NCBI GenBank assembly: GCA_037447655.1
Contig: JBBHKE010002277.1
Coordinates: 151,571 to 215,570, forward strand
Direction of reading: 5' to 3'
From: Zygnema cylindricum
Lineage: Eukaryota; Streptophyta; Zygnematophyceae; Zygnematales; Zygnemataceae
Length of the DNA stretch: 64,000 bases
Position numbers and translations under genes: made by a program. Of this stretch, positions 1 through 64,000 are shown piece by piece. Every line of letters starts with the position of its first letter. Within the stretch, counting starts at the first letter, position 1. The notes under the pieces are model-generated. The model was not told the DNA's origin. It ran no database searches and worked only from the letters and a program-made list of their open reading frames with translations.

Positions 1-570
1 CCGGCAGCGTAGAAAATTGCCAGCTGGGGAGCAGTAGCGTAGAATTATGCCAACGGCCGGCAATGAAGAATTACGCCAGCGGCCGGCAGCGTAGAATTAC
101 GCCAACCGGCGGCAGCGTAAAATCACACCAGCGGCAGGCAGCGTAGAAAACTGCCAGCAAGCGGGCGGCACCGTAGAATTACGCCAGCAGCCGGCAGCGT
201 AGAATTACGCCAGCTGGCGGCGGCGTAGAATTACGCCAGCCGGTGGCAGCCTAGAATCATGCCAGCGGCCGACAGCGTAGAATTACGCCAGCTGGCGGCA
301 GCCTAAAATCACACCAGCGGCAGGCAGCGTAGAAAACTGCTAGCTTGCGGGCGGCACAGTAGAATTACGCCAGCAGCCGGCAGCGTAGAATTACGCCAGC
401 CGGCGGCAGCGTAGAATCACGCCTGCGGCCAGCAGCATAGAAAACTACCAGCTGGCGGGCGGCAGCGTAGAATTACTCCAGCGGCCGGCAGCGTAGAATT
501 ATGCCAGCGTCGGCAGCGTAGCATTACGCCAACCGGCGGGCGGCAGCGTGGAATTATGCCAGCGGTATAG
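1..570. repeat. GC-rich minisatellite, ~30-bp unit
   Basis: About nineteen imperfect head-to-tail copies of a 29-31 bp unit with core GGCAGCGTAGAATTACGCC. Variants replace ATTACGCC with AAAACTGCC or AATCACACC. The variant order is itself repeated: the series starting near 133 recurs near 323, giving a higher-order period of about 190 bp. The array touches the window edge, so its full length is unknown. The last units (about 540-620) decay. I see no credible coding potential; the arginine- and cysteine-rich frame on the minus strand is a by-product of the repeat. Confidence 0.9.
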
Positions 571-699
571 CGGTTTGCACAGCGACGGGCGGCAATGCTA
601 CATCGTGCCAACGGCACGGCCTTGCGTACCTCGGACACAAAAAATCCTTGACAGCCACACCGCCTATATAAGGCTTTCCACAAAGGCGTCTGAAAGACT
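571..699. other. Junction sequence, nothing recognised
   Basis: This short stretch lies between the decayed minisatellite and the first position where copia reverse transcriptase can be aligned (about 700). No gene, repeat or motif is recognisable. It may mark an old deletion breakpoint that removed the 3' half of Cop-G. Confidence 0.5.
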
Positions 700-719
700 C
701 TTATTTATATACTGATTAA

Positions 720-1545
720 TCTTTTCCAAAGATTTACTTAACACAAGCAGATCATCCACATAAATTGCAATAAAATGACACCATTCTCATCTTCAAACAT
801 ATAGATAGAATGGTCAGAACATATTCTGAAATATCCCAGACTAGTGAGAAACTCATCTAGTTTATTGTTCTATTGTGGGGGAGCCTGTTTCAGTCCATAT
901 AAGGACTTTATAAGCTTGCAAACTTTGCTCTTTTCTCCTTCTTCCACAAATCCCTCTGGTTGCCTCATGAAAATATCTTCCTCTAACTCACCATTAACAA
1001 AAGCAGTCTTAATATCCATCTGGTGTATTTCCATGTCTTCCGCTCGTGCCAGACTGAGGAGAATCCTTACTGATGGGAACTGAGTAACTGGAGCAAAAGT
1101 CTCCTCATAGTCAATCCCCTCCTTTTGGGTGAACCTCTTTGCTACCAAACAAGCCTTATATCTCTCAATAGTATTATCAGGGTTCAATTTTAGTTTAAAC
1201 ACCCATTTACAGCCAATCGGTTTTTTTGTCCGGATGACAGTCCCCTAGTTCCAAAGTATTTGCTTCCATAATAGAGGGCGTCTCATCATTTATGGCTTTA
1301 ATCCATATGTTTTTCTCTGGACTGTTTACTGCCTCCGAGTATGACTGAGGTTCATCAGGGTGAGATAGCTCAGTTAACTTGTGAGCCGTATCTTTTTCCT
1401 GTATCCTTTTGCTGCTCCTTCTTCCCCCCTCAAACTTGGAAGTTGGAATGGATGGAAGTCTTCGATTTCTCCTTACTGTCTCATCGGCTCCCCTCTCCAT
1501 TGAAGCCGGTTCCGGTCCCTCCTCTTCTGTCTCCTCCAAGTACAT
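720..1545 (-). pseudogene. Copia reverse transcriptase, N-terminal part
   Basis: Frames at 870-1202 and 1207-1545 encode the start of a copia reverse transcriptase: the FKLKLNPDNTIERYKACLVA stretch, the MDIKTAFVNGEL catalytic strand with its first Asp, and the SLYGLKQAP motif. These align closely with the intact RT of Cop-A at 57895-59691. The second Asp pair should lie near 760, but the frame there is broken. The minisatellite side removes the rest. RT would copy element RNA into cDNA in cytoplasmic particles; this copy cannot. Confidence 0.85.
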
Positions 1546-2940
1546 AGGAATATGTGAGGTTTCCGGTGGATTGCCTTTGTCTTGGATCTCCTCTGAATCT
1601 GCAACCCTGTTTCACTTATGTCCCTTTCGGGCAGGATGGAGTCCTCTTTACCTTCAGACTCCAATCTCATTCTTATCTTTTTGGTATATTTAAAAGGGTC
1701 AAATGATTTCCCTTTATCCATGAAAACTAGGTGTTTCACCGGAATGATATATCTCTTTGCTAAGTCATAGAACCTATATCCCTTGACATCCTCATCATAT
1801 CCTATAAAGCATCCGGGTTTTCCCTTAGCATCTAGTTTCGAGTTTTTCCTATCCGTGTCAAGATTGTAAACTTGGCTACCGAATACTTTAAGGTGAGAGA
1901 TATCTGGTTTCCTTCCCACCCATCTCTCATAACGTGTCATTCGTTTTACAGCTAAGGTAAGGACTCTATTCTTAATGTAGTTGGCATTGTTCATGGCCTC
2001 TTCCCAATATCTCTTTCATATTTTCTTGCCGGCCAACATATTACATGCACTATCTCGTAGTGTTTGTTTCAACCTCTCAACAACCGCATTTTGTTCCGAG
2101 TTATGTGGTACGGTTTTCTAGTGCTGAACTCCCTCATCACTCAAGTATTGCTCAAACTAGTTAGAGGAATATTCCCCCCTATTATCACTCCTTATCCTCT
2201 TAATGGGGGTTCCATGTAACTTCTCACTCCAAGCTTTATACTCTTTGAAGTAAGCTGATGTTTCAGACTTTGTTTTTAGGAAGTAGACTCTAGAGTATGT
2301 GGACAAGTCATCGGTTATTTTCAACATTAACCTCTTTCCTCCAACTGAATGCAGTTTTGCAAGTCCCTAGATATTTGTGTGGACTAGATCTAAAACTTTC
2401 TCACCTCTTTATGTGGCGGCTTTGGGAAAGGAAAGTCTGTGAGCCTTACCTTGAGCACAGCCACTACAATCATTCATCATTTCATTATCCTCAAACTAAA
2501 TGCCTTCTACTACCCGATGCTTTTTCATTTTACTCAACCTATCAAAATGCACATGCCCCATTCGTTTATGCCAAATCATCAACTAAGGAACACCAACATT
2601 GTAAGCATTCTTCTTTTCTTTACTCAGGCTAAGCCTAAACATTCCTTGGCTACCTTTATATGCCGTGAAGTAAACTTCATCCCTATACTTAGTTGTAAAG
2701 ACTCTCTTTCTAGTGAAGGTATCAAACTCTTTGTCATCTAACACAAACGTAGAGACAAGATTTTTACTCAGTTGAGGAATGTAGAGTACATATGAGATTG
2801 TGAGTATAGAAGTCTTACCCTCCACTAAGACTTTCAGATCTACTTACCCCACTAGATCAGTAGGAACCACTCTCCCATCCCTATACTCTATCTCTACAGT
2901 ATGGATTTTTTTTTTTAGCTAAGTGAAGAGTTCTTTATCA
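1473..2940 (-). pseudogene. Copia integrase and protease remnant
   Basis: The frame at 1473-1994 carries the integrase C-terminal part: the YERWVGRKPDISHLKVFGSQ region, then GYDEDVKGYRFYDLAKR. Further 5' on the minus strand, 2000-2580 still reads as degraded integrase core, and 2583-2825 matches the stretch between protease and the zinc-binding domain. The HHCC and DDE residues cannot be read in one continuous frame. Integrase would insert cDNA into the genome. This copy is inactive by multiple stops and frame changes. Confidence 0.8.
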
Positions 2941-4075
2941 CGACACATATGCATCGATGCACCAATCGATGATCCATCCATCATGTGGAGCTTCCCGAAT
3001 TGCTCCAAGGGCACACTTCTGTCTCCGAGGGATCTCCTTCTCCTCCAGACTCTCGTCAAGAAGAAGCTTTCCATCCTCTTCAGAAGACTTATCCTCGGTT
3101 TCTCCTATCACTTTTGTGACCACTAGTGCCTTTTTTTCCCTACGGAAGAACCCCCTCCACGGTTCTATTGGAGCCTCAGCTCCGACAGCTTGACACAATC
3201 CGCGATAAAGTGTCGCGGCTTTTTGCAAAAATGACAAAGGCCATTTGGGGGCCTTCGTCCTCTAGACTGATCTCTTTCCCTTTTTTATGGTTTCTTCGGG
3301 TCCTTCCCCCATCGGTCTCCTCCTGCAGCTAAAGCTTGAATGCTCTTTCCTCCTCTCCTAATCTGCATGGTGTTTTCCTGCAAAAGTATCATCCGAACCA
3401 CTATATTCCACTTCCATGCACTATTAGTCATTTCCTGTACTCAGTACACTATGTTTTTATACTCGTCTGGTAACTTTATGATGAGAGTGTTAACTTTCAT
3501 TTTCATTGTACATGTCCATCCGACACTTTCCATCTCCATATACAAAGAAGAAAGGTCATTGCATTAATCTAACATCTTTCCTCTTTTGTAAGTGTAACTC
3601 ACTAGCTTTTGCTCACCTATCTAGAGCTCCTGAATAGTACCAGCTCTATAGATCTCCACAAAACACAACCACAACTCCTCGGCCTTGTAAATGTGAAGGT
3701 GAGGGGTGGCCAAAGCTTGAGTGAGGTGCCTTAGAATGAAGTTATTGGCAGCCATGTTTCCGTCTTCCCACATTTGAGTATCGTTCTCCACGGTCTTCAC
3801 GGTCGCCGCTTTTGTTGCCGTGGCATTAGGGGTGAGGGGTGTCTCCTGCCCTTTCCCCTTTTCGGACACATTGTTGTCCCCATCATCTTCCTCCTCCGCG
3901 GGAGCAGTCGCGTTTGCTGGAAACCTTACTCCTCCAAATCCTGGCGGAGTTCTCGAAGGTGGACGTTTCACTTGTCCACTAATGATACCTCAGTATCGTT
4001 TTTCGCACAAAGCCCCCATCATCATGGCTTCCTAATAGATGAACCCAGATCCATTGAAGGTGGGCAACCTAGAGG
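2938..4075 (-). pseudogene. Copia gag remnant
   Basis: Two frames (2938-3237 and 3621-3971) match the copia gag of Cop-A and Cop-C. They include the PRRQKCALGAIREAP segment with IIDWCIDAYVS, where protease DSGAS should be, and the upstream gag part with FILRHLTQALATPHLHIYKA. Between them the gag centre and CCHC knuckle are in shifted frames. The protease Asp-Ser-Gly site is mutated. Gag forms the particle that packages element RNA; this copy is a pseudogene. Confidence 0.8.
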
Positions 4076-4089
4076 GTGGGCCTATAACT

Positions 4090-4924
4090 TGAAATTCACT
4101 GTCCTCTGTTGGACTACAGAATATAGGAAGCCTCTAGATAGTTTTTAACTAATCCAATTCAAGCCACAACCACTGCTTCCCAAGAAGGCAAACTAACAGT
4201 TTGACTACACCCTTGTACAGCTTGGACTCCTTTGAGTTTGTAGCAAAAAGATTCATTGAAATCGGCGAACCAGCCGATAAGTTATGGGGTGGCAAAGATA
4301 CCTATTTTATACAAACCCTGAAGGGGAGAGGTGATTGTATCTAAAAACACTAAGTGCTGATTCCCGCTAATACCTCATATTTATTAAAGTACGTACCAAT
4401 TATATTGTTGTATCGTACCAAAAAGTACTACAGTCGGTGTACCTTTTGTACAAAAAATGTACGACAAGACTATTACGTGGACGCATGCCCTATTTTTACT
4501 CGTCCATAGGTTCTTCGGAATTCCCGCGACCAAATATGATCTCTCCACGTGGCGCTAGGTCATGCCATGTCATTAAAAGCCAAAGTGACCACTCCTAAAT
4601 AAATATATATCTATAACACCCTATAGCATTTAGCATTGGTCCTAGTCTAATAAAATAAAGCTGACCGCTACCGGCCAACTTGACAGACGCCAGGTACCGC
4701 AATCAAATCCTGGGTCCGTCACGTATCTTTTTAGTAACCGACTAAAAATAATTGTCTGTTGAACTAAGGCAGCCATGGTTCAACCACCCTCTCAATCCTT
4801 TAATGACTACAACAAGTATGGGGGCTAGAGAGAGGAGGTGGAGGCACGCTGTCCGTCCTTTTCTTTTTCCTTTTATACTATTATATACATACCTAGAAAA
4901 TACTCTAGAAATCTATTAATTTCA
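4090..4924 (-). repeat. Cop-G 5' LTR
   Basis: On the minus strand it runs from TGAAATTAATAGATTTC to a CA end abutting a degenerate primer-binding site at 4076-4089 (two mismatches to the site in Cop-A). It contains the CCATGG block near the 5' end, an antisense tRNA-like segment around 4650-4725, and a GTAC array at 4389-4462. Length is about 835 bp. The 3' LTR partner is not in the window. Confidence 0.8.
4389..4462 (-). promoter_or_regulatory. GTAC array of Cop-G LTR
   Basis: GTAC occurs at 4389, 4393, 4415, 4425, 4439, 4448 and 4459. Five of these keep the spacing seen in Cop-A, with one base of slippage at the outermost site. GTAC is the known core of SBP-domain (SPL/copper-response) binding sites in green organisms. 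That role here is inference. Confidence 0.5.
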
Positions 4925-5480
4925 AGAAATTTCGCATTATCGTTGGGTTGTACAATGTCCGTACGGAAAGTACTCCGGTACCTGTACTTTCTTGTACGGT
5001 ACACTCCTGTGATTGGTCAGTATTTCAGTACTAGAGGGTTAGAGAGGGGTTTAGGACTTAGAATATTTTGGGTAGGTAGCCCCCTCTCCCACAGAGCATC
5101 TTGTATAAAAGGCTAACTTTGGCCAACCATAACAATCAACTCAGTTAAGAACTTTTCAGTGATTGTTTTTGCTGTGGACTCAAGGGATTCCAAGCTACAC
5201 AGGGATGTAGTCTGTGAGTGTGTTTTCTTGTCAGGGTGGCTGCATTTCTAAGAGAAAGTCAAAGTGGGGAATGTTATCCAAAACTCATATTCTAACTTTT
5301 CATTCTGTGGTGGAACTAAGCACACAGAAAGTCTTATTTCACAGAGGTGAAGGTGTAAAGGGGTTCTCATTGTCAAGGGGTCAATTATTTAGGTTTATAT
5401 AAACTTGGAGTCGGCATTATCTAGATTAGTTTTTTTGGACCTGCGAATTCTGTGTGGTAATGGAGCCCATAAAATTAGAT
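4925..5480 (+). repeat. Plus-strand copia LTR fragment (promoter to U5)
   Basis: The sequence matches the right half of the plus-strand LTR at 39547-40489. It has GTAC sites at 4950, 4961, 4970, 4984 and 4994, TATAAAA at 5104-5110, the conserved GGCTAACTTTGGCCA start region, and a degraded U5 end near 5480. It is probably the older LTR into which Cop-G inserted. Confidence 0.75.
5104..5110 (+). promoter_or_regulatory. TATA box of copia LTR
   Basis: TATAAAA sits just upstream of the conserved CTAACTTTGG block shared by all copia LTRs here, and about 75-150 bp downstream of the GTAC array. This is the expected position of the U3/R core promoter. Confidence 0.6.
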
Positions 5481-5631
5481 CACACACATTCACACACCCA
5501 CATACCCCCACACATCAACACATTCCCACACACCCCACACACCCAGACACACCCACCCACACCCACCCACACCCACCCACATACACACACACACAAACAC
5601 ACACACAAACACAAACACACATACACACACA
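5481..5631. repeat. CA-rich microsatellite
   Basis: Roughly 150 bp of CA and CCCA repeats with occasional T interruptions, directly abutting the left end of a solo LTR at 5632. The histidine/threonine/proline frames across it are artefacts. Confidence 0.95.
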
Positions 5632-6641
5632 TGAAACTCTGAGGCCTCCATAGAATCTCAAAAAATGCAATTTATACTAAGTCGCTAGGATAACCTTGCC
5701 CCCCTTTGGTTTCACCAAAAATAAGTGCCACCTTGGCACACAATAACTTTGACCAGCCTCACCTTGTGAAGACAAGACTTTCTTGAGTTAAAAGCAAAAA
5801 GAATCAAGTAGTTTGCTCCCCTAAGCAGTGAATTATGGATGGTCAAAAGATGAATAGAAGCACTGAGGGAGAGATGCGGCTACCTAAGATTTTGCTAAGT
5901 CCTAAACCCCTCTCTAAACCCTCTACTACTAGAGTATGGCACCAATCAAACATTATATCGTATAGAAAGGTAATGGTGCGGGAGTACTTTCTGTACAACA
6001 ATCGTACGGCATGGCCAATGATATGACGCTTGCCTTATCCAAACTCATTTTGGGGCTTTCCGAAGATGCTGCCAGCAAATGAGGTGTTACCACGTGTCAC
6101 TGGGTGTGGTTGTGACAAAAAACACTAAAGCGCCATTCCTCTAAGTTGACTCCCATCGTGGCAGTCTAATCCTAAACAGACTTTTAAATCTCAGTCGTCG
6201 AAACAAATATGCGATATACTTGTTTCGTGATGTACCCTAATCCCTACTATATATAAATGCGTCTATGTGCTAAGAATGTGAATGCTGTGTTGAATGAATT
6301 TCTCTACTGGTACATCATTAAATAGCTATTGCACCTTATAAATCTCAACACAGTTTTTTGGTTATATGACAAAGCTAACGGCTACAATTTACTTTGACGA
6401 ACTGTAGCTACTAGTATAAAATCCAAGGTCCGTCAAGCCCTTTTTGGTAAATCTACTAAACACCTGTAGCTTGTCTCTCTAGAGAGCTTAAGCACCCATA
6501 GCTGTAACTCCCTATCTAGCCTTCAGTGACTACGACAAGTGTGGAGGTTTGAGAGAGGAGTTAGAGGCAGACTACCTCTGCTTTATTTTTATTTTACAGT
6601 TTAAACTTAGAAAATATACAAAGAAATCGTTAATTTCTACA
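5632..6641 (-). repeat. Solo copia LTR (minus)
   Basis: The left end TGAAACTCTGAGGCCTCC and right end TAATTTCTACA are the two ends of the Cop-A type LTR in minus orientation. No primer-binding site, coding region or polypurine tract adjoins it, so it is a solo LTR of about 1010 bp. Three GTAC sites survive at 5984, 5993 and 6004 in the standard spacing. Flanking 5-mers (ACACA, ACGTA) do not match, so the target duplication is lost or the flanks were rearranged. Confidence 0.8.
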
Positions 6642-6951
6642 ACGTAGTAAAAGGTAGCTTTTGATTGGTTTGAAAATGCTACGTTGTTAGTCAAAGATTT
6701 CGCATGTTTTTGCATTGGTCAATCGTAGTCGCAACTGATCATTGATTGGCCTAGGTGAAAACATGTTTGACAGAGCTTTTACTCTAGCCTGGCTGGTTCA
6801 GGGCAATGATGGATAAATGGTGAAGACCAAAAGAAAAGTGGGCATCTTTTCATTTGGAAAAGTTTGTGGAAATTCTCGATGAATCATGGTCCTGAGCAGA
6901 TAATATATCATGCCGCATCGTGTAGGTTTCCCGCGCGAAAGATACCATCCC
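6642..6951. other. Unassigned AT-rich interval
   Basis: No coding frame or known repeat is convincing. A short inverted pair CAACGTAG / CTACGTTG lies at about 6639-6690. The interval may be degraded LTR sequence. Confidence 0.4.
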
Positions 6952-7138
6952 CGCACGTGCGATATTCGGCGTGCGCGCATGATATAATACACACGCGTAT
7001 TTCACACGCACGCGCGGTATTCTGCACTCACGCGCGGTATTTCGTACGCACGCGCGGTATTTTGCACGAACGCGCAATATTTTACATGCATGCGCGGTAT
7101 TTTGTATGCAAGCATGGTTTTAAGCATGCTGTCAAGCT
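6952..7138. repeat. 20-bp tandem array, GCGCGGTATTT core
   Basis: About nine copies of a 20-bp unit, consensus ACGCACGCGCGGTATTTTGC, with the centre best conserved and the flanks decaying. The core GCGCGGTATTT is the same motif found singly or as a pair in the U3 of the copia LTRs (for example 62816-62857). The array ends exactly where the gypsy LTR at 7140 begins. Confidence 0.85.
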
Positions 7139-7139
7139 C

Positions 7140-8301
7140 GTGTGCATCTTTGGCACATTTGCACCCCCAGGAGTTCCGGGGCCTCATTCCACCTTGTACT
7201 GACTCTATCGTACGGAGGAGGGGAGGACAACTAGCCGGATCAGAACTTTGTATTTTTATCATGGAGCACAACGCACTTTAGTTCACCTTAAACGGAGGTC
7301 GGACTGCGGAGTTAATCCAGTGCGAAGGTGGCAGCTCCATTACGTGGCATCCGTTATATATAGCTCTAGCGGAGGGGTAAATTGTGGAACGGCACGCAGC
7401 CTTTAAGATTTTCACTTAGATCTTGCTGTTAGCTGTTAGTAGGATGTTAGTTTGGGTCCAACCGACTGGTAGAGCATTTATGACACCGGGTCAAAGCTAG
7501 ACGTTTCACGTCAATTCAGAACTTTGTTGCTTGCTAGTGTATCATAGGAAGCCCTGTGGCTGTGGTTCTAGCAGCAACCAGCCACCTAAATTTTTGCCCT
7601 GAGTGTAGTAGAGTCTGTTTTGTCTTATGCCCATAAGATAGCAATTTGTGGCCGCTGATTAGCTTTTGGAATTCCTTTGACTTTGGCACTTGCAGTAGGA
7701 CAAGCTTTGGTTGTTAAAGGCACTTGAGGCCGAAGGAGACAGGTTGATTTTTCAGTACTGTCTCCTGAGAAAACCCCCATAAGAATTAAATCAATCTTTT
7801 TGTTGGAGAACATTTGCATTGTGTCGTGGACTCTATTGCCATCTTTGTTTTGGATTGTCTTTTGTGGAGATCGTAGCACGGGTGGGTAGTTGGCACTATC
7901 TTCTCTTTGGGCGGTTTGGACTTTCGCTGTTTGAAACTAAGAAGAGTCTTGTCGGATCCTTGCGGTGGAACCGGGAGGGTTGAGGGAGACTCATACCTGA
8001 CTTTGGGGACATTGGGATAGGTTTTCTTGTGCTGAGTTTGGTCATCGTTGCGCTCCGGGGTATGTGAATTCGCTTCATCATTATCATTCATTTCTATCTT
8101 TCATTCCATTCTCTGGGGCAAGGTGATATTGTTTAATCTGAAAAGCCGATATTTGTTATTTCTATGTTTCTGCGTGGGAGTTATTTGCACACTCTTGTGG
8201 TCATCTTTGGGTTTGTCCGGAGTTTTGCGGAAAGGATCGGACGACTCTCATTTCCTTCCTATTCTTTGGAGAGTAGCTGGGAGTGTGGCATTTCGTGGGC
8301 T
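7140..8301 (+). repeat. Gypsy LTR (Gyp-1 family), plus orientation
   Basis: Starts TGTCAAGCTCGTGTGCATC. It matches in inverse orientation the Gyp-1 5' LTR (36781 down to about 35619) and most of 23849-24834. It contains TATATATAGCTC near 7355 and the stretch around GAATTCGCTTCATC near 8065. The last 30-40 bp of the LTR are missing, and the sequence switches abruptly to Cop-B integrase at 8302, with no internal gypsy sequence. Confidence 0.8.
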
Positions 8302-9446
8302 TTAAGTGAGATATGTCTGGTTTCCGGCCTCTCCATCTCTCATAAGGTGTTTGATCTTTTATAGCTAAAGTAAGAACTCTATTCTTGAGATAATTAGCAC
8401 AGTTCATTGCTTCTGCCCAAAACCTTTTTCCTATCTTTTTATGTGACAACATACTTCTAGCACTATCACTTAGTGTTCTATTTAACCTTTCAGCTACCCC
8501 ATTCTGCTCCGGATTTTTTGGAACTGTCTTTTGGTGTTGGACCCCATCTTCCCTCAAAAAAACCTCAAACTGGTTAGAAGTATACTCTCTACCATTGTCA
8601 CTCATTACTCTCTTGATTGGAGTTTCATGGAGTTTTTCGCTCCATGTTTTATATTGTCTAAAACAATCCTCAACTTCTGACTTGTTTTTCAAAAAATACA
8701 CCTGGGAATACCGAGACCTATCATCAGTTATAGTCATCATAAATCTCTTCCCCCACGGTGAGGGCACTCTAGCCGGTTCCCAAATATCTGTGTGTACTAG
8801 ATCTAGAATTTTTTCTCCCTTATAGGTGGTTGTTTTAGGAAAGGGTAATCTGTGTGCTTTACCTTGAGCACATCCACTACAATCACTTATATCATCACTC
8901 TCACTGAATTGAATCCCTTCCACACCTCCCATCTTTTTCATCTCTCTTAACTTATCTAGATTCACATGCCCAAGCCTCTTATGCCACATCATAATATCAT
9001 GAACACCAGCATAATAAAGTTTCTTCGTTTCATTACTTAAGTTCAGCCTAAACATCCCATGACTACCTTTCTCAGCAATGAAATAGACATCCTCCTCAAA
9101 ACTAGCAGTAAAGACTCCTTCCCTAGTGCTAGTGAAAAATCCCTTATCATCTAATACAGATGTAGAGATAAGGTTTTTGTTCAGCTCCGGAATAAACAAT
9201 ACATCGGTGAATGTTAATATGGATGTCTTTCCTTCTACTAACACTTTCAGATCTATCGATCCTACAAGAGTAGTGGTGACTATCCTCCCATCGCCGTACT
9301 CTATCTCTACAGTGGGAATCTTTCTTATCTTAGTGAACAGGTGCCTATCGTTACACATGTGCATTGAGGCACCTGAATCTATAATCTAGCCTGCTTCACC
9401 TTTCAATCCACCGTAAGCACAATTTTGCCTTCGTGGAATTTCAACC
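8302..9446 (-). pseudogene. Copia protease-integrase (truncated)
   Basis: A long open frame (to 9364 on the minus side) encodes the region after the protease site (MCNDRHLFTKIRKIPTVEIE), the MWHKRLGHVNLDKLREMKK and CSGCAQG zinc-binding HHCC module, then the catalytic core. The core has first Asp in LVHTDIW, second in VMSDNGREYT, and Glu in NGVAERLNR. The C-terminal third is lost at 8302, where the frame runs about 34 codons into the gypsy LTR. A stop separates the frame from the protease active-site region around 9390. It would insert cDNA if complete; as it stands it is a pseudogene. Confidence 0.85.
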
Positions 9447-10518
9447 TCAGTTTTTCGCCTCCAACTCCTCATCCAAAAAGAGCTCATCGTCCTCGTCCTC
9501 GGATTCCGCCTCAAGTACCTGTGTGACAAGGGCCTTTTTCTTTCGTCTCGGGGTACCACCGGTCTGCCCCTCCTTTAACCGAAGCTCGGTTAGCTTAGTG
9601 CACTCTGCCATATAGTGCCCCGATTTGTTACAAAAATGACATAAATCTTTGGGAGCCCTTGGTTCGAACTCGTCAACCTTTTTTTTCTGCTCCCTACCCC
9701 CATAGTTTGTGACTGGTTTCCGGGAATCTTTGTTCCTCCAATCGGCCGCTGTTGCCAAGGCTTGGCCACTCTTTTCTCCCCTTCGGATCTCAATCGTATT
9801 CTCTCGAACGAGAATCATCCCTACCACTGAGTTCCATATCCACCTTGATTCCGGCAAGTCCTGCACACGGTTGACTATGTTCTCGAACTCATCAGGTAAC
9901 TTCATCAGTAAGCAGTTAACCTTTTCTTTTTCACTAAAAACTTTTCCTGCACTCTCTAGCTCCACGAAGAGTGTAGCAAGCTCATTGCAAAAATCTAACA
10001 TATTTCCCCTTTTGTATACATACTCTTAAAATTTTTGATCAGCCAACTGTTGTTGCTGAATCGTACCACTTCGGTACATCTCTATGAGAGCCATTCAAAG
10101 ATCGGATGCCCTTTCTACCTGCAAATGAGGACATGCAAGTCCTTGAGTGAGATGGCGTAGGATGAAGTGCTTTGCCGCCATATTGTTGAAACCCTAGGTT
10201 TCAGTATCATTCTCCTCGTTCCTCGGAATAGGTGACATGAATGTTAAACCAGTTGTTATTGGTGTGGTCGCCTCGTTCTCCTTTCTTTTGTCCACCACCT
10301 CTCTTTCCTTTGTTTCCTCCGTTGAAGGTGAATCCTCTTTTCTGGTGAATCTGCTTCCTTTAAACCCTGGAGGAATTCGAAGACTTGATGGACGCCCCAA
10401 TCGTCCACTCACTATCCCCCAAAACCTTTTTTCGCATAGAGCTCCTATCATCATACTTTCCCAGTATATAAAGCCAGTTCCTTTAAAGATTGGTACCCTA
10501 GAGGGTGGGCCCATAACC
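9447..10518 (-). pseudogene. Copia gag (Cop-B)
   Basis: The first frame (to 10194) begins MGPPSRVPIFKGTGF in the primer-binding site; an upstream in-frame ATG lies in the LTR at about 10538. The second frame (10001-9447) carries the middle and end: a UBN2-type gag region with LPDEFENIVNRVQDLP, then the CHFCNKSGHYMAEC zinc knuckle (CX2CX4HX4C), then an acidic tail. The two frames are separated by stops at about 10025-10195. It is otherwise the best-preserved gag centre of this family in the window, about 330 codons in all. Confidence 0.85.
10505..10518 (-). other. Half-tRNA primer-binding site (Cop-B)
   Basis: In element sense the 14 bases GGTTATGGGCCCAC follow the LTR's terminal CA directly. 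They are the exact complement of the anticodon stem-loop of plant initiator tRNA-Met (GTGGGCCCATAACC, from memory) rather than of a tRNA 3' end. Drosophila copia and Ty5 are known to use such half-tRNA priming. Confidence 0.75.
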
Positions 10519-11565
10519 TGAAACTCTGAGACCTCCATAAGTCCTCAGAGTGGACAGCTTCCAAGAAGCCTCTAGGATAATCCTGACCCCTTTGTGTTTA
10601 AGAAAAAATAACTGCCACCCTAGCAGACAAATACTCTGACCACCTTCACCTTGTGAAGGCAAGACTCCCCTGAGTCGATAGCAAAAAGAATCTCTGAATT
10701 TGCTCCCCTGAGCAGTAAGTTATAGAGGGTCAAAGTTGACCTTTTGTACTGAAGCTCTCTGGGAGAGAGGGTCCTATCTTCTAATTTTTCTAAGTCCTAT
10801 CTCTCTGACATAGTCTATCTACTGAATGTACGGAACCAATCAGAATACAGTTCCGTACGCAAAAGTACAACTGCCGGTGTACTTTATGTAGGGACATTGT
10901 ACGACATGGCCTAAATATCCACACGTGGAATATCCGGATTCGCTCCTTTAATCCTCGGAGATGCCGCGCTCCAATGTAACATCGCCACCTGTCATCCGAT
11001 GTGGCGATGCCCACAAACCGCGAATTCTTCTTCCGCGATCTTGGCGCTAATTCCGGCCGTCCGATTAAACTCGCATTTGATCGTAGCCGTAATAAATACA
11101 TGCGCGGTATTTGTTTCGCTTACGAAATCAATGCGCGGTATTGATTTCTTATCCGTACCGCAATTCGTACTTTTACACTACCATATCTATGTATCTCGTT
11201 AACAGTTATAGTTAAATGATTTATCCTACGTGTACATGTTTAAACCATTATCGTACTATATACTATGTAACACTACTTCTAGACTTAACGGTTAAGGCTA
11301 CCGGCTATCTACTCTTTGACGGCCGGCAGGTACCAGGATGAAATCCTGTCGCCGGCACATACATTTTAGTAATTAATCCCTTGACTAATACAAATTTCCC
11401 GTAAACCTTAGGATAGCCTAAGTAGCCATGGCTCTAGCTTCCTCTCCAATTTCTCAGTGACTGCGACAAGTTTGAGAGTTGGAGAGAAAAGTTATATGTA
11501 GACTCCCTCGGCTTCTTTATTTCTATTCAGACCTAGAAAATACTTAAAAACCATTAATTTCTACA
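10519..11565 (-). repeat. Cop-B 5' LTR
   Basis: 1047 bp, TG...CA, the same length as both LTRs of Cop-A. It contains a GTAC array (10828-10902), the GCGCGGTATTT / TTTCG block near 11103-11145, an antisense tRNA-like segment near 11285-11365 and the CCATGG block near 11428. Confidence 0.9.
10828..10902 (-). promoter_or_regulatory. GTAC array of Cop-B LTR
   Basis: GTAC at 10828, 10855, 10865, 10879 and 10899, i.e. offsets 0, 27, 37, 51 and 71. The sixth site expected at offset 60 reads GTAG. Offsets match Cop-A exactly. Confidence 0.6.
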
Positions 11566-11703
11566 TGGCTAGGACTAAAAACCGCCAAAGCGCCTATTTT
11601 GCAATGTCAGCGCGCATCCTAACTGTCCAATTCAAACCAAATATTAATTTTAGCAATTAAAACAAATGTGCGATGCATTTGTTTCATGCAGTACTTAATC
11701 TAC
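11566..11703 (-). repeat. Copia LTR U3 fragment
   Basis: Shows the ACCGCC...GTCAGCGC and AAACAAATGTGCGATGCATTTGTTTC blocks seen in U3 of the minus-strand LTRs. It directly abuts the Cop-B LTR end and the Cop-H protease region, so it is probably a truncated older LTR. Confidence 0.55.
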
Positions 11704-12308
11704 AACAGAATCTATGATCGGAAGTCTGTTCTTTTAAATAGAATTCCTTTTGTATCTAAGACAGTTGTAGAGATTAGATTTTTGCTAAGCTCTGGTATAT
11801 GTAGCACATCTAAAAGAGTGACAATGGAGACTTTCCCTTCAACTATGACCTTTAGATCCACTAATCCTACAAGGTTTGTAGTCACAACTCTACCATCCCC
11901 AAATTTTATCTCAACAGTAGGGATCTTCCTCAATTTTGTAAACAACCTTTTGTCTTTGCACATATGCATAGATGCTCGCGAATCGATGATCCACCCTTCC
12001 TCCGAGGGTTTTTTCTTACCTCCAAATGTACATTTTTGCTTTCTTGGTATTTCTACTTCATTATCTCCTTTCTTACTGTGAAGAAGCTCCTCCATCTCCT
12101 ATTTGTTGCTGTTCACTTGCCCGTATTTCATACTTAATTCTTCCAATCTGGTGCAATCAACCATGTAATGTCCCAGTGTTCTGCAAAAGTGACAAACGCC
12201 TGTCTTTGAAGCTCCCATTTCTTGTTCATTGATTGTCCTCTACATTTTCCCTTATAGATAACACATGAGCTATCTTTTATGGCCACCGTAGGTGGTGGGC
12301 CCATAACC
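11704..12308 (-). pseudogene. Cop-H gag-protease remnant
   Basis: The frame at 11712-12095 encodes the gag-protease junction: EIPRKQKCTFGG, then IIDSRASMHMCKDKRLFTKL, where the active-site DSGAS has become DSRAS. It then reads HIPELSKNLIST. The preceding frame (12134-12308) shows a CCHC knuckle out of frame and the gag start MGPPPTV. Most of gag is deleted between the start and the knuckle. Pol is absent. It is a dead, internally deleted copia copy on the minus strand. Confidence 0.8.
12295..12308 (-). other. Half-tRNA primer-binding site (Cop-H)
   Basis: Exact GGTTATGGGCCCAC in element sense, directly after the LTR CA end. The 14 bases are identical to Cop-A, Cop-B and Cop-E although the LTRs have diverged considerably. 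Confidence 0.75.
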
Positions 12309-13241
12309 TGAAATTTTGTGAGCTCCGTTGCCCCACATAAAGCACAGTTCACATGTAGCCACTAGGAAAACATCAACCCACTTTGGTTTCCCCCATAATA
12401 ACTACCACCCTGGCAGGCAATGACTCTGACCAGCCTGAACCCTGTGAGGACAAGACTCCCTTGAGTCCAATGCCAAAAGAATCACCGAATTTGCTCCCTG
12501 AGCAATTAGTTATAGTTGGCCAAAGACAGCCTATTTATATAGAAGGTCACCTTGAGAGAGGCGCCTCAAATATTACTAAGTCCTAGTCTGCCTCCTCTGA
12601 GCTACCTATTACTAAACCCTAGGCCAATACGATCACTATATAGTACAAAAGGTACAGTGGCCGATGTACTGATTGTACGGCCATTGTACAACATGGCCTT
12701 CAAGGTGAAGCCTGTCAAATCGAGAGCCATGGTTCCTCCTCCCATCTTCTTTGGTATCGAAATAGTGTGATGCCACGTGGCATTGCGTGAAGCTATTTCC
12801 AAAGGCCGCCAAAAGCATATTCCGGGTGGCGGCTGCAACGAAGGCCGTCTGATCAATTTAATTTACACGGTTCAGATTCGCGTTCGTGAATGAATTGTTT
12901 CATATGCGTCTCGTAATCAGTTTGGTGTGAATTTGCCAATGTTTCAAGGTTTAAGTACGTATAAAATCAAATACGTTTATCGTTTTGTAGTGCCTTTATG
13001 GTTAAGGCATCTAGCTATACATAATCGATAGTTCGCAGGTTGACATCCAGCAGAAGGAACAAATTTGGTAAAATGCCACTCTACTTTAGTCTACATCTGG
13101 TAAAATGCCAATCTACTTTAGTCTGCACCTTCTAAATAGCGGGGCAGCCATGGTCTGTCTTTCATTCTCTTTCTCTCTCTCTCTCTCTTGTTTAAAGACT
13201 AAACTAAAATAGAGACAAGATATAAATTACCTTTTTCAACA
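12309..13241 (-). repeat. Cop-H 5' LTR
   Basis: About 933 bp on the minus strand, starting TGTTGAAAAAGG and ending in CA next to the primer-binding site. GTAC sites at 12643, 12652, 12666, 12675 and 12686 keep the family spacing, with one base of slippage at 12643. It is more diverged than Cop-A and Cop-B: the CCATGG and antisense tRNA-like parts (around 13000-13060) are still visible. Confidence 0.8.
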
Positions 13242-13301
13242 AGAGAGTCACCATGGCTACCGCCATCGTCAGAATAAAACAGGCATAGAGGAAGACAGTG
13301 T
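13242..13301. other. Short spacer
   Basis: Sixty bases with a CCATGGCTACCGCCATC stretch. Nothing definite is seen. Confidence 0.4.
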
Positions 13302-13412
13302 TGATATTTTAGTATTTTCTAGGTCTATTAGAATAGAAATAGAGCAAAGATAGCCTGCCTCTAACTCCCCTCTTCAAGCCCCCACACTTGTCGTAGTCAC
13401 TGAAGGCTGGAT
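13302..13412 (+). repeat. Plus-strand copia LTR 5' fragment
   Basis: Begins TGTTGATATTTTAGTATTTTCTAGG and runs to CTGAAGGCTGGATTG. It matches 56720-56834, the left piece of the LTR split by Cop-A. It ends abruptly in the protease remnant of another element. Confidence 0.75.
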
Positions 13413-13640
13413 TGATTCCAAGGACCGGCTCCATTGTACCAGTTGAAGTTAGTAAGCGTGTGGTTGTATGTTGTTGCTTGTCTGCCGTGAGGCTAAGCTT
13501 CAACGCGAATCTGAATCCGAGGATCACGGGTTTGGCTCCGGTATCCATGAGAGGAAGGGCAAGGGCGACACTGTTGACTGTGAATGAATTACGATTGTTA
13601 ATCGAGATAGCTAATATGAGGATTTAACGTGCTACGTTCG
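13413..13640 (-). pseudogene. Retroviral-type aspartic protease remnant
   Basis: The minus-strand frame reads VALALPLMDTGAKPVILGFRF-A-LKLSLTA, a retropepsin-like active site (DTGA) followed by the PVILG flap-side pattern seen in Ty3-type proteases. It lies downstream of a CCHC gag on the same strand, as expected for gag-protease order. It is cut off at the copia LTR fragment, so no RT follows. Frame and length cannot be completed. Confidence 0.6.
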
Positions 13641-14041
13641 TCCGCCGAAATGGGTTGAATTGTTGATAGATTACAATTTAGCTGCAACGCGCATAAAGCG
13701 ACGGCTGCAGTGACCTCATTCAAAATAGGAGGGGCCTTTGGCACGTCCTCGATCATAGCCGATAGGATGCTCAACCGTTCTTTACCGCGATAAGCATCTT
13801 AAATTGTACTATCCATGATTGTAAGTGCTTCAGCTGAGATAGCCGAAGTTGTTTTCGGACGAGGGGAGAGAGGTTTCTTTTTTGAAAGAAAGTGGGATTC
13901 GAGAATTTGTTAATTGTCCGACTCGATTATGATATGCCAAGCCTTTTTCAAACGTTGCTGCTCGTTGTTGAATGGGTAATCCCGAAGGGTTCGACCAGCC
14001 AACGTCGGCATATGAACGACCGTTCGAGCTATTCCGGTAAT
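13641..14041. other. Degraded linker between gag and protease
   Basis: No clear frame. Position between the gag and protease remnants suggests decayed gag-pol linker on the minus strand. Confidence 0.4.
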
Positions 14042-14557
14042 CTACGGATTCGGCTTCATTTTCGCGATGAGAGCTGCAAATTGTTCTTTAATCATAGCTG
14101 ACATAGTAGCTTGCAGCTCTATCTTTTCTCTCTCTATATAAGAAATTTTAGGAGGAATAGATTCTTTCTCAGTCTCTTTAGGTGGGGTGATCGGCATGGC
14201 AGAACGGGCGGGAATACCCCCATTTTTTATTTGATTTTGATACAAGAACTCGGGGTTTTTAATATGGCATCGATGGACAAAATGTCCAGACTGCTGAAAG
14301 TGAGCGCATGTGGCCATTTTATTTGGACACATGCGAGCTTCATGCCCTGTTTCCCCGCAACGGAGACACAACCTATTTCCGGGGTTGAACGGCACAGCCC
14401 CCATGGCGGGCACCTTCGGAGGCCTATGGTTGGGCCATGGATTGATTGGTGGGGAAAGTGGGGAAGCAACTTCCAAACGATCATGAGCTTCCCACCAACA
14501 CGCTTGCATCTCGTATTCAACTGCATATTGAGCGGCTTGATCGAAGGTGAATTTCAA
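14042..14557 (-). pseudogene. Gag with zinc knuckles, third element type
   Basis: A 171-codon frame carries the end of a capsid-like domain (FTFDQAAQYAVEYEMQACWW), a proline-rich spacer, one perfect CCHC knuckle (CLRCGETGHEARMC) and a second, damaged one (CAHFQQSGHFVHRC, with the second Cys replaced by Phe). A charged C-terminus with IEREKIELQATMSAMI probably forms a short helix. It does not resemble the copia or Gyp-1 gags here, so it marks a separate LTR-retrotransposon family, most likely Ty3/gypsy-like from the knuckle and protease pattern. Confidence 0.65.
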
Positions 14558-15274
14558 TCCGTATGTCTGAGTGAGATGACTTTGTATAAATCTTTTCGAA
14601 TGAACAGGAAACTGTCCAACAAATTTATGAACAACTTTTGCATCGGACGTTAGGTCCGGTAAAGCTTCTCATAAAGTCTCCATGCAAGCACGTAAAGCGG
14701 GGGCGGTTTCACGCGGTTTACGCATGAAATTCATCAATTCCTTCACTTGATTTGGATTTTGCATGCGATATACGGCTTCTAAGAGATCGAACATGACGGA
14801 AAGTGGATCTCGTAATGGAATTCTCATCCCTGGTCGTGCGAGGACAACAGCACGGGCGGCTACGGCATATTGCCGAAGAATTTATAGGACAGCGAGGAGA
14901 AGGACATTACCCATGGCATCTAGGACCTCAAAAACAGCAGCCTAATATAGGATCTCTACCTGACCTATGACCTCAGGTTTACCCGCAAAAGCAGGAGAAT
15001 ATTTTGTCATCGCAAGTATGGTGTCATACTTGCGGGAATATAGTGTAAGGGACGAACTTGTGAGGTACCAAACAAGGAGAGAGAATACTACCCGTAGATT
15101 AGATCGATCTTGATAGCGAAATGCCAAATCAAGCGTTTTAGTATCATAGAGCATGCGGAAATGGGATAAAGACATTGTATCCCTCATCCGCGAAAAGCAA
15201 AATTGCATTTTGATCATACGGCCCTCCGAGGAGGAAGCCATGTCACCGACCGCCGTGTACAAAGATAAAACCAA
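14558..15274 (-). pseudogene. Upstream gag/capsid remnant
   Basis: The minus-strand frames (15274-14942 and the following in-frame stretch) give LLEAVYRMQNPNQVKELMNF and surrounding helical capsid-like sequence that leads into the gag frame at 14557. At least three in-frame stops and one shift break it. The first part contains MASSSEGRMIKMQFCFSR. No independent function is recognisable. Confidence 0.5.
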
Positions 15275-16754
15275 ACTGAGACTAAGAGAAAACCAAAAGG
15301 AGAGGAAATCAAAAGTGGATTCCTTGAGACCTTTGTCGTCGGTTTCCTCTACAGCTAGCGTAGAGGAGACAAAGGCGATAGATGATAGAGGAGATACGGA
15401 TGTGAGTCATAATACGACAGACGTTGTTCTTGAGACTGGAACTGATATTATAGAGGAATTTTCAGGCGGTCCTTGATACCAGATCTGAAACTATAGAGGA
15501 ATTAGGTAGACTTGCTAGATCCGTTTGGTCTACAGGTGATTGGCGGAAAGCTACGCCACTACGAGTAGACCCAGGACAAAAATTAAGATTGTTCCAATCG
15601 GTGGGCATAAAAGGAAAATGGGAACAAGGCCGGCGGGTAATGAGCACGATCTATCCGAAATGCAACAAGTGAGAACCAAGCCACACGTATCAAACACACC
15701 AATAAGTCACTATCACGACCACGATGACCAGATGTATCAAACAACCGCGTTACCGAAACCTTCTACCCTGCAAACAAAGGGGCAATGCCAAAGGGCCAGA
15801 TCTATAAAGGCAAAAAAAAATTGTTATCGAAGCACCCACATGTGCAGATCTATAGCAACACAAACGAAGAGGTAGCTCTCAAGGGCCACCAACGGCCAGA
15901 TCTAAACAACAAAGTCCACTCCAAGCAATCATAGAAAATCACAGAAAGTGTGAACCTGTAGGGCCACTCACGGCCAGATTACAAGCAAGGAAAGCTGGAA
16001 AATGCAAGTGCTTAAAAAAATTAGGTCTAATGAAACCCAATCCACGCACGAACCCTCTAAACGGTCAACCGGCTACCTTAACACGCTCCTGCGCCCAAAA
16101 GGCATCGTAATACTTACACAACACCTGTAATAATCTGGTGATTATCAAAGGGGAACCCCAACTGATCGTTGCAACTGGGGCTTTGCAGAGCCTCAAAGTG
16201 TGAATCCGCTCCACAATCCACTCCCAAAATGTCCTCCAAAAGGGGCCTACTCCAAATCCAAATTGTCGGGCGTAAACCACAACTCAATATCAATGTAGTT
16301 AGTAGTCTGTTGGGGTACGCGTATCAGTACTATGCCACGCTCTACCCAACTATAAAGGAGTTATAATTTTATGTTATAATTCGAGCAACCTAATATATAT
16401 AAATATATATTTTAAGAGTTTTTTTTTTTTTTAAGTTTGCTAGGTGTTCTGAGTGAGTTAATCCGGTAGAAAGAAAAGAAGAGAAAACGATACCGGACGT
16501 TTCAACAAGATCAGATACAAAAAACCAAAGGTCCAATAGACAACGAATGTTAAAAAAAAAATAAGCAAAATGAAACAGATTGAAAAACATACCAAATTAC
16601 CGTACGTCAAATGTCCTCTAGACCGTGCAAGACTTCGCCTACGAGTGTCCAAACAAGAGGGAAAGCAGAAAAAAAAAATACGAGGATGATAACTAAAAAG
16701 GAAAGCGAAGTAAACTTTGAAGTGAGTTGGGATTCAGGGAAAGGAGCAGCCTAG

Positions 16755-16889
16755 ACCCTAAGTATTCAGCAAACCCTAAGCTTGAAGCAACCCTAAATCT
16801 GCATGAAACCCTAATTCCAGCAGAAAAACCCTAAATTCTGCAAAAAATCATAATTTCCGTTGGAAAACCCTAATTCTGGAAAAACCCTA
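16755..16889. promoter_or_regulatory. Telo-box cluster (ACCCTA x7)
   Basis: ACCCTA occurs at 16755, 16773, 16790, 16808, 16828, 16867 and 16884, most within AAACCCTA and mostly 17-20 bp apart. This is the plant telomere-repeat core (telo box), known in plants as a promoter and Polycomb-recruitment motif. Regular spacing, not tandem arrangement, sets it apart from an interstitial telomere tract. Confidence 0.6.
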
Positions 16890-17520
16890 AAATGGTCAAA
16901 AAATATGGGTGTAAATTTGCGGCAAAGAAATACAATAAAGAAATGGTAGGAATAAAACACTAAAAGAATAACTTGGAAAACTACAGAAGTAAAGGTATTT
17001 TTAATGTATAAAGTTTACATATATAACAATTCTTATAATTTTTGTTTTGAAAAACAAAACTGAAAGAAGAAATAACAACTGGAGAGGAGATAGAAGTAAC
17101 ACCTTTAGATAGATAAAACAAGATAAAGAAGGTAAAAACTGAATCAAAAATAGTTAACAGAAAACTGAAAAATAGAAAGATTTTATATGATAGATAATGT
17201 ATATTTTTTTGTTTATAATTTCTGTTCTAAAAACCAAACTAAGAAGCAAAACTGAAACTGAAAGGTAACTTGGAACGGAATAAAACAAGAACAAATAACA
17301 ACAAAATCTGAAATGAAAGATAACATTTTTTTTATTTTTTTTTTAAACAAAAACAAGAGAGAGGAGAATGATAATTTGAGAGTACAAGAATACTAAGCCG
17401 CTGGGTAGCCACTAGGCTCCAGGGTGTGGGTGTATTCCTTACAGGGGTTAGGTCTAGGATTTCAAAGAAGGAATAACAGACACTGAAACATATAAAACAA
17501 ATAAATAGCATACATACAGA

Positions 17521-17750
17521 ATTTGAGATAGCCGAATTCTGACAGCAAGCCACTTAGAAAGCAAATAGAAAGCAAATAACAAGAAATAAAATAATAGGAA
17601 GTAAGAAAAAAAACGATGAAAATCTGCGGAGAATCCGAGATAACCGGATTCCGATACACTAATAACCGATTGCAGGAAAAGATCTAACAGAAAATCAAAC
17701 CAATGAAACAATGCCAATAGGTAGAGAATCCGCGGTAACCGGATTCTAAC
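17521..17750. repeat. ~100-bp spaced palindromic motif
   Basis: GAATCCG-N6-CGGATTC-like palindromes occur at about 17630-17648 and 17725-17743, with a degenerate copy near 17521-17540. Spacing is 95-107 bp, suggesting a decayed tandem repeat with a conserved dyad. Confidence 0.5.
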
Positions 17751-18624
17751 AAACCACAAATAAATTGCCGAAAATGGCAACAAGACAACAAAGATTGCAC
17801 CACGGAAAGCCAAACCCTAATTCACAGCATGCATCCACAAGGGTTCGGACACAGCCTGAGAATGTATGGCCGAATCCACAGAAAAAGAGGTTGTTGAAGG
17901 GAAACCGTGTGGACTCCGGCCGGAGTGGAGTGAATTAATTTGTAGGGCTTACAATTAAAGTATATGAGAAAGAGAAGACTAGGCGCGTAATAAACTAAGG
18001 TAGAAAAAGCCTTCCAGAAAAACACTAACAATTTGACTAAGGAAAAGTAGAGGGAAAAAGACAGAAAAACGCTAAATCCTTTTTGACCAATTCCTGTACT
18101 CTCAAATTATGAGAGTAGAAACCTAACGAAATATCCTAAGTACCAACTTCTAACATTTTCTAACTAACCAATAGTGTAAGAGACTAATATGTACGATTTG
18201 CACCTATTTTAGGTCCTGGCCAATAGGCGACCAGGACTGTATGCATGCGTTACAAATTTCACAGTCTACGGATTAAAACCCTTACTAATCTACATGGAAA
18301 TGCGTGAACCTCCAAGGGTTCACGACCTAAACTTCAACCAATCACATTGCAACGCCAACAATCCAAAATGGCACGTCAAATTTTATAACGGTTGGCTGTC
18401 GCCTGAAGTCAAAATCTGCGACGAATATTGAAGTAAGGTCGCCCTTTTTCACGCGGATATTTACCTTCGTTCAGCACGCGGAATTTCCAGCGCCACTTGA
18501 CCAAAGTACACCATAATATACACGTCTACCCACAATTTGTACCCCAACCGGAATTAGTGTAGCTGCAGCCCGTGATATTCCCACAAATAAACGAAATGAA
18601 TGTCTCGACACAATGTGGCATGAC

Positions 18625-19424
18625 ATATAGGGTGGCAAAGATGCCAATTTATACAAACTCTCAAAGAGAGAGAGAGGTCCATCTACCTGATTTTTCCTAA
18701 GTCCTAGTTCCCTCTCACAACCCCTAACCAATCAGAACACTGCACAGTACCAGAAAGTACTGCTCCCCAATGTACTATCTATACGGCCTCACTACAACAA
18801 GGCTATTAAGCAGACGAAAGTCCACTTTCAGTCATCCGTACGCTCCTCGGAATTCTCGCGACCGAATGTTATCTCTCCACGTGGCGCCAGGTCGTGCCAC
18901 GTCACAAAATGCCAAAGTGAACATTCCGAGATCTCGGTCATGATGTGCTCCGTCATACGAATTTAGTATCTGATCTCAACCGTTTAAAGTAAACGTCTTA
19001 CTAATTTGTTTCGTGCGGAATCCTATCCGCATTGTATTTAACTTGTTCCATGTATCTATGTTTACTTTGCCGTTAATCGGAATTACTACCATTACATTGT
19101 TTAAATATATGTCAAACACTATATACCCTAGCGAACTACTACGACAAACCGGTTAGAGCGAACGGCTACGCCATGCTCTATCGGTCAAAGGTTCGAGTCC
19201 TGCCGGACTCAACCTTTTTGTTGAGAGTGACTTAGGTCACTCTTCAGTCCTGCATAGGTGAAGCTGAGGTAGCCATGGCTTCACTATTCTCTCTCTCTCC
19301 TTGAGTGAGTACAACAAGTATGGGGGATGAAGAGGGAAGGTGGAGGCAGACTGCCTACGCTTGTCACTCTTTTTTATCTATTTAGACCTAGAAATACTAT
19401 TAAAACCTTTAGTTAATTTCAACA
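18625..19424 (-). repeat. Cop-C 3' LTR (truncated)
   Basis: About 800 bp. The 5' end on the minus strand is TGTTGAAATTAACTAAAGG. The R/U5 end is missing beyond 18625. The antisense tRNA-like segment at 19150-19205 is the best preserved in the window. Decayed GTAC sites lie at 18747, 18757 and 18772. Confidence 0.8.
19150..19205 (+). other. tRNA-like segment with perfect box B
   Basis: GGTTAGAGCGAACGG resembles a D-arm/box A and GGTTCGAGTCC (19190-19200) is a perfect pol III box B, about 35 bp apart as in a tRNA gene. It has no proper acceptor stem, so it is not called as a tRNA gene. It runs antisense to the LTR, like its counterparts in other copia LTRs here. Confidence 0.6.
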
Positions 19425-19440
19425 CTCTCATTATTTTCTA
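19425..19440 (-). other. Polypurine tract of Cop-C
   Basis: In element sense AGAAAATAATGAGAG directly precedes the LTR start TGTTGAAATT. This is the plus-strand primer site expected there. Confidence 0.6.
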
Positions 19441-19442
19441 GT

Positions 19443-20271
19443 CTAGTTTTTTTTTTTTTTCAACGCGCATTTTTCCCTACAATACTTTAATTTGGGAGAG
19501 GGCACAGGTTTGGTCATCATGTCAGCAACCATTTCTTCATCAGGTCTATGCACAAGATTCAAAATTTTGTTTTCAACTTTTTCTCTTACAAAGCTCAATC
19601 TTATGTCCATATGTTTAGCTGTGAAATGATGTTTTGGATTGGTTGCAATTTTAATATCAGCTTGATTATCACAAAAGACTTGATGTACTCCCTGCTTTAC
19701 ATACCCCAATTCTTGCAACAAGGATTTCACCCATATCAACTCTTTCACAGCAGAACAAGAGGCCATATACTCAGCCTCCATAATAGACTGAGCAACCACC
19801 TTTTGTTGCTTACTGCTCCAACAGCAAGCACCTTCTTCCACATACAACACATACCCATAAGTGCATCTTTTCATTGGTGCATCTTCTCATGGGTGCATCC
19901 CCATTATTGGCATCACTCCAAGTAGTGATATCAGTGCGCTCCCCTCCGAAATGCAACTATAACTCTCTGGTTCCAACTAGATATATCATGACTCTCTTGG
20001 CTGCCTCCCAGTCTCTCTTTCTAGGATTATTAAGACTCCTACTAAGAACTCCAACTGTTGCCACTATGTTCGGCTTGGTACAATTCATAAAGTATATGAG
20101 ACTTCCTACAACCTGTTTGTAAGGGATAGACTTCATAAACTCTCTCTCCTCTAGACTCATCTGATCATCTAAGATTATCACTCCTCCTTCTACACTCCCA
20201 TCACTTAGTTTCTTCAACTCCATGGGAGTTGTACAACTGTTTGCTTTCTCCATTTGGGAGTTCTCAAGCAT
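19443..20271 (-). pseudogene. Copia RNase H and RT C-terminus
   Basis: Two frames. 20271-19957 has the connection region with CTTPMELKK, SIPYKQVVGSLIYFMNCTKP and VLSRSLNNP. 19874-19443 has RNase H with GACCWSSKQQKVVAQSIMEA (catalytic Glu in MEAEY), FCDNQAD and the C-terminal HMDIRLSFVREKV and MMTKPVPSPKLKYCREKC. A frame break lies at 19875-19956. RNase H removes the RNA strand during cDNA synthesis. Apart from this break it is close to Cop-A. Confidence 0.85.
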
Positions 20272-20280
20272 ATTTCATAT

Positions 20281-21060
20281 TTATTCTTTTTGAGTGAGTC
20301 TAATGATCCTTTTCCCCGTATCTTTTTCCATTTGAATTCCCAAAATATATCTTTCCTCCCCTAAATCCTTGATATCAAATCTGCATCTAAGATCTTTCTT
20401 CAACTTATTTATCTTTTCCAAAGACTTACTTAACACCAGCACATCATCCACATAAATTGCAATAAAGATCACACTATCCTCATCTTCAAACATACATATA
20501 GAATGGTCATAGTTGATCTGGATATATCCTAGACCAGTAAGAAACTCATCTAGTTTCTTATTCCACTGTCGGGGAGCATGTTTAAGTCCGTATAAAGACT
20601 TAATGAGCCCGCAGACTTTGCTCTCTTCCCCATTCTCCGCAAACCCTTCCGGTTGCCTCATGAAGATTTCTTCCTCTAACTCACCATTGAGGAAGGCGGT
20701 CTTATTGTCCATCTGATGTATTTCCATGTTTTCCGCTACTGCTAGACTGAGGAGAATGCTTACTGATGGGAACCGAACAACTGGAGGAAATGTCTCCTTA
20801 TAGTCAATCCCCTCATTTTGGGTGAACCATTTGCTACGAAACGAGCGTTATATCTTTCAATGGTATTATCTGGGTTGAGTTTTAGTTTGAATACCCAATT
20901 ATAGCCAACAGATTTTGTGTCTGGAGGACAATCTGCTGGCTTCCAAATATTTGCTTCCATGATGGAAGCCATCTCATCATTTATGGCTCTAATCCATCTT
21001 TCCTTTTCTGGGCTGTTCACTGCCTCGAAGTATGTTTGAGGCTCATCAAGATGAGACAGC
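20281..21060 (-). pseudogene. Copia reverse transcriptase (Cop-C)
   Basis: The frame 20727-20281 holds the RT palm: HQMDNKTAFLNGELEEEIFM (the first catalytic Asp is kept in MDNKTAF), SLYGLKHAPRQWNKKLDEFL and IAIYVDDVLVLSKS with intact YVDD. The upstream frame (21020-20760) has the fingers region NSPEKERWIRAINDEMASIM and KLKLNPDNTIERYNARFVA. They are separated by a frameshift near 20830. Both catalytic motifs survive although the gene is broken. Confidence 0.85.
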
Positions 21061-22075
21061 TTAGTTACCTTACGAGCAACTTACTTCTCTTGTATCCTTT
21101 TGCTGCTCTTTCTTCGTCCATCAAACTTTGAAGCTTGTATAGAGGGATGTCTTCGGTTTCTCCTTACTATCTCATCGTCTCCCATATCCATGGAAGTCAG
21201 GTCGGTTCCTCCACTTCTATCTCCTCAAAGTCCATAGAAATATGTGAGGTATCTAGAAGCTCTCCTCTATCTTGGATCTCCCTTGAATGTGCAATCACAA
21301 TCTCACTCATGTCGCTTTGGGGAAAAATAGAGTTTTCTTCACTTTCAGACTCAAACCTGATTCTTATTGTTTTGGTATATTTGAAGGGATCAATTTACTT
21401 TCCTTCATCCATGACAACTAGGTGTTTGACCAAAATGATATCTTGCTTTGCTAAGTCATACACTCTGTATCCCTTGACATCCTCATCATATCCCACAAAA
21501 TATCCTGGTTTTCCCTTAGCATGAAGTTTCCACTTTTTCTTATCCGTATCTAGACTGTAAACTTGGATACCAAATATTATAAGGTGAGAGATATCCGTTT
21601 TCCTTCCAACCCATCTCTCATAAGGTGTCATACCTTTGACTTCTCAAGTTAGGACTCTATTCTTAATGTAGTTGACACAGTTCATGGCCTCTTCCCAAAA
21701 TCTCTTTCCTATTTTCTTGTCAGCCAACATACTGCATACACTATCTCCTAGTGTTTGGTTTAACCTCTCAGCTACCCCATTTTATTGCGGATTATGTGGT
21801 ACAGTTTTCTGGTGCTGAACTCCCTCATCTCTCTGGTATTCCTCAAACTAATTAGCGGTATATTCTCCCCCATTATCACTCATTATTCTCTTAATGGGGG
21901 TTGAATGCAACTTCTCACTCCAGGCTTTATATTCTTTAAAGTAAACTGGTGTTTCAGACTTTGTTTTTAGGAAGTAGACTCAAGAATATCTGGACCAGTC
22001 ATCAGTAATTGTCAACATAGACCTCTTCCCTCCAATTGAGGGTACAATTGTTGGTCCCTATATATCTGTGTGGTT
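21061..22075 (-). pseudogene. Copia integrase (Cop-C)
   Basis: The frame 21631-21395 carries the C-terminal part (MTPYERWVGRKTDISHL, GYDEDVKGYRVYDLAKQDII). The core upstream to about 22075 is readable only in pieces: NGVAERLNQTL-like, SDNGGEYT-like and HTDI motifs occur in shifted frames. The interval 21061-21394 is the acidic linker to RT, also broken. It is a non-functional integrase. Confidence 0.75.
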
Positions 22076-22737
22076 TAAATCATGTACCTTCTCCCCTCTA
22101 TATGTGGCGGCTTTAGGAAAAGGAAGTATGTGAGCCTTACCTTGAGCACAACCACTACAATCATCCACCATTTCATTGTCACTGAAATGAATGCCTTCCC
22201 CTACACCAAGCTTTTTAATTTCCCTCAACCTATCAAAATACACATGCCCCAACTGCTTATGCCAAATCATCAACTTTTGGATATCAACATAATAAAAATT
22301 ATTCTTTTCATTACTCAGGTTAAGCCTAAACATTCCTTGGCTACTCTTATCTGCATTAAGTAAACTTTATCCCCATACTTAGATATAAAGACTCCATTTC
22401 TAGTAAAGGTATCAAATTCTTTGTCATCTAACACAGATGTAGAGACAAGATTTTTATTCAGCTGAGGAATATATAGCACATCTGAGAAAGTGAGTATAGA
22501 AGTCTTACCCTCCACTAAGACTTTCAAATCTAATAATCCCACAAGATCTGTAGTAACCACACTCCTATCCCCATACTCTATTTCTACAGTAGAGATTTTC
22601 CTTAGCTTAGTGAAGAGGTCCTTATCACGACACATATACATGGATGCACCTGAGTCGATGATCCATCCTTCCTGTGGAGCTTCCCGAATTGCTCCCAGGG
22701 CACACTTCTCTCTCCGAGGGATCTCCTTCTCCTCCAA
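22058..22737 (-). pseudogene. Copia protease and integrase N-terminus
   Basis: The frame 22737-22315 contains EIPRREKCALGAIREAPQEG and IIDSGASMYMCRDKDLFTKL, an intact DSGAS protease site, then the region up to YIPQLNKNLVSTSVLDD. The frame 22333-22058 gives the zinc module (IWHKQLGHVYFDRLREIKK, DDCSGCAQGKAH). They overlap in different frames, implying a shift near 22330. The protease would cut the Gag-Pol polyprotein. Confidence 0.85.
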
Positions 22738-22776
22738 ACTCTCATCAAGAAGAAGCTCCCCATCCTCCTCATAAGA

Positions 22777-23419
22777 CTAGTCCTCGGTTTCTCCTGTTAC
22801 CTTTGTGAACATAAGTAAGTTTTTCTTCCCTCCGGAAATACCCCTTCCATGGTTCTCTTGGAGCCTCAGCTTCGATAGCTTGACACAATCTACGATAAAG
22901 TGTCCCGGCCTTTTCCAAAAATGACATAGGCCCTTTGGGGACCTTGGTCCTCCAAGCTGAACTCTTTCTCCTTTGTTTAGCTTTTTCGGATCTGGTCTCC
23001 ACCTGTCCTCTCCAGCGGCTAGAGATAAAACACTCTTTCCTCCTCTCCTGATCTCAATCATGTTCTCTTGCACAAGTATCATGTAGACCATTGTATTCCA
23101 ATTCCATGAACTATCAGTCATTTCCTGTACTCGGTACACTATATTCTCATACTCGTCTAGTAACTTCATAATATGAGTGTTAACCTTCATTTTCATTGTT
23201 CTTGTCCATTCAGCACTTTCCATCTCCATATACAAGCAAGAAATATTATTACAGTAGTCTAACATCTTTCCCCTTTTGTAAGTAGAATTTCCCAACTTTT
23301 GCTTTGCCAACTGGAGTTCCTAAATCGTACCAACTCTATAGATCTCTATCAAACTCACCCACAACTCCTCGGCCTTGTAAACGTGAAGGTGGGGAGTTGC
23401 CAAAGTTTGTGTGAGGTGT
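22777..23419 (-). pseudogene. Copia gag, truncated (Cop-C)
   Basis: The frame 23310-22777 has the UBN2-type gag core (MLDYCNNISCLYMEMESAEW, LLDEYENIVYRVQEM) and a zinc knuckle at CHFWKRPGHFIVDC, in which the second Cys is Trp. The N-terminal 200 or so codons are missing: the sequence changes to gypsy LTR at 23420. It is a pseudogene. Confidence 0.8.
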
Positions 23420-23650
23420 TGTCAAGCTCATGTGCTTCTTCAACACATTTGCGCTCCCAATAGATCAGATGCCTCATCCCACCTTGTACAAACTCTAGCG
23501 TACGAAGAAGGGGAGGACAACCAGCCGGATCATATCTTGGTATTTTCACCTTCGAGCACTACGCACTTTAGTTCACCTTAAACAGAGGTCGAACGACGGA
23601 GTTAGTCCGGTGCGAAGGTGTCAACTCCATTACATGGCATCCGTTCTATA
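23420..23650 (+). repeat. Gypsy LTR fragment, U3 start, plus
   Basis: Matches the first 230 bp of the LTR at 7140 in the same orientation: TGTCAAGCTCATGTGC to TATATAGCTCTAG. It is joined head-on to a minus-oriented copy of Gyp-1 3' sequence at 23651. Confidence 0.8.
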
Positions 23651-23848
23651 TAGCTCTAGTGTCGAGCGGGCCTGGGAACCGGGAGGTTCAGGTAAGATGT
23701 CCAAGGAGGTGTGCATGAGAAACCTGCAATCCACCCCAAATGCTGATGCTTCCCCGGATCCGTGACAATGCCCATCTCTGTTCATTACCCCCTCCCCTAG
23801 GGATATGCATAGATAGTAAGGAGGAATGGAGTGGAAAAGAAAAGTACC
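23651..23848 (-). repeat. Duplicate of Gyp-1 3' untranslated segment
   Basis: Nearly identical, in direct orientation, to 24838-25027 (the region just before the Gyp-1 3' LTR). It starts at TCGAGCGGGCCTGGGAACC and ends at GAAAAGTACCCCC. It is placed on the wrong side of the LTR, so it records a rearrangement rather than a second element. Confidence 0.85.
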
Positions 23849-24834
23849 CCCAGAGAATGGAATTAAAGATAGAAATGAATGATAATGGTGAAGCGAATTC
23901 ACATACCCCGGAGTGCAACGATGACCAAACTCAGCAGAAGAAAACCTCTCCCAATGGCCCCGAAGTCAGGTATGAGTCTCCCTCAACCCTCCCGGTTCCA
24001 CCGCAAGGATCCGACAAGACTCTTCTTAGTTTCAAACAGCGAAAGTCCAAACCGCCCAAAGAGGAGATAGTGCCAACTACCCACCCGTGCTACGGTCTCC
24101 ACAAAAGACAATCCAAAACAAAGATGGCAATAGAGTCAACGACACAATGCAACCGTTCTCCAACAGAAAGATTGATTTAATTCTCTGGGGGTTTTCTCAG
24201 GAGACAGTACTGAAAAAGCAACCTGTCTCCTTCGGCCCCAAGTGCCTTATACAACCAGAGTTTGTCCTACTGCAAGTTCTAAAGTCAAAGCAATGTGACA
24301 AGCCAATCAGCGGCCAGCCATTCTTATCGTACAGACATAAGACCAAACAGACTGTAATACACTCAAGGCTAAAAGTTAGACGACTGGTCCCGGCTGGATT
24401 AGGGGGCGAGGGTCCTCCTATAATACACAAAATGGAAACAAAGTTCTGACTCGACGTGAAACCGCCTAACTTTGACCCAAAGTCATTAATGCTTGGCCCG
24501 GCTGTTGGGCCTAAACTAACATCCTACTGACAGCTAACAGTAGGATCTACGGGATAATCCCAAAGGTTACGTGTCGTTCTCTAATGTATCCCTCTACTAG
24601 AGCTACATAGAACACACAATATAATGGAGCAGACGCTTTGCACCGGACTAACTCCGCCGTTCGGCCTCCGTTTCAGGTGAACTCAATTGCGTAGGGCTCC
24701 AGAGTGAAAATATAAAGATCTGATCCGGCTAGTTGTCCTCTTCCTTCTCCGTGCGCTAGAGTCCGTACAAAGTGGAATGAGGCCCCGGAACTCCTGGGAG
24801 TGCAAATGTGCCGACGATGCACACGAGCTTGACA
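23849..24834 (-). repeat. Gyp-1 3' LTR (truncated)
   Basis: On the minus strand it starts TGTCAAGCTCGTGTGCATCG at 24834 and aligns with the 5' LTR (36781 downward) until about 23849, where roughly 200 bp of the R/U5 end are missing. The two LTRs are highly similar by eye, with scattered substitutions over about 990 bp, so the insertion is not very old. Confidence 0.85.
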
Positions 24835-25088
24835 GCTGTCGAGCGGGCCTGGGAACCAGGAGGTTCAGGTAAGATGTCCAAGGAGGTGTGCATGAGAAAC
24901 CTGCGATCCACCCCAAATGCTGATGCTTCCCCGGATCCGTGACAATGCCCATCTCTGTTCATTACCCCCTCCCCCAGGGATATGCATAGATAGTAAGGAG
25001 GAATGGAGTGGAAAAGAAAAGTACCCTGTACCCCCCCAGATTTCCCCCGCCCCCTCTTAGTCCCACGTGACTAAGAGGATTAGACAGA
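24835..25088 (-). other. Gyp-1 3' untranslated region
   Basis: Non-coding interval between the PHD stop codon (25089-25091) and the 3' LTR. It includes a purine-rich stretch on the minus strand around 25000-25060, a candidate polypurine region. Confidence 0.6.
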
Positions 25089-25262
25089 TTAGCCGCCAAA
25101 CTCGCAGTCCCTACAGAACCATGGATTTGCGGGTTGAGAGCGGGGCTCACAATTCAGAGGTAGGCAGCAGTCATGCCACCCCTGGTGACAATGTTCACAC
25201 ACCAACAGGATGTTGGGTGCGGAGGACACATGGCAGGCAGAGGAACAGGCTGGAGGGTCTGC
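25089..25262 (-). CDS. PHD finger at the integrase C-terminus (Gyp-1)
   Basis: Reading the minus strand to the TAA at 25089-25091 gives CSSAC, then LLVCEHCHQGWHDCCLP, then PWFCRDCEF. This fits a C4HC3 PHD finger: two cysteine pairs, Trp-His-x2-Cys, then the W-x-C-x2-C ending. PHD fingers usually read histone H3 tails (methylated or unmodified Lys4). It follows the integrase GPY/F-like end and is in a different frame from the main integrase frame, so one or more shifts lie between 25262 and 25622. Gyp-2 has the same domain in the same place, which argues against chance. Integrase tails of chromoviruses carry chromodomains for targeting; a PHD could act likewise. That role is inference. Confidence 0.75.
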   Translation of the reverse strand, partial: ADPPACSSACHVSSAPNILLVCEHCHQGWHDCCLPLNCEPRSQPANPWFCRDCEFGG

Positions 25263-25621
25263 AAAATAAGTGAGGTGGAAAGTGGGTTCATCTTCTTACC
25301 GTCGCAAATGGCAAGGGGCCACATTGATCTAATTTTCTTTAATTTTGCGGCCATCTTTCCCCTCCAAGGTAAGAACCCCTTTGTTTGAGACCTCCACAAC
25401 TTTCAGAATCACCCGTCCGACCGAAATGTCCAAAGAATCCTTCTTCTGTTGCATGCGATACACAAAATCCCTGGGCACAAATCGACCTTGCCGGGGGACA
25501 TAATTGTCGCTCCGTCGTTGGGAATACTAGAGTTGATATTTGTGCTGAGCACCCTGTAAATTGCCCATGGCCAGAGGTATTTCCCGCTGAAATACCTTAG
25601 CCCGGTCAGCAATCAGTTTTT
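25263..25621 (-). pseudogene. Integrase C-terminal (GPY/F-like) region, broken
   Basis: Pieces in two frames match Gyp-2: one containing YFSGKYLWPWAIYRVLSTNI, another with KVVEVSK-like then GKMAAKLKKI. The comparison suggests an ancestral run through a PGDFVYRMQ-like module and a KEN-Q-I-N segment into the PHD finger. Frameshifts break it in this copy. Confidence 0.6.
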
Positions 25622-28069
25622 CTATAGTACCTGGTTGTCCATCTCCGGAAGAACAACCGCCTGAGCCGATGCAGCCCCTGGTAGGATGGGATGTCGGCCA
25701 AGGAGAATGAAGTAAGGGCTATAGGAGTGGAGAGAAGCCTGCCTGCTGAACCTGTACCCCATGGCAATCCAAGGCACCCGTGTGTCCCACTCCCCCAAAT
25801 CCTCTTCAACCGCATAATTCGGTAGTGACCGCTTCACTGTCTGTAGGCACCTCTCGGCCAAGCCGTCGGCTTGGGGGTGGTCTCGGCTGGTTAACCTGTG
25901 GTCAATGAGGCACTTCTCCAAAAGGTTAGAAAATTCTCCGGCAAACTCGGACCCCTGATCCGTCAGAACTTCGGCCGGTGCTCCAAATTGAGACAACACT
26001 CTTTGCAAGAATGCGTCCGCGATTGCTTTGGACTCCTTTTGGGGAAGAACCACCAATTCAATCCACTTTGAGAAGTGTTCAATCATGACCAGAACAAAAC
26101 GGTTCCCCCTCCGGCTAGTGGGAAGTGGTCCTAGCAGATCTAGTGACCATCTGTAAAACATCCCCCGGATGGGGAGGGAGTGAAGCTCAGTTCCACCCTT
26201 TTTGTCAAAAGCTGCTTTTACCCTGTAACAGGAAGGGCACGTTTGCACCACACGATTGACCTGGGCCCGCAACCCATGCCACCAATACGACCTTGTGACT
26301 GGCGAGGTGGTTTGTTTTTGTCTGAAGTGCCCGCATTCCTGGTGAAGCCTAACAATGAGCGTTTCCCGATCTGTTGGAGGAGGAACCACTTTCCTCGTCC
26401 CATCAGCCCATTTCCGGAGAAGGATGCCTCGGTCCCATTCATAAGCCGCCATTTGGTTCTGAACACGGGACAATTGACTTCCGGCAAGGTGGGATAGAGG
26501 AGAGCCTTTCTGGATAGATTGGAGGGAATTGCTGTCATTCCATATATCTTTCCGGCCGGCTCCAATGGGGGCTTGCCCCTCTATATCTGCAGCAAAAGTT
26601 GACAGTTTTCCTTCGGCCCGAGGCAGCCAAATAAAAGCAGAGGAAGCTCGGATAAGTCCCAGGCTGAGCTCAGGGTCTTCGTCATGTGGCGGCCCAGTAG
26701 AGTCTCTGGTGAAAGGGTCCGGATTCCTGCTGAGTCCGTCGGCATTCCCATGAATCTCCCCGGCTCTATGGATGATGCTGAAATCATATTCCTGCAAGAT
26801 GAGAACCAATCTGGCCAGCTTTCCAGTCAATTTACTATTCTCTATGATCCATTTGAGGGGTTGGTGATCCGTAATAAGGGTGAAGTGTACTCCATAGAGG
26901 TAAGGCCGGAAGTGCTGGATGGCCCAAACCGCGGCGAGTAATTCCCCATGGTAACTGCTGTAATTCCCCTCGGCTCTGTTATTACTCCGGCTTGCGTAGG
27001 CAACTACATACTCAGCCCCTGCGTTGTCCAATTGAGCCAAAACTGCTCCCAATCCGAACCTGCTCCAATCTGTATAAAGGAAAAAAGGCCCCTGGTTATC
27101 GGGCATCCGGAGCACAGGATGCTGTATGAGGGAATCCTTCAGGAATTGGAACGCTATCTGCTGTTTTTCCTTCCACTGCCACTCCTGGTCCTTTCGCAAC
27201 AATTGGTTTAATGGCTGAGCGTGGCAACTGAATTCAGGAATAAACCGCCGGTAATAGTTGGCAAGGCCCAGAAAAGTATGAAGAGCAGAAATGTCCTGCG
27301 GGGGTGGAAGAGCGTCTAGGGCTGCCATCTTAACCATGTGGGGACCCACTGTCCCGGGAGTCACCTCATGACCCAGATAAATAATTTTCTGCACCCCAAA
27401 GATGCCCTTCCCCGGGTGACACTTCAAGCCCGCTGCTTGGAGTGCCCGGAGAACGATCTGTATGTGCTCCAAGTGTTCTTCAAATGTCTTCGATAAAATG
27501 ATAACATCGTCGATATAACACCGTGAGAAATTAATTCCCTGGAGAGCCTCGTCCATGGCCCGTTGGAATTTGGCAGGTGCATTCTTGAGGCCAAATGGCA
27601 TGTACAGCCATTCATATAGCCTGGATCCGGCCCAAAAAGCAGTCCTCTCTCGGTGTTTCGGCTCCATTACAATCTGGTGGAATCCATTTTTCATATCCAA
27701 AGTAGAGTAAATGGTAGCCCCAGCAAGAGAGTCGAAAATATCTTCCGGGGTAGACATAGGATAACGGTCGGAGACAGTCGCCGCGTTGAGCATCCGATAG
27801 TCCCCACACATCCGGAAATCTACAGTTTTTCCGGAGGAGTCTTTCTTTGGCGGGAGCACGGTTGGTGAGGCAAACCCATGTAGGCCTGTACTCTCCTGAA
27901 CCAGCCAAGCTTCCACCAAAGTCTGCACCTTTGAAGTGGTGAACTCCTTCTCTTTGAAATTGAGAGGGTACTTTTTCTGCCAAACAGTAGCCGTCTCGTC
28001 GATCAGGTCAATCCGAAAAGGAGTTCCCATATAGATCCCTACATCTGTGTCAGACCAGGCGAACACCTG
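25622..28069 (-). CDS. Gypsy reverse transcriptase, RNase H and integrase
   Basis: An 814-codon open frame, the longest in the window. RT (about 15-240) has STLDMKNGFHQI, YMPFGLKNAPAKFQRAMDEA and YIDDVII at 184-187. RNase H (about 320-445) has catalytic Asp 333 (YTDWSRFGLG), Glu 375 (HGELLAA), Asp 400 (ITDHQPL). Integrase has the HHCC zinc module (His575, His580, Cys610, Cys613) and a D-D-34-E triad at Asp643 (SLDLLG), Asp703 (VLTDQGSEF), Glu738 (GLAERC). All catalytic residues are present. The frame is the same as the methyltransferase upstream; only a TAG at 28070 separates it from the linker. The listed start is simply the first codon after that stop; the protein is part of a polyprotein. 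Confidence 0.93.
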   Translation of the reverse strand, partial: QVFAWSDTDVGIYMGTPFRIDLIDETATVWQKKYPLNFKEKEFTTSKVQTLVEAWLVQESTGLHGFASPTVLPPKKDSSGKTVDFRMCGDYRMLNAATVSDRYPMSTPEDIFDSLAGATIYSTLDMKNGFHQIVMEPKHRERTAFWAGSRLYEWLYMPFGLKNAPAKFQRAMDEALQGINFSRCYIDDVIILSKTFEEHLEHIQIVLRALQAAGLKCHPGKGIFGVQKIIYLGHEVTPGTVGPHMVKMAALDALPPPQDISALHTFLGLANYYRRFIPEFSCHAQPLNQLLRKDQEWQWKEKQQIAFQFLKDSLIQHPVLRMPDNQGPFFLYTDWSRFGLGAVLAQLDNAGAEYVVAYASRSNNRAEGNYSSYHGELLAAVWAIQHFRPYLYGVHFTLITDHQPLKWIIENSKLTGKLARLVLILQEYDFSIIHRAGEIHGNADGLSRNPDPFTRDSTGPPHDEDPELSLGLIRASSAFIWLPRAEGKLSTFAADIEGQAPIGAGRKDIWNDSNSLQSIQKGSPLSHLAGSQLSRVQNQMAAYEWDRGILLRKWADGTRKVVPPPTDRETLIVRLHQECGHFRQKQTTSPVTRSYWWHGLRAQVNRVVQTCPSCYRVKAAFDKKGGTELHSLPIRGMFYRWSLDLLGPLPTSRRGNRFVLVMIEHFSKWIELVVLPQKESKAIADAFLQRVLSQFGAPAEVLTDQGSEFAGEFSNLLEKCLIDHRLTSRDHPQADGLAERCLQTVKRSLPNYAVEEDLGEWDTRVPWIAMGYRFSRQASLHSYSPYFILLGRHPILPGAASAQAVVLPEMDNQVL

Positions 28070-28489
28070 CTAGTTCTCTTCTAACAGCTTGGAGAGCCGG
28101 GCATTATGCTGTGGGTCTAGCTGTTCACCTAAAGTCCAGTCCATCTTCTCGGGTTCCACTGCTGCGAATGCTTCCGGTGGTCTCCCGAAGAGAGAGATGT
28201 CGAAGTTCAGCTCTACTAGTGGGTCTGTCCTTAGTTCGGCTGTTAAAACGCTGCTGCTGACAACATCCTCTAGGCTGTCATGTTCTGAGACTCTGTTCCC
28301 CCCCACTAAGGAAACTCCTGGGCCCAGTGTGCCATTGCTCCCCTCCACTGAGGAAGTTCCTGGGAATTTGGTGAATGTGAATTTTTCCCTCCTTGTCTCT
28401 CTCCCCCCCTCAAGCTTTAGAGTTGCTTGCATGGCCAACAAGTGTGGAGCTTGAAGGTATGTTGTCTGTGATTGTGCAGACTCAAGGCT
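28070..28489 (-). pseudogene. Linker between methyltransferase and RT
   Basis: About 140 codons in the common frame between the methyltransferase C-terminus and RT, with acidic and serine-rich sequence (EDVVSSSVLTAELRTDPLVE, then DWTLGEQLDPQHNARLSKLL). Gyp-2 preserves the second part (45566-45981), so it belongs to the RT side. The TAG at 28070-28072 replaces an Arg codon found in Gyp-2. No domain is recognised. Confidence 0.7.
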
Positions 28490-29611
28490 TGAGAATGCAA
28501 GAGAATGTTTCAGCACCTAGGAAATTGCATTTAAATCCATGCTTTGTCTGATTAAACTGCACCTTTTTGAAGCCGATACCCCTGGCGCAGCTGTGGTTCC
28601 CTGTTGAAACCCCATTGCTTGTTCCCGTTCTGTAATATTCAGCGCTGTCCACGTGGCGGTTGTACTGTCAAAGATCATTCCTGGTGCGCCCTTCCGGTAA
28701 GCGTGGCTGTTAGGAAAAGATACCAGAGTTGGGAGGGCCCTCCGTGGATACCCAGGCTTATTACAACAGAAGAAGGGTGCTTTGTTGGCTGTGATCACCG
28801 GCGTGGCCATTCGCCCCGGTCCGTGAATCTATTGGACCGTGATGTTGGGATCCGTAACCTTTGTTCTCAACAGCTGTTGGAGGATTGGAAGAGGAATCAA
28901 GTTGGTCCAATATGCCCAAACTCTGTGGGCTCTCGATCCGATCTGAGCTGCATCAAAAACTATGGGAGTCCTTAGAACCTTGGTCACTTGGTTCCAGCTG
29001 TTGACCACCTGTTTTCTCTTATCATCCGTGGGGTGAACGTTTTCCAAGACGTACCCCACTGGTGTGTCCTGGCATTCCTGTAACCCTGTTATTAGTCTGG
29101 TCATTTGGAAGAAAGTTCTGCTACGGACGTCATGGTGTCCTCGGCCCTGTCTTGCTAACGAATACCCCTGGCATGGCCATCCAGCGACCACAAGGTCTAC
29201 CTTTCCGAGCTTTTCCAGATGGGACTCCGTGATATTATCCACATTCTGGGGAAGCGTGCGATGAGAGTTAGACATGGCGGACACCGGGAGTTGTTGTGGT
29301 TAAAGTTGGTGCAGCTGTTGCAGGCGGTACTCACTGACTGCACGGGCGTCCGGGTCAATCTCGACTGCCGAGTAAGTTTCTATTTGGTATCCAGCTTTCA
29401 GGACGGCTTCCAGATCGGAACTAATGCCAGAAAATAGGGATAGAATCCTAAGTCCTGAAAGCGGGATTTGTAGTGACACCACTTGTCGATTAAAGTCTTT
29501 CCCTTTGTTAGAAACCGTTGGAAGTTCCGACCGGGAGACTTTTGCTGCTCCGGATGATATTGCAGCCAAGCTCCTGTCCACTTCGTGCCGAAGTGTGGCC
29601 ATCTGTACCAA
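28490..29611 (-). pseudogene. C5 cytosine DNA methyltransferase domain (DNMT3-like)
   Basis: Three consecutive open stretches in one frame. The first (29611-29300) has motif I, LRILSLFSGISS (SAM binding), and motif II, AVEIDPDARAV. The second (29284-28829) has motif IV, DLVVAGWPCQGYS, with the catalytic Cys codon at 29171-29173; motif VI, YVLENVHP; and motif VIII, AQIGSRAHRVWAYWTNL. The third (28810-28517) has the target-recognition and C-terminal part, GMIFDSTTATWTAL, ITEREQAMGFQQGTT and RCSLIRQSMDLNAIS, continuing to about 28490. These are the ordered motifs of C5-MTases. The DAxxxxxxHRxxYW-like motif VIII and the ERExxxGF ending favour a DNMT3-type relative, though the active site is PCQ as in bacterial and DNMT1-type enzymes. 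In-frame stops at 29300 (TAA), 28829 (TAG) and 28517 (TAG) disable this copy. It methylates cytosine in DNA if intact. It sits in the same frame as protease and RT, so it was made as part of the polyprotein. Confidence 0.9.
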
Positions 29612-29961
29612 TCGGTTCTGATACTCCCTTTCCCACCGCTTGGAAATAGGGAATTGCTAGATAGAATCAGCGATATCGTTAGAGTATTTGAACAGCTCCG
29701 AGGGGGTTGAGGCAGAGTAGACGGGATAGCATCCAGACACCGAACAGTCGTTTTTCACCGGTTCCACAAATCCAAGGGGACCACCACTTTTGTTCCTTCC
29801 GGATCCTCAGGGTCTGAGACTGTAATTTGTTCCTTCCATACACTCAACTCCATGTTCAACCTTGTCCACGTAGCCATACCCAGCAAAATTTCAAATTGCT
29901 TACCTTCCACCACTAGGAAGGGAAGCCGAATCTGCACGTGCTGGCCTGCGTCGTCAGCAAA
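29612..29961 (-). repeat. Duplicated protease tail and pre-methyltransferase linker
   Basis: 29659-29961 is an imperfect direct copy of 30482-30786 (offset 823-824 bp). It encodes the protease C-terminus (QIRLPFLVVEGKQFEILLGM) and the linker ending in YSNDIADSI, then, uniquely here, QFPISKRWEREYQNRL into the methyltransferase. This copy keeps Trp (TGG) where 30588 has TAG, but has a 1-bp deletion near 29743 and a TAG near 29660. The linker continuity proves that protease and methyltransferase were once in one frame. Confidence 0.8.
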
Positions 29962-30482
29962 TGTAGATAGCGTACGGCTGGTATGCCTCCGTACGTTCAG
30001 TAGTGAGCTCTAGTTTACATTTGTAGGACTTAGTCATTTTAAGACATAGGGAACTTTCTGTACCAAAAACTGTTTATGGTCATTTTTGGAAATTTTGTCT
30101 GAGTATTGCACTCAGATCTGTTGGCAAAATTATGTGAAATTTTGCGTGTATGTTCTTCCTTCTATTGTATACCTTGCTACAGATTTGCAGACCTATTGTG
30201 TGCCTGGTCTGTGTGTAAATATATTGTGAAGTTGTCAGTTTTATCAGAGTTCTGGCAGACTGTTTTTCTGCAACTTTGACTAGATGATGTGATCGCTCTT
30301 TTTATTATTTTTGTCTGAAACTTTGTGAGGATATTTAATAGCCTAAAAACAATCTCTCTTTAGAGTTTCAGATTGGTTTATTATTTCTGTAGAATTCTGT
30401 GTTGATTCAAAGTAGGCTGTTTTTGGGTAGTTTGTGGTGCTTCCGAGGGTAAATCCATGGCTGAAAATGGCTATGGACAACA
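29962..30482 (+). repeat. LTR insertion between duplicated Gyp-1 segments
   Basis: About 521 bp, TGTAGATAGCG... to ...CTATGGACAACA, matching in inverse orientation the LTR-like sequences at 51917-52445 and 54687-55164. It contains GTACGGC-type motifs at its start and an ATG at 30457 near its end (reading MAENGYGQQ). It has no 5-bp target duplication; instead 300 bp of Gyp-1 is repeated on both sides. Confidence 0.75.
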
Positions 30483-30956
30483 GATAGAATCAGCGATATC
30501 GTTAGAGTATTTGAACAGCTCCAAGAGGGTTGAGACAGAGTATACCGGATAGCATCCAGACACCGGAACAGTCGTTTTTCCCCGGTTCTACAAATCCAAG
30601 GGGACCACCACTTTTGTTCCTTGAGGATCCTCAGGGTCTGAGACTGTAACTTGTTCTTTCCATACGCTCAACTCCATGTTCAACCTTGTCCACGTAGCCA
30701 TACCCAGCAAAATTTCAAATTGCTTACCTTCCACCACTAGGAAGGGAAGCCGAATCTGCACGTGCTGGCCTGCATCGTCAGCAAATTCGATTTCCATGGC
30801 TTTTATGATCCCATATACTGGTTGGCTGCCACTGCTGACTGTGCTCAAGCATATGTTACTTGGACTGATTTTTGGCCGGAGTTCCTCGGGCATTTGTTGT
30901 AACGCTGATGTAGTTATTAAGTTTGGAAGAGCTCCGGTATCCACCACTGCATCCTA
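30483..30956 (-). pseudogene. Gypsy aspartic protease (Gyp-1)
   Basis: The frame 30947-30588 starts right at the active site: VVDTGALPNLITTSALQQM (DTGA), then the flap region with GSQPVYGIIKAMEIEF and the ending LGMATWTRLNMELSVW. Size (about 120 residues) suits a retropepsin. Two adjacent TAG codons at 30954-30959 cut it from the upstream linker in the same frame, and TAG at 30588 cuts it from the next domain. It would process the Gag-Pol polyprotein, releasing the methyltransferase as a separate product or leaving it fused. Confidence 0.85.
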
Positions 30957-31871
30957 CTACCCAGCGTATCCATTAAGTTTAAAATTTCTCGTCTTGTTGA
31001 GAATAAGAGCCACCGAAAGGGCCTTATAAAATCTATCTGCCATAGAGGTTTTTGGTTCTGCCGACATGAAGACTGCCTTGGGCGGTTCTGCCAACGCGAC
31101 CCTTTTTCTCCTAGTGTGAGTTTCTTCCCCTAATGCCTGAATGAGGGTTTTTTCGGGCAGATTATGGGAGGAAGCCAGCGTTTTGATATGCGTCAAGGCG
31201 TAGGGCATTAAGTGTCGTACTAGCATAACTGCCGGTTTGGAGGAAGGAGGGAGAGCTTTGGGCGATGAAATGGGTGAGTCCTCGTCTTCCGATTTCTCTT
31301 GTTCCCCCCACCCCTGCTTCCTCACTTTTTGCGTCAGAATTTCGCGTAGGAGGTGTAATTGGCGGATCTGTGGACGCTCTCTCAGCCATGTATTTGTCGA
31401 ACCACTCCTGATCTGTTTCATTGGTAGAAGTATTTTCTTTCGGCTGTGTCTTCTTGTAATCTTCAAAACCGAAGGAAGTTTCTTCGGAGCCGGAGGAGGC
31501 AGGTTAGTTGGATTCAGTCGCAGTCCAAGGTTACTGTTTAGAAGAACTACTCGCGGGGTAAAGGATAAGGGGCCGGTGGCTTTGCGACTGTGGTCATTTT
31601 GTTCCATCGGTTGTTTGTCTTTTCTTTGGGATGACATTGTAGAGCGTAGTTGCCTGCGACTGTCCCCTACACCAACGTTCCATGCTCTGGACAGAAATGT
31701 CCTAGCATGCTGAGCCTTTGGAGGCTCCATATCCCAACCCATCAGGTCATTGTCATCTCCACCCAACGTGGTCTCCTGCTCCAGCTCCGCTAGTTTTTGT
31801 AGCAGTTCTTGTTTTTGTTTCTGCAGTTTTTGAGCCGCCGTAAGAGGTTGAGGAGTGCGGGCAGAGGATCT
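30957..31871 (-). pseudogene. Gag-protease linker with coiled coil (Gyp-1)
   Basis: The frame 31766-30957 reads as a basic, low-complexity linker (DHSRKATGPLSFTPRV is shared with Gyp-3 at 38211-38423). It follows a predicted coiled coil just upstream (QKLQKQKQELLQKLAELEQE, encoded around 31775-31840). A parallel frame around 31389-31162 holds AERASTDPPITPP, homologous to Gyp-3, so a frameshift lies near 31390-31440. No enzymatic domain is seen. Confidence 0.6.
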
Positions 31872-32125
31872 TGTTGAAATAAGTAGTTTTTGTATTTTCT
31901 AGTTTAAAATAAATTAGCGGAAACATATATAAGAAATGATGGCAGCCTGCCTCCATCTCTTCTCTCTCTCCCCCATACTTGTTGTAGTCACTGAAAGAGA
32001 GAGAGAGCGATGGAGCCATGGCTGCCTCAGCTCCATAGGAAGGACTAAAGAGTGACTTAAGTCACTCTCAACAAAAGGTTGAGTCCGACAGGACTCGAAC
32101 CCCCGACCGGTAGAGCGCGGCGTAG
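31872..32125 (+). repeat. Copia LTR 5' fragment inside Gyp-1 gag
   Basis: Begins TGTTGAAATAAGTAG and includes the CTTGTTGTAGTCACTGA and CCATGGCTGCC blocks of plus-strand copia LTRs. It ends in the tRNA-like segment, with a perfect antisense box B at 32091-32101. The rest of the LTR is absent. It interrupts gag just after the second zinc knuckle, with some gag sequence lost. Confidence 0.8.
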
Positions 32126-33232
32126 TTCCGAAAGCATTGCCTTTCTTTATGGCCCATGAACCCACAAGCTACACATTTTGACCCTTCAGTAGTATACTTC
32201 CCCCTTAGCTCATTAGAGATTTGAGCGTCATCGAATTTTGGAAGTCGGATTTGTCTCAACTAGGATTGAGACATTTTGACGGTTTCAGAGCGTGGAGTAG
32301 GTTAATAGGTTTCCTTAGTGACCGGGGTTCGGTCTCCTCCTCCGCTTCCTTGTTGGCGTTCTTGCTGTTTCCTTGTTCTTTCCGCACGCTCCCTCTCAAA
32401 CTCTTTCTGCTTGATGGCGAGTTATGGTTTAAGCTTTCGAGGGCACCTCTTCCATCCGTGACCGGGCTGGTTACAGTTCACACAGTCGTAAAGAAAAACT
32501 TTTTCATCTCCCCCCATTGCAGGTTCTGGTCGGGCATCCACTTCCTGTTTCCCCTTAAGCTTCCGCAAAGCTTGCAGTTCTGTCTGTTCGTCGTGTCTGA
32601 GCGATGTTTCCCCGGCGAAACCTGCAAAGTTGGCTCTGGATTTCCCGATAATAGCCTTTTCTCGTGCCTCGCTATTAACAAAATGATCATACAATTTCAT
32701 AGCTGCCAATGAAATTTCTTGAGCTGTGGGATTCCGATCATGTATAGTTTGACTGGCACTCCAATTGTCCAGAGCTGCCTGTCCCGTTGGCCCGAAGGAA
32801 TTTCGAACAGCGACGTAATATTTGGTGGCCATAGCCGGTGTATCGATGGTGGACAGTTTGGTCTTCTGGCAGAGGATGGAGAGGCGGTTGAACAACGTCT
32901 GGGGAGTTTCATTCTTCAAACAGCGGAAGTCTGTGAACTCCTTGATGGGAGTTTCGTTCCTTTCTGTGTAAAAGAGTCTCCAAGCGTCGAGAAGAGTGGT
33001 ACAGGGATTAGGATTGGCAACCATCCGGGTGGCCGCTTCCGCCGCCTGTACAGCCTGAAGGTGGTTGACATAGGCCCTGCCTTGGGCCTGAAGTTTCATA
33101 TCCATGGTGAAAGTGGGGTGAGAGGAGCTGCGGCTGTGGCAGCCACGTTGGTTGCTGCCTGAAGAGCCTCGGCGTCCAGAGCCGGATCCGATATTTTGAT
33201 ACTAGGGCCCTCAACAAAGGTTGACGCTCCTT
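32126..33232 (-). pseudogene. Gypsy capsid and two zinc knuckles (Gyp-1)
   Basis: The frame 33105-32422 encodes the capsid-like part (LLDAWRLFYTERNETPIKEF, LFNRLSILCQKTKLSTIDTP, EISLAAMKLYDHFV) and a first CCHC knuckle (CVNCNQPGHGWKRC). The frame 32259-32126 gives a second (CVACGFMGHKERQC). Capsid and nucleocapsid roles (particle assembly, RNA packaging) follow from the family. A frameshift near 33110-33230 separates it from the N-terminal region. Gyp-3 has the same arrangement. Confidence 0.85.
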
Positions 33233-35493
33233 CTAATCGGCCAAAGCTCCTCTGGCTAGATAATTTACCATCATCGGAAACAGGGTTGTTTCAAAATCTG
33301 CTGGAATGGCCCCTCCCCTGTATTTGTTGATTTCAGATTGGGTGAACGACTTCCACAGCAGTTCGAAATCAGAGAAAGCGATTCCCGAGCTATCTCCTGT
33401 AAAGATCCTTACGTCCCCCATTTCTTTTCCCTCCTCTGCAAGGTTGGTGAAGTGTGAAGAGGATGGTCCGGTTGGGCTAACAAACTGAACCGGTGAAATT
33501 ACCCCTGGATCTGCGTCATCTGGCTCGGGCTCGCCTCCTTCTCCGGTAGAGGGAGCGGTCTGACGAGAGATGGCACTCCCCCCCATTGAGGAAGGTCCGG
33601 TTACTGGTGAGATAGTGAGATGACCAGTATCTCCTTGGAGTTGGCCCTTGGGAAACGAGGAGCTTATCACCTTGGGAAAAGCTGCCCGAAGTCCTGCTCC
33701 TCTATACCCAAGAGAGGCTTGTTCCTCCCGGTGAAGTGTTTCCACCGAGGGAATGTGGAGAATAGGTTTAGTCACCGGTGGTACTTGAGGGATTGGTGGA
33801 GAAGGGGATGGAGATGACCGAGGACTACGAGGGAAAGGTGTCTGTCTCTGTGTACGCCTTTTGGAGGTTTCTGGTTGAGGAGTTTCTTCGCTGGAACTGG
33901 GAGAACGTCGGTGAGGAGGAGAGTAGGCAAGAACGTCGTACTTGTAGGGTAAGACGGGTGGTCCCGGTGACCCACGGACTGCAACGGCCGGAGAAACAGA
34001 AGGTGAAGGAGAGGATGCCTAAGGTGGCGATGGAGGAGGAGTAGTAAGTCCGAGGGAAATGTGTAGTCTCCGGTCTGGTTGAAGATGCACCACGGCCTCC
34101 ACGGTAGAAGATCCCTTGACCGAGACAATGGTAGGGAGATCTGTAGCCGCGGCTACTGGATTACTCGGCAAATCTGCACCCAACCCCTTTTTGTTAGATC
34201 CTGTTGTTCCCCCCCCTTCCCGCTGAAGAGGGGACTCCGGTCTATGTTCCGAAGAAGTCTTGGGAGATGGAGTCCCAGTAGGGGCAATCTACTCGGTAGG
34301 TTGTCTCTCAGCAAAGAGCCGTGTCTCTCTAGGAACAGATCCCGGTACACTAAGGATTCCCCCTGATTTCCGTCTCGCCTCCCTAATTAGGAACAGTTCT
34401 TTTTCTAGACCCCTCTTCTGTTCTTCTTCTAGGGCCTCCCAATCTATGGTGACGGGTCCAGCCCGCGCCGTAGCCTGACTCTAGGATCGGAGGATCTCCA
34501 CCAGTTTTTGCGTGCTGCTTACCATCCCGGAGAGATCTGAATCCCCAAACCGGGTACCTTGGGGTCCGTAGGCCTCGAACGCCATAGTCTTTCGGATGGT
34601 CGGACAACTGGTGCGGAAGGAGACATAGAACTTGGGGAAATTGAGGCAGAAGAAAAGAACGGCTCTTCTTTGACTAGGGGAGCAAATCGACCTTTGCTGT
34701 CCTGATGGTTGAACTCGAAATCTCTCTTGGGCTCAGGTAACATCCGCTTGCTACTCCCTTCCTTGGTCCGGCCCCGAGAAGTTGCTCTGCCCTTAGAAGG
34801 TCTACTGGTAGCAGTTTCCTAAGATATGGTGGGCAGCAGGTAGTAAGTTGATGGTCCTCCTTGTTGCTCCGGTGCTAAGGTTGGGGAGCCGCTCTCCGAC
34901 GAACTACTCAATAACTCTACTACACCTCCCACTGGGCATACCACCTTGGCTCGGTCTGACCTGGCCACTCGTTGCACCAACTCCTTCTTAACCTTCAATT
35001 CATGGAGATTGTGAAGGGCTAAGATTTCCTTGCGACCTGGCCGGTTAGGGTCAGACAGATTCTCTGGATCTATGTATATCTTTGTTATCGGTGCCTTGGA
35101 CCTAGTAAAGCGACCAATTTCGGGAAGGGGACCAGGGATCGCTTCCTTGTGTACAAACCCCTTTCTACGGCTTTTAGGAGAAAGGGGCGGCCTCTCCGCC
35201 CTCTCCGCTGCCCAAGCTCGGGCTGACTCGGACAGAGTTGGAAAGTTCTCGGGGGAAAAGACAGGTGGAGGTGGAGGAGAGGGTCGCCTCTCTGGCTGCG
35301 TTGAAGGAGTTTTGACTGCAACCTCTGGAGGCATCTCTCCCCTAAGAAACCGCTCTACGTGTAAATGGGAGCCAAAGGGGGGTGCTTCCTCAGGCATCTG
35401 AGACTCTTCCTCTTGGGCCACCGGTTTCTGCCTCTCCTGCTCTTCCGATCTGACACCCGGAAGATCCTTATCCTGAACTTCTCCTTCCCCCAT
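33233..35493 (-). pseudogene. Long proline/serine-rich gag N-terminal region
   Basis: Starts ATG at 35493 (MGEGEVQDKDLPG), about 90 nt after the LTR. The first frame (224 codons) includes PERRPSPPPPPVFSPENFPT and a basic patch. Following in-frame and shifted stretches continue as low-complexity Pro/Ser/Arg sequence to the frame 33775-33233, which ends with a helical segment (FSDFELLWKSFTQSEINKYR). Around 750 codons in total: unusually long for a gypsy gag N-terminus. It is probably disordered. Stops at 34819 and 34519 and at least two shifts break it. Confidence 0.65.
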
Positions 35494-35584
35494 AGCTGAC
35501 TGGAGAAGAAGATCTAAATCCCCTTATATAAAAGTACTCCGATCTGAGCACCTATCCTCTTTAACCTAAAGAGGCAGGTGGCTT

Positions 35585-36781
35585 TTTTAGTATTGTGCTA
35601 CTTCGCTGGAAGCCCACGAAATGCCACACTCCCAACTACTCTCCAAAGAATAGGAAGGAAATGAGAGTCGTCCGATCCTTTCCGCAAAACTCCGGACAAA
35701 CCCAAAGATGACCACAAGAGTGTGCAAATAACTCCCACGCAGAAATATAGAAATAACAAATATCGGCTTTTCAGATTAAACAATATCACCTTGCCCCAGA
35801 GAATGGAATTATAGATAGAAATGAATGATAATGGTGAAGCGAATTCACATACCCCGGAGTGCAACGATGACCAAACTCAGCAGAAGAAAACCTCTCCCAA
35901 TGGCCCCGAAGTTAGGTATGAGTCTCCCTCAACCCTCTCGGTTCACCCGCAACGATCCGACAAGACTCTTCTTAGTTTCAAACAACGAAAGTCCAAACCG
36001 CCCAAAGAGGAGATAGTGCCAACTACCCACCCGTGCTACGGTCTCCACAAAAGACAATCCAAAACAAAGATGGCAATAGAGTCAACGACAAAATGCAACC
36101 GTTCTCCAACAGAAAGATTGATTTAATTCTCTGGGGGTTTTCTCAGGGGACAGTACTGAAAAAGCAACCTGTCTCCTTCGGCCCCAAGTGCCTTATACAA
36201 CCAGAGTTTGTCCTACTGCAAGTTCCAAAGTCAAAGCAATGTGACAAGCAAATCAGCGGTCAGCCATTGTTATCGTACATACATAAGACCAAACAGACTG
36301 TACTACACTCAGGGCTAAAAGTTAGACGACTGGTCCCGGGTGGATTAGCGGTCGAGGGTCCTCCTATAATACAGAAAATGGAAACAAAGTTATGACTCGA
36401 CGTGAAACCGCCTAACTTTGACCCAAAGTCATTAATGCTTGGCCCGGCTGTTGGGCCTAAACTAACATCCTACTAACAGTTAACAGTAGGATCTACGGGA
36501 TAATCCCAAAGGTTACGTGTCGTTCTCTAATGTATCCCTCTACTAGAGCTACATAGAACACACAATATAATGGAGTAGATGATTTGCACCGGACTAACTC
36601 CGCCGTTCGGCCTCCGTTTCAGGTGAACTAAATTGCGTAGGGCTCCAGAAGTGAAAATATAAAGATCTGATCCGGCTAGTTGTCCTCTTCCTTCTCCATG
36701 CGCTAGAGTCCGTACAAAGTGGAATGAGGCCCCGGAACACTTGGGATTGCAAATGTGCCAACGATGCACACGAGCTTGACA
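35585..36781 (-). repeat. Gyp-1 5' LTR
   Basis: On the minus strand it starts TGTCAAGCTCGTGTGC at 36781 and ends near 35585, based on where similarity to the 55190 LTR stops (GTAGCACAATACT / GAAGCACAGTATT). Length is about 1.2 kb. The exact U5 end and primer-binding site are uncertain. It inserted next to, or was joined to, the Cop-D RNase H at 36782. Confidence 0.8.
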
Positions 36782-37154
36782 TGGTCACGGCTCAGTCCAC
36801 GATGGAGTTAGAATATATGGCAGCCAGTTCTGCCCTCATGGAACTCCTATGGGTTAAGGCCACTTTGCAAGAACTTAGGTATATGCAAACCGGTCCTCGG
36901 GTTATCTGGTGTGACAACTAGGCAGCAATTGCTATTGCCTTTTACCCTAGCTATCATTTAAAAGCAAACATATGGATGTCACACTACACTTTGTGAGAGA
37001 AAATGTGCTTGCAAGAGTGATAAAAATGAGTTATTTATCGGATGAAAAGATGGTGGCTGATATGCTGACTAAAGCTCTTCCAGCTCCTAAGTTGAAGTAT
37101 TGCAGAGAGTCTCTTGGGTTGAGTGAGTAAGTGAGTCCTAAAGATTTAGAAGAG
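36782..37154 (+). pseudogene. Cop-D RNase H fragment
   Basis: The plus frame reads AQSTMELEYMAASSALMELL, with the catalytic Glu kept, then GPRVIWCDN followed by a stop, then shifted frames with the YHLKAN and ALPAPKLKYCRES ends. This is the last 120 codons of copia pol. It is cut on the left by the Gyp-1 LTR and leads straight into the Cop-D 3' LTR. Sequence differs clearly from Cop-A, so it is a separate family. Confidence 0.85.
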
Positions 37155-38151
37155 TGTTGAAATAAGAAATCTTAATACTTAGTAAACAGAGCTGTGAGGA
37201 GAGACTAAGTACTTAGAATATTTTTGGTCTAGGTAAGTTGTAATACATACCTCATTTAGTGTGACCGTAGCAGTAGTACTTTTGAGTGTATTGTACTTCT
37301 CCAGGGACACGCGTCTGAAAATGAACATGATACGGGTTTTACGGAAAGGCGCCGACACACTTTACCACGCGTCACACATCAAACAAATACTGTTGAAAAA
37401 TCGGACGGACGTAGACTCAACCGATTGTCCACGAGAATAGTGGTACAATATTCAACGACGACTGTAGATGTGAATCGAGTGAACGGACAAGATTCACGTG
37501 GGACCACCAAATGACTCATCGCCTTGTATGACCTCAGGTGACTTGGAGCATTTGATCAACAGTCGCCTCGACTCTAGCATCCAGTGCTGACTAAGCACCT
37601 TGAGCACTACTGTACGGGAATCTATTTGCATATTTGAAACACAGTAGTTTTTGCTTAGCGAATTAGAATGTAGTGTTCCACTAAGTATATTTTTGTCTTG
37701 TAGTCAAATAGGGTTTGGACGTACTCACAGTACAAACAACGTACTGATTCAGTACCTTGCTGTAGTGTAGTACAATACTGTTGTTCCAGGTGTAGACATC
37801 TGATTAGTTAGTTTTCAGTAGATACTATTTGTGAGTATAAAGTTAGGACTTGGCCAAAATTGTATAAATCTAGTATTGAGATCTAACTCTCTAAGGTACA
37901 TTTTTTGGGAAACTTCCAAGTGTTGTATCTTATGGTATACTTGTTCAATTGGACTGCAATTTTGGGAATTGGCATATTGCATGTGAAACTTCATTACTCT
38001 GGATTTTGATGATATTTAGAAACTATGAGCACTTTTTGTGTTATATCAAAGTGGCTGTTTAATAGGAATTCTGGTAGCTTTTGCTGAAGTCTATGTCTAC
38101 ATCCACTACTACTGGTGGACCTCCACCTGCAACTATGGTTGTAGAACAACA
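37155..38151 (+). repeat. Cop-D 3' LTR
   Basis: TGTTGAAATAAGAAATC... to ...GTTGTAGAACAACA, about 997 bp, following a purine-rich GATTTAGAAGAG. Gyp-3 sequence starts directly after it. GTAC sites are frequent (37722-37790) but not in the Cop-A spacing. An ATG at 38093 opens MSTSTTTGGPPPATMVVEQ at its end, suggesting that gag starts inside the LTR. Confidence 0.75.
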
Positions 38152-39546
38152 TGCTCTGCCAAGTACCTTTGAAACTAATCTTGGTTGCTCCTTTTCTCCT
38201 TTTCCAATGCTTATTTTTCTAGCCTTTTTTCTTTTTCCGCTATATATTTTTTGAAGCCTAGTGGAAGTTTCTTGGTTGCCAGGAGTGGTGGTTTTGTGGG
38301 TTTGATCTCGAGGTCTATCTCTTGGTTCACAATATCTGCCCTGGGAGTAAAATATAATGGTCCGGTGGCCTTTCGGTTATGGTCCCCTTTGGCCATTTTT
38401 TGTCTGTTCTTCCTCTGCTCCAAGGTGGTAGGACAAAGTTATCTGCGACTATCTCCTACACCCAAATTCCAGGCTCCGCAGAAAAAGGTTCGTGCATGGT
38501 GAGCTTAATGGGGTCCCAAATTCCAACCCATTACATCATCATCATCCCCACCCTTTTTGGTCTGCAGCTTAAGCTCTGCAAGCTTTTGCAATAATTCCTC
38601 TTTCTGTCGCTGGAGTTTCTGTGTTGCTGTCAGAGGGGAGGTTTTGAAGCGGAGGGCAGCCAATTCTAATGCCATGGCGGCCAGTTGCTGACTTTGCTGC
38701 TGAATAATACTCTTTGGTGTGAGCGTTGGCGGGTTTGGAGGTGGCTCCGGTGTTTCAGTCGTGGGCTAAACGACGCCCCAATGGGAAGAAGAGCTAAAGA
38801 GGGAGAGTATTGATCGCGATTTGTCCTTCTCCAGTGAACAAGGTGAATTGCATCATTTCTTTCGGTACCCAATTTTTGCGAAAGAATTCTTCTTCTTAGT
38901 GTCCCATGAAGCCGCAGGCGGAACACTGCGTACCTTCGGTTGTGTATTTTCCCGTGAGTTCGTTGGACACCCAAGCATCATCAAATTTTGGCAGTTTTAT
39001 CTACCTCATCTGTGATTGAGATATTTTAGGGGTTTCACATCGAGGAGTTGGGGGGTAATTCTCCTTGGTTACCGGTGTTTTGTCCCCTTCTCCTTGTTTT
39101 TTCTCTTGTTGCCTACGCGTCCTTTCGGCTCTTTCTTTCTCCCACTCTTTTTTTGGAGTGCGAGTTTTGGTTTGAGTTTCCGGGGGCAGCGTTTCCACCC
39201 GTGGCCAGTTTGTTGGCAATTCAGGCAATGAAACAAAACTATCCTGTCATCAGCCCCCATGGCTTGTTGTGATCCGCTATCAACTGCATGTTTGCCTTTA
39301 AGCTTCCACAAAGCTTGAAGTTCGTTTTGTTCCTGCTTGCTTAAAGAAGTTTTTCTTGCAAACCCGGTGAAGTTTGCTTTGGTCTTGTCGGTGACAGCCT
39401 TTTCCCGAGCCTCGCTGTGGAAGAAATGGTTGTACAGTTTTATGGCTACGAGGGAGATTTCCTTAGCCGAGGGATTACTGTCCTAGATTGCTTGCCATGC
39501 AATCTAATTATCCACAGCAGTTTGTCCTGTAGGTCCTAACAAATTT
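38152..39546 (-). pseudogene. Gyp-3: gypsy gag fragment
   Basis: Minus-strand frames match Gyp-1 gag: 39311-39069 has the first CCHC knuckle (CLNCQQTGHGWKRC) and a basic tail. A degraded second knuckle region lies near 38900-38990. A coiled coil (ATQKLQRQKEELLQKLAELK) lies around 38560-38640. 38423-38211 has NRKATGPLYFTPRA. It stops at the Cop-D LTR (38151) and the Cop-E LTR (39547), which flank it on both sides. About 70% similar by eye to Gyp-1, so it is an older or different subfamily. Confidence 0.8.
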
Positions 39547-39699
39547 TGTGATGAAAAAGGTATTTTATAGTTTGTCCGTTTTGGTGGTCCAAAATACTTC
39601 TCGTGGTCACTGAGGACTAGCAGGCAGCCATGGCTGTCTCATGCAGGTAAGGAGACAGAGTAGAAGCTTTAGTTTCATGCAAGCCTTAGGCGGTCCCTA

Positions 39700-39760
39700 G
39701 TAGGACTTGAACCGGTGACCTTCGGATATTGGATGTCTCGCGCAGCAGTTAGCCTTTTCC
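39700..39760 (-). other. tRNA-like segment in Cop-E LTR
   Basis: Read on the minus strand: GGCTAACTGCTGCGCGAGAC, then, about 30 bp on, a perfect box B GGTTCAAGTCC (39713-39703) inside a T-arm-like context. It lacks a matching 5' acceptor strand, so it is not called as a tRNA gene. It is antisense to the LTR. Confidence 0.6.
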
Positions 39761-40104
39761 GGAAGGTCCTAACGAAATGTTATACTTATCGGGTTTGGTA
39801 TTAATTTATATTGTAACACGTCGACATACTTCACTTAAAATATTACGGGACGAAGTGAACATGAAACGTGCGAGACCCCACGAAATAAAGTACCGCACGA
39901 AACAACATCAAATTTTGACGGACGAAATTGAAAGTCGTTCGCGATCGACGGCTCGCAAAGGAGCCGGAATTCTGGAAAGGCTTTTGACGATTTGCTAAGC
40001 ATATGTCGGCGGGTGATACGTGGCGAAGGATGATTGGACAGCGGGTATCACGAAGGGAGCAAATTCGGTTCAGGAACTGACACGCGTCAGCGAGCGGCCA
40101 TGCC

Positions 40105-40179
40105 GTACTATGGCCGTACAAGAAGTATAGCGGTACCCGTACCTTTTTGTACCTTACATTCTTTTGATTGGATAGGTAC
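40105..40179 (+). promoter_or_regulatory. GTAC array of Cop-E LTR
   Basis: GTAC at 40105, 40116, 40133, 40139, 40149 and 40176. Measured from the right end the offsets are 0, 27, 37, 43, 60 and 71, the Cop-A pattern with one site moved. The TATA-like TATTTATAGGG follows about 80 bp later. Confidence 0.6.
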
Positions 40180-40489
40180 AGTAGTAGTAGGCTTAGAGAG
40201 GTAGTTTAGGACTTAGAATATTTCTAGGATTTCAGCCTCTCTCCCATAGTGCTTCTGTATTTATAGGGCATCTTTGGCTAGTCATAACTTAATCCTCAGG
40301 GGTGCAATTTCAATGATTATTTTTGCAGCACACTCAGGGGAGTCCAAGCTACACAAGAGTGTAGTCGGTCAGATTTTTTGCGTTCCAGAGTGGGACTTAT
40401 TAATTGTCAAAGTCAAAAGTGGATATAATTTCCTAGAGGCTTCACATAAGCTAGTCATTCTGTGTACCAATGGAGGTCACAGAATTACA

Positions 40490-40503
40490 GGTTATGGGCC
40501 CAC
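40490..40503 (+). other. Half-tRNA primer-binding site (Cop-E)
   Basis: GGTTATGGGCCCAC immediately after the LTR's CA end. The gag ATG (MGPPSRVPIFNG) lies inside it, where the site pairs with the CAU anticodon of initiator tRNA. Confidence 0.75.
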
Positions 40504-41631
40504 CCTCTAGGGTGCCCATTTTCAATGGAATAGGGTTCATTAATTGGGAAACCATGATGAGGGGTGCATTGTTTGAAAAAGGGCTAAAGGGCATTGTGAG
40601 TGGTCGTGTGCGTCAGCCATCCGCAAAATTGGGAGTTCCACCACGGTTTGTTGGATCTCGGTTCACAAGAGGATCTGCGGGGGCAGAGGTAGTAGAGGAT
40701 GTTAGAGAAAGCATCGTGTCGGACATAGGGAATGAGAAGAGGAAGGAGAAACTCACAGTGATGCCTACTATATTGGTTGCGATAGCAGATGTTCATAAAA
40801 CTGAGGCTAATGATAGTGAAATCTTGGGTTTCAACAATACCGTGGCGACTCATTTTATTCTCGGGCGTCTCACCCAAGAAGTGGCTACACCTCATCTTCA
40901 TGTGAACAAGGCGGACGAGTTGTCGGAGGCTCTTGTCAACATTTACAAGAGTGGTACAATTCAGCAGCAGAAGCTGGCAGATCAGAAGGTAGAAGCGTAT
41001 GTGTACAAAGGGGAAAGATGTTAGATTTTTGTAATGACTTGGTCGGGTTATTTATGGAGTAGGAGAGTGTAGGGAAAAGGGAGACCTAGAAAGAGAAGGT
41101 GAATACTTTGTTGATGAAAGTCCTATATGATTATGAAAACATTGTTAACAGGGTTCAGGACTTGCCAGATCATCGATGGATCTCGAACTCCGTTGCGGGA
41201 ATGATTTTGGTTCGGGAAACCACAATTGAGATTTGGAGAGGAGGAAAGAGTGTTTAAGCATTGGCTGCTAGTACTAACTAGGGGGATAAGGATTCCAAGA
41301 AACCTTATGGGGATTTTGGTGGAGGAGGAAGAGGAAACCATGACGGATCTGGACGGAGGGCTACGAAGGAGCTTTGCCATTTTTGTAAGAAGCCATGAAA
41401 CTACATGGCGGAGTGCACTAAATTGACAGAGTTGAGATTGAAGGAGGAATTGATTGGAAAACCGGCCGCAAGGGAAAAGAAGGCGTTTGTGGCGACACAA
41501 GTCGTGGGAGAGGATGCCGATGATGACGATGGAGAACTTCTCCTCAACAAGGAGTTGGAGGTGAAAGGTGAGCCTGAGATTCCAAGGAGGCAAAAATTTG
41601 CTTTCGGTGGAGTGAAAGAAGAGATAACTCT
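40494..41631 (+). pseudogene. Cop-E gag and start of protease region
   Basis: The first frame (from an ATG at 40470 in the LTR or 40494 in the primer site) runs to 41024: MGPPSRVPIFNGIGFINWET, FILGRLTQEVATPHLHVNKA, then QQQKLADQKVEAYVYKGE. Later frames give ENIVNRVQDLPDH, a zinc knuckle CHFCKKP-stop-NYMAEC with an in-frame stop, and an acidic stretch ending EIPRRQKFAFGGVKEE. The Gyp-2 3' LTR interrupts it at 41632, just before the protease DSGAS should come. The plus-strand copy is cut there; no downstream part of Cop-E appears. Confidence 0.85.
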
Positions 41632-42412
41632 TGTAGAGAATACGTGGAAGACCTTGGAGCCTATTCGCTATCCCACGGCTTAGTATACTTATAGGGGTCA
41701 CTTCGCGCTAGGGGAGTATTCTTCCCTTTTATTCCTTTGGTCATCTTAACCTTTATTCTTTTGCATGTTGTATATACATTTTTCCCATCTCATTCATTTT
41801 CGTTTGTATATATGACTGGAGCATGACTTTGTTGGTTATGATGCATGATTTACTTGCTTCTCTCGCATGCACGACACAAACGAGCGGCAAGCAAGTGTAA
41901 TAGAACTAACATGAGACAAAATAATCCGTACTACACTCGGGGCAAAAAGTTGTGCTCCGGATTGCGGCTAGATCGCGGCCGAAAGTAATTATTTGGTCCA
42001 CTATTATAAGACAAAGTCCTGAAAAGGACACTAACTTGACACACTTTGACCTAACGTAATTAATGGACCAAGAGTTAGCTAAGATTGAACTCAATTCCTA
42101 CTGACGGCTACTAGCATAATCCAAATGCAAATCCGTGAAGTTACGTGGCAATCCACAATGTACCCCCCACGGGGGCTGTTGGAAACTGGTCCAATGTAAC
42201 GGAATTTCAATCTTTGAGACGGTAGAACTTTGTCGTCCGACCTCTGTTAGGCGCCAAATAAAGTGCGTTCTGCTCAGTTTAGGAAATTCAAGGATCTCGT
42301 CTGGCTTGGTGCCCTCACTCCTCCGTGCTCTGAAGACCGTACAGGGTAAAAAGGGCTCGGAAATCCTTCGTGATATAAAGGTATGATTGAAAAACATATG
42401 AGCTTGACAACT
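41632..42412 (-). repeat. Gyp-2 3' LTR
   Basis: On the minus strand TGTCAAGCTCATATG at 42412 to a CA end at 41632 (ATTCTCTACA), about 781 bp. The first 500 bp match the plus-strand LTR at 55190; the remainder differs completely, so the U5 side is subfamily-specific or recombinant. It lies in Cop-E gag. The other end of the element is lost, so no target duplication can be checked. Confidence 0.7.
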
Positions 42413-42709
42413 GTGGAGCGTGCCTGATTAACGTGAGGGAAGGGCCCAAAGCCCGGAGCCGTCGGCATAAGAGTCCTACAAATAAACCTCGAATGCGAAT
42501 GCTCCCCAAAATGATGATCATGCCCACTGCTGCCCAAATCTCACCCATAGATATGCATGCAAAATATGAGAGATGCTTCGACAGGGAATAGGGATGAGCG
42601 AAGGGGAAGGCGAAAGTTATCCCCTCCCCCTTCCTTCCCCCCCCCTGGCCGGGGAAAGGGATTTAGGTCTCGGTAATCGGACTGATATCCCAATTTCCCC
42701 CCCTTTTAG
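42413..42709 (-). other. Gyp-2 3' untranslated region with polypurine stretch
   Basis: Non-coding. On the minus strand a G/A-rich run (GGGGGGAAGGAAGGGGGAGG) lies around 42625-42650, a candidate polypurine tract, although 200 bp remain to the LTR. A hydrophobic frame at 42548-42315 is not supported as a gene. Confidence 0.5.
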
Positions 42710-42930
42710 TCAACCGTGACTAAGATATAAAAACATTTGCTCGCTCCATTCGCAGTTCTCACATAACCATGTGCTGGAGGGTAGAGGGTGTGGCACCCTA
42801 GAGGAGGGGAGACAGGCTGAATGCCAACACTGACCGCACTGATTGCAGACCACTATGTCGTGTAGCAAGAGGACTGAGTGGAAGCTGATGAACAGGAACA
42901 AGGATCGGCAAAGGAAGTTAAATGGAAAGT
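42710..42930 (-). pseudogene. PHD finger (Gyp-2)
   Basis: Minus strand: FADPCSCSSAS in one frame, then after a 1-bp shift DIVVCNQCGQCWHSACLP and WLCENCEW. This is the C4HC3 pattern with Trp-His-x2-Cys and W-x-C-x2-C, the same layout as Gyp-1 at 25089-25262. The residues between the motifs differ widely while the metal ligands are kept, which suggests past selection on the fold. The frameshift makes this copy inactive. Confidence 0.75.
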
Positions 42931-44060
42931 GGGTTCGTCTTCCAATCCCCGAAGATGGCAGGGGACCACATTAATCTGATTCTCTTTAATTCGTTGACCA
43001 TCCTTTCCCTCTAATGTAAGAACCCCTTTGTTGGATACTTCAACCACTTTCAAATTACCCTCCCAGCAAAAATATCCAGCGTGTCCTTCTTCTGTTGCAT
43101 CCGATATACAAAGTCCCTGGCATAAATCGCTGCTGTCGGGGAACATAATTCGGGCTCCAGCGTTGAGAATACCACAACTGATCTCGGTGTTGAGCCGCCT
43201 GCAAATTTCCCATGGCGAGAGGCATCTCTCGGTGGAATATCTTGGCTCTATCGGCGATCAGGTTTTCAAAAATCCCCTTGGCATCTATCTCCGCCAAGAC
43301 CACCGCTTAGGCGGATGCAGTCCCGGGCAAGATGGGATGTCGTCCAATTAGAATGAAATAACAGCTATAGAAGTGGAGAGAAGCCTGCCTGCTGAATTTG
43401 TAACCCATAGCAATCCAAGGCACTTTTTTGTCCCACTCCCCCAAATCTTCTTCAACTACATATTTTCGTAGTGACCGCTTCACTGTCTGTACGCACCTTT
43501 CGGCCAAACCGTCGGCTTGAGGGTGGTCACGGCAGGTCAGCCGATGGTCGACTAGGCATTTTTCCAAGAGGTTGGAAAATTCTCTGGCAAATTCGGAGCC
43601 TAGGTCGGTTAGAACTTCCGCGGGCGCCTTGAATTCGGCTAAAACCCTTTGCAAAAAGGCATCTGCATTTGCCTTGGACTCCTTCAAGGGCAACACCACC
43701 AACTCGATCCACTTGGAAAAATGTTTTATCATGACCAGCACGAAACGGTTCCCCCGCCTGCTGGTCGGAAGAGGTCCCAAAAGATCCAACGACCACCGAT
43801 AAAACATCCCCTAGATAGGAAGCGAATGAAGCTCAGTCCTGCCCTTTTTGTCAAAAGTTGCCTTAACTCGATCTCATGAGGAGTAAGTCTGCACAATTTG
43901 GTTGATTTGGGTCCGCAACCCATGCCACCAATAGTAGCCCGTAACCAGGGAAGTGTTCCGCTTTTGCCCAAAATGTCCACATTGCCAATGGAGGTTACAA
44001 ATCAGAGATTCTCGGTCATAGGGGGGAGGAACCACTTTCCTCATGTCGTTGGCCATTTCC
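42931..44060 (-). pseudogene. Gyp-2 integrase (downstream copy)
   Basis: Frames 44056-43874 (zinc module: NLHWQCGHFGQKRNTS, YYWWHGLRTQINQIVQTYSS, where the first Cys is lost to Tyr), 43807-43307 (core: Asp in SLDLLGPLPTS, Asp in VLTDLGSEFARE, Glu in GLAERCVQTV) and 43303-43055 plus 43146-42931 (C-terminal region with GVLTLEGKDGQRIKENQINV). All three DDE residues remain, but frame breaks separate the parts. Confidence 0.85.
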
Positions 44061-44850
44061 GAATGAGAACGCCTCTGTCACAATCATACGCAACCATCCG
44101 GGTCTGTACTCGAGATAATTGAATTCCAGTCATGTGGGGAAGAGGCGACCCCTGCTGGATAGATTGGAGAGCATCCAGGTCATTCTAGATGTCTTTCCGT
44201 TTGGCCCCTATGGGCGCCTGCCCCTCCACGTCGGCCGAGAAGTTGACTGTCTCCCCCCAGATTGGGGAAGCCAAATGAAAGCGGAGGATGCTGAAATGAT
44301 TCCCAGACTTATCTCAGGGTCCTCATCATGCTGAGCCCCGGTAGAGTCCATGGTGGAGGGATCAGGATTCCGACTGAGTTCGTCGGCATTCCCATGGATT
44401 TCCCCTGCCCTATGAACAATGTTGAAATCATATTCTTGTAGGAGAAGAACCCATCTGGCGAGTTTGCCGGTTAACTTACTTTTTTTTTATGATCCATTTT
44501 AGGGGTTTGTGATCCGTAATAAAGGTGAAATGGACTCCGTACAAATAAGGTCGGAAATGCTGGATGGCCCAAACCGCTGCGAGTAACTCTCCGTGGTAAC
44601 TCCTATAATTCCCCTTTGCCTTGTTGTTGCTCTGGCTGGCGTAGGCCACCACATATTCAGCTCCGGCATCATCGACTTGAAGTCGATCTGCTCCCAATAC
44701 AAACCTGCTCCAATCTGTATAAAAGAGGAAAGGTCTTTGGTGATCAGGCATCCGGAGCACGGGGTGCTGCTTCAGAGCATCCTTCAAGAACTGGAAGGAG
44801 ATCTTTTGTTCTTCGGCCCACTGCCACTCTTGATCCTTCCACAATAGCTG
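44061..44850 (-). pseudogene. Gyp-2 RNase H and connector (downstream copy)
   Basis: The frame 44844-44476 shows WQWAEEQKISFQFLKDALKQ, the RNase H FLFYTDWSRFVLGADRLQ (catalytic Asp kept), YHGELLAAVWAIQHFRPYLY (Glu kept) and FITDHKPLKWII (Asp kept), then breaks at a poly-lysine slip (an A-tract near 44480). 44475-44061 continues as the spacer before the integrase zinc module in shifted frames. Confidence 0.85.
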
Positions 44851-45829
44851 GTTAAAGGGCTGGGCGTGACTACTGAACTCGGGGATAAACCACCGATAAT
44901 AATTGGCCAGACCCAGAAAGTGCGAAGTGCTAAGATATCATGTGGTGGGGGAAGAGCGTCAAGGGTTGCCACCTTGACAATGTGGGGACCCACAGTCCCG
45001 GGCGTCACCTCATGTCTGAGATTAATGATTTTCTGTACCCCAAAAATACCTTTGCCCGGGTGACATTTCAAGCCCGCTGCTTGGAATGCACGGAGAACGA
45101 TCGGAACTTGCCCCAGGTTTTCCTCAAAAGTCTAAGAGAAGATAATAACATCATCAATATAGCACCGGGCACAATCGATTCCTCGGAGCGCTTCGTCTAT
45201 TGCCCGTTGGAATTTGGCCGGTGCATTCTTAAGCCCGAAGGGCATGTAAATCCATTCAGAAAGTCAGGAACCAGCCCAAAATGCAGTTTTTTCACTGTGC
45301 TTCCGTTCCATGGCAATCTGGTGGAAACCATTCTTCATGTCCAGGGTGGAATGGTTAGTGGCACCAGCAAGAGAGTCGAATATCTTTTCCAGAGTCGGCA
45401 TCAGGTACCGGTCAAGATGGTGGCCGTGTTCAGCATGCGATAATCTCTGCGTATCTGGAAATCTACAGTCTTCTCGGACGAGTCCTTCATGGGAGGGAGA
45501 ACTGTCATGGAAGCGAACCCATGAAGTCCGGTACTTTTCTGAACCAATCTGGCTTCCACCAACGTTTAGACTTTAGCCGTGATGAATTCCTTTTCCTTGA
45601 AATTGAGAGGATACTGCTGGTGCCAAACAGTGGCCGTCCCGTCGATCAAATCGATTTGGAAAGGTGTTCTTTTGTAAATATCGACATCTGTTTTTGACCA
45701 TGAGAACACCTGCCTGTTTTCGGCCAATAGTTCGGAGACCCGCGCCTTCTGCTGAGGATCTAACAACTCCCCTAGTGTCCAATCCCCCCTAGTGTCTAAT
45801 CCATTTTCCCGGGCTCTAGAGCAGCCCAA
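44851..45829 (-). pseudogene. Gyp-2 reverse transcriptase (downstream copy)
   Basis: 45829-45566 has the pre-RT linker and fingers (TLGELLDPQQKARVSELLAE, QIDLIDGTATVWHQQYPLNF). The palm reads in pieces; YIDDVII is encoded around 45146-45166. 45071-44851 has the thumb (MKCHPGKGIFGVQKIINLRH). Multiple stops. RT copies the element RNA; dead here. Confidence 0.8.
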
Positions 45830-45981
45830 GCCTCCGGCTATCTACCTCTTGGTTAATGTCAAATTCCAATTCTATCGGTGGATCTGCCTCTACCCTTCCG
45901 GCTATGACTCTACTACTGACAACTTCCGCTAAGCGGTCGCCATCTGAGCCATTGCCCCCCCCCCCACCGGGAAAACTTGCG
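45830..45981 (-). pseudogene. Pre-RT linker fused to upstream integrase
   Basis: The frame 46460-45816 runs from integrase (SLHFYSCYFIL) straight into ASFPGGGGGNGSDGDRLAEV and VVSSRVIAGRVEADPPIELE. The latter matches the Gyp-1 linker that precedes RT. The junction near 45981 marks the duplication breakpoint. It lies just inside the linker, so the methyltransferase was not carried along. Confidence 0.75.
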
Positions 45982-46671
45982 GTTAGAATGAAATAACAGC
46001 TATAGAAGTGGAGAGAAGCCTGCCTGCTGAATTTGTAACCCATAGCAATCCAAGGCACTTTTTTGTCCCACTCCCCCAAATCTTCTTCAACATCATATTT
46101 TCGTAGTGACTGCTTCACTGTGTGTACGCACCTTTCGGCCAAACCGTCGGCTTGAGGGTGGTCACGGCTGGTCAGCTGATTGTCGACTAGGCATTTTTCC
46201 AAGAGGTTGGAAAATTCTCCGGCAAATTTGGAGCCTAGGTCGGTTAGAACTTCCGCAGGCGCCCCGAATTGGGCTAAAACCCTCTGCAAAAAGGCATATG
46301 CAATTGCTTTGGACTCCTTCGTGGGCAAAACCACCAACTCAATCCACTTGGAAAAATGTTCTATCATGACTAGCACGAAGCGGTTCCTACGCCTGCTGGT
46401 CGCAAGAGGTCCCAAAAGATCCAACGACCACCAGTAAAACATCCCCCCGATAGGAAGCAAATGAAGCTCTGTCTAGCCCTTTTTGTGAAAAGCTGCCTTG
46501 CCTCGATCGCATGAGGAGCAAGTCTGCACAATTCAGTTGACTTGGGTCCGCAACCCATGCCACCTATAAGAGCCCGTTACCAGAGAAGTGGTACGCTTTT
46601 GCCCGAAGTGTCCACATTGCCGATGGAGATTGGAAATGAGAGTTTTTCGGTCAGAGGGGGGAGGAACCACT
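45982..46671 (-). pseudogene. Gyp-2 integrase (upstream copy)
   Basis: MLPIGGMFYWWSLDLLGPL through VLTDLGSKFAGEF and GLAERCVHTVKQSL, plus the zinc-module part at 46671-46500 (NLHRQCGHFGQKRTTS). DDE residues are all present in one 160-codon frame. It ends abruptly at the duplication junction. Confidence 0.85.
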
Positions 46672-47491
46672 TGTTGGCTTTGGAAACCTTTAATCCTCTC
46701 TAAATCTCGTGTGTGAGAAAGAGATTCTAGACTTAGTCGGTTTTGTGTACAGACTGAGTCTACGTAGACAAGATTTGGTGTGGTATGTAACTCCAAAGGG
46801 AGTTCACAGATTCGGTACACTCCATGTACACGTGTCGGTCCGTGGGAAGTCAAGCTTGGTTGAGTTCGTTGATAAAGTACAGATTTACTTGAGGGATCAA
46901 ATTTACACGTGGAGGTTCATCTTCGGTGATGAATGAATGCGCGGACGGCGGACGGAGTTTGCCGTCATTTTTGGAAGATAAATATTGACCGAGCCGTCAT
47001 TTCAGGAGACGAACTTTGACTGCGTACTTTAGCGGCGGCTAGGGTTAAGGATTGGTGTAAATACTTGTACGGTTGACAACGGAGTTTAGTTTGATTAATG
47101 TTGAAGTGTACCGGCAGACCACGGTAATTGTGGTACGGTGTAGATCAAGTATAGGTTCACTTTGTATATGTTGGACTTAGAATAATTTAGAGTTAGGAAT
47201 TCCTTGTATGGAAAAACTGCAAAGCAGTTTTTGGGAATTTTGAATTGTAAGATCATTGTGATCTTTTGGCAGATTAATGTAAAATTGTGCATGTGGTTTC
47301 TTTGGTTTATTTTCTTTGTTGTGGCAAATTTGCAGACCTAGTGTGAGTCTGGTTTGCTTGGGGCTTCATTGTGAAGTCAGTCATTTGTGGGCATTTGTGA
47401 GAGTTTCCTCTCTTGTATTTTTGATTATGATTATGGCAACTGCTGCAGCTTCTTCTTCTTCTTCAGGGGCACCAGCTGCCTCAAATCAACA
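46672..47491 (+). mobile_element. Solo LTR with target-site duplication CCACT
   Basis: 820 bp, TGTTGGCTTTGG... to ...CAAATCAACA, flanked by CCACT at 46667-46671 and 47492-47496. The flanking Gyp-2 sequence is otherwise continuous (HHCC region of integrase), confirming a clean insertion. Near its end an ATG at 47433 opens MATAAASSSSSGAPAASNQ, so in the parent element gag probably began in the LTR. Part of its right half (CAGACCTAGTGTGAGTCTGG) resembles the LTR at 29962-30482. The parent family is likely copia, by this resemblance. Confidence 0.85.
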
Positions 47492-48600
47492 CCACTTTCC
47501 TCGTGCCGTCTGACCATTTCCGAAGGAGAACGCATGTGTTCCATTCATACGCAGCCATGCGGGTCTGTACTCGGGATAATTGAATTCCAATCAAGTGGGG
47601 AAGAGGCGACCGCTGCTGGATAGATTGGAGAGCATCGCGGTCGTTCCAAATGTCCTTTTGTCCGGCCCCTATGGGCACATGCCCCTCCACGTCTGCCGAG
47701 AACGTTAACAGTTCCCCCCCTGAGAGGGGGAGCCAGATAACAGCAGAGGATGCTCGAATGAGCCCTAGACTGATCTCGGGGTCCTCATCATGCCGAGCCT
47801 TGGTAGAATCCATGGTGGAGGGATCAGGATTCTGGCTAAGTCCGTCGGCAATCCCATGGATTTCCCCTACCCTATGAACAATGTCGAAATCATATTCTTG
47901 CTGGATAAGAACCCATCTGGCATGTTTGCCGGTTAACTTTCTATTTTCCATGATCCATTTCAAGGGTTAGTGGTTCGTAATAAAGGTGAAATGGACTCTG
48001 TACAAATATGGCCGGAAATGCTGGATGGCCCAAACCGTTGCGAGTAACTCTCCATTGTAACTACATTAATCCCCTTTGCTCTGTTGTTGCTCCGGCTGGC
48101 GTAGGCCACCACATATTCAGCTTCAGCGTCATCCACTTGAGCCAAAACTGCTCCCAATCCAAAACTTCTCCAATCGGTATAAAGGAGGAAAGGCCTCTAG
48201 CTATCAGGCATTCGGAGCACAAGGTGCTGCTTCAGAGCATCCTTCAAGAACTGGATGGATATGTGTTGTTCTTCGACCCTCTGCCACTTTTGGTCCTTGC
48301 GCAATAGCTCGTTAGGGGCTAAGTGTGACTACTGAAATCGGGGATAAACTGCCAATAGTAGTTGGCCAGACCCAGAAAGGTGTAAAGGACAGAGATGTCC
48401 TGCGGTGGGGGAAGAGCGTTAAGGGCTGCCACCTTGACCATTTGGGGACCCACACACCCGAGAGTCAACTCATGTCCGAGGTAAATGATTTTGTGTACCC
48501 CAAAAATACCTTTGCTCGGGTGACATTTCAAGCCCGCGGCTTTGAGTACTTGGAGAAGGATCTATACATGCTGAAGATGTTCCTCAGAAGTCTTTAATAA
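47492..48600 (-). pseudogene. Gyp-2 RT end and RNase H (upstream copy)
   Basis: 48531-48319 is the RT thumb (MKCHPSKGIFGVHKIIYLGH). 48300-47970 is RNase H in shifted frames. 47963-47492 holds the RNase H end and connector (HRVGEIHGIADGLSQNPDPS, MAAYEWNTCVLLRKWSDGTR). The right end, just after where YIDD should be, is cut at 48600 by the start of Cop-F. Confidence 0.85.
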
Positions 48601-50610
48601 GATGATAACATTATATGATCTAAAAAAGGAAGATATAATCTTAGTAAAGCATCTAGTAGTTATGGATGAAGGAAAAATTGTGGATCCCTTCAAATATACA
48701 AAGTCAGTAAAAATCAGATTTGAGTCAAAAAATTCTGATGACTTTGAGCTTCCTAACTATCCAAGTTTTAGAGAAGATGACATTCTTCTAGGTACAAATC
48801 AGACCGAGAAGGACTCGGCTGCAGAAACTCCAGTGATAACTCTACCCAAAGCGGAAGACGTGGTGGAAATTGATTCAGAATCAAGGGATACGGGAGAAGT
48901 CAAGATTTTTTGAAAGAAGCCACAAAAACCATCTATTTCATGCCACAGATTTTGAGGGGGGGAGGAGAAGTAACTAAAGATTGCAAGAAAAACAGTAACA
49001 AGGTATTAAAACTATCTCATCAAGATGAACCTCAAACTTATGGAGAGGTGATGACTTGTCCAGAAACGAACCGGTGGAAGACAGCCATCAATGAGGAGAT
49101 GGCCTCAATTATGGCAGCCGATACTTGGGAGCTGGTGGACTGTCCACCTAACCGAAAACCAATCGGTTGTAAGTGGGTTTTCAAATTAAAACTGAACCCA
49201 GATAACACCATTGAGCGTTACAAAGCCCGATTAGTGGCAAAAGGATTTACACAGAAAGAAGGAATCGACTACGAGGAAACCTTTGCCCTTGTCATGAGAT
49301 TTCCCTCAGTCTGCATACTTCTCAGTTTGGCAGCAGCGGAAGACATGGAGGTGCACGAGATGGACATCAAGACAACCTTTTTGCATAGAGAATTGGAAGA
49401 GGAGATCTTCATGCGACAACTCGAAGGATTTGTGGAGGAAGGAGATGAGAGTAAGGTATGCCGGCTGATTAAATCCCTTTATGGTTTGAAACAAGCGCCT
49501 CGACAGTGGAATAAGAAGCTTGATGAGTTTTTTACTGGTCAGGGATATATCCGGATCAGCTCAGATCACTCAATCTATGTTTTTGAAGATGAGGAAGGTG
49601 TTATATTTATTGCAATTTATGTTGATAATTTGCTTGTTTTAAGTAAATCAATGGAAAAAATTAATAAACTGAAAACCGATCTTAAAGGGAGATTTGAAAT
49701 AAAAGATATGGTAGAAGCAAATTATATTTTGGGAATTCAAGTAGAAAGAGGCCAAAAAAAAAAGATTATAAGATTGACTCAAAAGAAAGCAATAGGGAAC
49801 ATGCTGGAAAAATTTCAAATGGATAAAGCCAATAGTTGTACAACTCCAATGGAGTTAAAGAAGGGAAGTGAGGGGAGTGAGGAAGGAGTAATAGTCTTAG
49901 ACGAGGAATTAAGTCTTGAAGAACAGTAGTTCATGCAGACTATTCCTTACAGGCAAGTAGTGGGAAGCCTAATCTATAAAATGAATTCTACCCGGCCGGA
50001 TTTAGCTGCAGCTGTAGGAGTGCTGAGTAGAAGTTTAAATTCTCCCACTAACAGGGATTGGGAGGCAGCTAAGAGAGTCCTTAGATATTTGATATGAACT
50101 AGGGATCTATGGTTGCATTTGGGTGGGGAGAATACTGACATCACTACTTGGACTGATGCCAGTTATGGTGATGCTCCGATGAGGGGATGTACTTCTAGAT
50201 ATCCATTATATGTGGGTGATGGGGCTTGCTGTTGGAGTAGCTAACAGCAAAAGGTTATTGCTGAGTCCACCATGGAGGCTGATTATATGGCCTCTTGCTT
50301 TGCTGTAAAAGAATTGATGTGGGTCAAGTCTTTGCTTGGTGAGCTTGGTCACCATAAAAGTCGTGTGCATACTTTTTTTTGTGATAATCAGGAAGCGATC
50401 GCTATTTCTGCCAATCCTAAACATCATTTTAAAGCCAAACCTATGGACATTAGAATCATCTTTGTTAAAGAGAAAGTAGAAAACAAAATAATCAGTTTAG
50501 AGTACCGGTTAGATAGCGAGATGGTAGTAGATATAATGACCAAACCTGTGCCTTCCCTTAAACTAATTTTTTGCAGGGAGAAGTGTGGTCTGAAATTAAA
50601 CAGTGACTAG
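48601..50610 (+). pseudogene. Copia RT and RNase H (Cop-F)
   Basis: 48602-48913 is the integrase tail and acidic linker (HLVVMDEGKIVDPFKYTK). 48910-49929 is RT (CKWVFKLKLNPDNTIERYKA, HEMDIKTTFLHRELEEEIFM, SLYGLKQAPRQWNKKLDEFF). Its catalytic motif reads IAIYVDNLLVLSKS, so the second essential Asp of YVDD is Asn. The rest (to 50610) gives RNase H with an in-frame stop before QQKVIAEST and a late frame 50272-50610. RT copies RNA to cDNA; this copy is inactive by active-site loss as well as stops. Confidence 0.9.
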
Positions 50611-50623
50611 AAAATAAGGGGAG
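50611..50623 (+). other. Polypurine tract of Cop-F
   Basis: AAAATAAGGGGAG lies between the pol stop codon (50608-50610) and the LTR. It is identical to the tract of Cop-A on the other strand (57882-57894). Confidence 0.8.
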
Positions 50624-51691
50624 TGTAGAAATTAATGGTCTGTTTCTTAAGTATTTTCTAGGTCTAAATAGAAATATAGAAAGATACCGAGGCAGTCTAT
50701 CTCTAACTTCTCTCTCCCACTCTCAAACTTGTCGCACTCACAGAAAAATTGGAGAGGAAGCTAGAGCCATGGCTACCTAGGCTCTCTAGAGGTTTACGGG
50801 AAATATATTAGTTTATTTATCGTTAGGGGTTTATTTACTAAAAGTATATATCGTGCATATATGATTTGATCCTGGTATCAGCTCGACAGTGAGCAGTCGG
50901 TAGCCGGTAGCCTTATCCGTTAAGTCTAGATTTAGTGATACGTACTATATGGTTTGATATTTAATTAAACATTACCAAGTAGGATAATTCATTTAACTGA
51001 AACGGTTTACGGGATACATAGATCCAAAAATGTAAGAGTACGAATCAAGGTACAGACAAGAAACATGTACAGCGCATTTGTTTCAATAGCAAAACGAATA
51101 CCGCGTAGGTATTTAATACGGCTATGATTAAATGAGCATTTACATCCCACGGCTGGAATGAATGCCAAGATCTCGAAAGAGGATATCGGCGGTTTTTTGG
51201 TTATCGCCACATCGGATGACACGTGGCAGAATAACATTGGATCGCGGCATCTCCGAGGATTAAGGGAGCAAATCCGGATATACCATGTGTCGACATTTAG
51301 GGCATGTTGTACAGTGTCCATACAGAAAGTACACCGGCAGCTGTACTTTTGTGTACGGAAGTGTAATATGATAGGCTCCGTACATTTGTAGATAGAAGCT
51401 GTGAGAGAGATAGGACTTAGAAAAATTAGTAGATAGGACCCTCTCTCCAGAGAACTTCTGTACAAAAGGTCAACTTTGACCCTCCATAACTTACTGCTCA
51501 GGGGAGCAAATTCAGAGATTCTTTTTGCTATCGACTCACGAGAGTCTTGCCTTCATAGGAGTGAATGTGGTCAGAGTTTTTATCTTCCGGGGTGGAAGTT
51601 ATTCTTGCTGAAACAAGAAGGTGTCAGGGTTTTCCTAGAGGCTTTTTGCAAGCTGACCATTCTGAGGACCTATGGAGGTCTCAGAGTTGCA
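50624..51691 (+). repeat. Cop-F 3' LTR
   Basis: TGTAGAAATTAATGG... to ...GTCTCAGAGTTGCA, 1068 bp. Contains the CCATGGCTACC block, an antisense tRNA-like segment (50873-50940), the palindromic ATTTGTTTC / GAATACCGCG element near 51070-51105, a GTAC array and GGTCAACTTTGACC at the R region. Confidence 0.9.
51309..51383 (+). promoter_or_regulatory. GTAC array of Cop-F LTR
   Basis: GTAC at 51309, 51329, 51343, 51353 and 51380. From the right the offsets are 0, 27, 37, 51 and 71. The expected sixth site (51320) reads ATAC. Geometry is identical to Cop-A. Confidence 0.6.
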
Positions 51692-51916
51692 TAGGTGTCC
51701 AATAGCAACAAGTCCAAATCGCCCAAAAGGAAAGACAGTGCCAACCACCCAACCGAACTACGATTTCCACAAAAGACGAATGCAAACCAAAATGACAATA
51801 GGGTCACAATCATATACAAAACAAAAGTTCTCCAAAATAAAGTTTGTTGAAATTTCTAGGGTTTTTCTAAGGAGACAGTACTGAAACAGATACCTGTCTC
51901 CTTCGGCCCCAAGTGT
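51692..51916 (-). repeat. Gypsy LTR fragment (minus)
   Basis: Matches the middle of the gypsy LTR (AGTCCAAATCGCCCAAAAGG to CTGTCTCCTTCGGCCCCAAG, compare 35990-36190). It is cut by the next LTR at 51917. Confidence 0.75.
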
Positions 51917-52445
51917 TGTTGTCCATAGCACTTTCCAGCCATGGATTTACCCTCGGAAGTAACACAGACTACCCCAAAAAAAGCCTACTTTGAATCCACT
52001 CAGAATTATGCAAAATAAAAAAAATCAAGCTGAAACTACATAAACAAATAGTTTCTAGATCACTAAGTATTCCCAAAATTTTTGATATAAAACTACCGAA
52101 CTGAATTATCACATCATCCAGTCAAAGTTGCAGAAAAACAGTTTGTCAAAACTTTCATTGATCAGACCAACTTCACAATGAATTAAAACACGGACTAGGC
52201 ACACAATAGTCTTGAAAATCTGTAAAAATATTAATAATAAAAAGAGGAACACAAATGCAAAATTTGAGATAATTTTGCTTATAGATCTGAGAGCAATCCT
52301 CAAATGAAATTACTAAAAATGACAAAAAACAGATTTGGTACAGCAAGTTCCTAAGTCCAAAAATGACTAAGTCCTACATATATACACTAGAGCTCACTAC
52401 TGAATGTACGGAGGCATATCAGCCGTACGCAATCTACCTGCTACA
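51917..52445 (-). repeat. LTR of gag-only element, 3' copy
   Basis: 529 bp aligned with 29962-30482 and 54687-55164. Minus strand begins TGTAGCAGGTAGATTGCG and ends GGACAACA. The true LTR may extend right, since GTAC-rich promoter-like sequence continues to about 53060. Confidence 0.65.
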
Positions 52446-53544
52446 AGTATTAATGTGAGTATACTCGAATGCTTCGAGGTATGTCAGAATGAGGAGATCT
52501 ACACTAATAACTAATACACATAAGACAAACCATTGTTGTTAATATTTATAAGACCCCACGAATCTCGTCAAACAAATCCGCGACGTCCAAAATAAATATT
52601 GTGTGAAAGATGCGATTTCGCGTCCCCAACCAAAGAGACGGCGTCGCCGTCCGTAGCTCTTATTCGGCATCATTGGTGTCGTGTCGCGTGGTCACAAAAA
52701 TCCACTTAACGAAATGACGTCAACTCATCCAAATTAGTCCGTACATGCGGCGTCCTTTTTCCATAAATGCCGCTCATGCCACTTTCACTTCGAAATCTGT
52801 TCGTCATCATTATGATTCGTACCTGCGGCGTACCTTTTCAAAACATTCCAAATCGGATCGCTTCGCGATCAGATGTATATTTGACTTACACATTCCGTAC
52901 CTTTTCATATGTTTGTTCGCGCCACTCAAATAGTTCCGTACGTCCTAAAACAATTAGTACCATTACTCCCCCCAATCCGCAAATCCATTCGAGCCTCCAC
53001 AATAAATCCAGATAGCATACGCATTAAAATCGCGTACTATACTCACGAAACATTGTGTACGCACGAAAAGACGCGTACGAACGAAACTAACTTTTCAAAA
53101 CAACACTCCCTCAAAAATTTAGTGTCGTGCATCCGGAATAAAATACGCCGCGTGTTAAATGTAACTGTACCTTTCTGTACCTTCAAATTTCCTCCCTTTT
53201 TCCCTTTCGTTCAAACGTCACCTTTGCTTTCGCTGACGTCACCACTGCTTCAGCTGCCTAGTGCCATGTCTTCCAAATTCTATCCTTCTTAAACACACCA
53301 TTGCTTCCGCTGCCTCTTTCTAGGTCTTCAAAAATTATAAACTTTCCTTTTCCACCAAGTTCAAAGTTCAAAATGATAAGTCCAAATTTCCACAATTATT
53401 ACTGAATGTTAATGGTAATCACCTCCATAAAATCACTTTTCACGCCGTTTTTATTTAACCACTCTTTGCACATGTTTTCTTCTACGGCTGACCCTTTGAA
53501 TTCTACTTTTTTTCTTCGTTTTCTTAATGAATTTTGGAATTTTC
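52446..53544. other. Non-coding interval, possible extended U3
   Basis: No coding frame is convincing. It carries CGTACC and GTACGT motifs, GCGGCGT repeats and AT-rich stretches. It may be U3 of the gag-only element's LTR or its 3' untranslated region. Confidence 0.4.
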
Positions 53545-54650
53545 TCAATTTTTGTGATTATATTTTCTTTTCCCATATTTTAAACTTTCTTCCCTTACTC
53601 CAATTTTTTGAACACTTTTCCTATCTCCTTTTTTAAGTGCATTAATCTCCTCATGCAAATTATTTTTAGTTTCCACTTCTAAGTCACCTTCACTTCCTCT
53701 TACTGTTTTGACTTCAATAACCTCTTCCTCTAGCAAATCTTTATCATTCACCAATTTGTCGTTGGAAAATTTGACAAAAATTGATTTTTTTTCTGTCAAC
53801 TATTTCTCCACTCCATTTTCAGTGACAACATTTTTTTCCTTTCCTTCCTCATGTTCCATATCTCGAAACGCAACAATTGGCAAGTATACAAATTTGTTGA
53901 CGGGAAGTGTATCCCTTTGTGTAGAGGGTCGAACTTGATTGTCATCCCATCCCTTTCTCAAAGTTCTTCTGATACATGCACTTTTATATAGCGGACATAC
54001 CCTGAAGGTATGCCCTAAATCATTTCAGTAAAAACATTTTTCTGACTTACAACCTTTTTAATTTTTCTAGAATTTTGATCTGACACCTTGAGAATTCCGC
54101 CTATTCTTTAAAGCCTCTTTATTAGCCTCTTCCTCTAAAACACAACTAATTGCTAAAGGTAAGTTCCAATCATTTTTATCAACTTGTTTTAATCTATCTA
54201 AAGCACACCTATATTCCTTATGTAATCCTTTCATTAACGAGAGAGCCTTTTGAACATTTGTAAATTTTCCTCCTGCAATATAATTTTCTACAAACAATAT
54301 TTGTATCCCAATAAAGTAATTCAGGATACTACTTCCATCATACTTATATTCAACTATTTTTGTAACATTACTCGTCCAGTGATACACAAAAGTCTTTTGA
54401 TATCCACGTTCTAAGCACTTCCATAATTGAGCTGCACTTGTCAGATTAAGGAAAGTCATTACAAGTTCCTCGGTCAACGATAGCTTGATAATTAGCAAAC
54501 ACTCATTGTTATTCTCCTTCCATCCAACCGATGATTCAGCACATGTCCCATCAACCACATCCATTAGCTTCCTCAACTTGAAGTAGCCCTCCATAATACT
54601 CCTCCAATAGTAATATTTAGATCCATCAAATATAAGTAAGATTGATTCAT
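53545..54650 (-). pseudogene. Copia-type gag (UBN2) of gag-only element
   Basis: The frame upstream of 54594 reads DESILLIFDGSKYYYWRSIM, then MEGYFKLRKLMDVVDGTCAE, the usual start of a copia gag. It continues with AAQLWKCLERGYQKTFVYHW, SLMKGLHKEYRCALDRLKQV and NRRNSQGVRSKF. A zinc-knuckle-like CFYWNDLGHTFRVC follows after a stop, with the second Cys missing. A highly charged C-terminal frame (53799-53545) comes next. Roughly 340 codons with two stops. It is unlike the Cop-A gag, so it is another lineage. Confidence 0.75.
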
Positions 54651-54686
54651 CCTCTCTTTTTTACCTCTTCCCCTCTCCCGCACATT

Positions 54687-55164
54687 TGTTGTCTATAGCC
54701 ATTTCCAGCCATGGATTTACCCTCGGAAGCACCACAGACTACCCCAAAAACAGCCTACTTTGAATCCACTCAGAATTCTAAATAATAAAAAAACAAGCTC
54801 AAACTATATAAATAGATAGTTTGTAGGTCATTGAGTATTCCCACAATTTTTCATATAAAAATACCAAACAGAATCATCACATCATCCTGTCAAAGTTGCA
54901 AAAAAAGAGTTTAAATAACTTTGATTGATCTAACCAACTTCAAAATGAAGTAAAACACAGACCATGCACAGAATAGGCCTGCAAATCTGAGAAAATATTA
55001 ACAATAAAAAGAGGAACACACATGAAAAATTTGAGATAATTTTGCCAACTGATCTGAGAGCAATTCTCACATGAAATTACTAAAAATAACCAAAAACGGA
55101 TTTGGTACAGCAAGTTCCTAAGTCCAAAAATGACTAAGTCCTACATATATACACTAGAGCTCAC
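54687..55164 (-). repeat. LTR of gag-only element, 5' copy (truncated)
   Basis: Matches 51917-52445 except that the U3 start is missing. It ends at GAGCTCAC (55157-55164), where unrelated sequence of about 25 bp leads to the gypsy LTR at 55190. Confidence 0.75.
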
Positions 55165-55189
55165 AACTAACAAAAAGAATAAGTGAGGA

Positions 55190-56385
55190 TTTTCAAGCTC
55201 ATGTGCTTTTCAGGCATACCTTTATATCACAGAGGATTTCCAGGCCCTTTTTACCCTGTACAGTCTTTAGAGTACAGAGGAGTGATTGCACCTAGCCGAA
55301 AAAGATCCTTGTATTTCCTAAATTGAGCGGAACGCACTTTATTTGGCGCCTAACGGAGGCCGGACGACAAATTTGTACCGTCTCAAAGATTGCAATTCTG
55401 TTACATGGGACCAGTTTCCAACAGCCCCCGTGGGGGTACATTGTGGATTGCCACGTTACTTCCCGGATTTGCATTTGGATTATGCTAGTAGCCGTCAGTA
55501 GGAATTGAGTTCAATCTCAGCTAACTCTTGGTCCATTAATTACGTTAGGTCAAAGTCTGTCAAGTTAATGTCCTTTTCATGAATTTGCCTTATAATAGTG
55601 GACCAAATAATTACTTTCGGCCGCGGATCTAGCCGCAGTCCGGAGCAAAACGTTTTGCCCTGAGTGCAATACGAATTATTTTGTCTCATGTTAGTTCCAT
55701 TACACTTGCTTGCCGCTCATTGGTTAATACCGTAGATTTGACATTTGGACATGCAATTTGACAAACTTTGATGTATAAGGCACTTGGGGTCGAAGGAGAC
55801 AGGTTGCTTTTCAGTAATATCTGCTGTGAAAACCCTCAAAAATTCCAACAAACCTTCTTTTGGAGAATCTCTGTGTTGTTTCGACTCTATTGCCATCTTG
55901 GTTTTGGATTTGTCTTTTGTGGAAATCACAGTCTGGGCGGGTAGTTGGCACTATCTTCCTTTTAGGTGATTTTGGACTTTTTGCTGTTTGGAACCGAGAA
56001 GAGTCTGGTTGGTTCCAAGCTGCGGACACCGAAGGTTGCACAAGTACCATACCTTTTAACGATACTATCGGGAGAGGGGTCACCTTTTTCTAATTGTCAT
56101 CGTTGATTGTTGCGGTATGTTAAGCTTGCTTTGCTACATTTCACATTTTCTATCTTTTATTCTCTTTTTTCTGGGGCAAGGAGATATTATTAAATCTGGA
56201 AAGCCAATCATATTTATTTATATATATCTATGTGGTAGTGCATTTATGTCTTCGTCTGGAGTTCTCTTTGCTTTGGAGTGATTTATCCGGAGTAAACTTA
56301 AACCCCGTGGATCAGGATAGTGGGTTTTGAGGGAACACGTGCGATAGACTTCCCGTAGAAGAAGCACAGTATTGAAAAGCCACCT
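55190..56385 (+). repeat. Plus-strand gypsy LTR
   Basis: Starts near TTTTCAAGCTCATGTG and ends near GAAGCACAGTATTGAAAAGC, about 1.2 kb. The first 500 bp match Gyp-2; the rest matches the Gyp-1 LTR (for example ACCTGTCTCC-type and GTGGAAATCACAGTC regions). It is followed by a leader and gag start, so it is a 5' LTR. Confidence 0.75.
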
Positions 56386-56719
56386 CTCCGCTCAGATTAA
56401 AGGGGATAAGAGCTTTGACTTTGGAAGCTCTCTTTTTGGAAGTGAGCTCTAGTTACATTAATTTCTCTTTCTCTCGTTACCTCTGTCGTCATGGGGGGAG
56501 GAGAGACTTTGGATAATGGATCAGGAGAGCAGGGTCGGCAGGGTCGGCAGGAGAGGCTCGTCTAGGAGGGAAAGTCTCAGATGTTAGAGGAGTCTGTACC
56601 CATGGAGTCCGTATTTCATTCTTCGATCAAGGAAACAGCTGGTGCATCTTCTCCTTCTCTTCCTCCCGGCGTGACTCCCAAACATTACCCTTTCTTGGTG
56701 GAGGCTGCTAGGGCCTATG
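56386..56719 (+). pseudogene. Gypsy gag start (plus strand)
   Basis: After about 105 nt of leader, an ATG at 56491 opens MGGGETLDNGSGEQ, similar to the MGEGEVQDKD start of Gyp-1. A stop follows within 30 codons. Further on, SLPPGVTPKHYPFLVEAARA resembles the FSPENFPTLSESARAWA segment of Gyp-1. It is cut at 56720 by a copia LTR. Confidence 0.7.
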
Positions 56720-56834
56720 TGTTGATATTTGTGTATTTTCTAGGTCTGTAATAGGATAGAAAAAGGCAGAGGCAGTCTGCCTCTAACTCCCCTCTCCAAG
56801 CCCCCACACTTGTTGTAGTCACTGAAGGCTGGAT
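56720..56834 (+). repeat. Split copia LTR, left piece
   Basis: TGTTGATATTTGTG... to GAAGGCTGGAT. It continues at 63281 after Cop-A, with TGGAT duplicated on both sides. Nearly identical to 13302-13412. Confidence 0.88.
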
Positions 56835-57881
56835 TGAAACTCTGAGACCTCCATAAGTCCTCAGAGTGGACAGCTTCCAAGAAGCCTCTAGGATAATCCT
56901 GACCCCTTTGTGTTTAAGCAAAAATAACTGCCACCCTGGCAGACAAAAACTCTGACCAACTTCACCCCTGTGGAGGCAAGACTCCCCTGAGTTGATAGCA
57001 AAAAGAATCTCTGAATTTGCTCCCCTGAGCAGTAAGTTATGGAGGGTCAAAGTTGACCTTTTGTACAGAAGCTCTCTGGGAGAGGGGGTCCTATCTTCTA
57101 ATTTTTCTAAGTCCTATCTCTCTCACAGACTCTATCTACTGATGTACGGAACCAATCAGAATTGAGTTCCGTACGCAAAAGTACAGCTCTCGGTGTACTT
57201 TATGTAGGGACATTGTACGACATGGCCAAAATGTCGACACATGTCAAATCCGGATTCGGTGCCATAATCTCCGGAGATTCCACAATCCAACGGAATTTCG
57301 CCACGCGTCATTCGATGTGGCGATGGCCACAAACCGCCGAAATCTTCCTCCGCGATCTCGGCGCTCATCCCGGCCGTCCGATTAAATTCGGCTTTAATCG
57401 TAGCCGTAATAAATACATGCGCGGTATTTGTTTCATTTACGAAACAAATGCGCGGTACTGATTTTTGTCCGTAGCGTAAGTCGTACATTATATATTACTG
57501 GATCTATGTATCCCGTAATTCATTTCAGTTAAATGGGTTATCGCACGTATACATATTTATATAAATATCAAACTATATGCTACGTAACACTACCGTTAGA
57601 CTTAACGGCTAAGGCTACCGGCTATATCCTATCTGCCGTCCGGAAGGTACAAGGATCAAATCCTGCCGCCGACACATACCTTTTAATTAATAAATAAACC
57701 CTAATATAAATTCCCATAAACCTCAGGATAGCCAAGGTAGCCATGGCTCTAGCTTCCTCTCCAATTTCTCAGTGACTGCGACAAGTTTGAGAGTTGGAGA
57801 GAGAAGTTAGAGATAGACTGCCTCGACTTCTATATTTCTTTTCAGACCTAGAAAATACTAATAAAACCATTAGTTTCTACA
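56835..57881 (-). repeat. Cop-A 3' LTR
   Basis: 1047 bp, TGTAGAAACT... to ...CAGAGTTTCA in element sense. It has the same blocks as the 5' LTR, including the tRNA-like segment (57600-57672) and palindromic GCGCGGTATTTGTTTC pair (57418-57459). One GTAC of the array is changed (GTAG at about 57206). Confidence 0.96.
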
Positions 57882-57894
57882 CTCCCCTTATTTT
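57882..57894 (-). other. Polypurine tract of Cop-A
   Basis: AAAATAAGGGGAG in element sense, immediately after the pol stop codon (57895-57897) and before the LTR. It primes plus-strand DNA synthesis. Confidence 0.85.
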
Positions 57895-59691
57895 CTAGTC
57901 AATCTTTAATTTCAGACCACACTTCTCCCTGCAAAAAATTAACTTAGGGGAAGGCATAGGTTTGGTCATCATATCTGCTACCATCTCACTATCTGGTCTG
58001 TACTCTAAACTGATTATTTTGTTTTCTACTTTCTCTCTAACAAAGCTGAGTCTGATGTCCATGTGTTTGGCTTTAAAATGGTGTTTAGGATTGGCAGAAA
58101 TAGCGATTGCTGCCTGATTATCACAAAATATTTTCTGCACACCACTCTTAAGGTGACCAAGCTCACCAAGCAAAGACTTGACCCACATCAATTCTTTTAC
58201 AGCAGAGCAAGAGGCCATATACTCAGCCTCCATGGTGGACTGAGCAATAACCTTTTGCTGTTTGCTACTCCAACAGCAAGCCCCATCACCCACATATAAT
58301 ACATATCTAGAAGTACATCTCCTCATCGGAGCATCACCATAACTGGCATCCCTCCAAGTAGTGATGTCAGTATTCTCCCCACCCAAATGCAACCATATAT
58401 CTCTAGTTCCTACCAAGTATCTAAAGACTCTCTTAGCTGCCTCCGAATCCTTCTTAGTGGGAGCATTTAGACTTCTACTCAGCACTCCTACAGCTGCAGC
58501 TAAATCCGGCCGGGTACAATTCATAAAATAGATTAGACTTCCCACTACTTGCCTGTAAGGAATAGTCTGCATGAACTTCTGTTCTTCAGGAGATAATTCC
58601 TCGTCTAAGACTTTAACTCCTCCTTCCTCACTCCCCTCACTTCCTTTCTTCAACTCCATTGGAGTTGTACAACTATAAGCTTTATCCATTTGAAATTTTT
58701 CAAGCATGTTCCCTATTGCTTCCTTTTGAGTCAATCTTATAATTTTCCTTTTTCGTTCTCTCTCTACTTGAATTCCCAAAATATATTTTGCTTCCCCCAT
58801 ATCCTTCATTTCAAATCTCCCCTTAAGATCGGTTTTCATTTTATTAATTTTTTCCATTGATTTACTTAAAACAAGCAAATCATCAACATAAATTGCAATA
58901 AATATAAAACCTTCCTCATCTTCGAAACCATAGATTGAGTGATCTGAGCTGATCAGAATATATCCCAGACCGGTAAGAAACTCATCAAGCTTCTTATTCC
59001 ACTGTCGAGGCGCCTGTTTCAAACCATAAAGAGATTTAATCAGCCGGCATACCTTACTCTCCTCTCCTTCTTCCACAAACCCTTCGGGTTGTCGCATGAA
59101 GATCTCCTCTTCCAATTCTCCATGCAAAAAGGCTGTTTTGATGTCCATCTGGTGCACTTCCATGTCTTCCGCCGCTGCTAAACTGAGAAGTATGCGGACG
59201 GAGGGAAATTTGACCACCGGGGCAAAGGTTTCATCGTAGTCAATTCCTTCCTTTTGTGTAAATCCCTTTGCCACTAATCTGGCCTTGTAGCGCTCGATTG
59301 TGTTATCTGGGTTCAGTTTTAGTTTGAAAACCCACTTACAACCGATTGGTTTTCGGTTAGGTGGACAGTCCACCAGCTCCCAAGTATCGGCTGCCATGAT
59401 TGAAGCCATCTCCTCATTGATGGCTTTCTTCCACCGGTTTCTTTCTGGACAAGTCATCGCCTCTCCATAAGTTTGAGGTTCATCTTGATGAGATAGTTTA
59501 GTTACCTTGTTATTAACCTGTTTTTCTTGCAGTCTTTTGCTACTTCTCCTCCCCCCTTCAAAATCTGAGGCCGGAATAGATGGTTCTCGTGGATTTTTTC
59601 GAACAAACTCGGCTTCTCCCCTATCCCTTGATTCCGAATCAATTTCCACCACGTCTTCCGCTTCGAGTAGAGTTGTCACTGGAGTTTCCAC
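57895..59691 (-). CDS. Copia reverse transcriptase and RNase H (Cop-A)
   Basis: A 598-codon open frame. The first 70 or so residues are the acidic, serine-rich linker after integrase. RT has CKWVFKLKLNPDNTIERYKA, HQMDIKTAFLHGELEEEIFM (first Asp), SLYGLKQAPRQWNKKLDEFL and IAIYVDDLLVLSKS (intact YVDD). RNase H has DASYGDAPMRRCTSRYVLYV, STMEAEYMASCSAVKELMWV and IFCDNQAAIAISANPKHH with its catalytic acidic residues, ending in MMTKPMPSPKLIFCREKCGL. It is complete for both domains, about the usual length, and open only from after a stop near 59712. The start given is the first Met after that stop; normally it is part of a Gag-Pol polyprotein. Confidence 0.93.
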   Translation of the reverse strand: METPVTTLLEAEDVVEIDSESRDRGEAEFVRKNPREPSIPASDFEGGRRSSKRLQEKQVNNKVTKLSHQDEPQTYGEAMTCPERNRWKKAINEEMASIMAADTWELVDCPPNRKPIGCKWVFKLKLNPDNTIERYKARLVAKGFTQKEGIDYDETFAPVVKFPSVRILLSLAAAEDMEVHQMDIKTAFLHGELEEEIFMRQPEGFVEEGEESKVCRLIKSLYGLKQAPRQWNKKLDEFLTGLGYILISSDHSIYGFEDEEGFIFIAIYVDDLLVLSKSMEKINKMKTDLKGRFEMKDMGEAKYILGIQVERERKRKIIRLTQKEAIGNMLEKFQMDKAYSCTTPMELKKGSEGSEEGGVKVLDEELSPEEQKFMQTIPYRQVVGSLIYFMNCTRPDLAAAVGVLSRSLNAPTKKDSEAAKRVFRYLVGTRDIWLHLGGENTDITTWRDASYGDAPMRRCTSRYVLYVGDGACCWSSKQQKVIAQSTMEAEYMASCSAVKELMWVKSLLGELGHLKSGVQKIFCDNQAAIAISANPKHHFKAKHMDIRLSFVREKVENKIISLEYRPDSEMVADMMTKPMPSPKLIFCREKCGLKLKID

Positions 59692-59699
59692 AGCCGAGT

Positions 59700-60873
59700 C
59701 CTTTTCGGTCTAATTTGTACCTGCAAGAATGTCATCTTCTCTAAAACTTGGATAGTTAGGAAGCTCAATGTCATCGGAATTTTCTGACTCAAATCTGATT
59801 TTAACTGGCTTCGTATATTTGAAGGGATCCACAGATTTTCCTTCATCCATAACTACTAGATGCTTTACTAAGATTATATCTTCCCTTTTTAGATCATAAA
59901 CTCTATATCCTTTAACATCCTCATCATATCCTAATAAGTATCCCGGTTTTCCTTTAGGATCTAGCTTCCAATTGGACTGATCAGTATCTAGACTGAATAC
60001 TTGACTCCCAAAAACCTTTAAGTGAGATATGTTTGGTTTCCGGCCTGTCCATCTCTCATAAGGTGTTTAGTCTTTTATAGCTGAAGTAAAAACTCTATTT
60101 TTGAGGTAATTAGCATAGTTCATTGCTTCTGCCCAAAACCTTTTTCCTATCTTTTTATCCGACAACATACTTCTAGCACTATCACTTAGTGTTCTATTTA
60201 ACCTTTCAGCTACCCCATTCTGTTCAGGATTTTCTGGAACTGTCTTTTGGTGTTGGACCCCATCTTCCCTCAGAAAATCCTCAAACTGGTTAGAAGTATA
60301 CTCTCCACCATTGTCACTCCTTACTCTCTTGATTGGAGTTTCATGGAGTTTTTCGCTCCATGCTTTATATTGTCTAAAACAATCCTCAGCTTCTGACTTG
60401 TTTTTCAAAAAATACACCCGGAAATACCGAGACCAATCATCAGTTATAGTCATCATAAATCTCTTCCCCCCCGGTGAGGGCACTCTAGCCAGTCCCCAAA
60501 TATCTGTGTGTACTAGATCTAAAAGTTTTTCTCCCTTGTAGGTGGCTGTTTTAGGAAAGGGTAATCTGTGTGCTTTACCTTGAACACACCCACTACAATC
60601 ACTTATATTATCACTCTCACTGAACTGAATCCCTTCCACCACTCCCATCTTTTTCATCTCTCTTAACTTATCTAGATTCACATGCCCAAGCCTCTTATGC
60701 CACATCATAATATCATGAACACCAGCATAATAAAGTTTCTTCTTTTCATTACTTAAAACCAGCCTAAACATCCCATGGCTACCTTTCTCAGCAATGAAAT
60801 AGACATCCTCCTCAAAACTAGCAGTAAAGACTCCTTCCCTAGTGCTAGTGAAAAAACCCTTATCATCTAATAC
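59700..60873 (-). pseudogene. Copia integrase (Cop-A)
   Basis: The frame 60771-60067 holds the zinc module (MWHKRLGHVNLDKLREMKK, DCSGCVQGKAHRLPFP) and the core: Asp in LVHTDIWGLA, Asp in VRSDNGGEYTS, Glu in NGVAERLNRTL. All three DDE residues are present. After TAG at about 60069 the same frame continues with TPYERWTGRKPN-like sequence and GYDEDVKGYRVYDLKREDII to 59712, where a TAA occurs. The upstream limit is a TGA at about 60873. Integrase inserts the cDNA; two stops make this copy dead. Confidence 0.9.
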
Positions 60874-61305
60874 TCATGTAGAGATAAGGTTTTTGTTCAG
60901 CTCCGGAATAAACAATACATCGGAGAATGTTAATATGGATGTCTTTCCTTCTACTAACACTTTAAGATCTACCGATCCTACAAGAGTAGTGGTGACTATC
61001 CTCCCATCCCAGTACTCTATCTCTACGATGGGAATCTTTCTTATCTTAGTGAACAGGTGCCTATCCTTACACATGTGCATTGAGGCACCTGAATCTATAA
61101 TCCAGCATGCATCACCTTTCAATCCACCGTAAGCACATTTTTGCCTTCGTGGGATTTCGACCTCATTTTTCGCCTCCAACTCCTCATCCAAAAGGAGCTC
61201 ATCGTCCTCATCCTCGGATTCCGCCTCAAGTACCTGTGTGACAAGGGCCTTTTTTCTTTCCTCTCGGGGTACCACCGGTCTGCCCCTCCTTTAACCGAAG
61301 CTCGG
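60874..61305 (-). pseudogene. Copia protease region (Cop-A)
   Basis: The frame 61275-60874 runs from the acidic gag tail (QVLEAESEDEDDELLLDEEL) through EIPRRQKCAYGGLKGDAC to the protease site IIDSGASMHMCKDRHLFTKI, intact DSGAS, and on to FIPELNKNLIST. The protease cleaves the polyprotein. The 1-bp deletion upstream (near 61478) puts it out of frame with gag. Confidence 0.88.
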
Positions 61306-62219
61306 TTAGCTTAGTGCACTCTGCCATATAGTGCCCCGGTTTCTTACAAAAATGACATAAACCTTTGGGAGCCCTTGGTTCGAACTCGTCGGTCTGTTTT
61401 TTCTGCTCCCTACCCCCATAGTTTCCGATCGGTTTTCGGGAATCCCTGTTCCTCCAATAAGTCGCTTTGCCAAGGCTTGGCCACTCTTCCCTCCCCTTCG
61501 AATCTCAATTGTATTTTCATGAACGAGAATCATCCCTACCACTGAGTTCCATATCCACCTTGAGTCAGGCAAGTCCTGCACACGGTAAACTATGTTCACG
61601 AACTCATCAGGTAACTTCATCAGTAAACAGTTAACCTTTTCTTTTTCACTAAAAATTTTTCCCGCACTCTCTAGCTCCATGAAGAGTGTAGCAAGCTCAT
61701 TGCAAAAATACAACATATTTCCCCCTTTGTATACATACTCCTTAACTTTCTGATCAGCCAACTGTTGTTGCTGAATCGTACCACTTCTGTACATCTCTAT
61801 AAGAGCCATCCAAAGATCGGATGCCCTTTCTACCTGCAAATGACGACATGCAAGTCCTTGAGTGAGATGGCGTAGGATGAAGTGCTTTGCCGCCATATTG
61901 TTGAAGTCCCAGGTTTTAGTATCATTCTCCTCGTTCCTCGGAATAGGTGACATGAATGCTAAACCAGTTGCTATTGGTGTGGTCGCCTCCTTCTCCTTTC
62001 CTTTGTCCACCACCTCTCCTTCCTTTGTTTCCTCCGTTGAAGGTGAATCCTCTTTCCTGGTGAATCTGCTTCCTCCAAACCCTGGAGGAATTCCAAGACT
62101 TGATGGACGCCCCAATCGTCAACTCACTATCCCCCAAAACCTTTTTTCGCATAGAGCTCCTATCATCATACTTTCTCGGTATATGAAGCCAGTTCCATTA
62201 AAGATTGGTACCCTAGAGG
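61306..62219 (-). pseudogene. Copia gag (Cop-A)
   Basis: The frame starts MGPPSRVPIF in the primer-binding site, meets a TGA near 62127 where Cop-B has Gly, then runs open from 62115 to 61306. It includes FILRHLTQGLACRHLQVERA, the UBN2-type core with LPDEFVNIVYRVQDLPDSRW, then after the deletion near 61478 an out-of-frame tail. The zinc knuckle CHFCKKPGHYMAEC-like sequence is present in the other frame near 61320-61365. Gag builds the particle; this one is broken at two points. Confidence 0.88.
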
Positions 62220-62233
62220 GTGGGCCCATAACC
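62220..62233 (-). other. Half-tRNA primer-binding site (Cop-A)
   Basis: GGTTATGGGCCCAC in element sense, touching the LTR's terminal CA with no gap. It pairs with the anticodon arm of initiator tRNA-Met. The gag ATG is formed by the three bases that pair with the CAU anticodon. Confidence 0.8.
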
Positions 62234-62542
62234 TGAAACTCTGAGACCTCCATAAGTCCTCAGAGTGGACAGCTTCCAAGAAGCCTCTAAAATAATCCTG
62301 ACCCCTTTGTGTTTAAGCAAAAATAACTGCCACCCTGGCAGACAAAAACTCTAACCAACTTCACCCCTGTGAAGTCAAGACTCCCGTGAGTCGATAGCAA
62401 AAAGAATCTCTGAATTTGCTCCCCTGAGCAGTAAGTTATGGAGGGTCAAAGTTGACCTTTTGTACAGAAGCTCTCTGGGAGAGGGGGTCCTATCTTCTAA
62501 TTTTTCTAAGTCCTATCTCTCTCACAGACTCTATCTACTGAT

Positions 62543-62617
62543 GTACGGAACCAATCAGAATTGAGTTCCGTACGCAAAAGTACAGCTGCCGGTGTACTTT
62601 ATGTACGGACATTGTAC
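62543..62617 (-). promoter_or_regulatory. GTAC array of Cop-A LTR
   Basis: Six GTAC tetramers at 62543, 62570, 62580, 62594, 62603 and 62614 (offsets 0, 27, 37, 51, 60, 71). A random 75-bp stretch would be expected to hold about 0.3. It lies upstream of the TATA-like element in LTR sense. Confidence 0.65.
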
Positions 62618-62815
62618 GACATGGCCAAAATGTCGACACATGTCAAATCCGGATTCGGTGCCATAATCTCCGGAGATTCCACAATCCAACGGAATTTCGC
62701 CATGCGTCATTCGATGTGGCGATGGCCACAAACCGCCGAAATCTTCCTCCGCGATCTTGGCGCTAATCCCGGCCGTCCGATTAAATTCGGCTTTAATCGT
62801 AGCCGTAATAAATAC

Positions 62816-62857
62816 ATGCGCGGTATTTGTTTCATTTACGAAACAAATGCGCGGTAC
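62816..62857 (-). promoter_or_regulatory. Palindromic GCGCGGTATTTGTTTC element
   Basis: ATGCGCGGTA occurs twice in direct orientation (62816-62825 and 62848-62857), with TTTGTTTC and GAAACAAA as inverted arms between them. Versions exist in Cop-B (11103-11145), Cop-F (51068-51105) and the LTR at the right end (63575-63615). Confidence 0.55.
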
Positions 62858-63000
62858 TGATTTTTGTCCGTACCGTAAGTCGTACATTATATATTACTGG
62901 ATCTATGTATCCCGTAATTCATTTCAGTTAAATGGTTTATCGCACGTATATATATTTAAATAAATATCAAACTATATGTTACGTAACACTACCGTTAGAC

Positions 63001-63075
63001 TTAACGGCTAAGGCTACCGGCTATATCCTATCTGCCGTCCGGAAGGTACAAGGATCAAAACCTGCCGCCGGCACA
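63001..63075 (+). other. tRNA-like segment in Cop-A LTR
   Basis: TAACGGCTAAGGCTACCGG is box-A-like, and AGGATCAAAACCTG is a degenerate box B with self-complementary T-arm ends. It is antisense to the LTR and in the same place as the perfect versions in Cop-C and Cop-E. It is not a functional tRNA gene by structure. Confidence 0.5.
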
Positions 63076-63816
63076 TACCTTTTAATTAATAAATAAACCC
63101 TAATATAAATTCCCGTAAACCTCAGGATAGCCAAGGTAGCCATGGCTCTAGCTTCCTCTCCAATTTCTCAGTGACTGCGACAAGTTTGAGAGTTGGAGAG
63201 AGAAGTTAGAGATAGACTGCCTCGACTTCTATATTTCTTTTCAGACCTAGAAAATACTAATAAAACCATTAGTTTCTACATGGATAGGGAGCTAGAGCCA
63301 TGGCTGCCTAAGCTCTCTAGAGAAGACATGGGGAAAATTAGGTAGACTTAACAAAAATTAGTTGACGGACCCAGGAATTGATCCTGGTCCATGCCGTCCA
63401 TCAATTTGGACTAGCCGTTAGCTCTAGCCGTTAAGTTTAGGACACATGTTACGATGTATAGGGTTTGATAAATAATAAATCGTTACATGTAGATTTATTC
63501 GTTTAACGGCGAATAGATACTTAGCGCATAGATACAGTTTGTTTTAGTACGAAGTACGCTATGGGGACAGAACGGATACAACGCATTTGTTGGATAGCGA
63601 AACAAATACCGCGCGTGGAATTTCAGCCGCTAGGATTATAGCCGGTTTTGATCGGACGGCCGCGATATGCACCGCGATCACAGAAAAGGCATTTTTGGCG
63701 TTTTACGGTCTTTGCCACGTCAGATGACACGTGGCGTGATAACATTGGATTAACGGAATTCCGGAGATTACAGGAACTAATCCTGATTTGACACGTGTCG
63801 ACTTTTTGGCCATGTC

Positions 63817-63891
63817 GTACAATGGCCGTACATAAAGTACACCAGCACTTGTACTTTTCTGTACAACACAGTAATTTGATTGGTGCCGTAC
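63817..63891 (+). promoter_or_regulatory. GTAC array of right-end LTR
   Basis: Six sites at 63817, 63828, 63837, 63851, 63861 and 63888. Counted from the right the offsets are 0, 27, 37, 51, 60 and 71, exactly those of Cop-A although this LTR is of another subfamily. Confidence 0.65.
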
Positions 63892-63971
63892 TTCAGTAGA
63901 TAGAGTTTTAGCGAGGGAATAGGACTTAGAAAATTTTGGGTAGGCAGCTGCCTCTCCCAGAGAGCACTTTG

Positions 63972-63978
63972 TATAAAT
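63972..63978 (+). promoter_or_regulatory. TATA box of right-end LTR
   Basis: TATAAAT upstream of GGCAAACTTTGGCCAGCC, in the same setting as 5104-5110, about 84 bp past the start of the last GTAC site. Confidence 0.6.
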
Positions 63979-64000
63979 GGCAAACTTTGGCCAGCCATAA

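Follow-up and report, generated by a model that had tools for sequence, protein, structure and literature searches.

A DNMT3-like cytosine methyltransferase within Pol of a decayed Ty3/Gypsy retrotransposon copy from Zygnema cylindricum

Introduction

DNA methylation is a main host weapon against transposons, and an element that carries the methylating enzyme itself therefore reverses the usual picture. Retrotransposon-borne DNMT3 has been reported for charophytes and dinoflagellates (PMC5890265, PMC12344493). According to the main text of PMC5890265 (de Mendoza et al. 2018), KnitGypsy-Dnmt3 of Klebsormidium nitens has intronless Dnmt3-type methyltransferases (MTases) in a Gypsy Pol ORF, Ka/Ks values under 0.2 and DIRS-like repeats in the order A-coding-B-A-B. 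In the yeast assay of that study two SymbioDIRS-Dnmt3 MTases produced CG methylation; the K. nitens MTase showed no activity, a result for which the authors call the assay inconclusive. Their proposal is that the cDNA is methylated once reverse transcribed (PMC5890265). Sarre et al. (2025) noted DNMT3 embedded in retrotransposons of LTR Copia and DIRS families (PMC12344493). Beyond PMC5890265 and PMC12344493, no further DNMT-carrying Gypsy elements were found in the literature searched, the coverage of which excludes most subscription journals.

The DNA analysed here (the window) is a stretch of 64,000 nucleotides from Zygnema cylindricum. A preliminary description had reported a cytosine MTase built into a gypsy polyprotein in this stretch and had named precedents in charophyte gypsy elements and dinoflagellates; those precedents are real, as the main text of PMC5890265 attests.

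Results and Discussion

Identification of the methyltransferase domain

The presence of a C5 cytosine MTase in the gypsy Pol region was confirmed, well beyond chance. This DNMT3-like domain occupies 28517..29656 on the minus strand and is split over three open pieces that share a frame (29656-29300, 29299-28829 and 28828-28517), with two internal stops and a third that closes it. The preliminary description had placed it on the same strand at 28490-29658, and matches to PF00145, DNMT3A and PHROG 116 bear out both position and strand. The middle piece (28829-29299) matched PF00145 with E=5.2e-11 (43 bits; cut-off, 22) and DNMT3A chains in the PDB at 1.2e-9. Searched singly, the outer pieces (28517-28828 and 29300-29656) gave no Pfam hits; PDB matches of the first piece (29656-29300) to DNMT3A were weak (E of 0.13 and up), and no MTase was among the PDB matches of the last (28828-28517). 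When 28517-29656 was read whole with TAA and TAG taken as Q, the resulting 380-residue query matched PF00145 at 2.8e-11, DNMT3A at 4e-13 (covering residues 69-283), PHROG 116 'DNA methyltransferase' at 1e-21 and NCBIfam TIGR00675 at 2.1e-13, the last under the model's own cut-off. The methylase profile hit anticipated for this region was thus obtained from both the middle piece and the whole. Among solved structures, the catalytic domains of DNMT3A and DNMT3B were the best match in sequence and fold. Neither an ADD nor a PWWP domain was found beside the MTase by Pfam among the 15 ORF pieces scanned.

The MTase motifs, numbered as in C5-MTases, run in order from I to X along 28517..29656. Motif I (LSLFSGIS) lies at 29420-29443, the PCQ active-site motif (motif IV) at 29168..29176 and the ENV motif (motif VI) at 29036..29044, the latter two read from the sequence and aligned with those of relatives; motif VIII (SRAHRVWAYWTN) lies at about 28901-28936 and motifs IX-X at about 28523-28630, all on the minus strand and in the succession reported previously. 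The profile match together with ordered motifs I, IV (PC), VI (ENV) and VIII places the domain in PF00145.

Two other identities were rejected. The permuted motif order of DRM, the plant rearranged DNMT3, is absent, the motifs running from I to X. An HhaI-like identity was ruled out in that L001, the only viral-contig relative of the 156-aa MTase piece, matched over 39 residues and was itself HhaI-like by PDB search.

Domain order and reading frame of Pol

Downstream of the MTase, a linker to the reverse transcriptase (28070..28516, minus strand) is open in the MTase frame for 148 residues and is in part homologous to 45716-45932 of a second gypsy copy. It is followed by an open Pol ORF of 815 aa (25622..28069, minus strand) with matches to RVT_1 (1.2e-27), RT_RNaseH (1.2e-33), Integrase_H2C2 (7e-13) and rve (3.7e-12), domains that identify a Ty3/Gypsy element with a DDE integrase. 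MTase, linker and Pol ORF have a common frame in which stops are the sole breaks downstream, and on this side the MTase can therefore be assigned to Pol. An aspartic protease (DTGA) lies upstream at 30588..30953 on the minus strand; its match to PF13650 (E=2e-4, 22.4 bits) falls just below the Pfam cut-off of 24.3. With it, the order of protease, reverse transcriptase, RNase H and DDE integrase is that of Ty3/Gypsy Pol. Membership of DIRS is not indicated, rve being present and a phage-integrase hit absent among the 15 ORF pieces scanned. No relative of the 815-aa ORF was found among viral contigs. A gag-like ORF at 32422..33201 (minus strand) has a CX2CX4HX4C zinc knuckle by eye, no Pfam hit and a homologue at 39168-39587 (58.6%).

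The protease and the MTase are separated by a duplication of a 305-bp segment, R, and by an insert, S. The MTase-side copy of R, the end of the protease region (29659..29962, minus strand), is 95.4% identical to the copy adjoining the full protease (30482..30786, minus strand). Between them lies S (29963..30481, no strand assigned), a 519-bp dispersed repeat with 79-80% identical stretches at 51918-52437 and 54688-55168. A peptide ending SNDIADSI lies in the protease frame in the copy of R adjoining the protease; in the other copy it runs up to the MTase in the MTase frame. Protease and MTase are therefore linked in one reading direction. The preliminary description had put all of these domains in one ancestral frame, which holds directly for the MTase, linker and reverse transcriptase/RNase H/integrase (29656 to 25622, with stops interrupting), whereas the protease is in another frame and is joined only through the two copies of R. 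As read from domain order and frames, the Pol of this family carried the MTase between protease and reverse transcriptase, and the earlier report of a DNMT3-like C5-MTase with a PCQ active site built into a Ty3/Gypsy Pol region stands.

In the R-S-R arrangement at 29659-30786, a piece of the protease region thus flanks a dispersed repeat on both sides. Elsewhere in the window, gypsy pieces at 42.7-48.6 kb retain Pol and some of the linker but are truncated before the MTase region. A single MTase copy is seen in the window.

Repeat structure and genomic surroundings

In the direction of the element, the repeats follow the order A1 (36781-35794), coding region, B1 (25026-24837), A2 (24834-23848) and B2 (23849-23660), that is, A-coding-B-A-B. 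All lie on the minus strand. Terminal repeat A1 (35794..36781), at the 5' end of the element, is 96.7% identical to A2 (23848..24834) over 988 columns, and B1 (24837..25026) is 98.4% identical over 190 bases to B2 (23660..23849), at the 3' end. The GCTCGAC that ends B2 matches, imperfectly and in inverted orientation, the GTCAAGC that starts A, and the B1/A2 junction reads 3' end, AGCT, 5' start. A further copy of A in the window, at 7130, begins at the same base, which favours the start of A as the true 5' end. Inspection by eye showed no target-site duplication at the presumed element ends, and directly beyond B2 (23660-23420) the first 240 bases of A recur in inverted orientation at 81% identity, either as part of the element end or as a remnant of an older element in the opposite orientation. 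Both observations would also suit a conventional LTR element whose end has been rearranged.

When the 5' terminal repeat stretch 35610-36781 is set beside 7130-8302, its last 185 bp (35610-35794) share 98.9% identity with 8118-8302, and the adjoining 988 bp are about 85% identical; the two parts seem to have differing histories.

Values of dN/dS between pol and other copies ranged from 0.045 to 0.215 in nine comparisons, with dS of 1.0-2.9, near saturation. These nine belong to a set of 14 comparisons, of which four (gag, p_30957 and two linker pieces) yielded no computable dS and one, the protease row (0.378), was set aside as it runs into insert S; matches below 50% identity or on the opposite strand were dropped by the script.

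Nested copia-like elements with long open pieces occur at 8201-11573, 19267-23418, 48614-51691 and 56835-63288 and are up to 92-98% identical to one another over long stretches. Judged from the window, the genome is TE-rich, with recent copia activity. Positions 1-565 contain overlapping direct self-matches with the appearance of a degenerate tandem repeat.

Decay of the copy

Stops occur at 29300, 28829 and 28517 in the MTase, at 28070 at the linker end and just upstream of 29656. Over its 380 codons the MTase frame has three stops, one of them terminal, whereas the remaining five frames have 17, 17, 13, 10 and 15. Conserved positions were assessed in alignment A2 against 53 relatives. These were selected manually out of 160 loci (35 out of 80 viral and 18 out of 80 genome loci), with score and ORF length as the main guides. 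In motif VIII the second arginine (R247 of the alignment), present in 53/53 relatives, is W here; the D of motif I (D76), kept in 52/53, is S; and the GN of motif X (G370 and N371, kept in 52/53 and 49/53 respectively) is RQ. This copy thus lacks residues that active C5-MTases (PF00145) conserve. On account of the stops, the frame break and the loss of residues kept in 49-53 of 53 relatives, it is dead and unable to make a working enzyme, and is incapable of the methylation proposed below for its relatives.

Candidate PHD finger

A likely PHD finger lies downstream of the integrase at 25089..25295 on the minus strand, where the zinc-ligand pattern Cys4-His-Cys3 is visible. PF00628 matched with E=1.3e-4 and 22.4 bits, under its cut-off of 24, and PDB PHD fingers matched at 5.7e-6 and 1.8e-5. 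In the second gypsy copy (42700-43000, minus strand), C-x2-C, H, C and W-x-C-x2-C occur in one frame and the first cysteine-pair stretch in another. A PHD finger after the gypsy integrase is accordingly called as likely but borderline. No description of such an arrangement was found in the literature searched, in which the passages met concern host genes, and the word 'PHD' is absent from the main text of PMC5890265.

The ADD domain resembles a PHD finger and recognises histone H3. Animal DNMT3s possess PWWP and ADD domains (PMC12344493). A Pol that held both writer and reader would be notable and would resemble the combination, in animal DNMT3, of a catalytic domain with a PHD-like ADD domain. 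It is a tentative and rather doubtful proposition that this element belongs to a Gypsy family whose polyprotein joins a DNMT3-like writer to a histone reader of the PHD type, the two components of de novo methylation, in a host that is rich in TEs and distinct from the two lineages known. If true, it would, together with the split repeats, describe a retrotransposon that chooses its chromatin and delivers already methylated copies there. The possible PHD finger offers a concrete test of writer-reader pairing in such elements.

Interpretation and alternative explanations

The locus is probably best explained as a dead copy of a Ty3/Gypsy family whose Pol comprises protease, DNMT3-type MTase, reverse transcriptase, RNase H, DDE integrase and a likely PHD finger, with split direct repeats in the order A-coding-B-A-B, and in whose intact relatives the MTase is proposed to methylate the cDNA or insertion-adjacent DNA. 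The domains, their order, the frame shared from MTase through linker to integrase and the repeats can be read directly from the nucleotides. In intact relatives the MTase would be made as part of Pol and packaged in the particle alongside the new cDNA and the other Pol products. It would methylate CG sites of the new cDNA, or the DNA beside the insertion, and the new copy would reach the nucleus resembling host DNA or would soon settle into chromatin that is tolerated. A role in picking target chromatin would fall to the PHD finger. Such packaging and methylation of cDNA or insertion site would be the most likely course, given the position of the MTase in Pol, the SymbioDIRS assays and the DNMT3-like fold. 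Counted against this explanation are the single MTase copy in the window, the lost conserved residues, the K. nitens yeast result, the PHD match below cut-off and the lack of a target-site duplication by eye.

It could be argued that a processed copy of a host DNMT landed by chance in one gypsy copy and never functioned in Pol. The solitary and broken state of the MTase in the window would agree with this, as would the R-S-R rearrangement, which marks the stretch as disturbed. The MTase frame is, however, that of the linker and of the reverse transcriptase to integrase region, the other R copy has, in the protease frame, the peptide that precedes the MTase, such that reading passes from protease into MTase, and a Gypsy family with the same combination and repeat layout is described in the main text of PMC5890265. 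Chance insertion is therefore improbable. A target other than DNA, with the domain methylating RNA or binding the genome RNA in the particle, is less probable still; this was raised by de Mendoza et al. for LINE elements, and in yeast neither the K. nitens nor the LINE MTases showed activity on DNA (main text of PMC5890265).

A separate matter is whether the MTase derives from a phage- or bacterium-type DNMT3-like enzyme in place of a eukaryotic Dnmt3 gene, an origin that we consider unlikely. PHROG 116 gave the 1e-21 match cited above, PCQ and WTN are as in phage enzymes, and among 57 compared rows identity was highest with a viral contig, at 35.5% over 155 columns, DNMT3A reaching 28.7% and DNMT3C 29.4%. 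The tree nevertheless decides nothing, the window row lying on a branch of 4.37 and in no starred set; motif VIII reads AHR as in DNMT3A, with H at that position in 2/53 relatives; and the relatives were picked with a PCQ pattern, the eukaryotic Dnmt3 rows of the tree being two, both from animals. Since the searches used this pattern, the occurrence of PCQ in 53/53 relatives is uninformative. PCQ had been put forward as a mark of a new lineage, a suggestion dropped here as 6/6 phage relatives found without the PCQ pattern also carry it.

Comparison with known systems

The PHROG 116 DNMT3-like MTases of phages and bacteria share PCQ, motif order and 24-30% identity (alignment A2) with the window MTase, but are free-standing genes whereas the latter is part of Pol. 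DNMT3A and DNMT3B have the same motif order; they differ in having PCN where the window MTase has PCQ, at about 29% identity, and the window MTase lacks the second motif-VIII arginine; no ADD or PWWP accompanied it among the 15 ORF pieces scanned. SymbioDIRS-Dnmt3 of Symbiodinium likewise combines a Dnmt3-type MTase with reverse transcriptase in Pol and has split repeats, but is of the DIRS class with a tyrosine recombinase, in contrast to the rve (DDE) integrase here (main text of PMC5890265).

The closest described system, as judged from its published description, is KnitGypsy-Dnmt3. The window copy differs in being broken and in its likely PHD finger after the integrase, a term that the main text of PMC5890265 does not use. 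The placement of the MTase between protease and reverse transcriptase, earlier held to distinguish this lineage, has no support as such a mark: the position relative to the protease is absent from that main text, in which the word 'protease' does not occur. Both have a Dnmt3-type MTase in a Gypsy Pol ORF and A-coding-B-A-B repeats. Because KnitGypsy-Dnmt3 matches in domain capture and in repeat layout, the kind is already known; the window element is a new case of the Gypsy and DNMT3 combination and perhaps belongs to the same lineage. That another member shares this unusual layout of repeats suggests a lineage that has persisted and not a one-off event.
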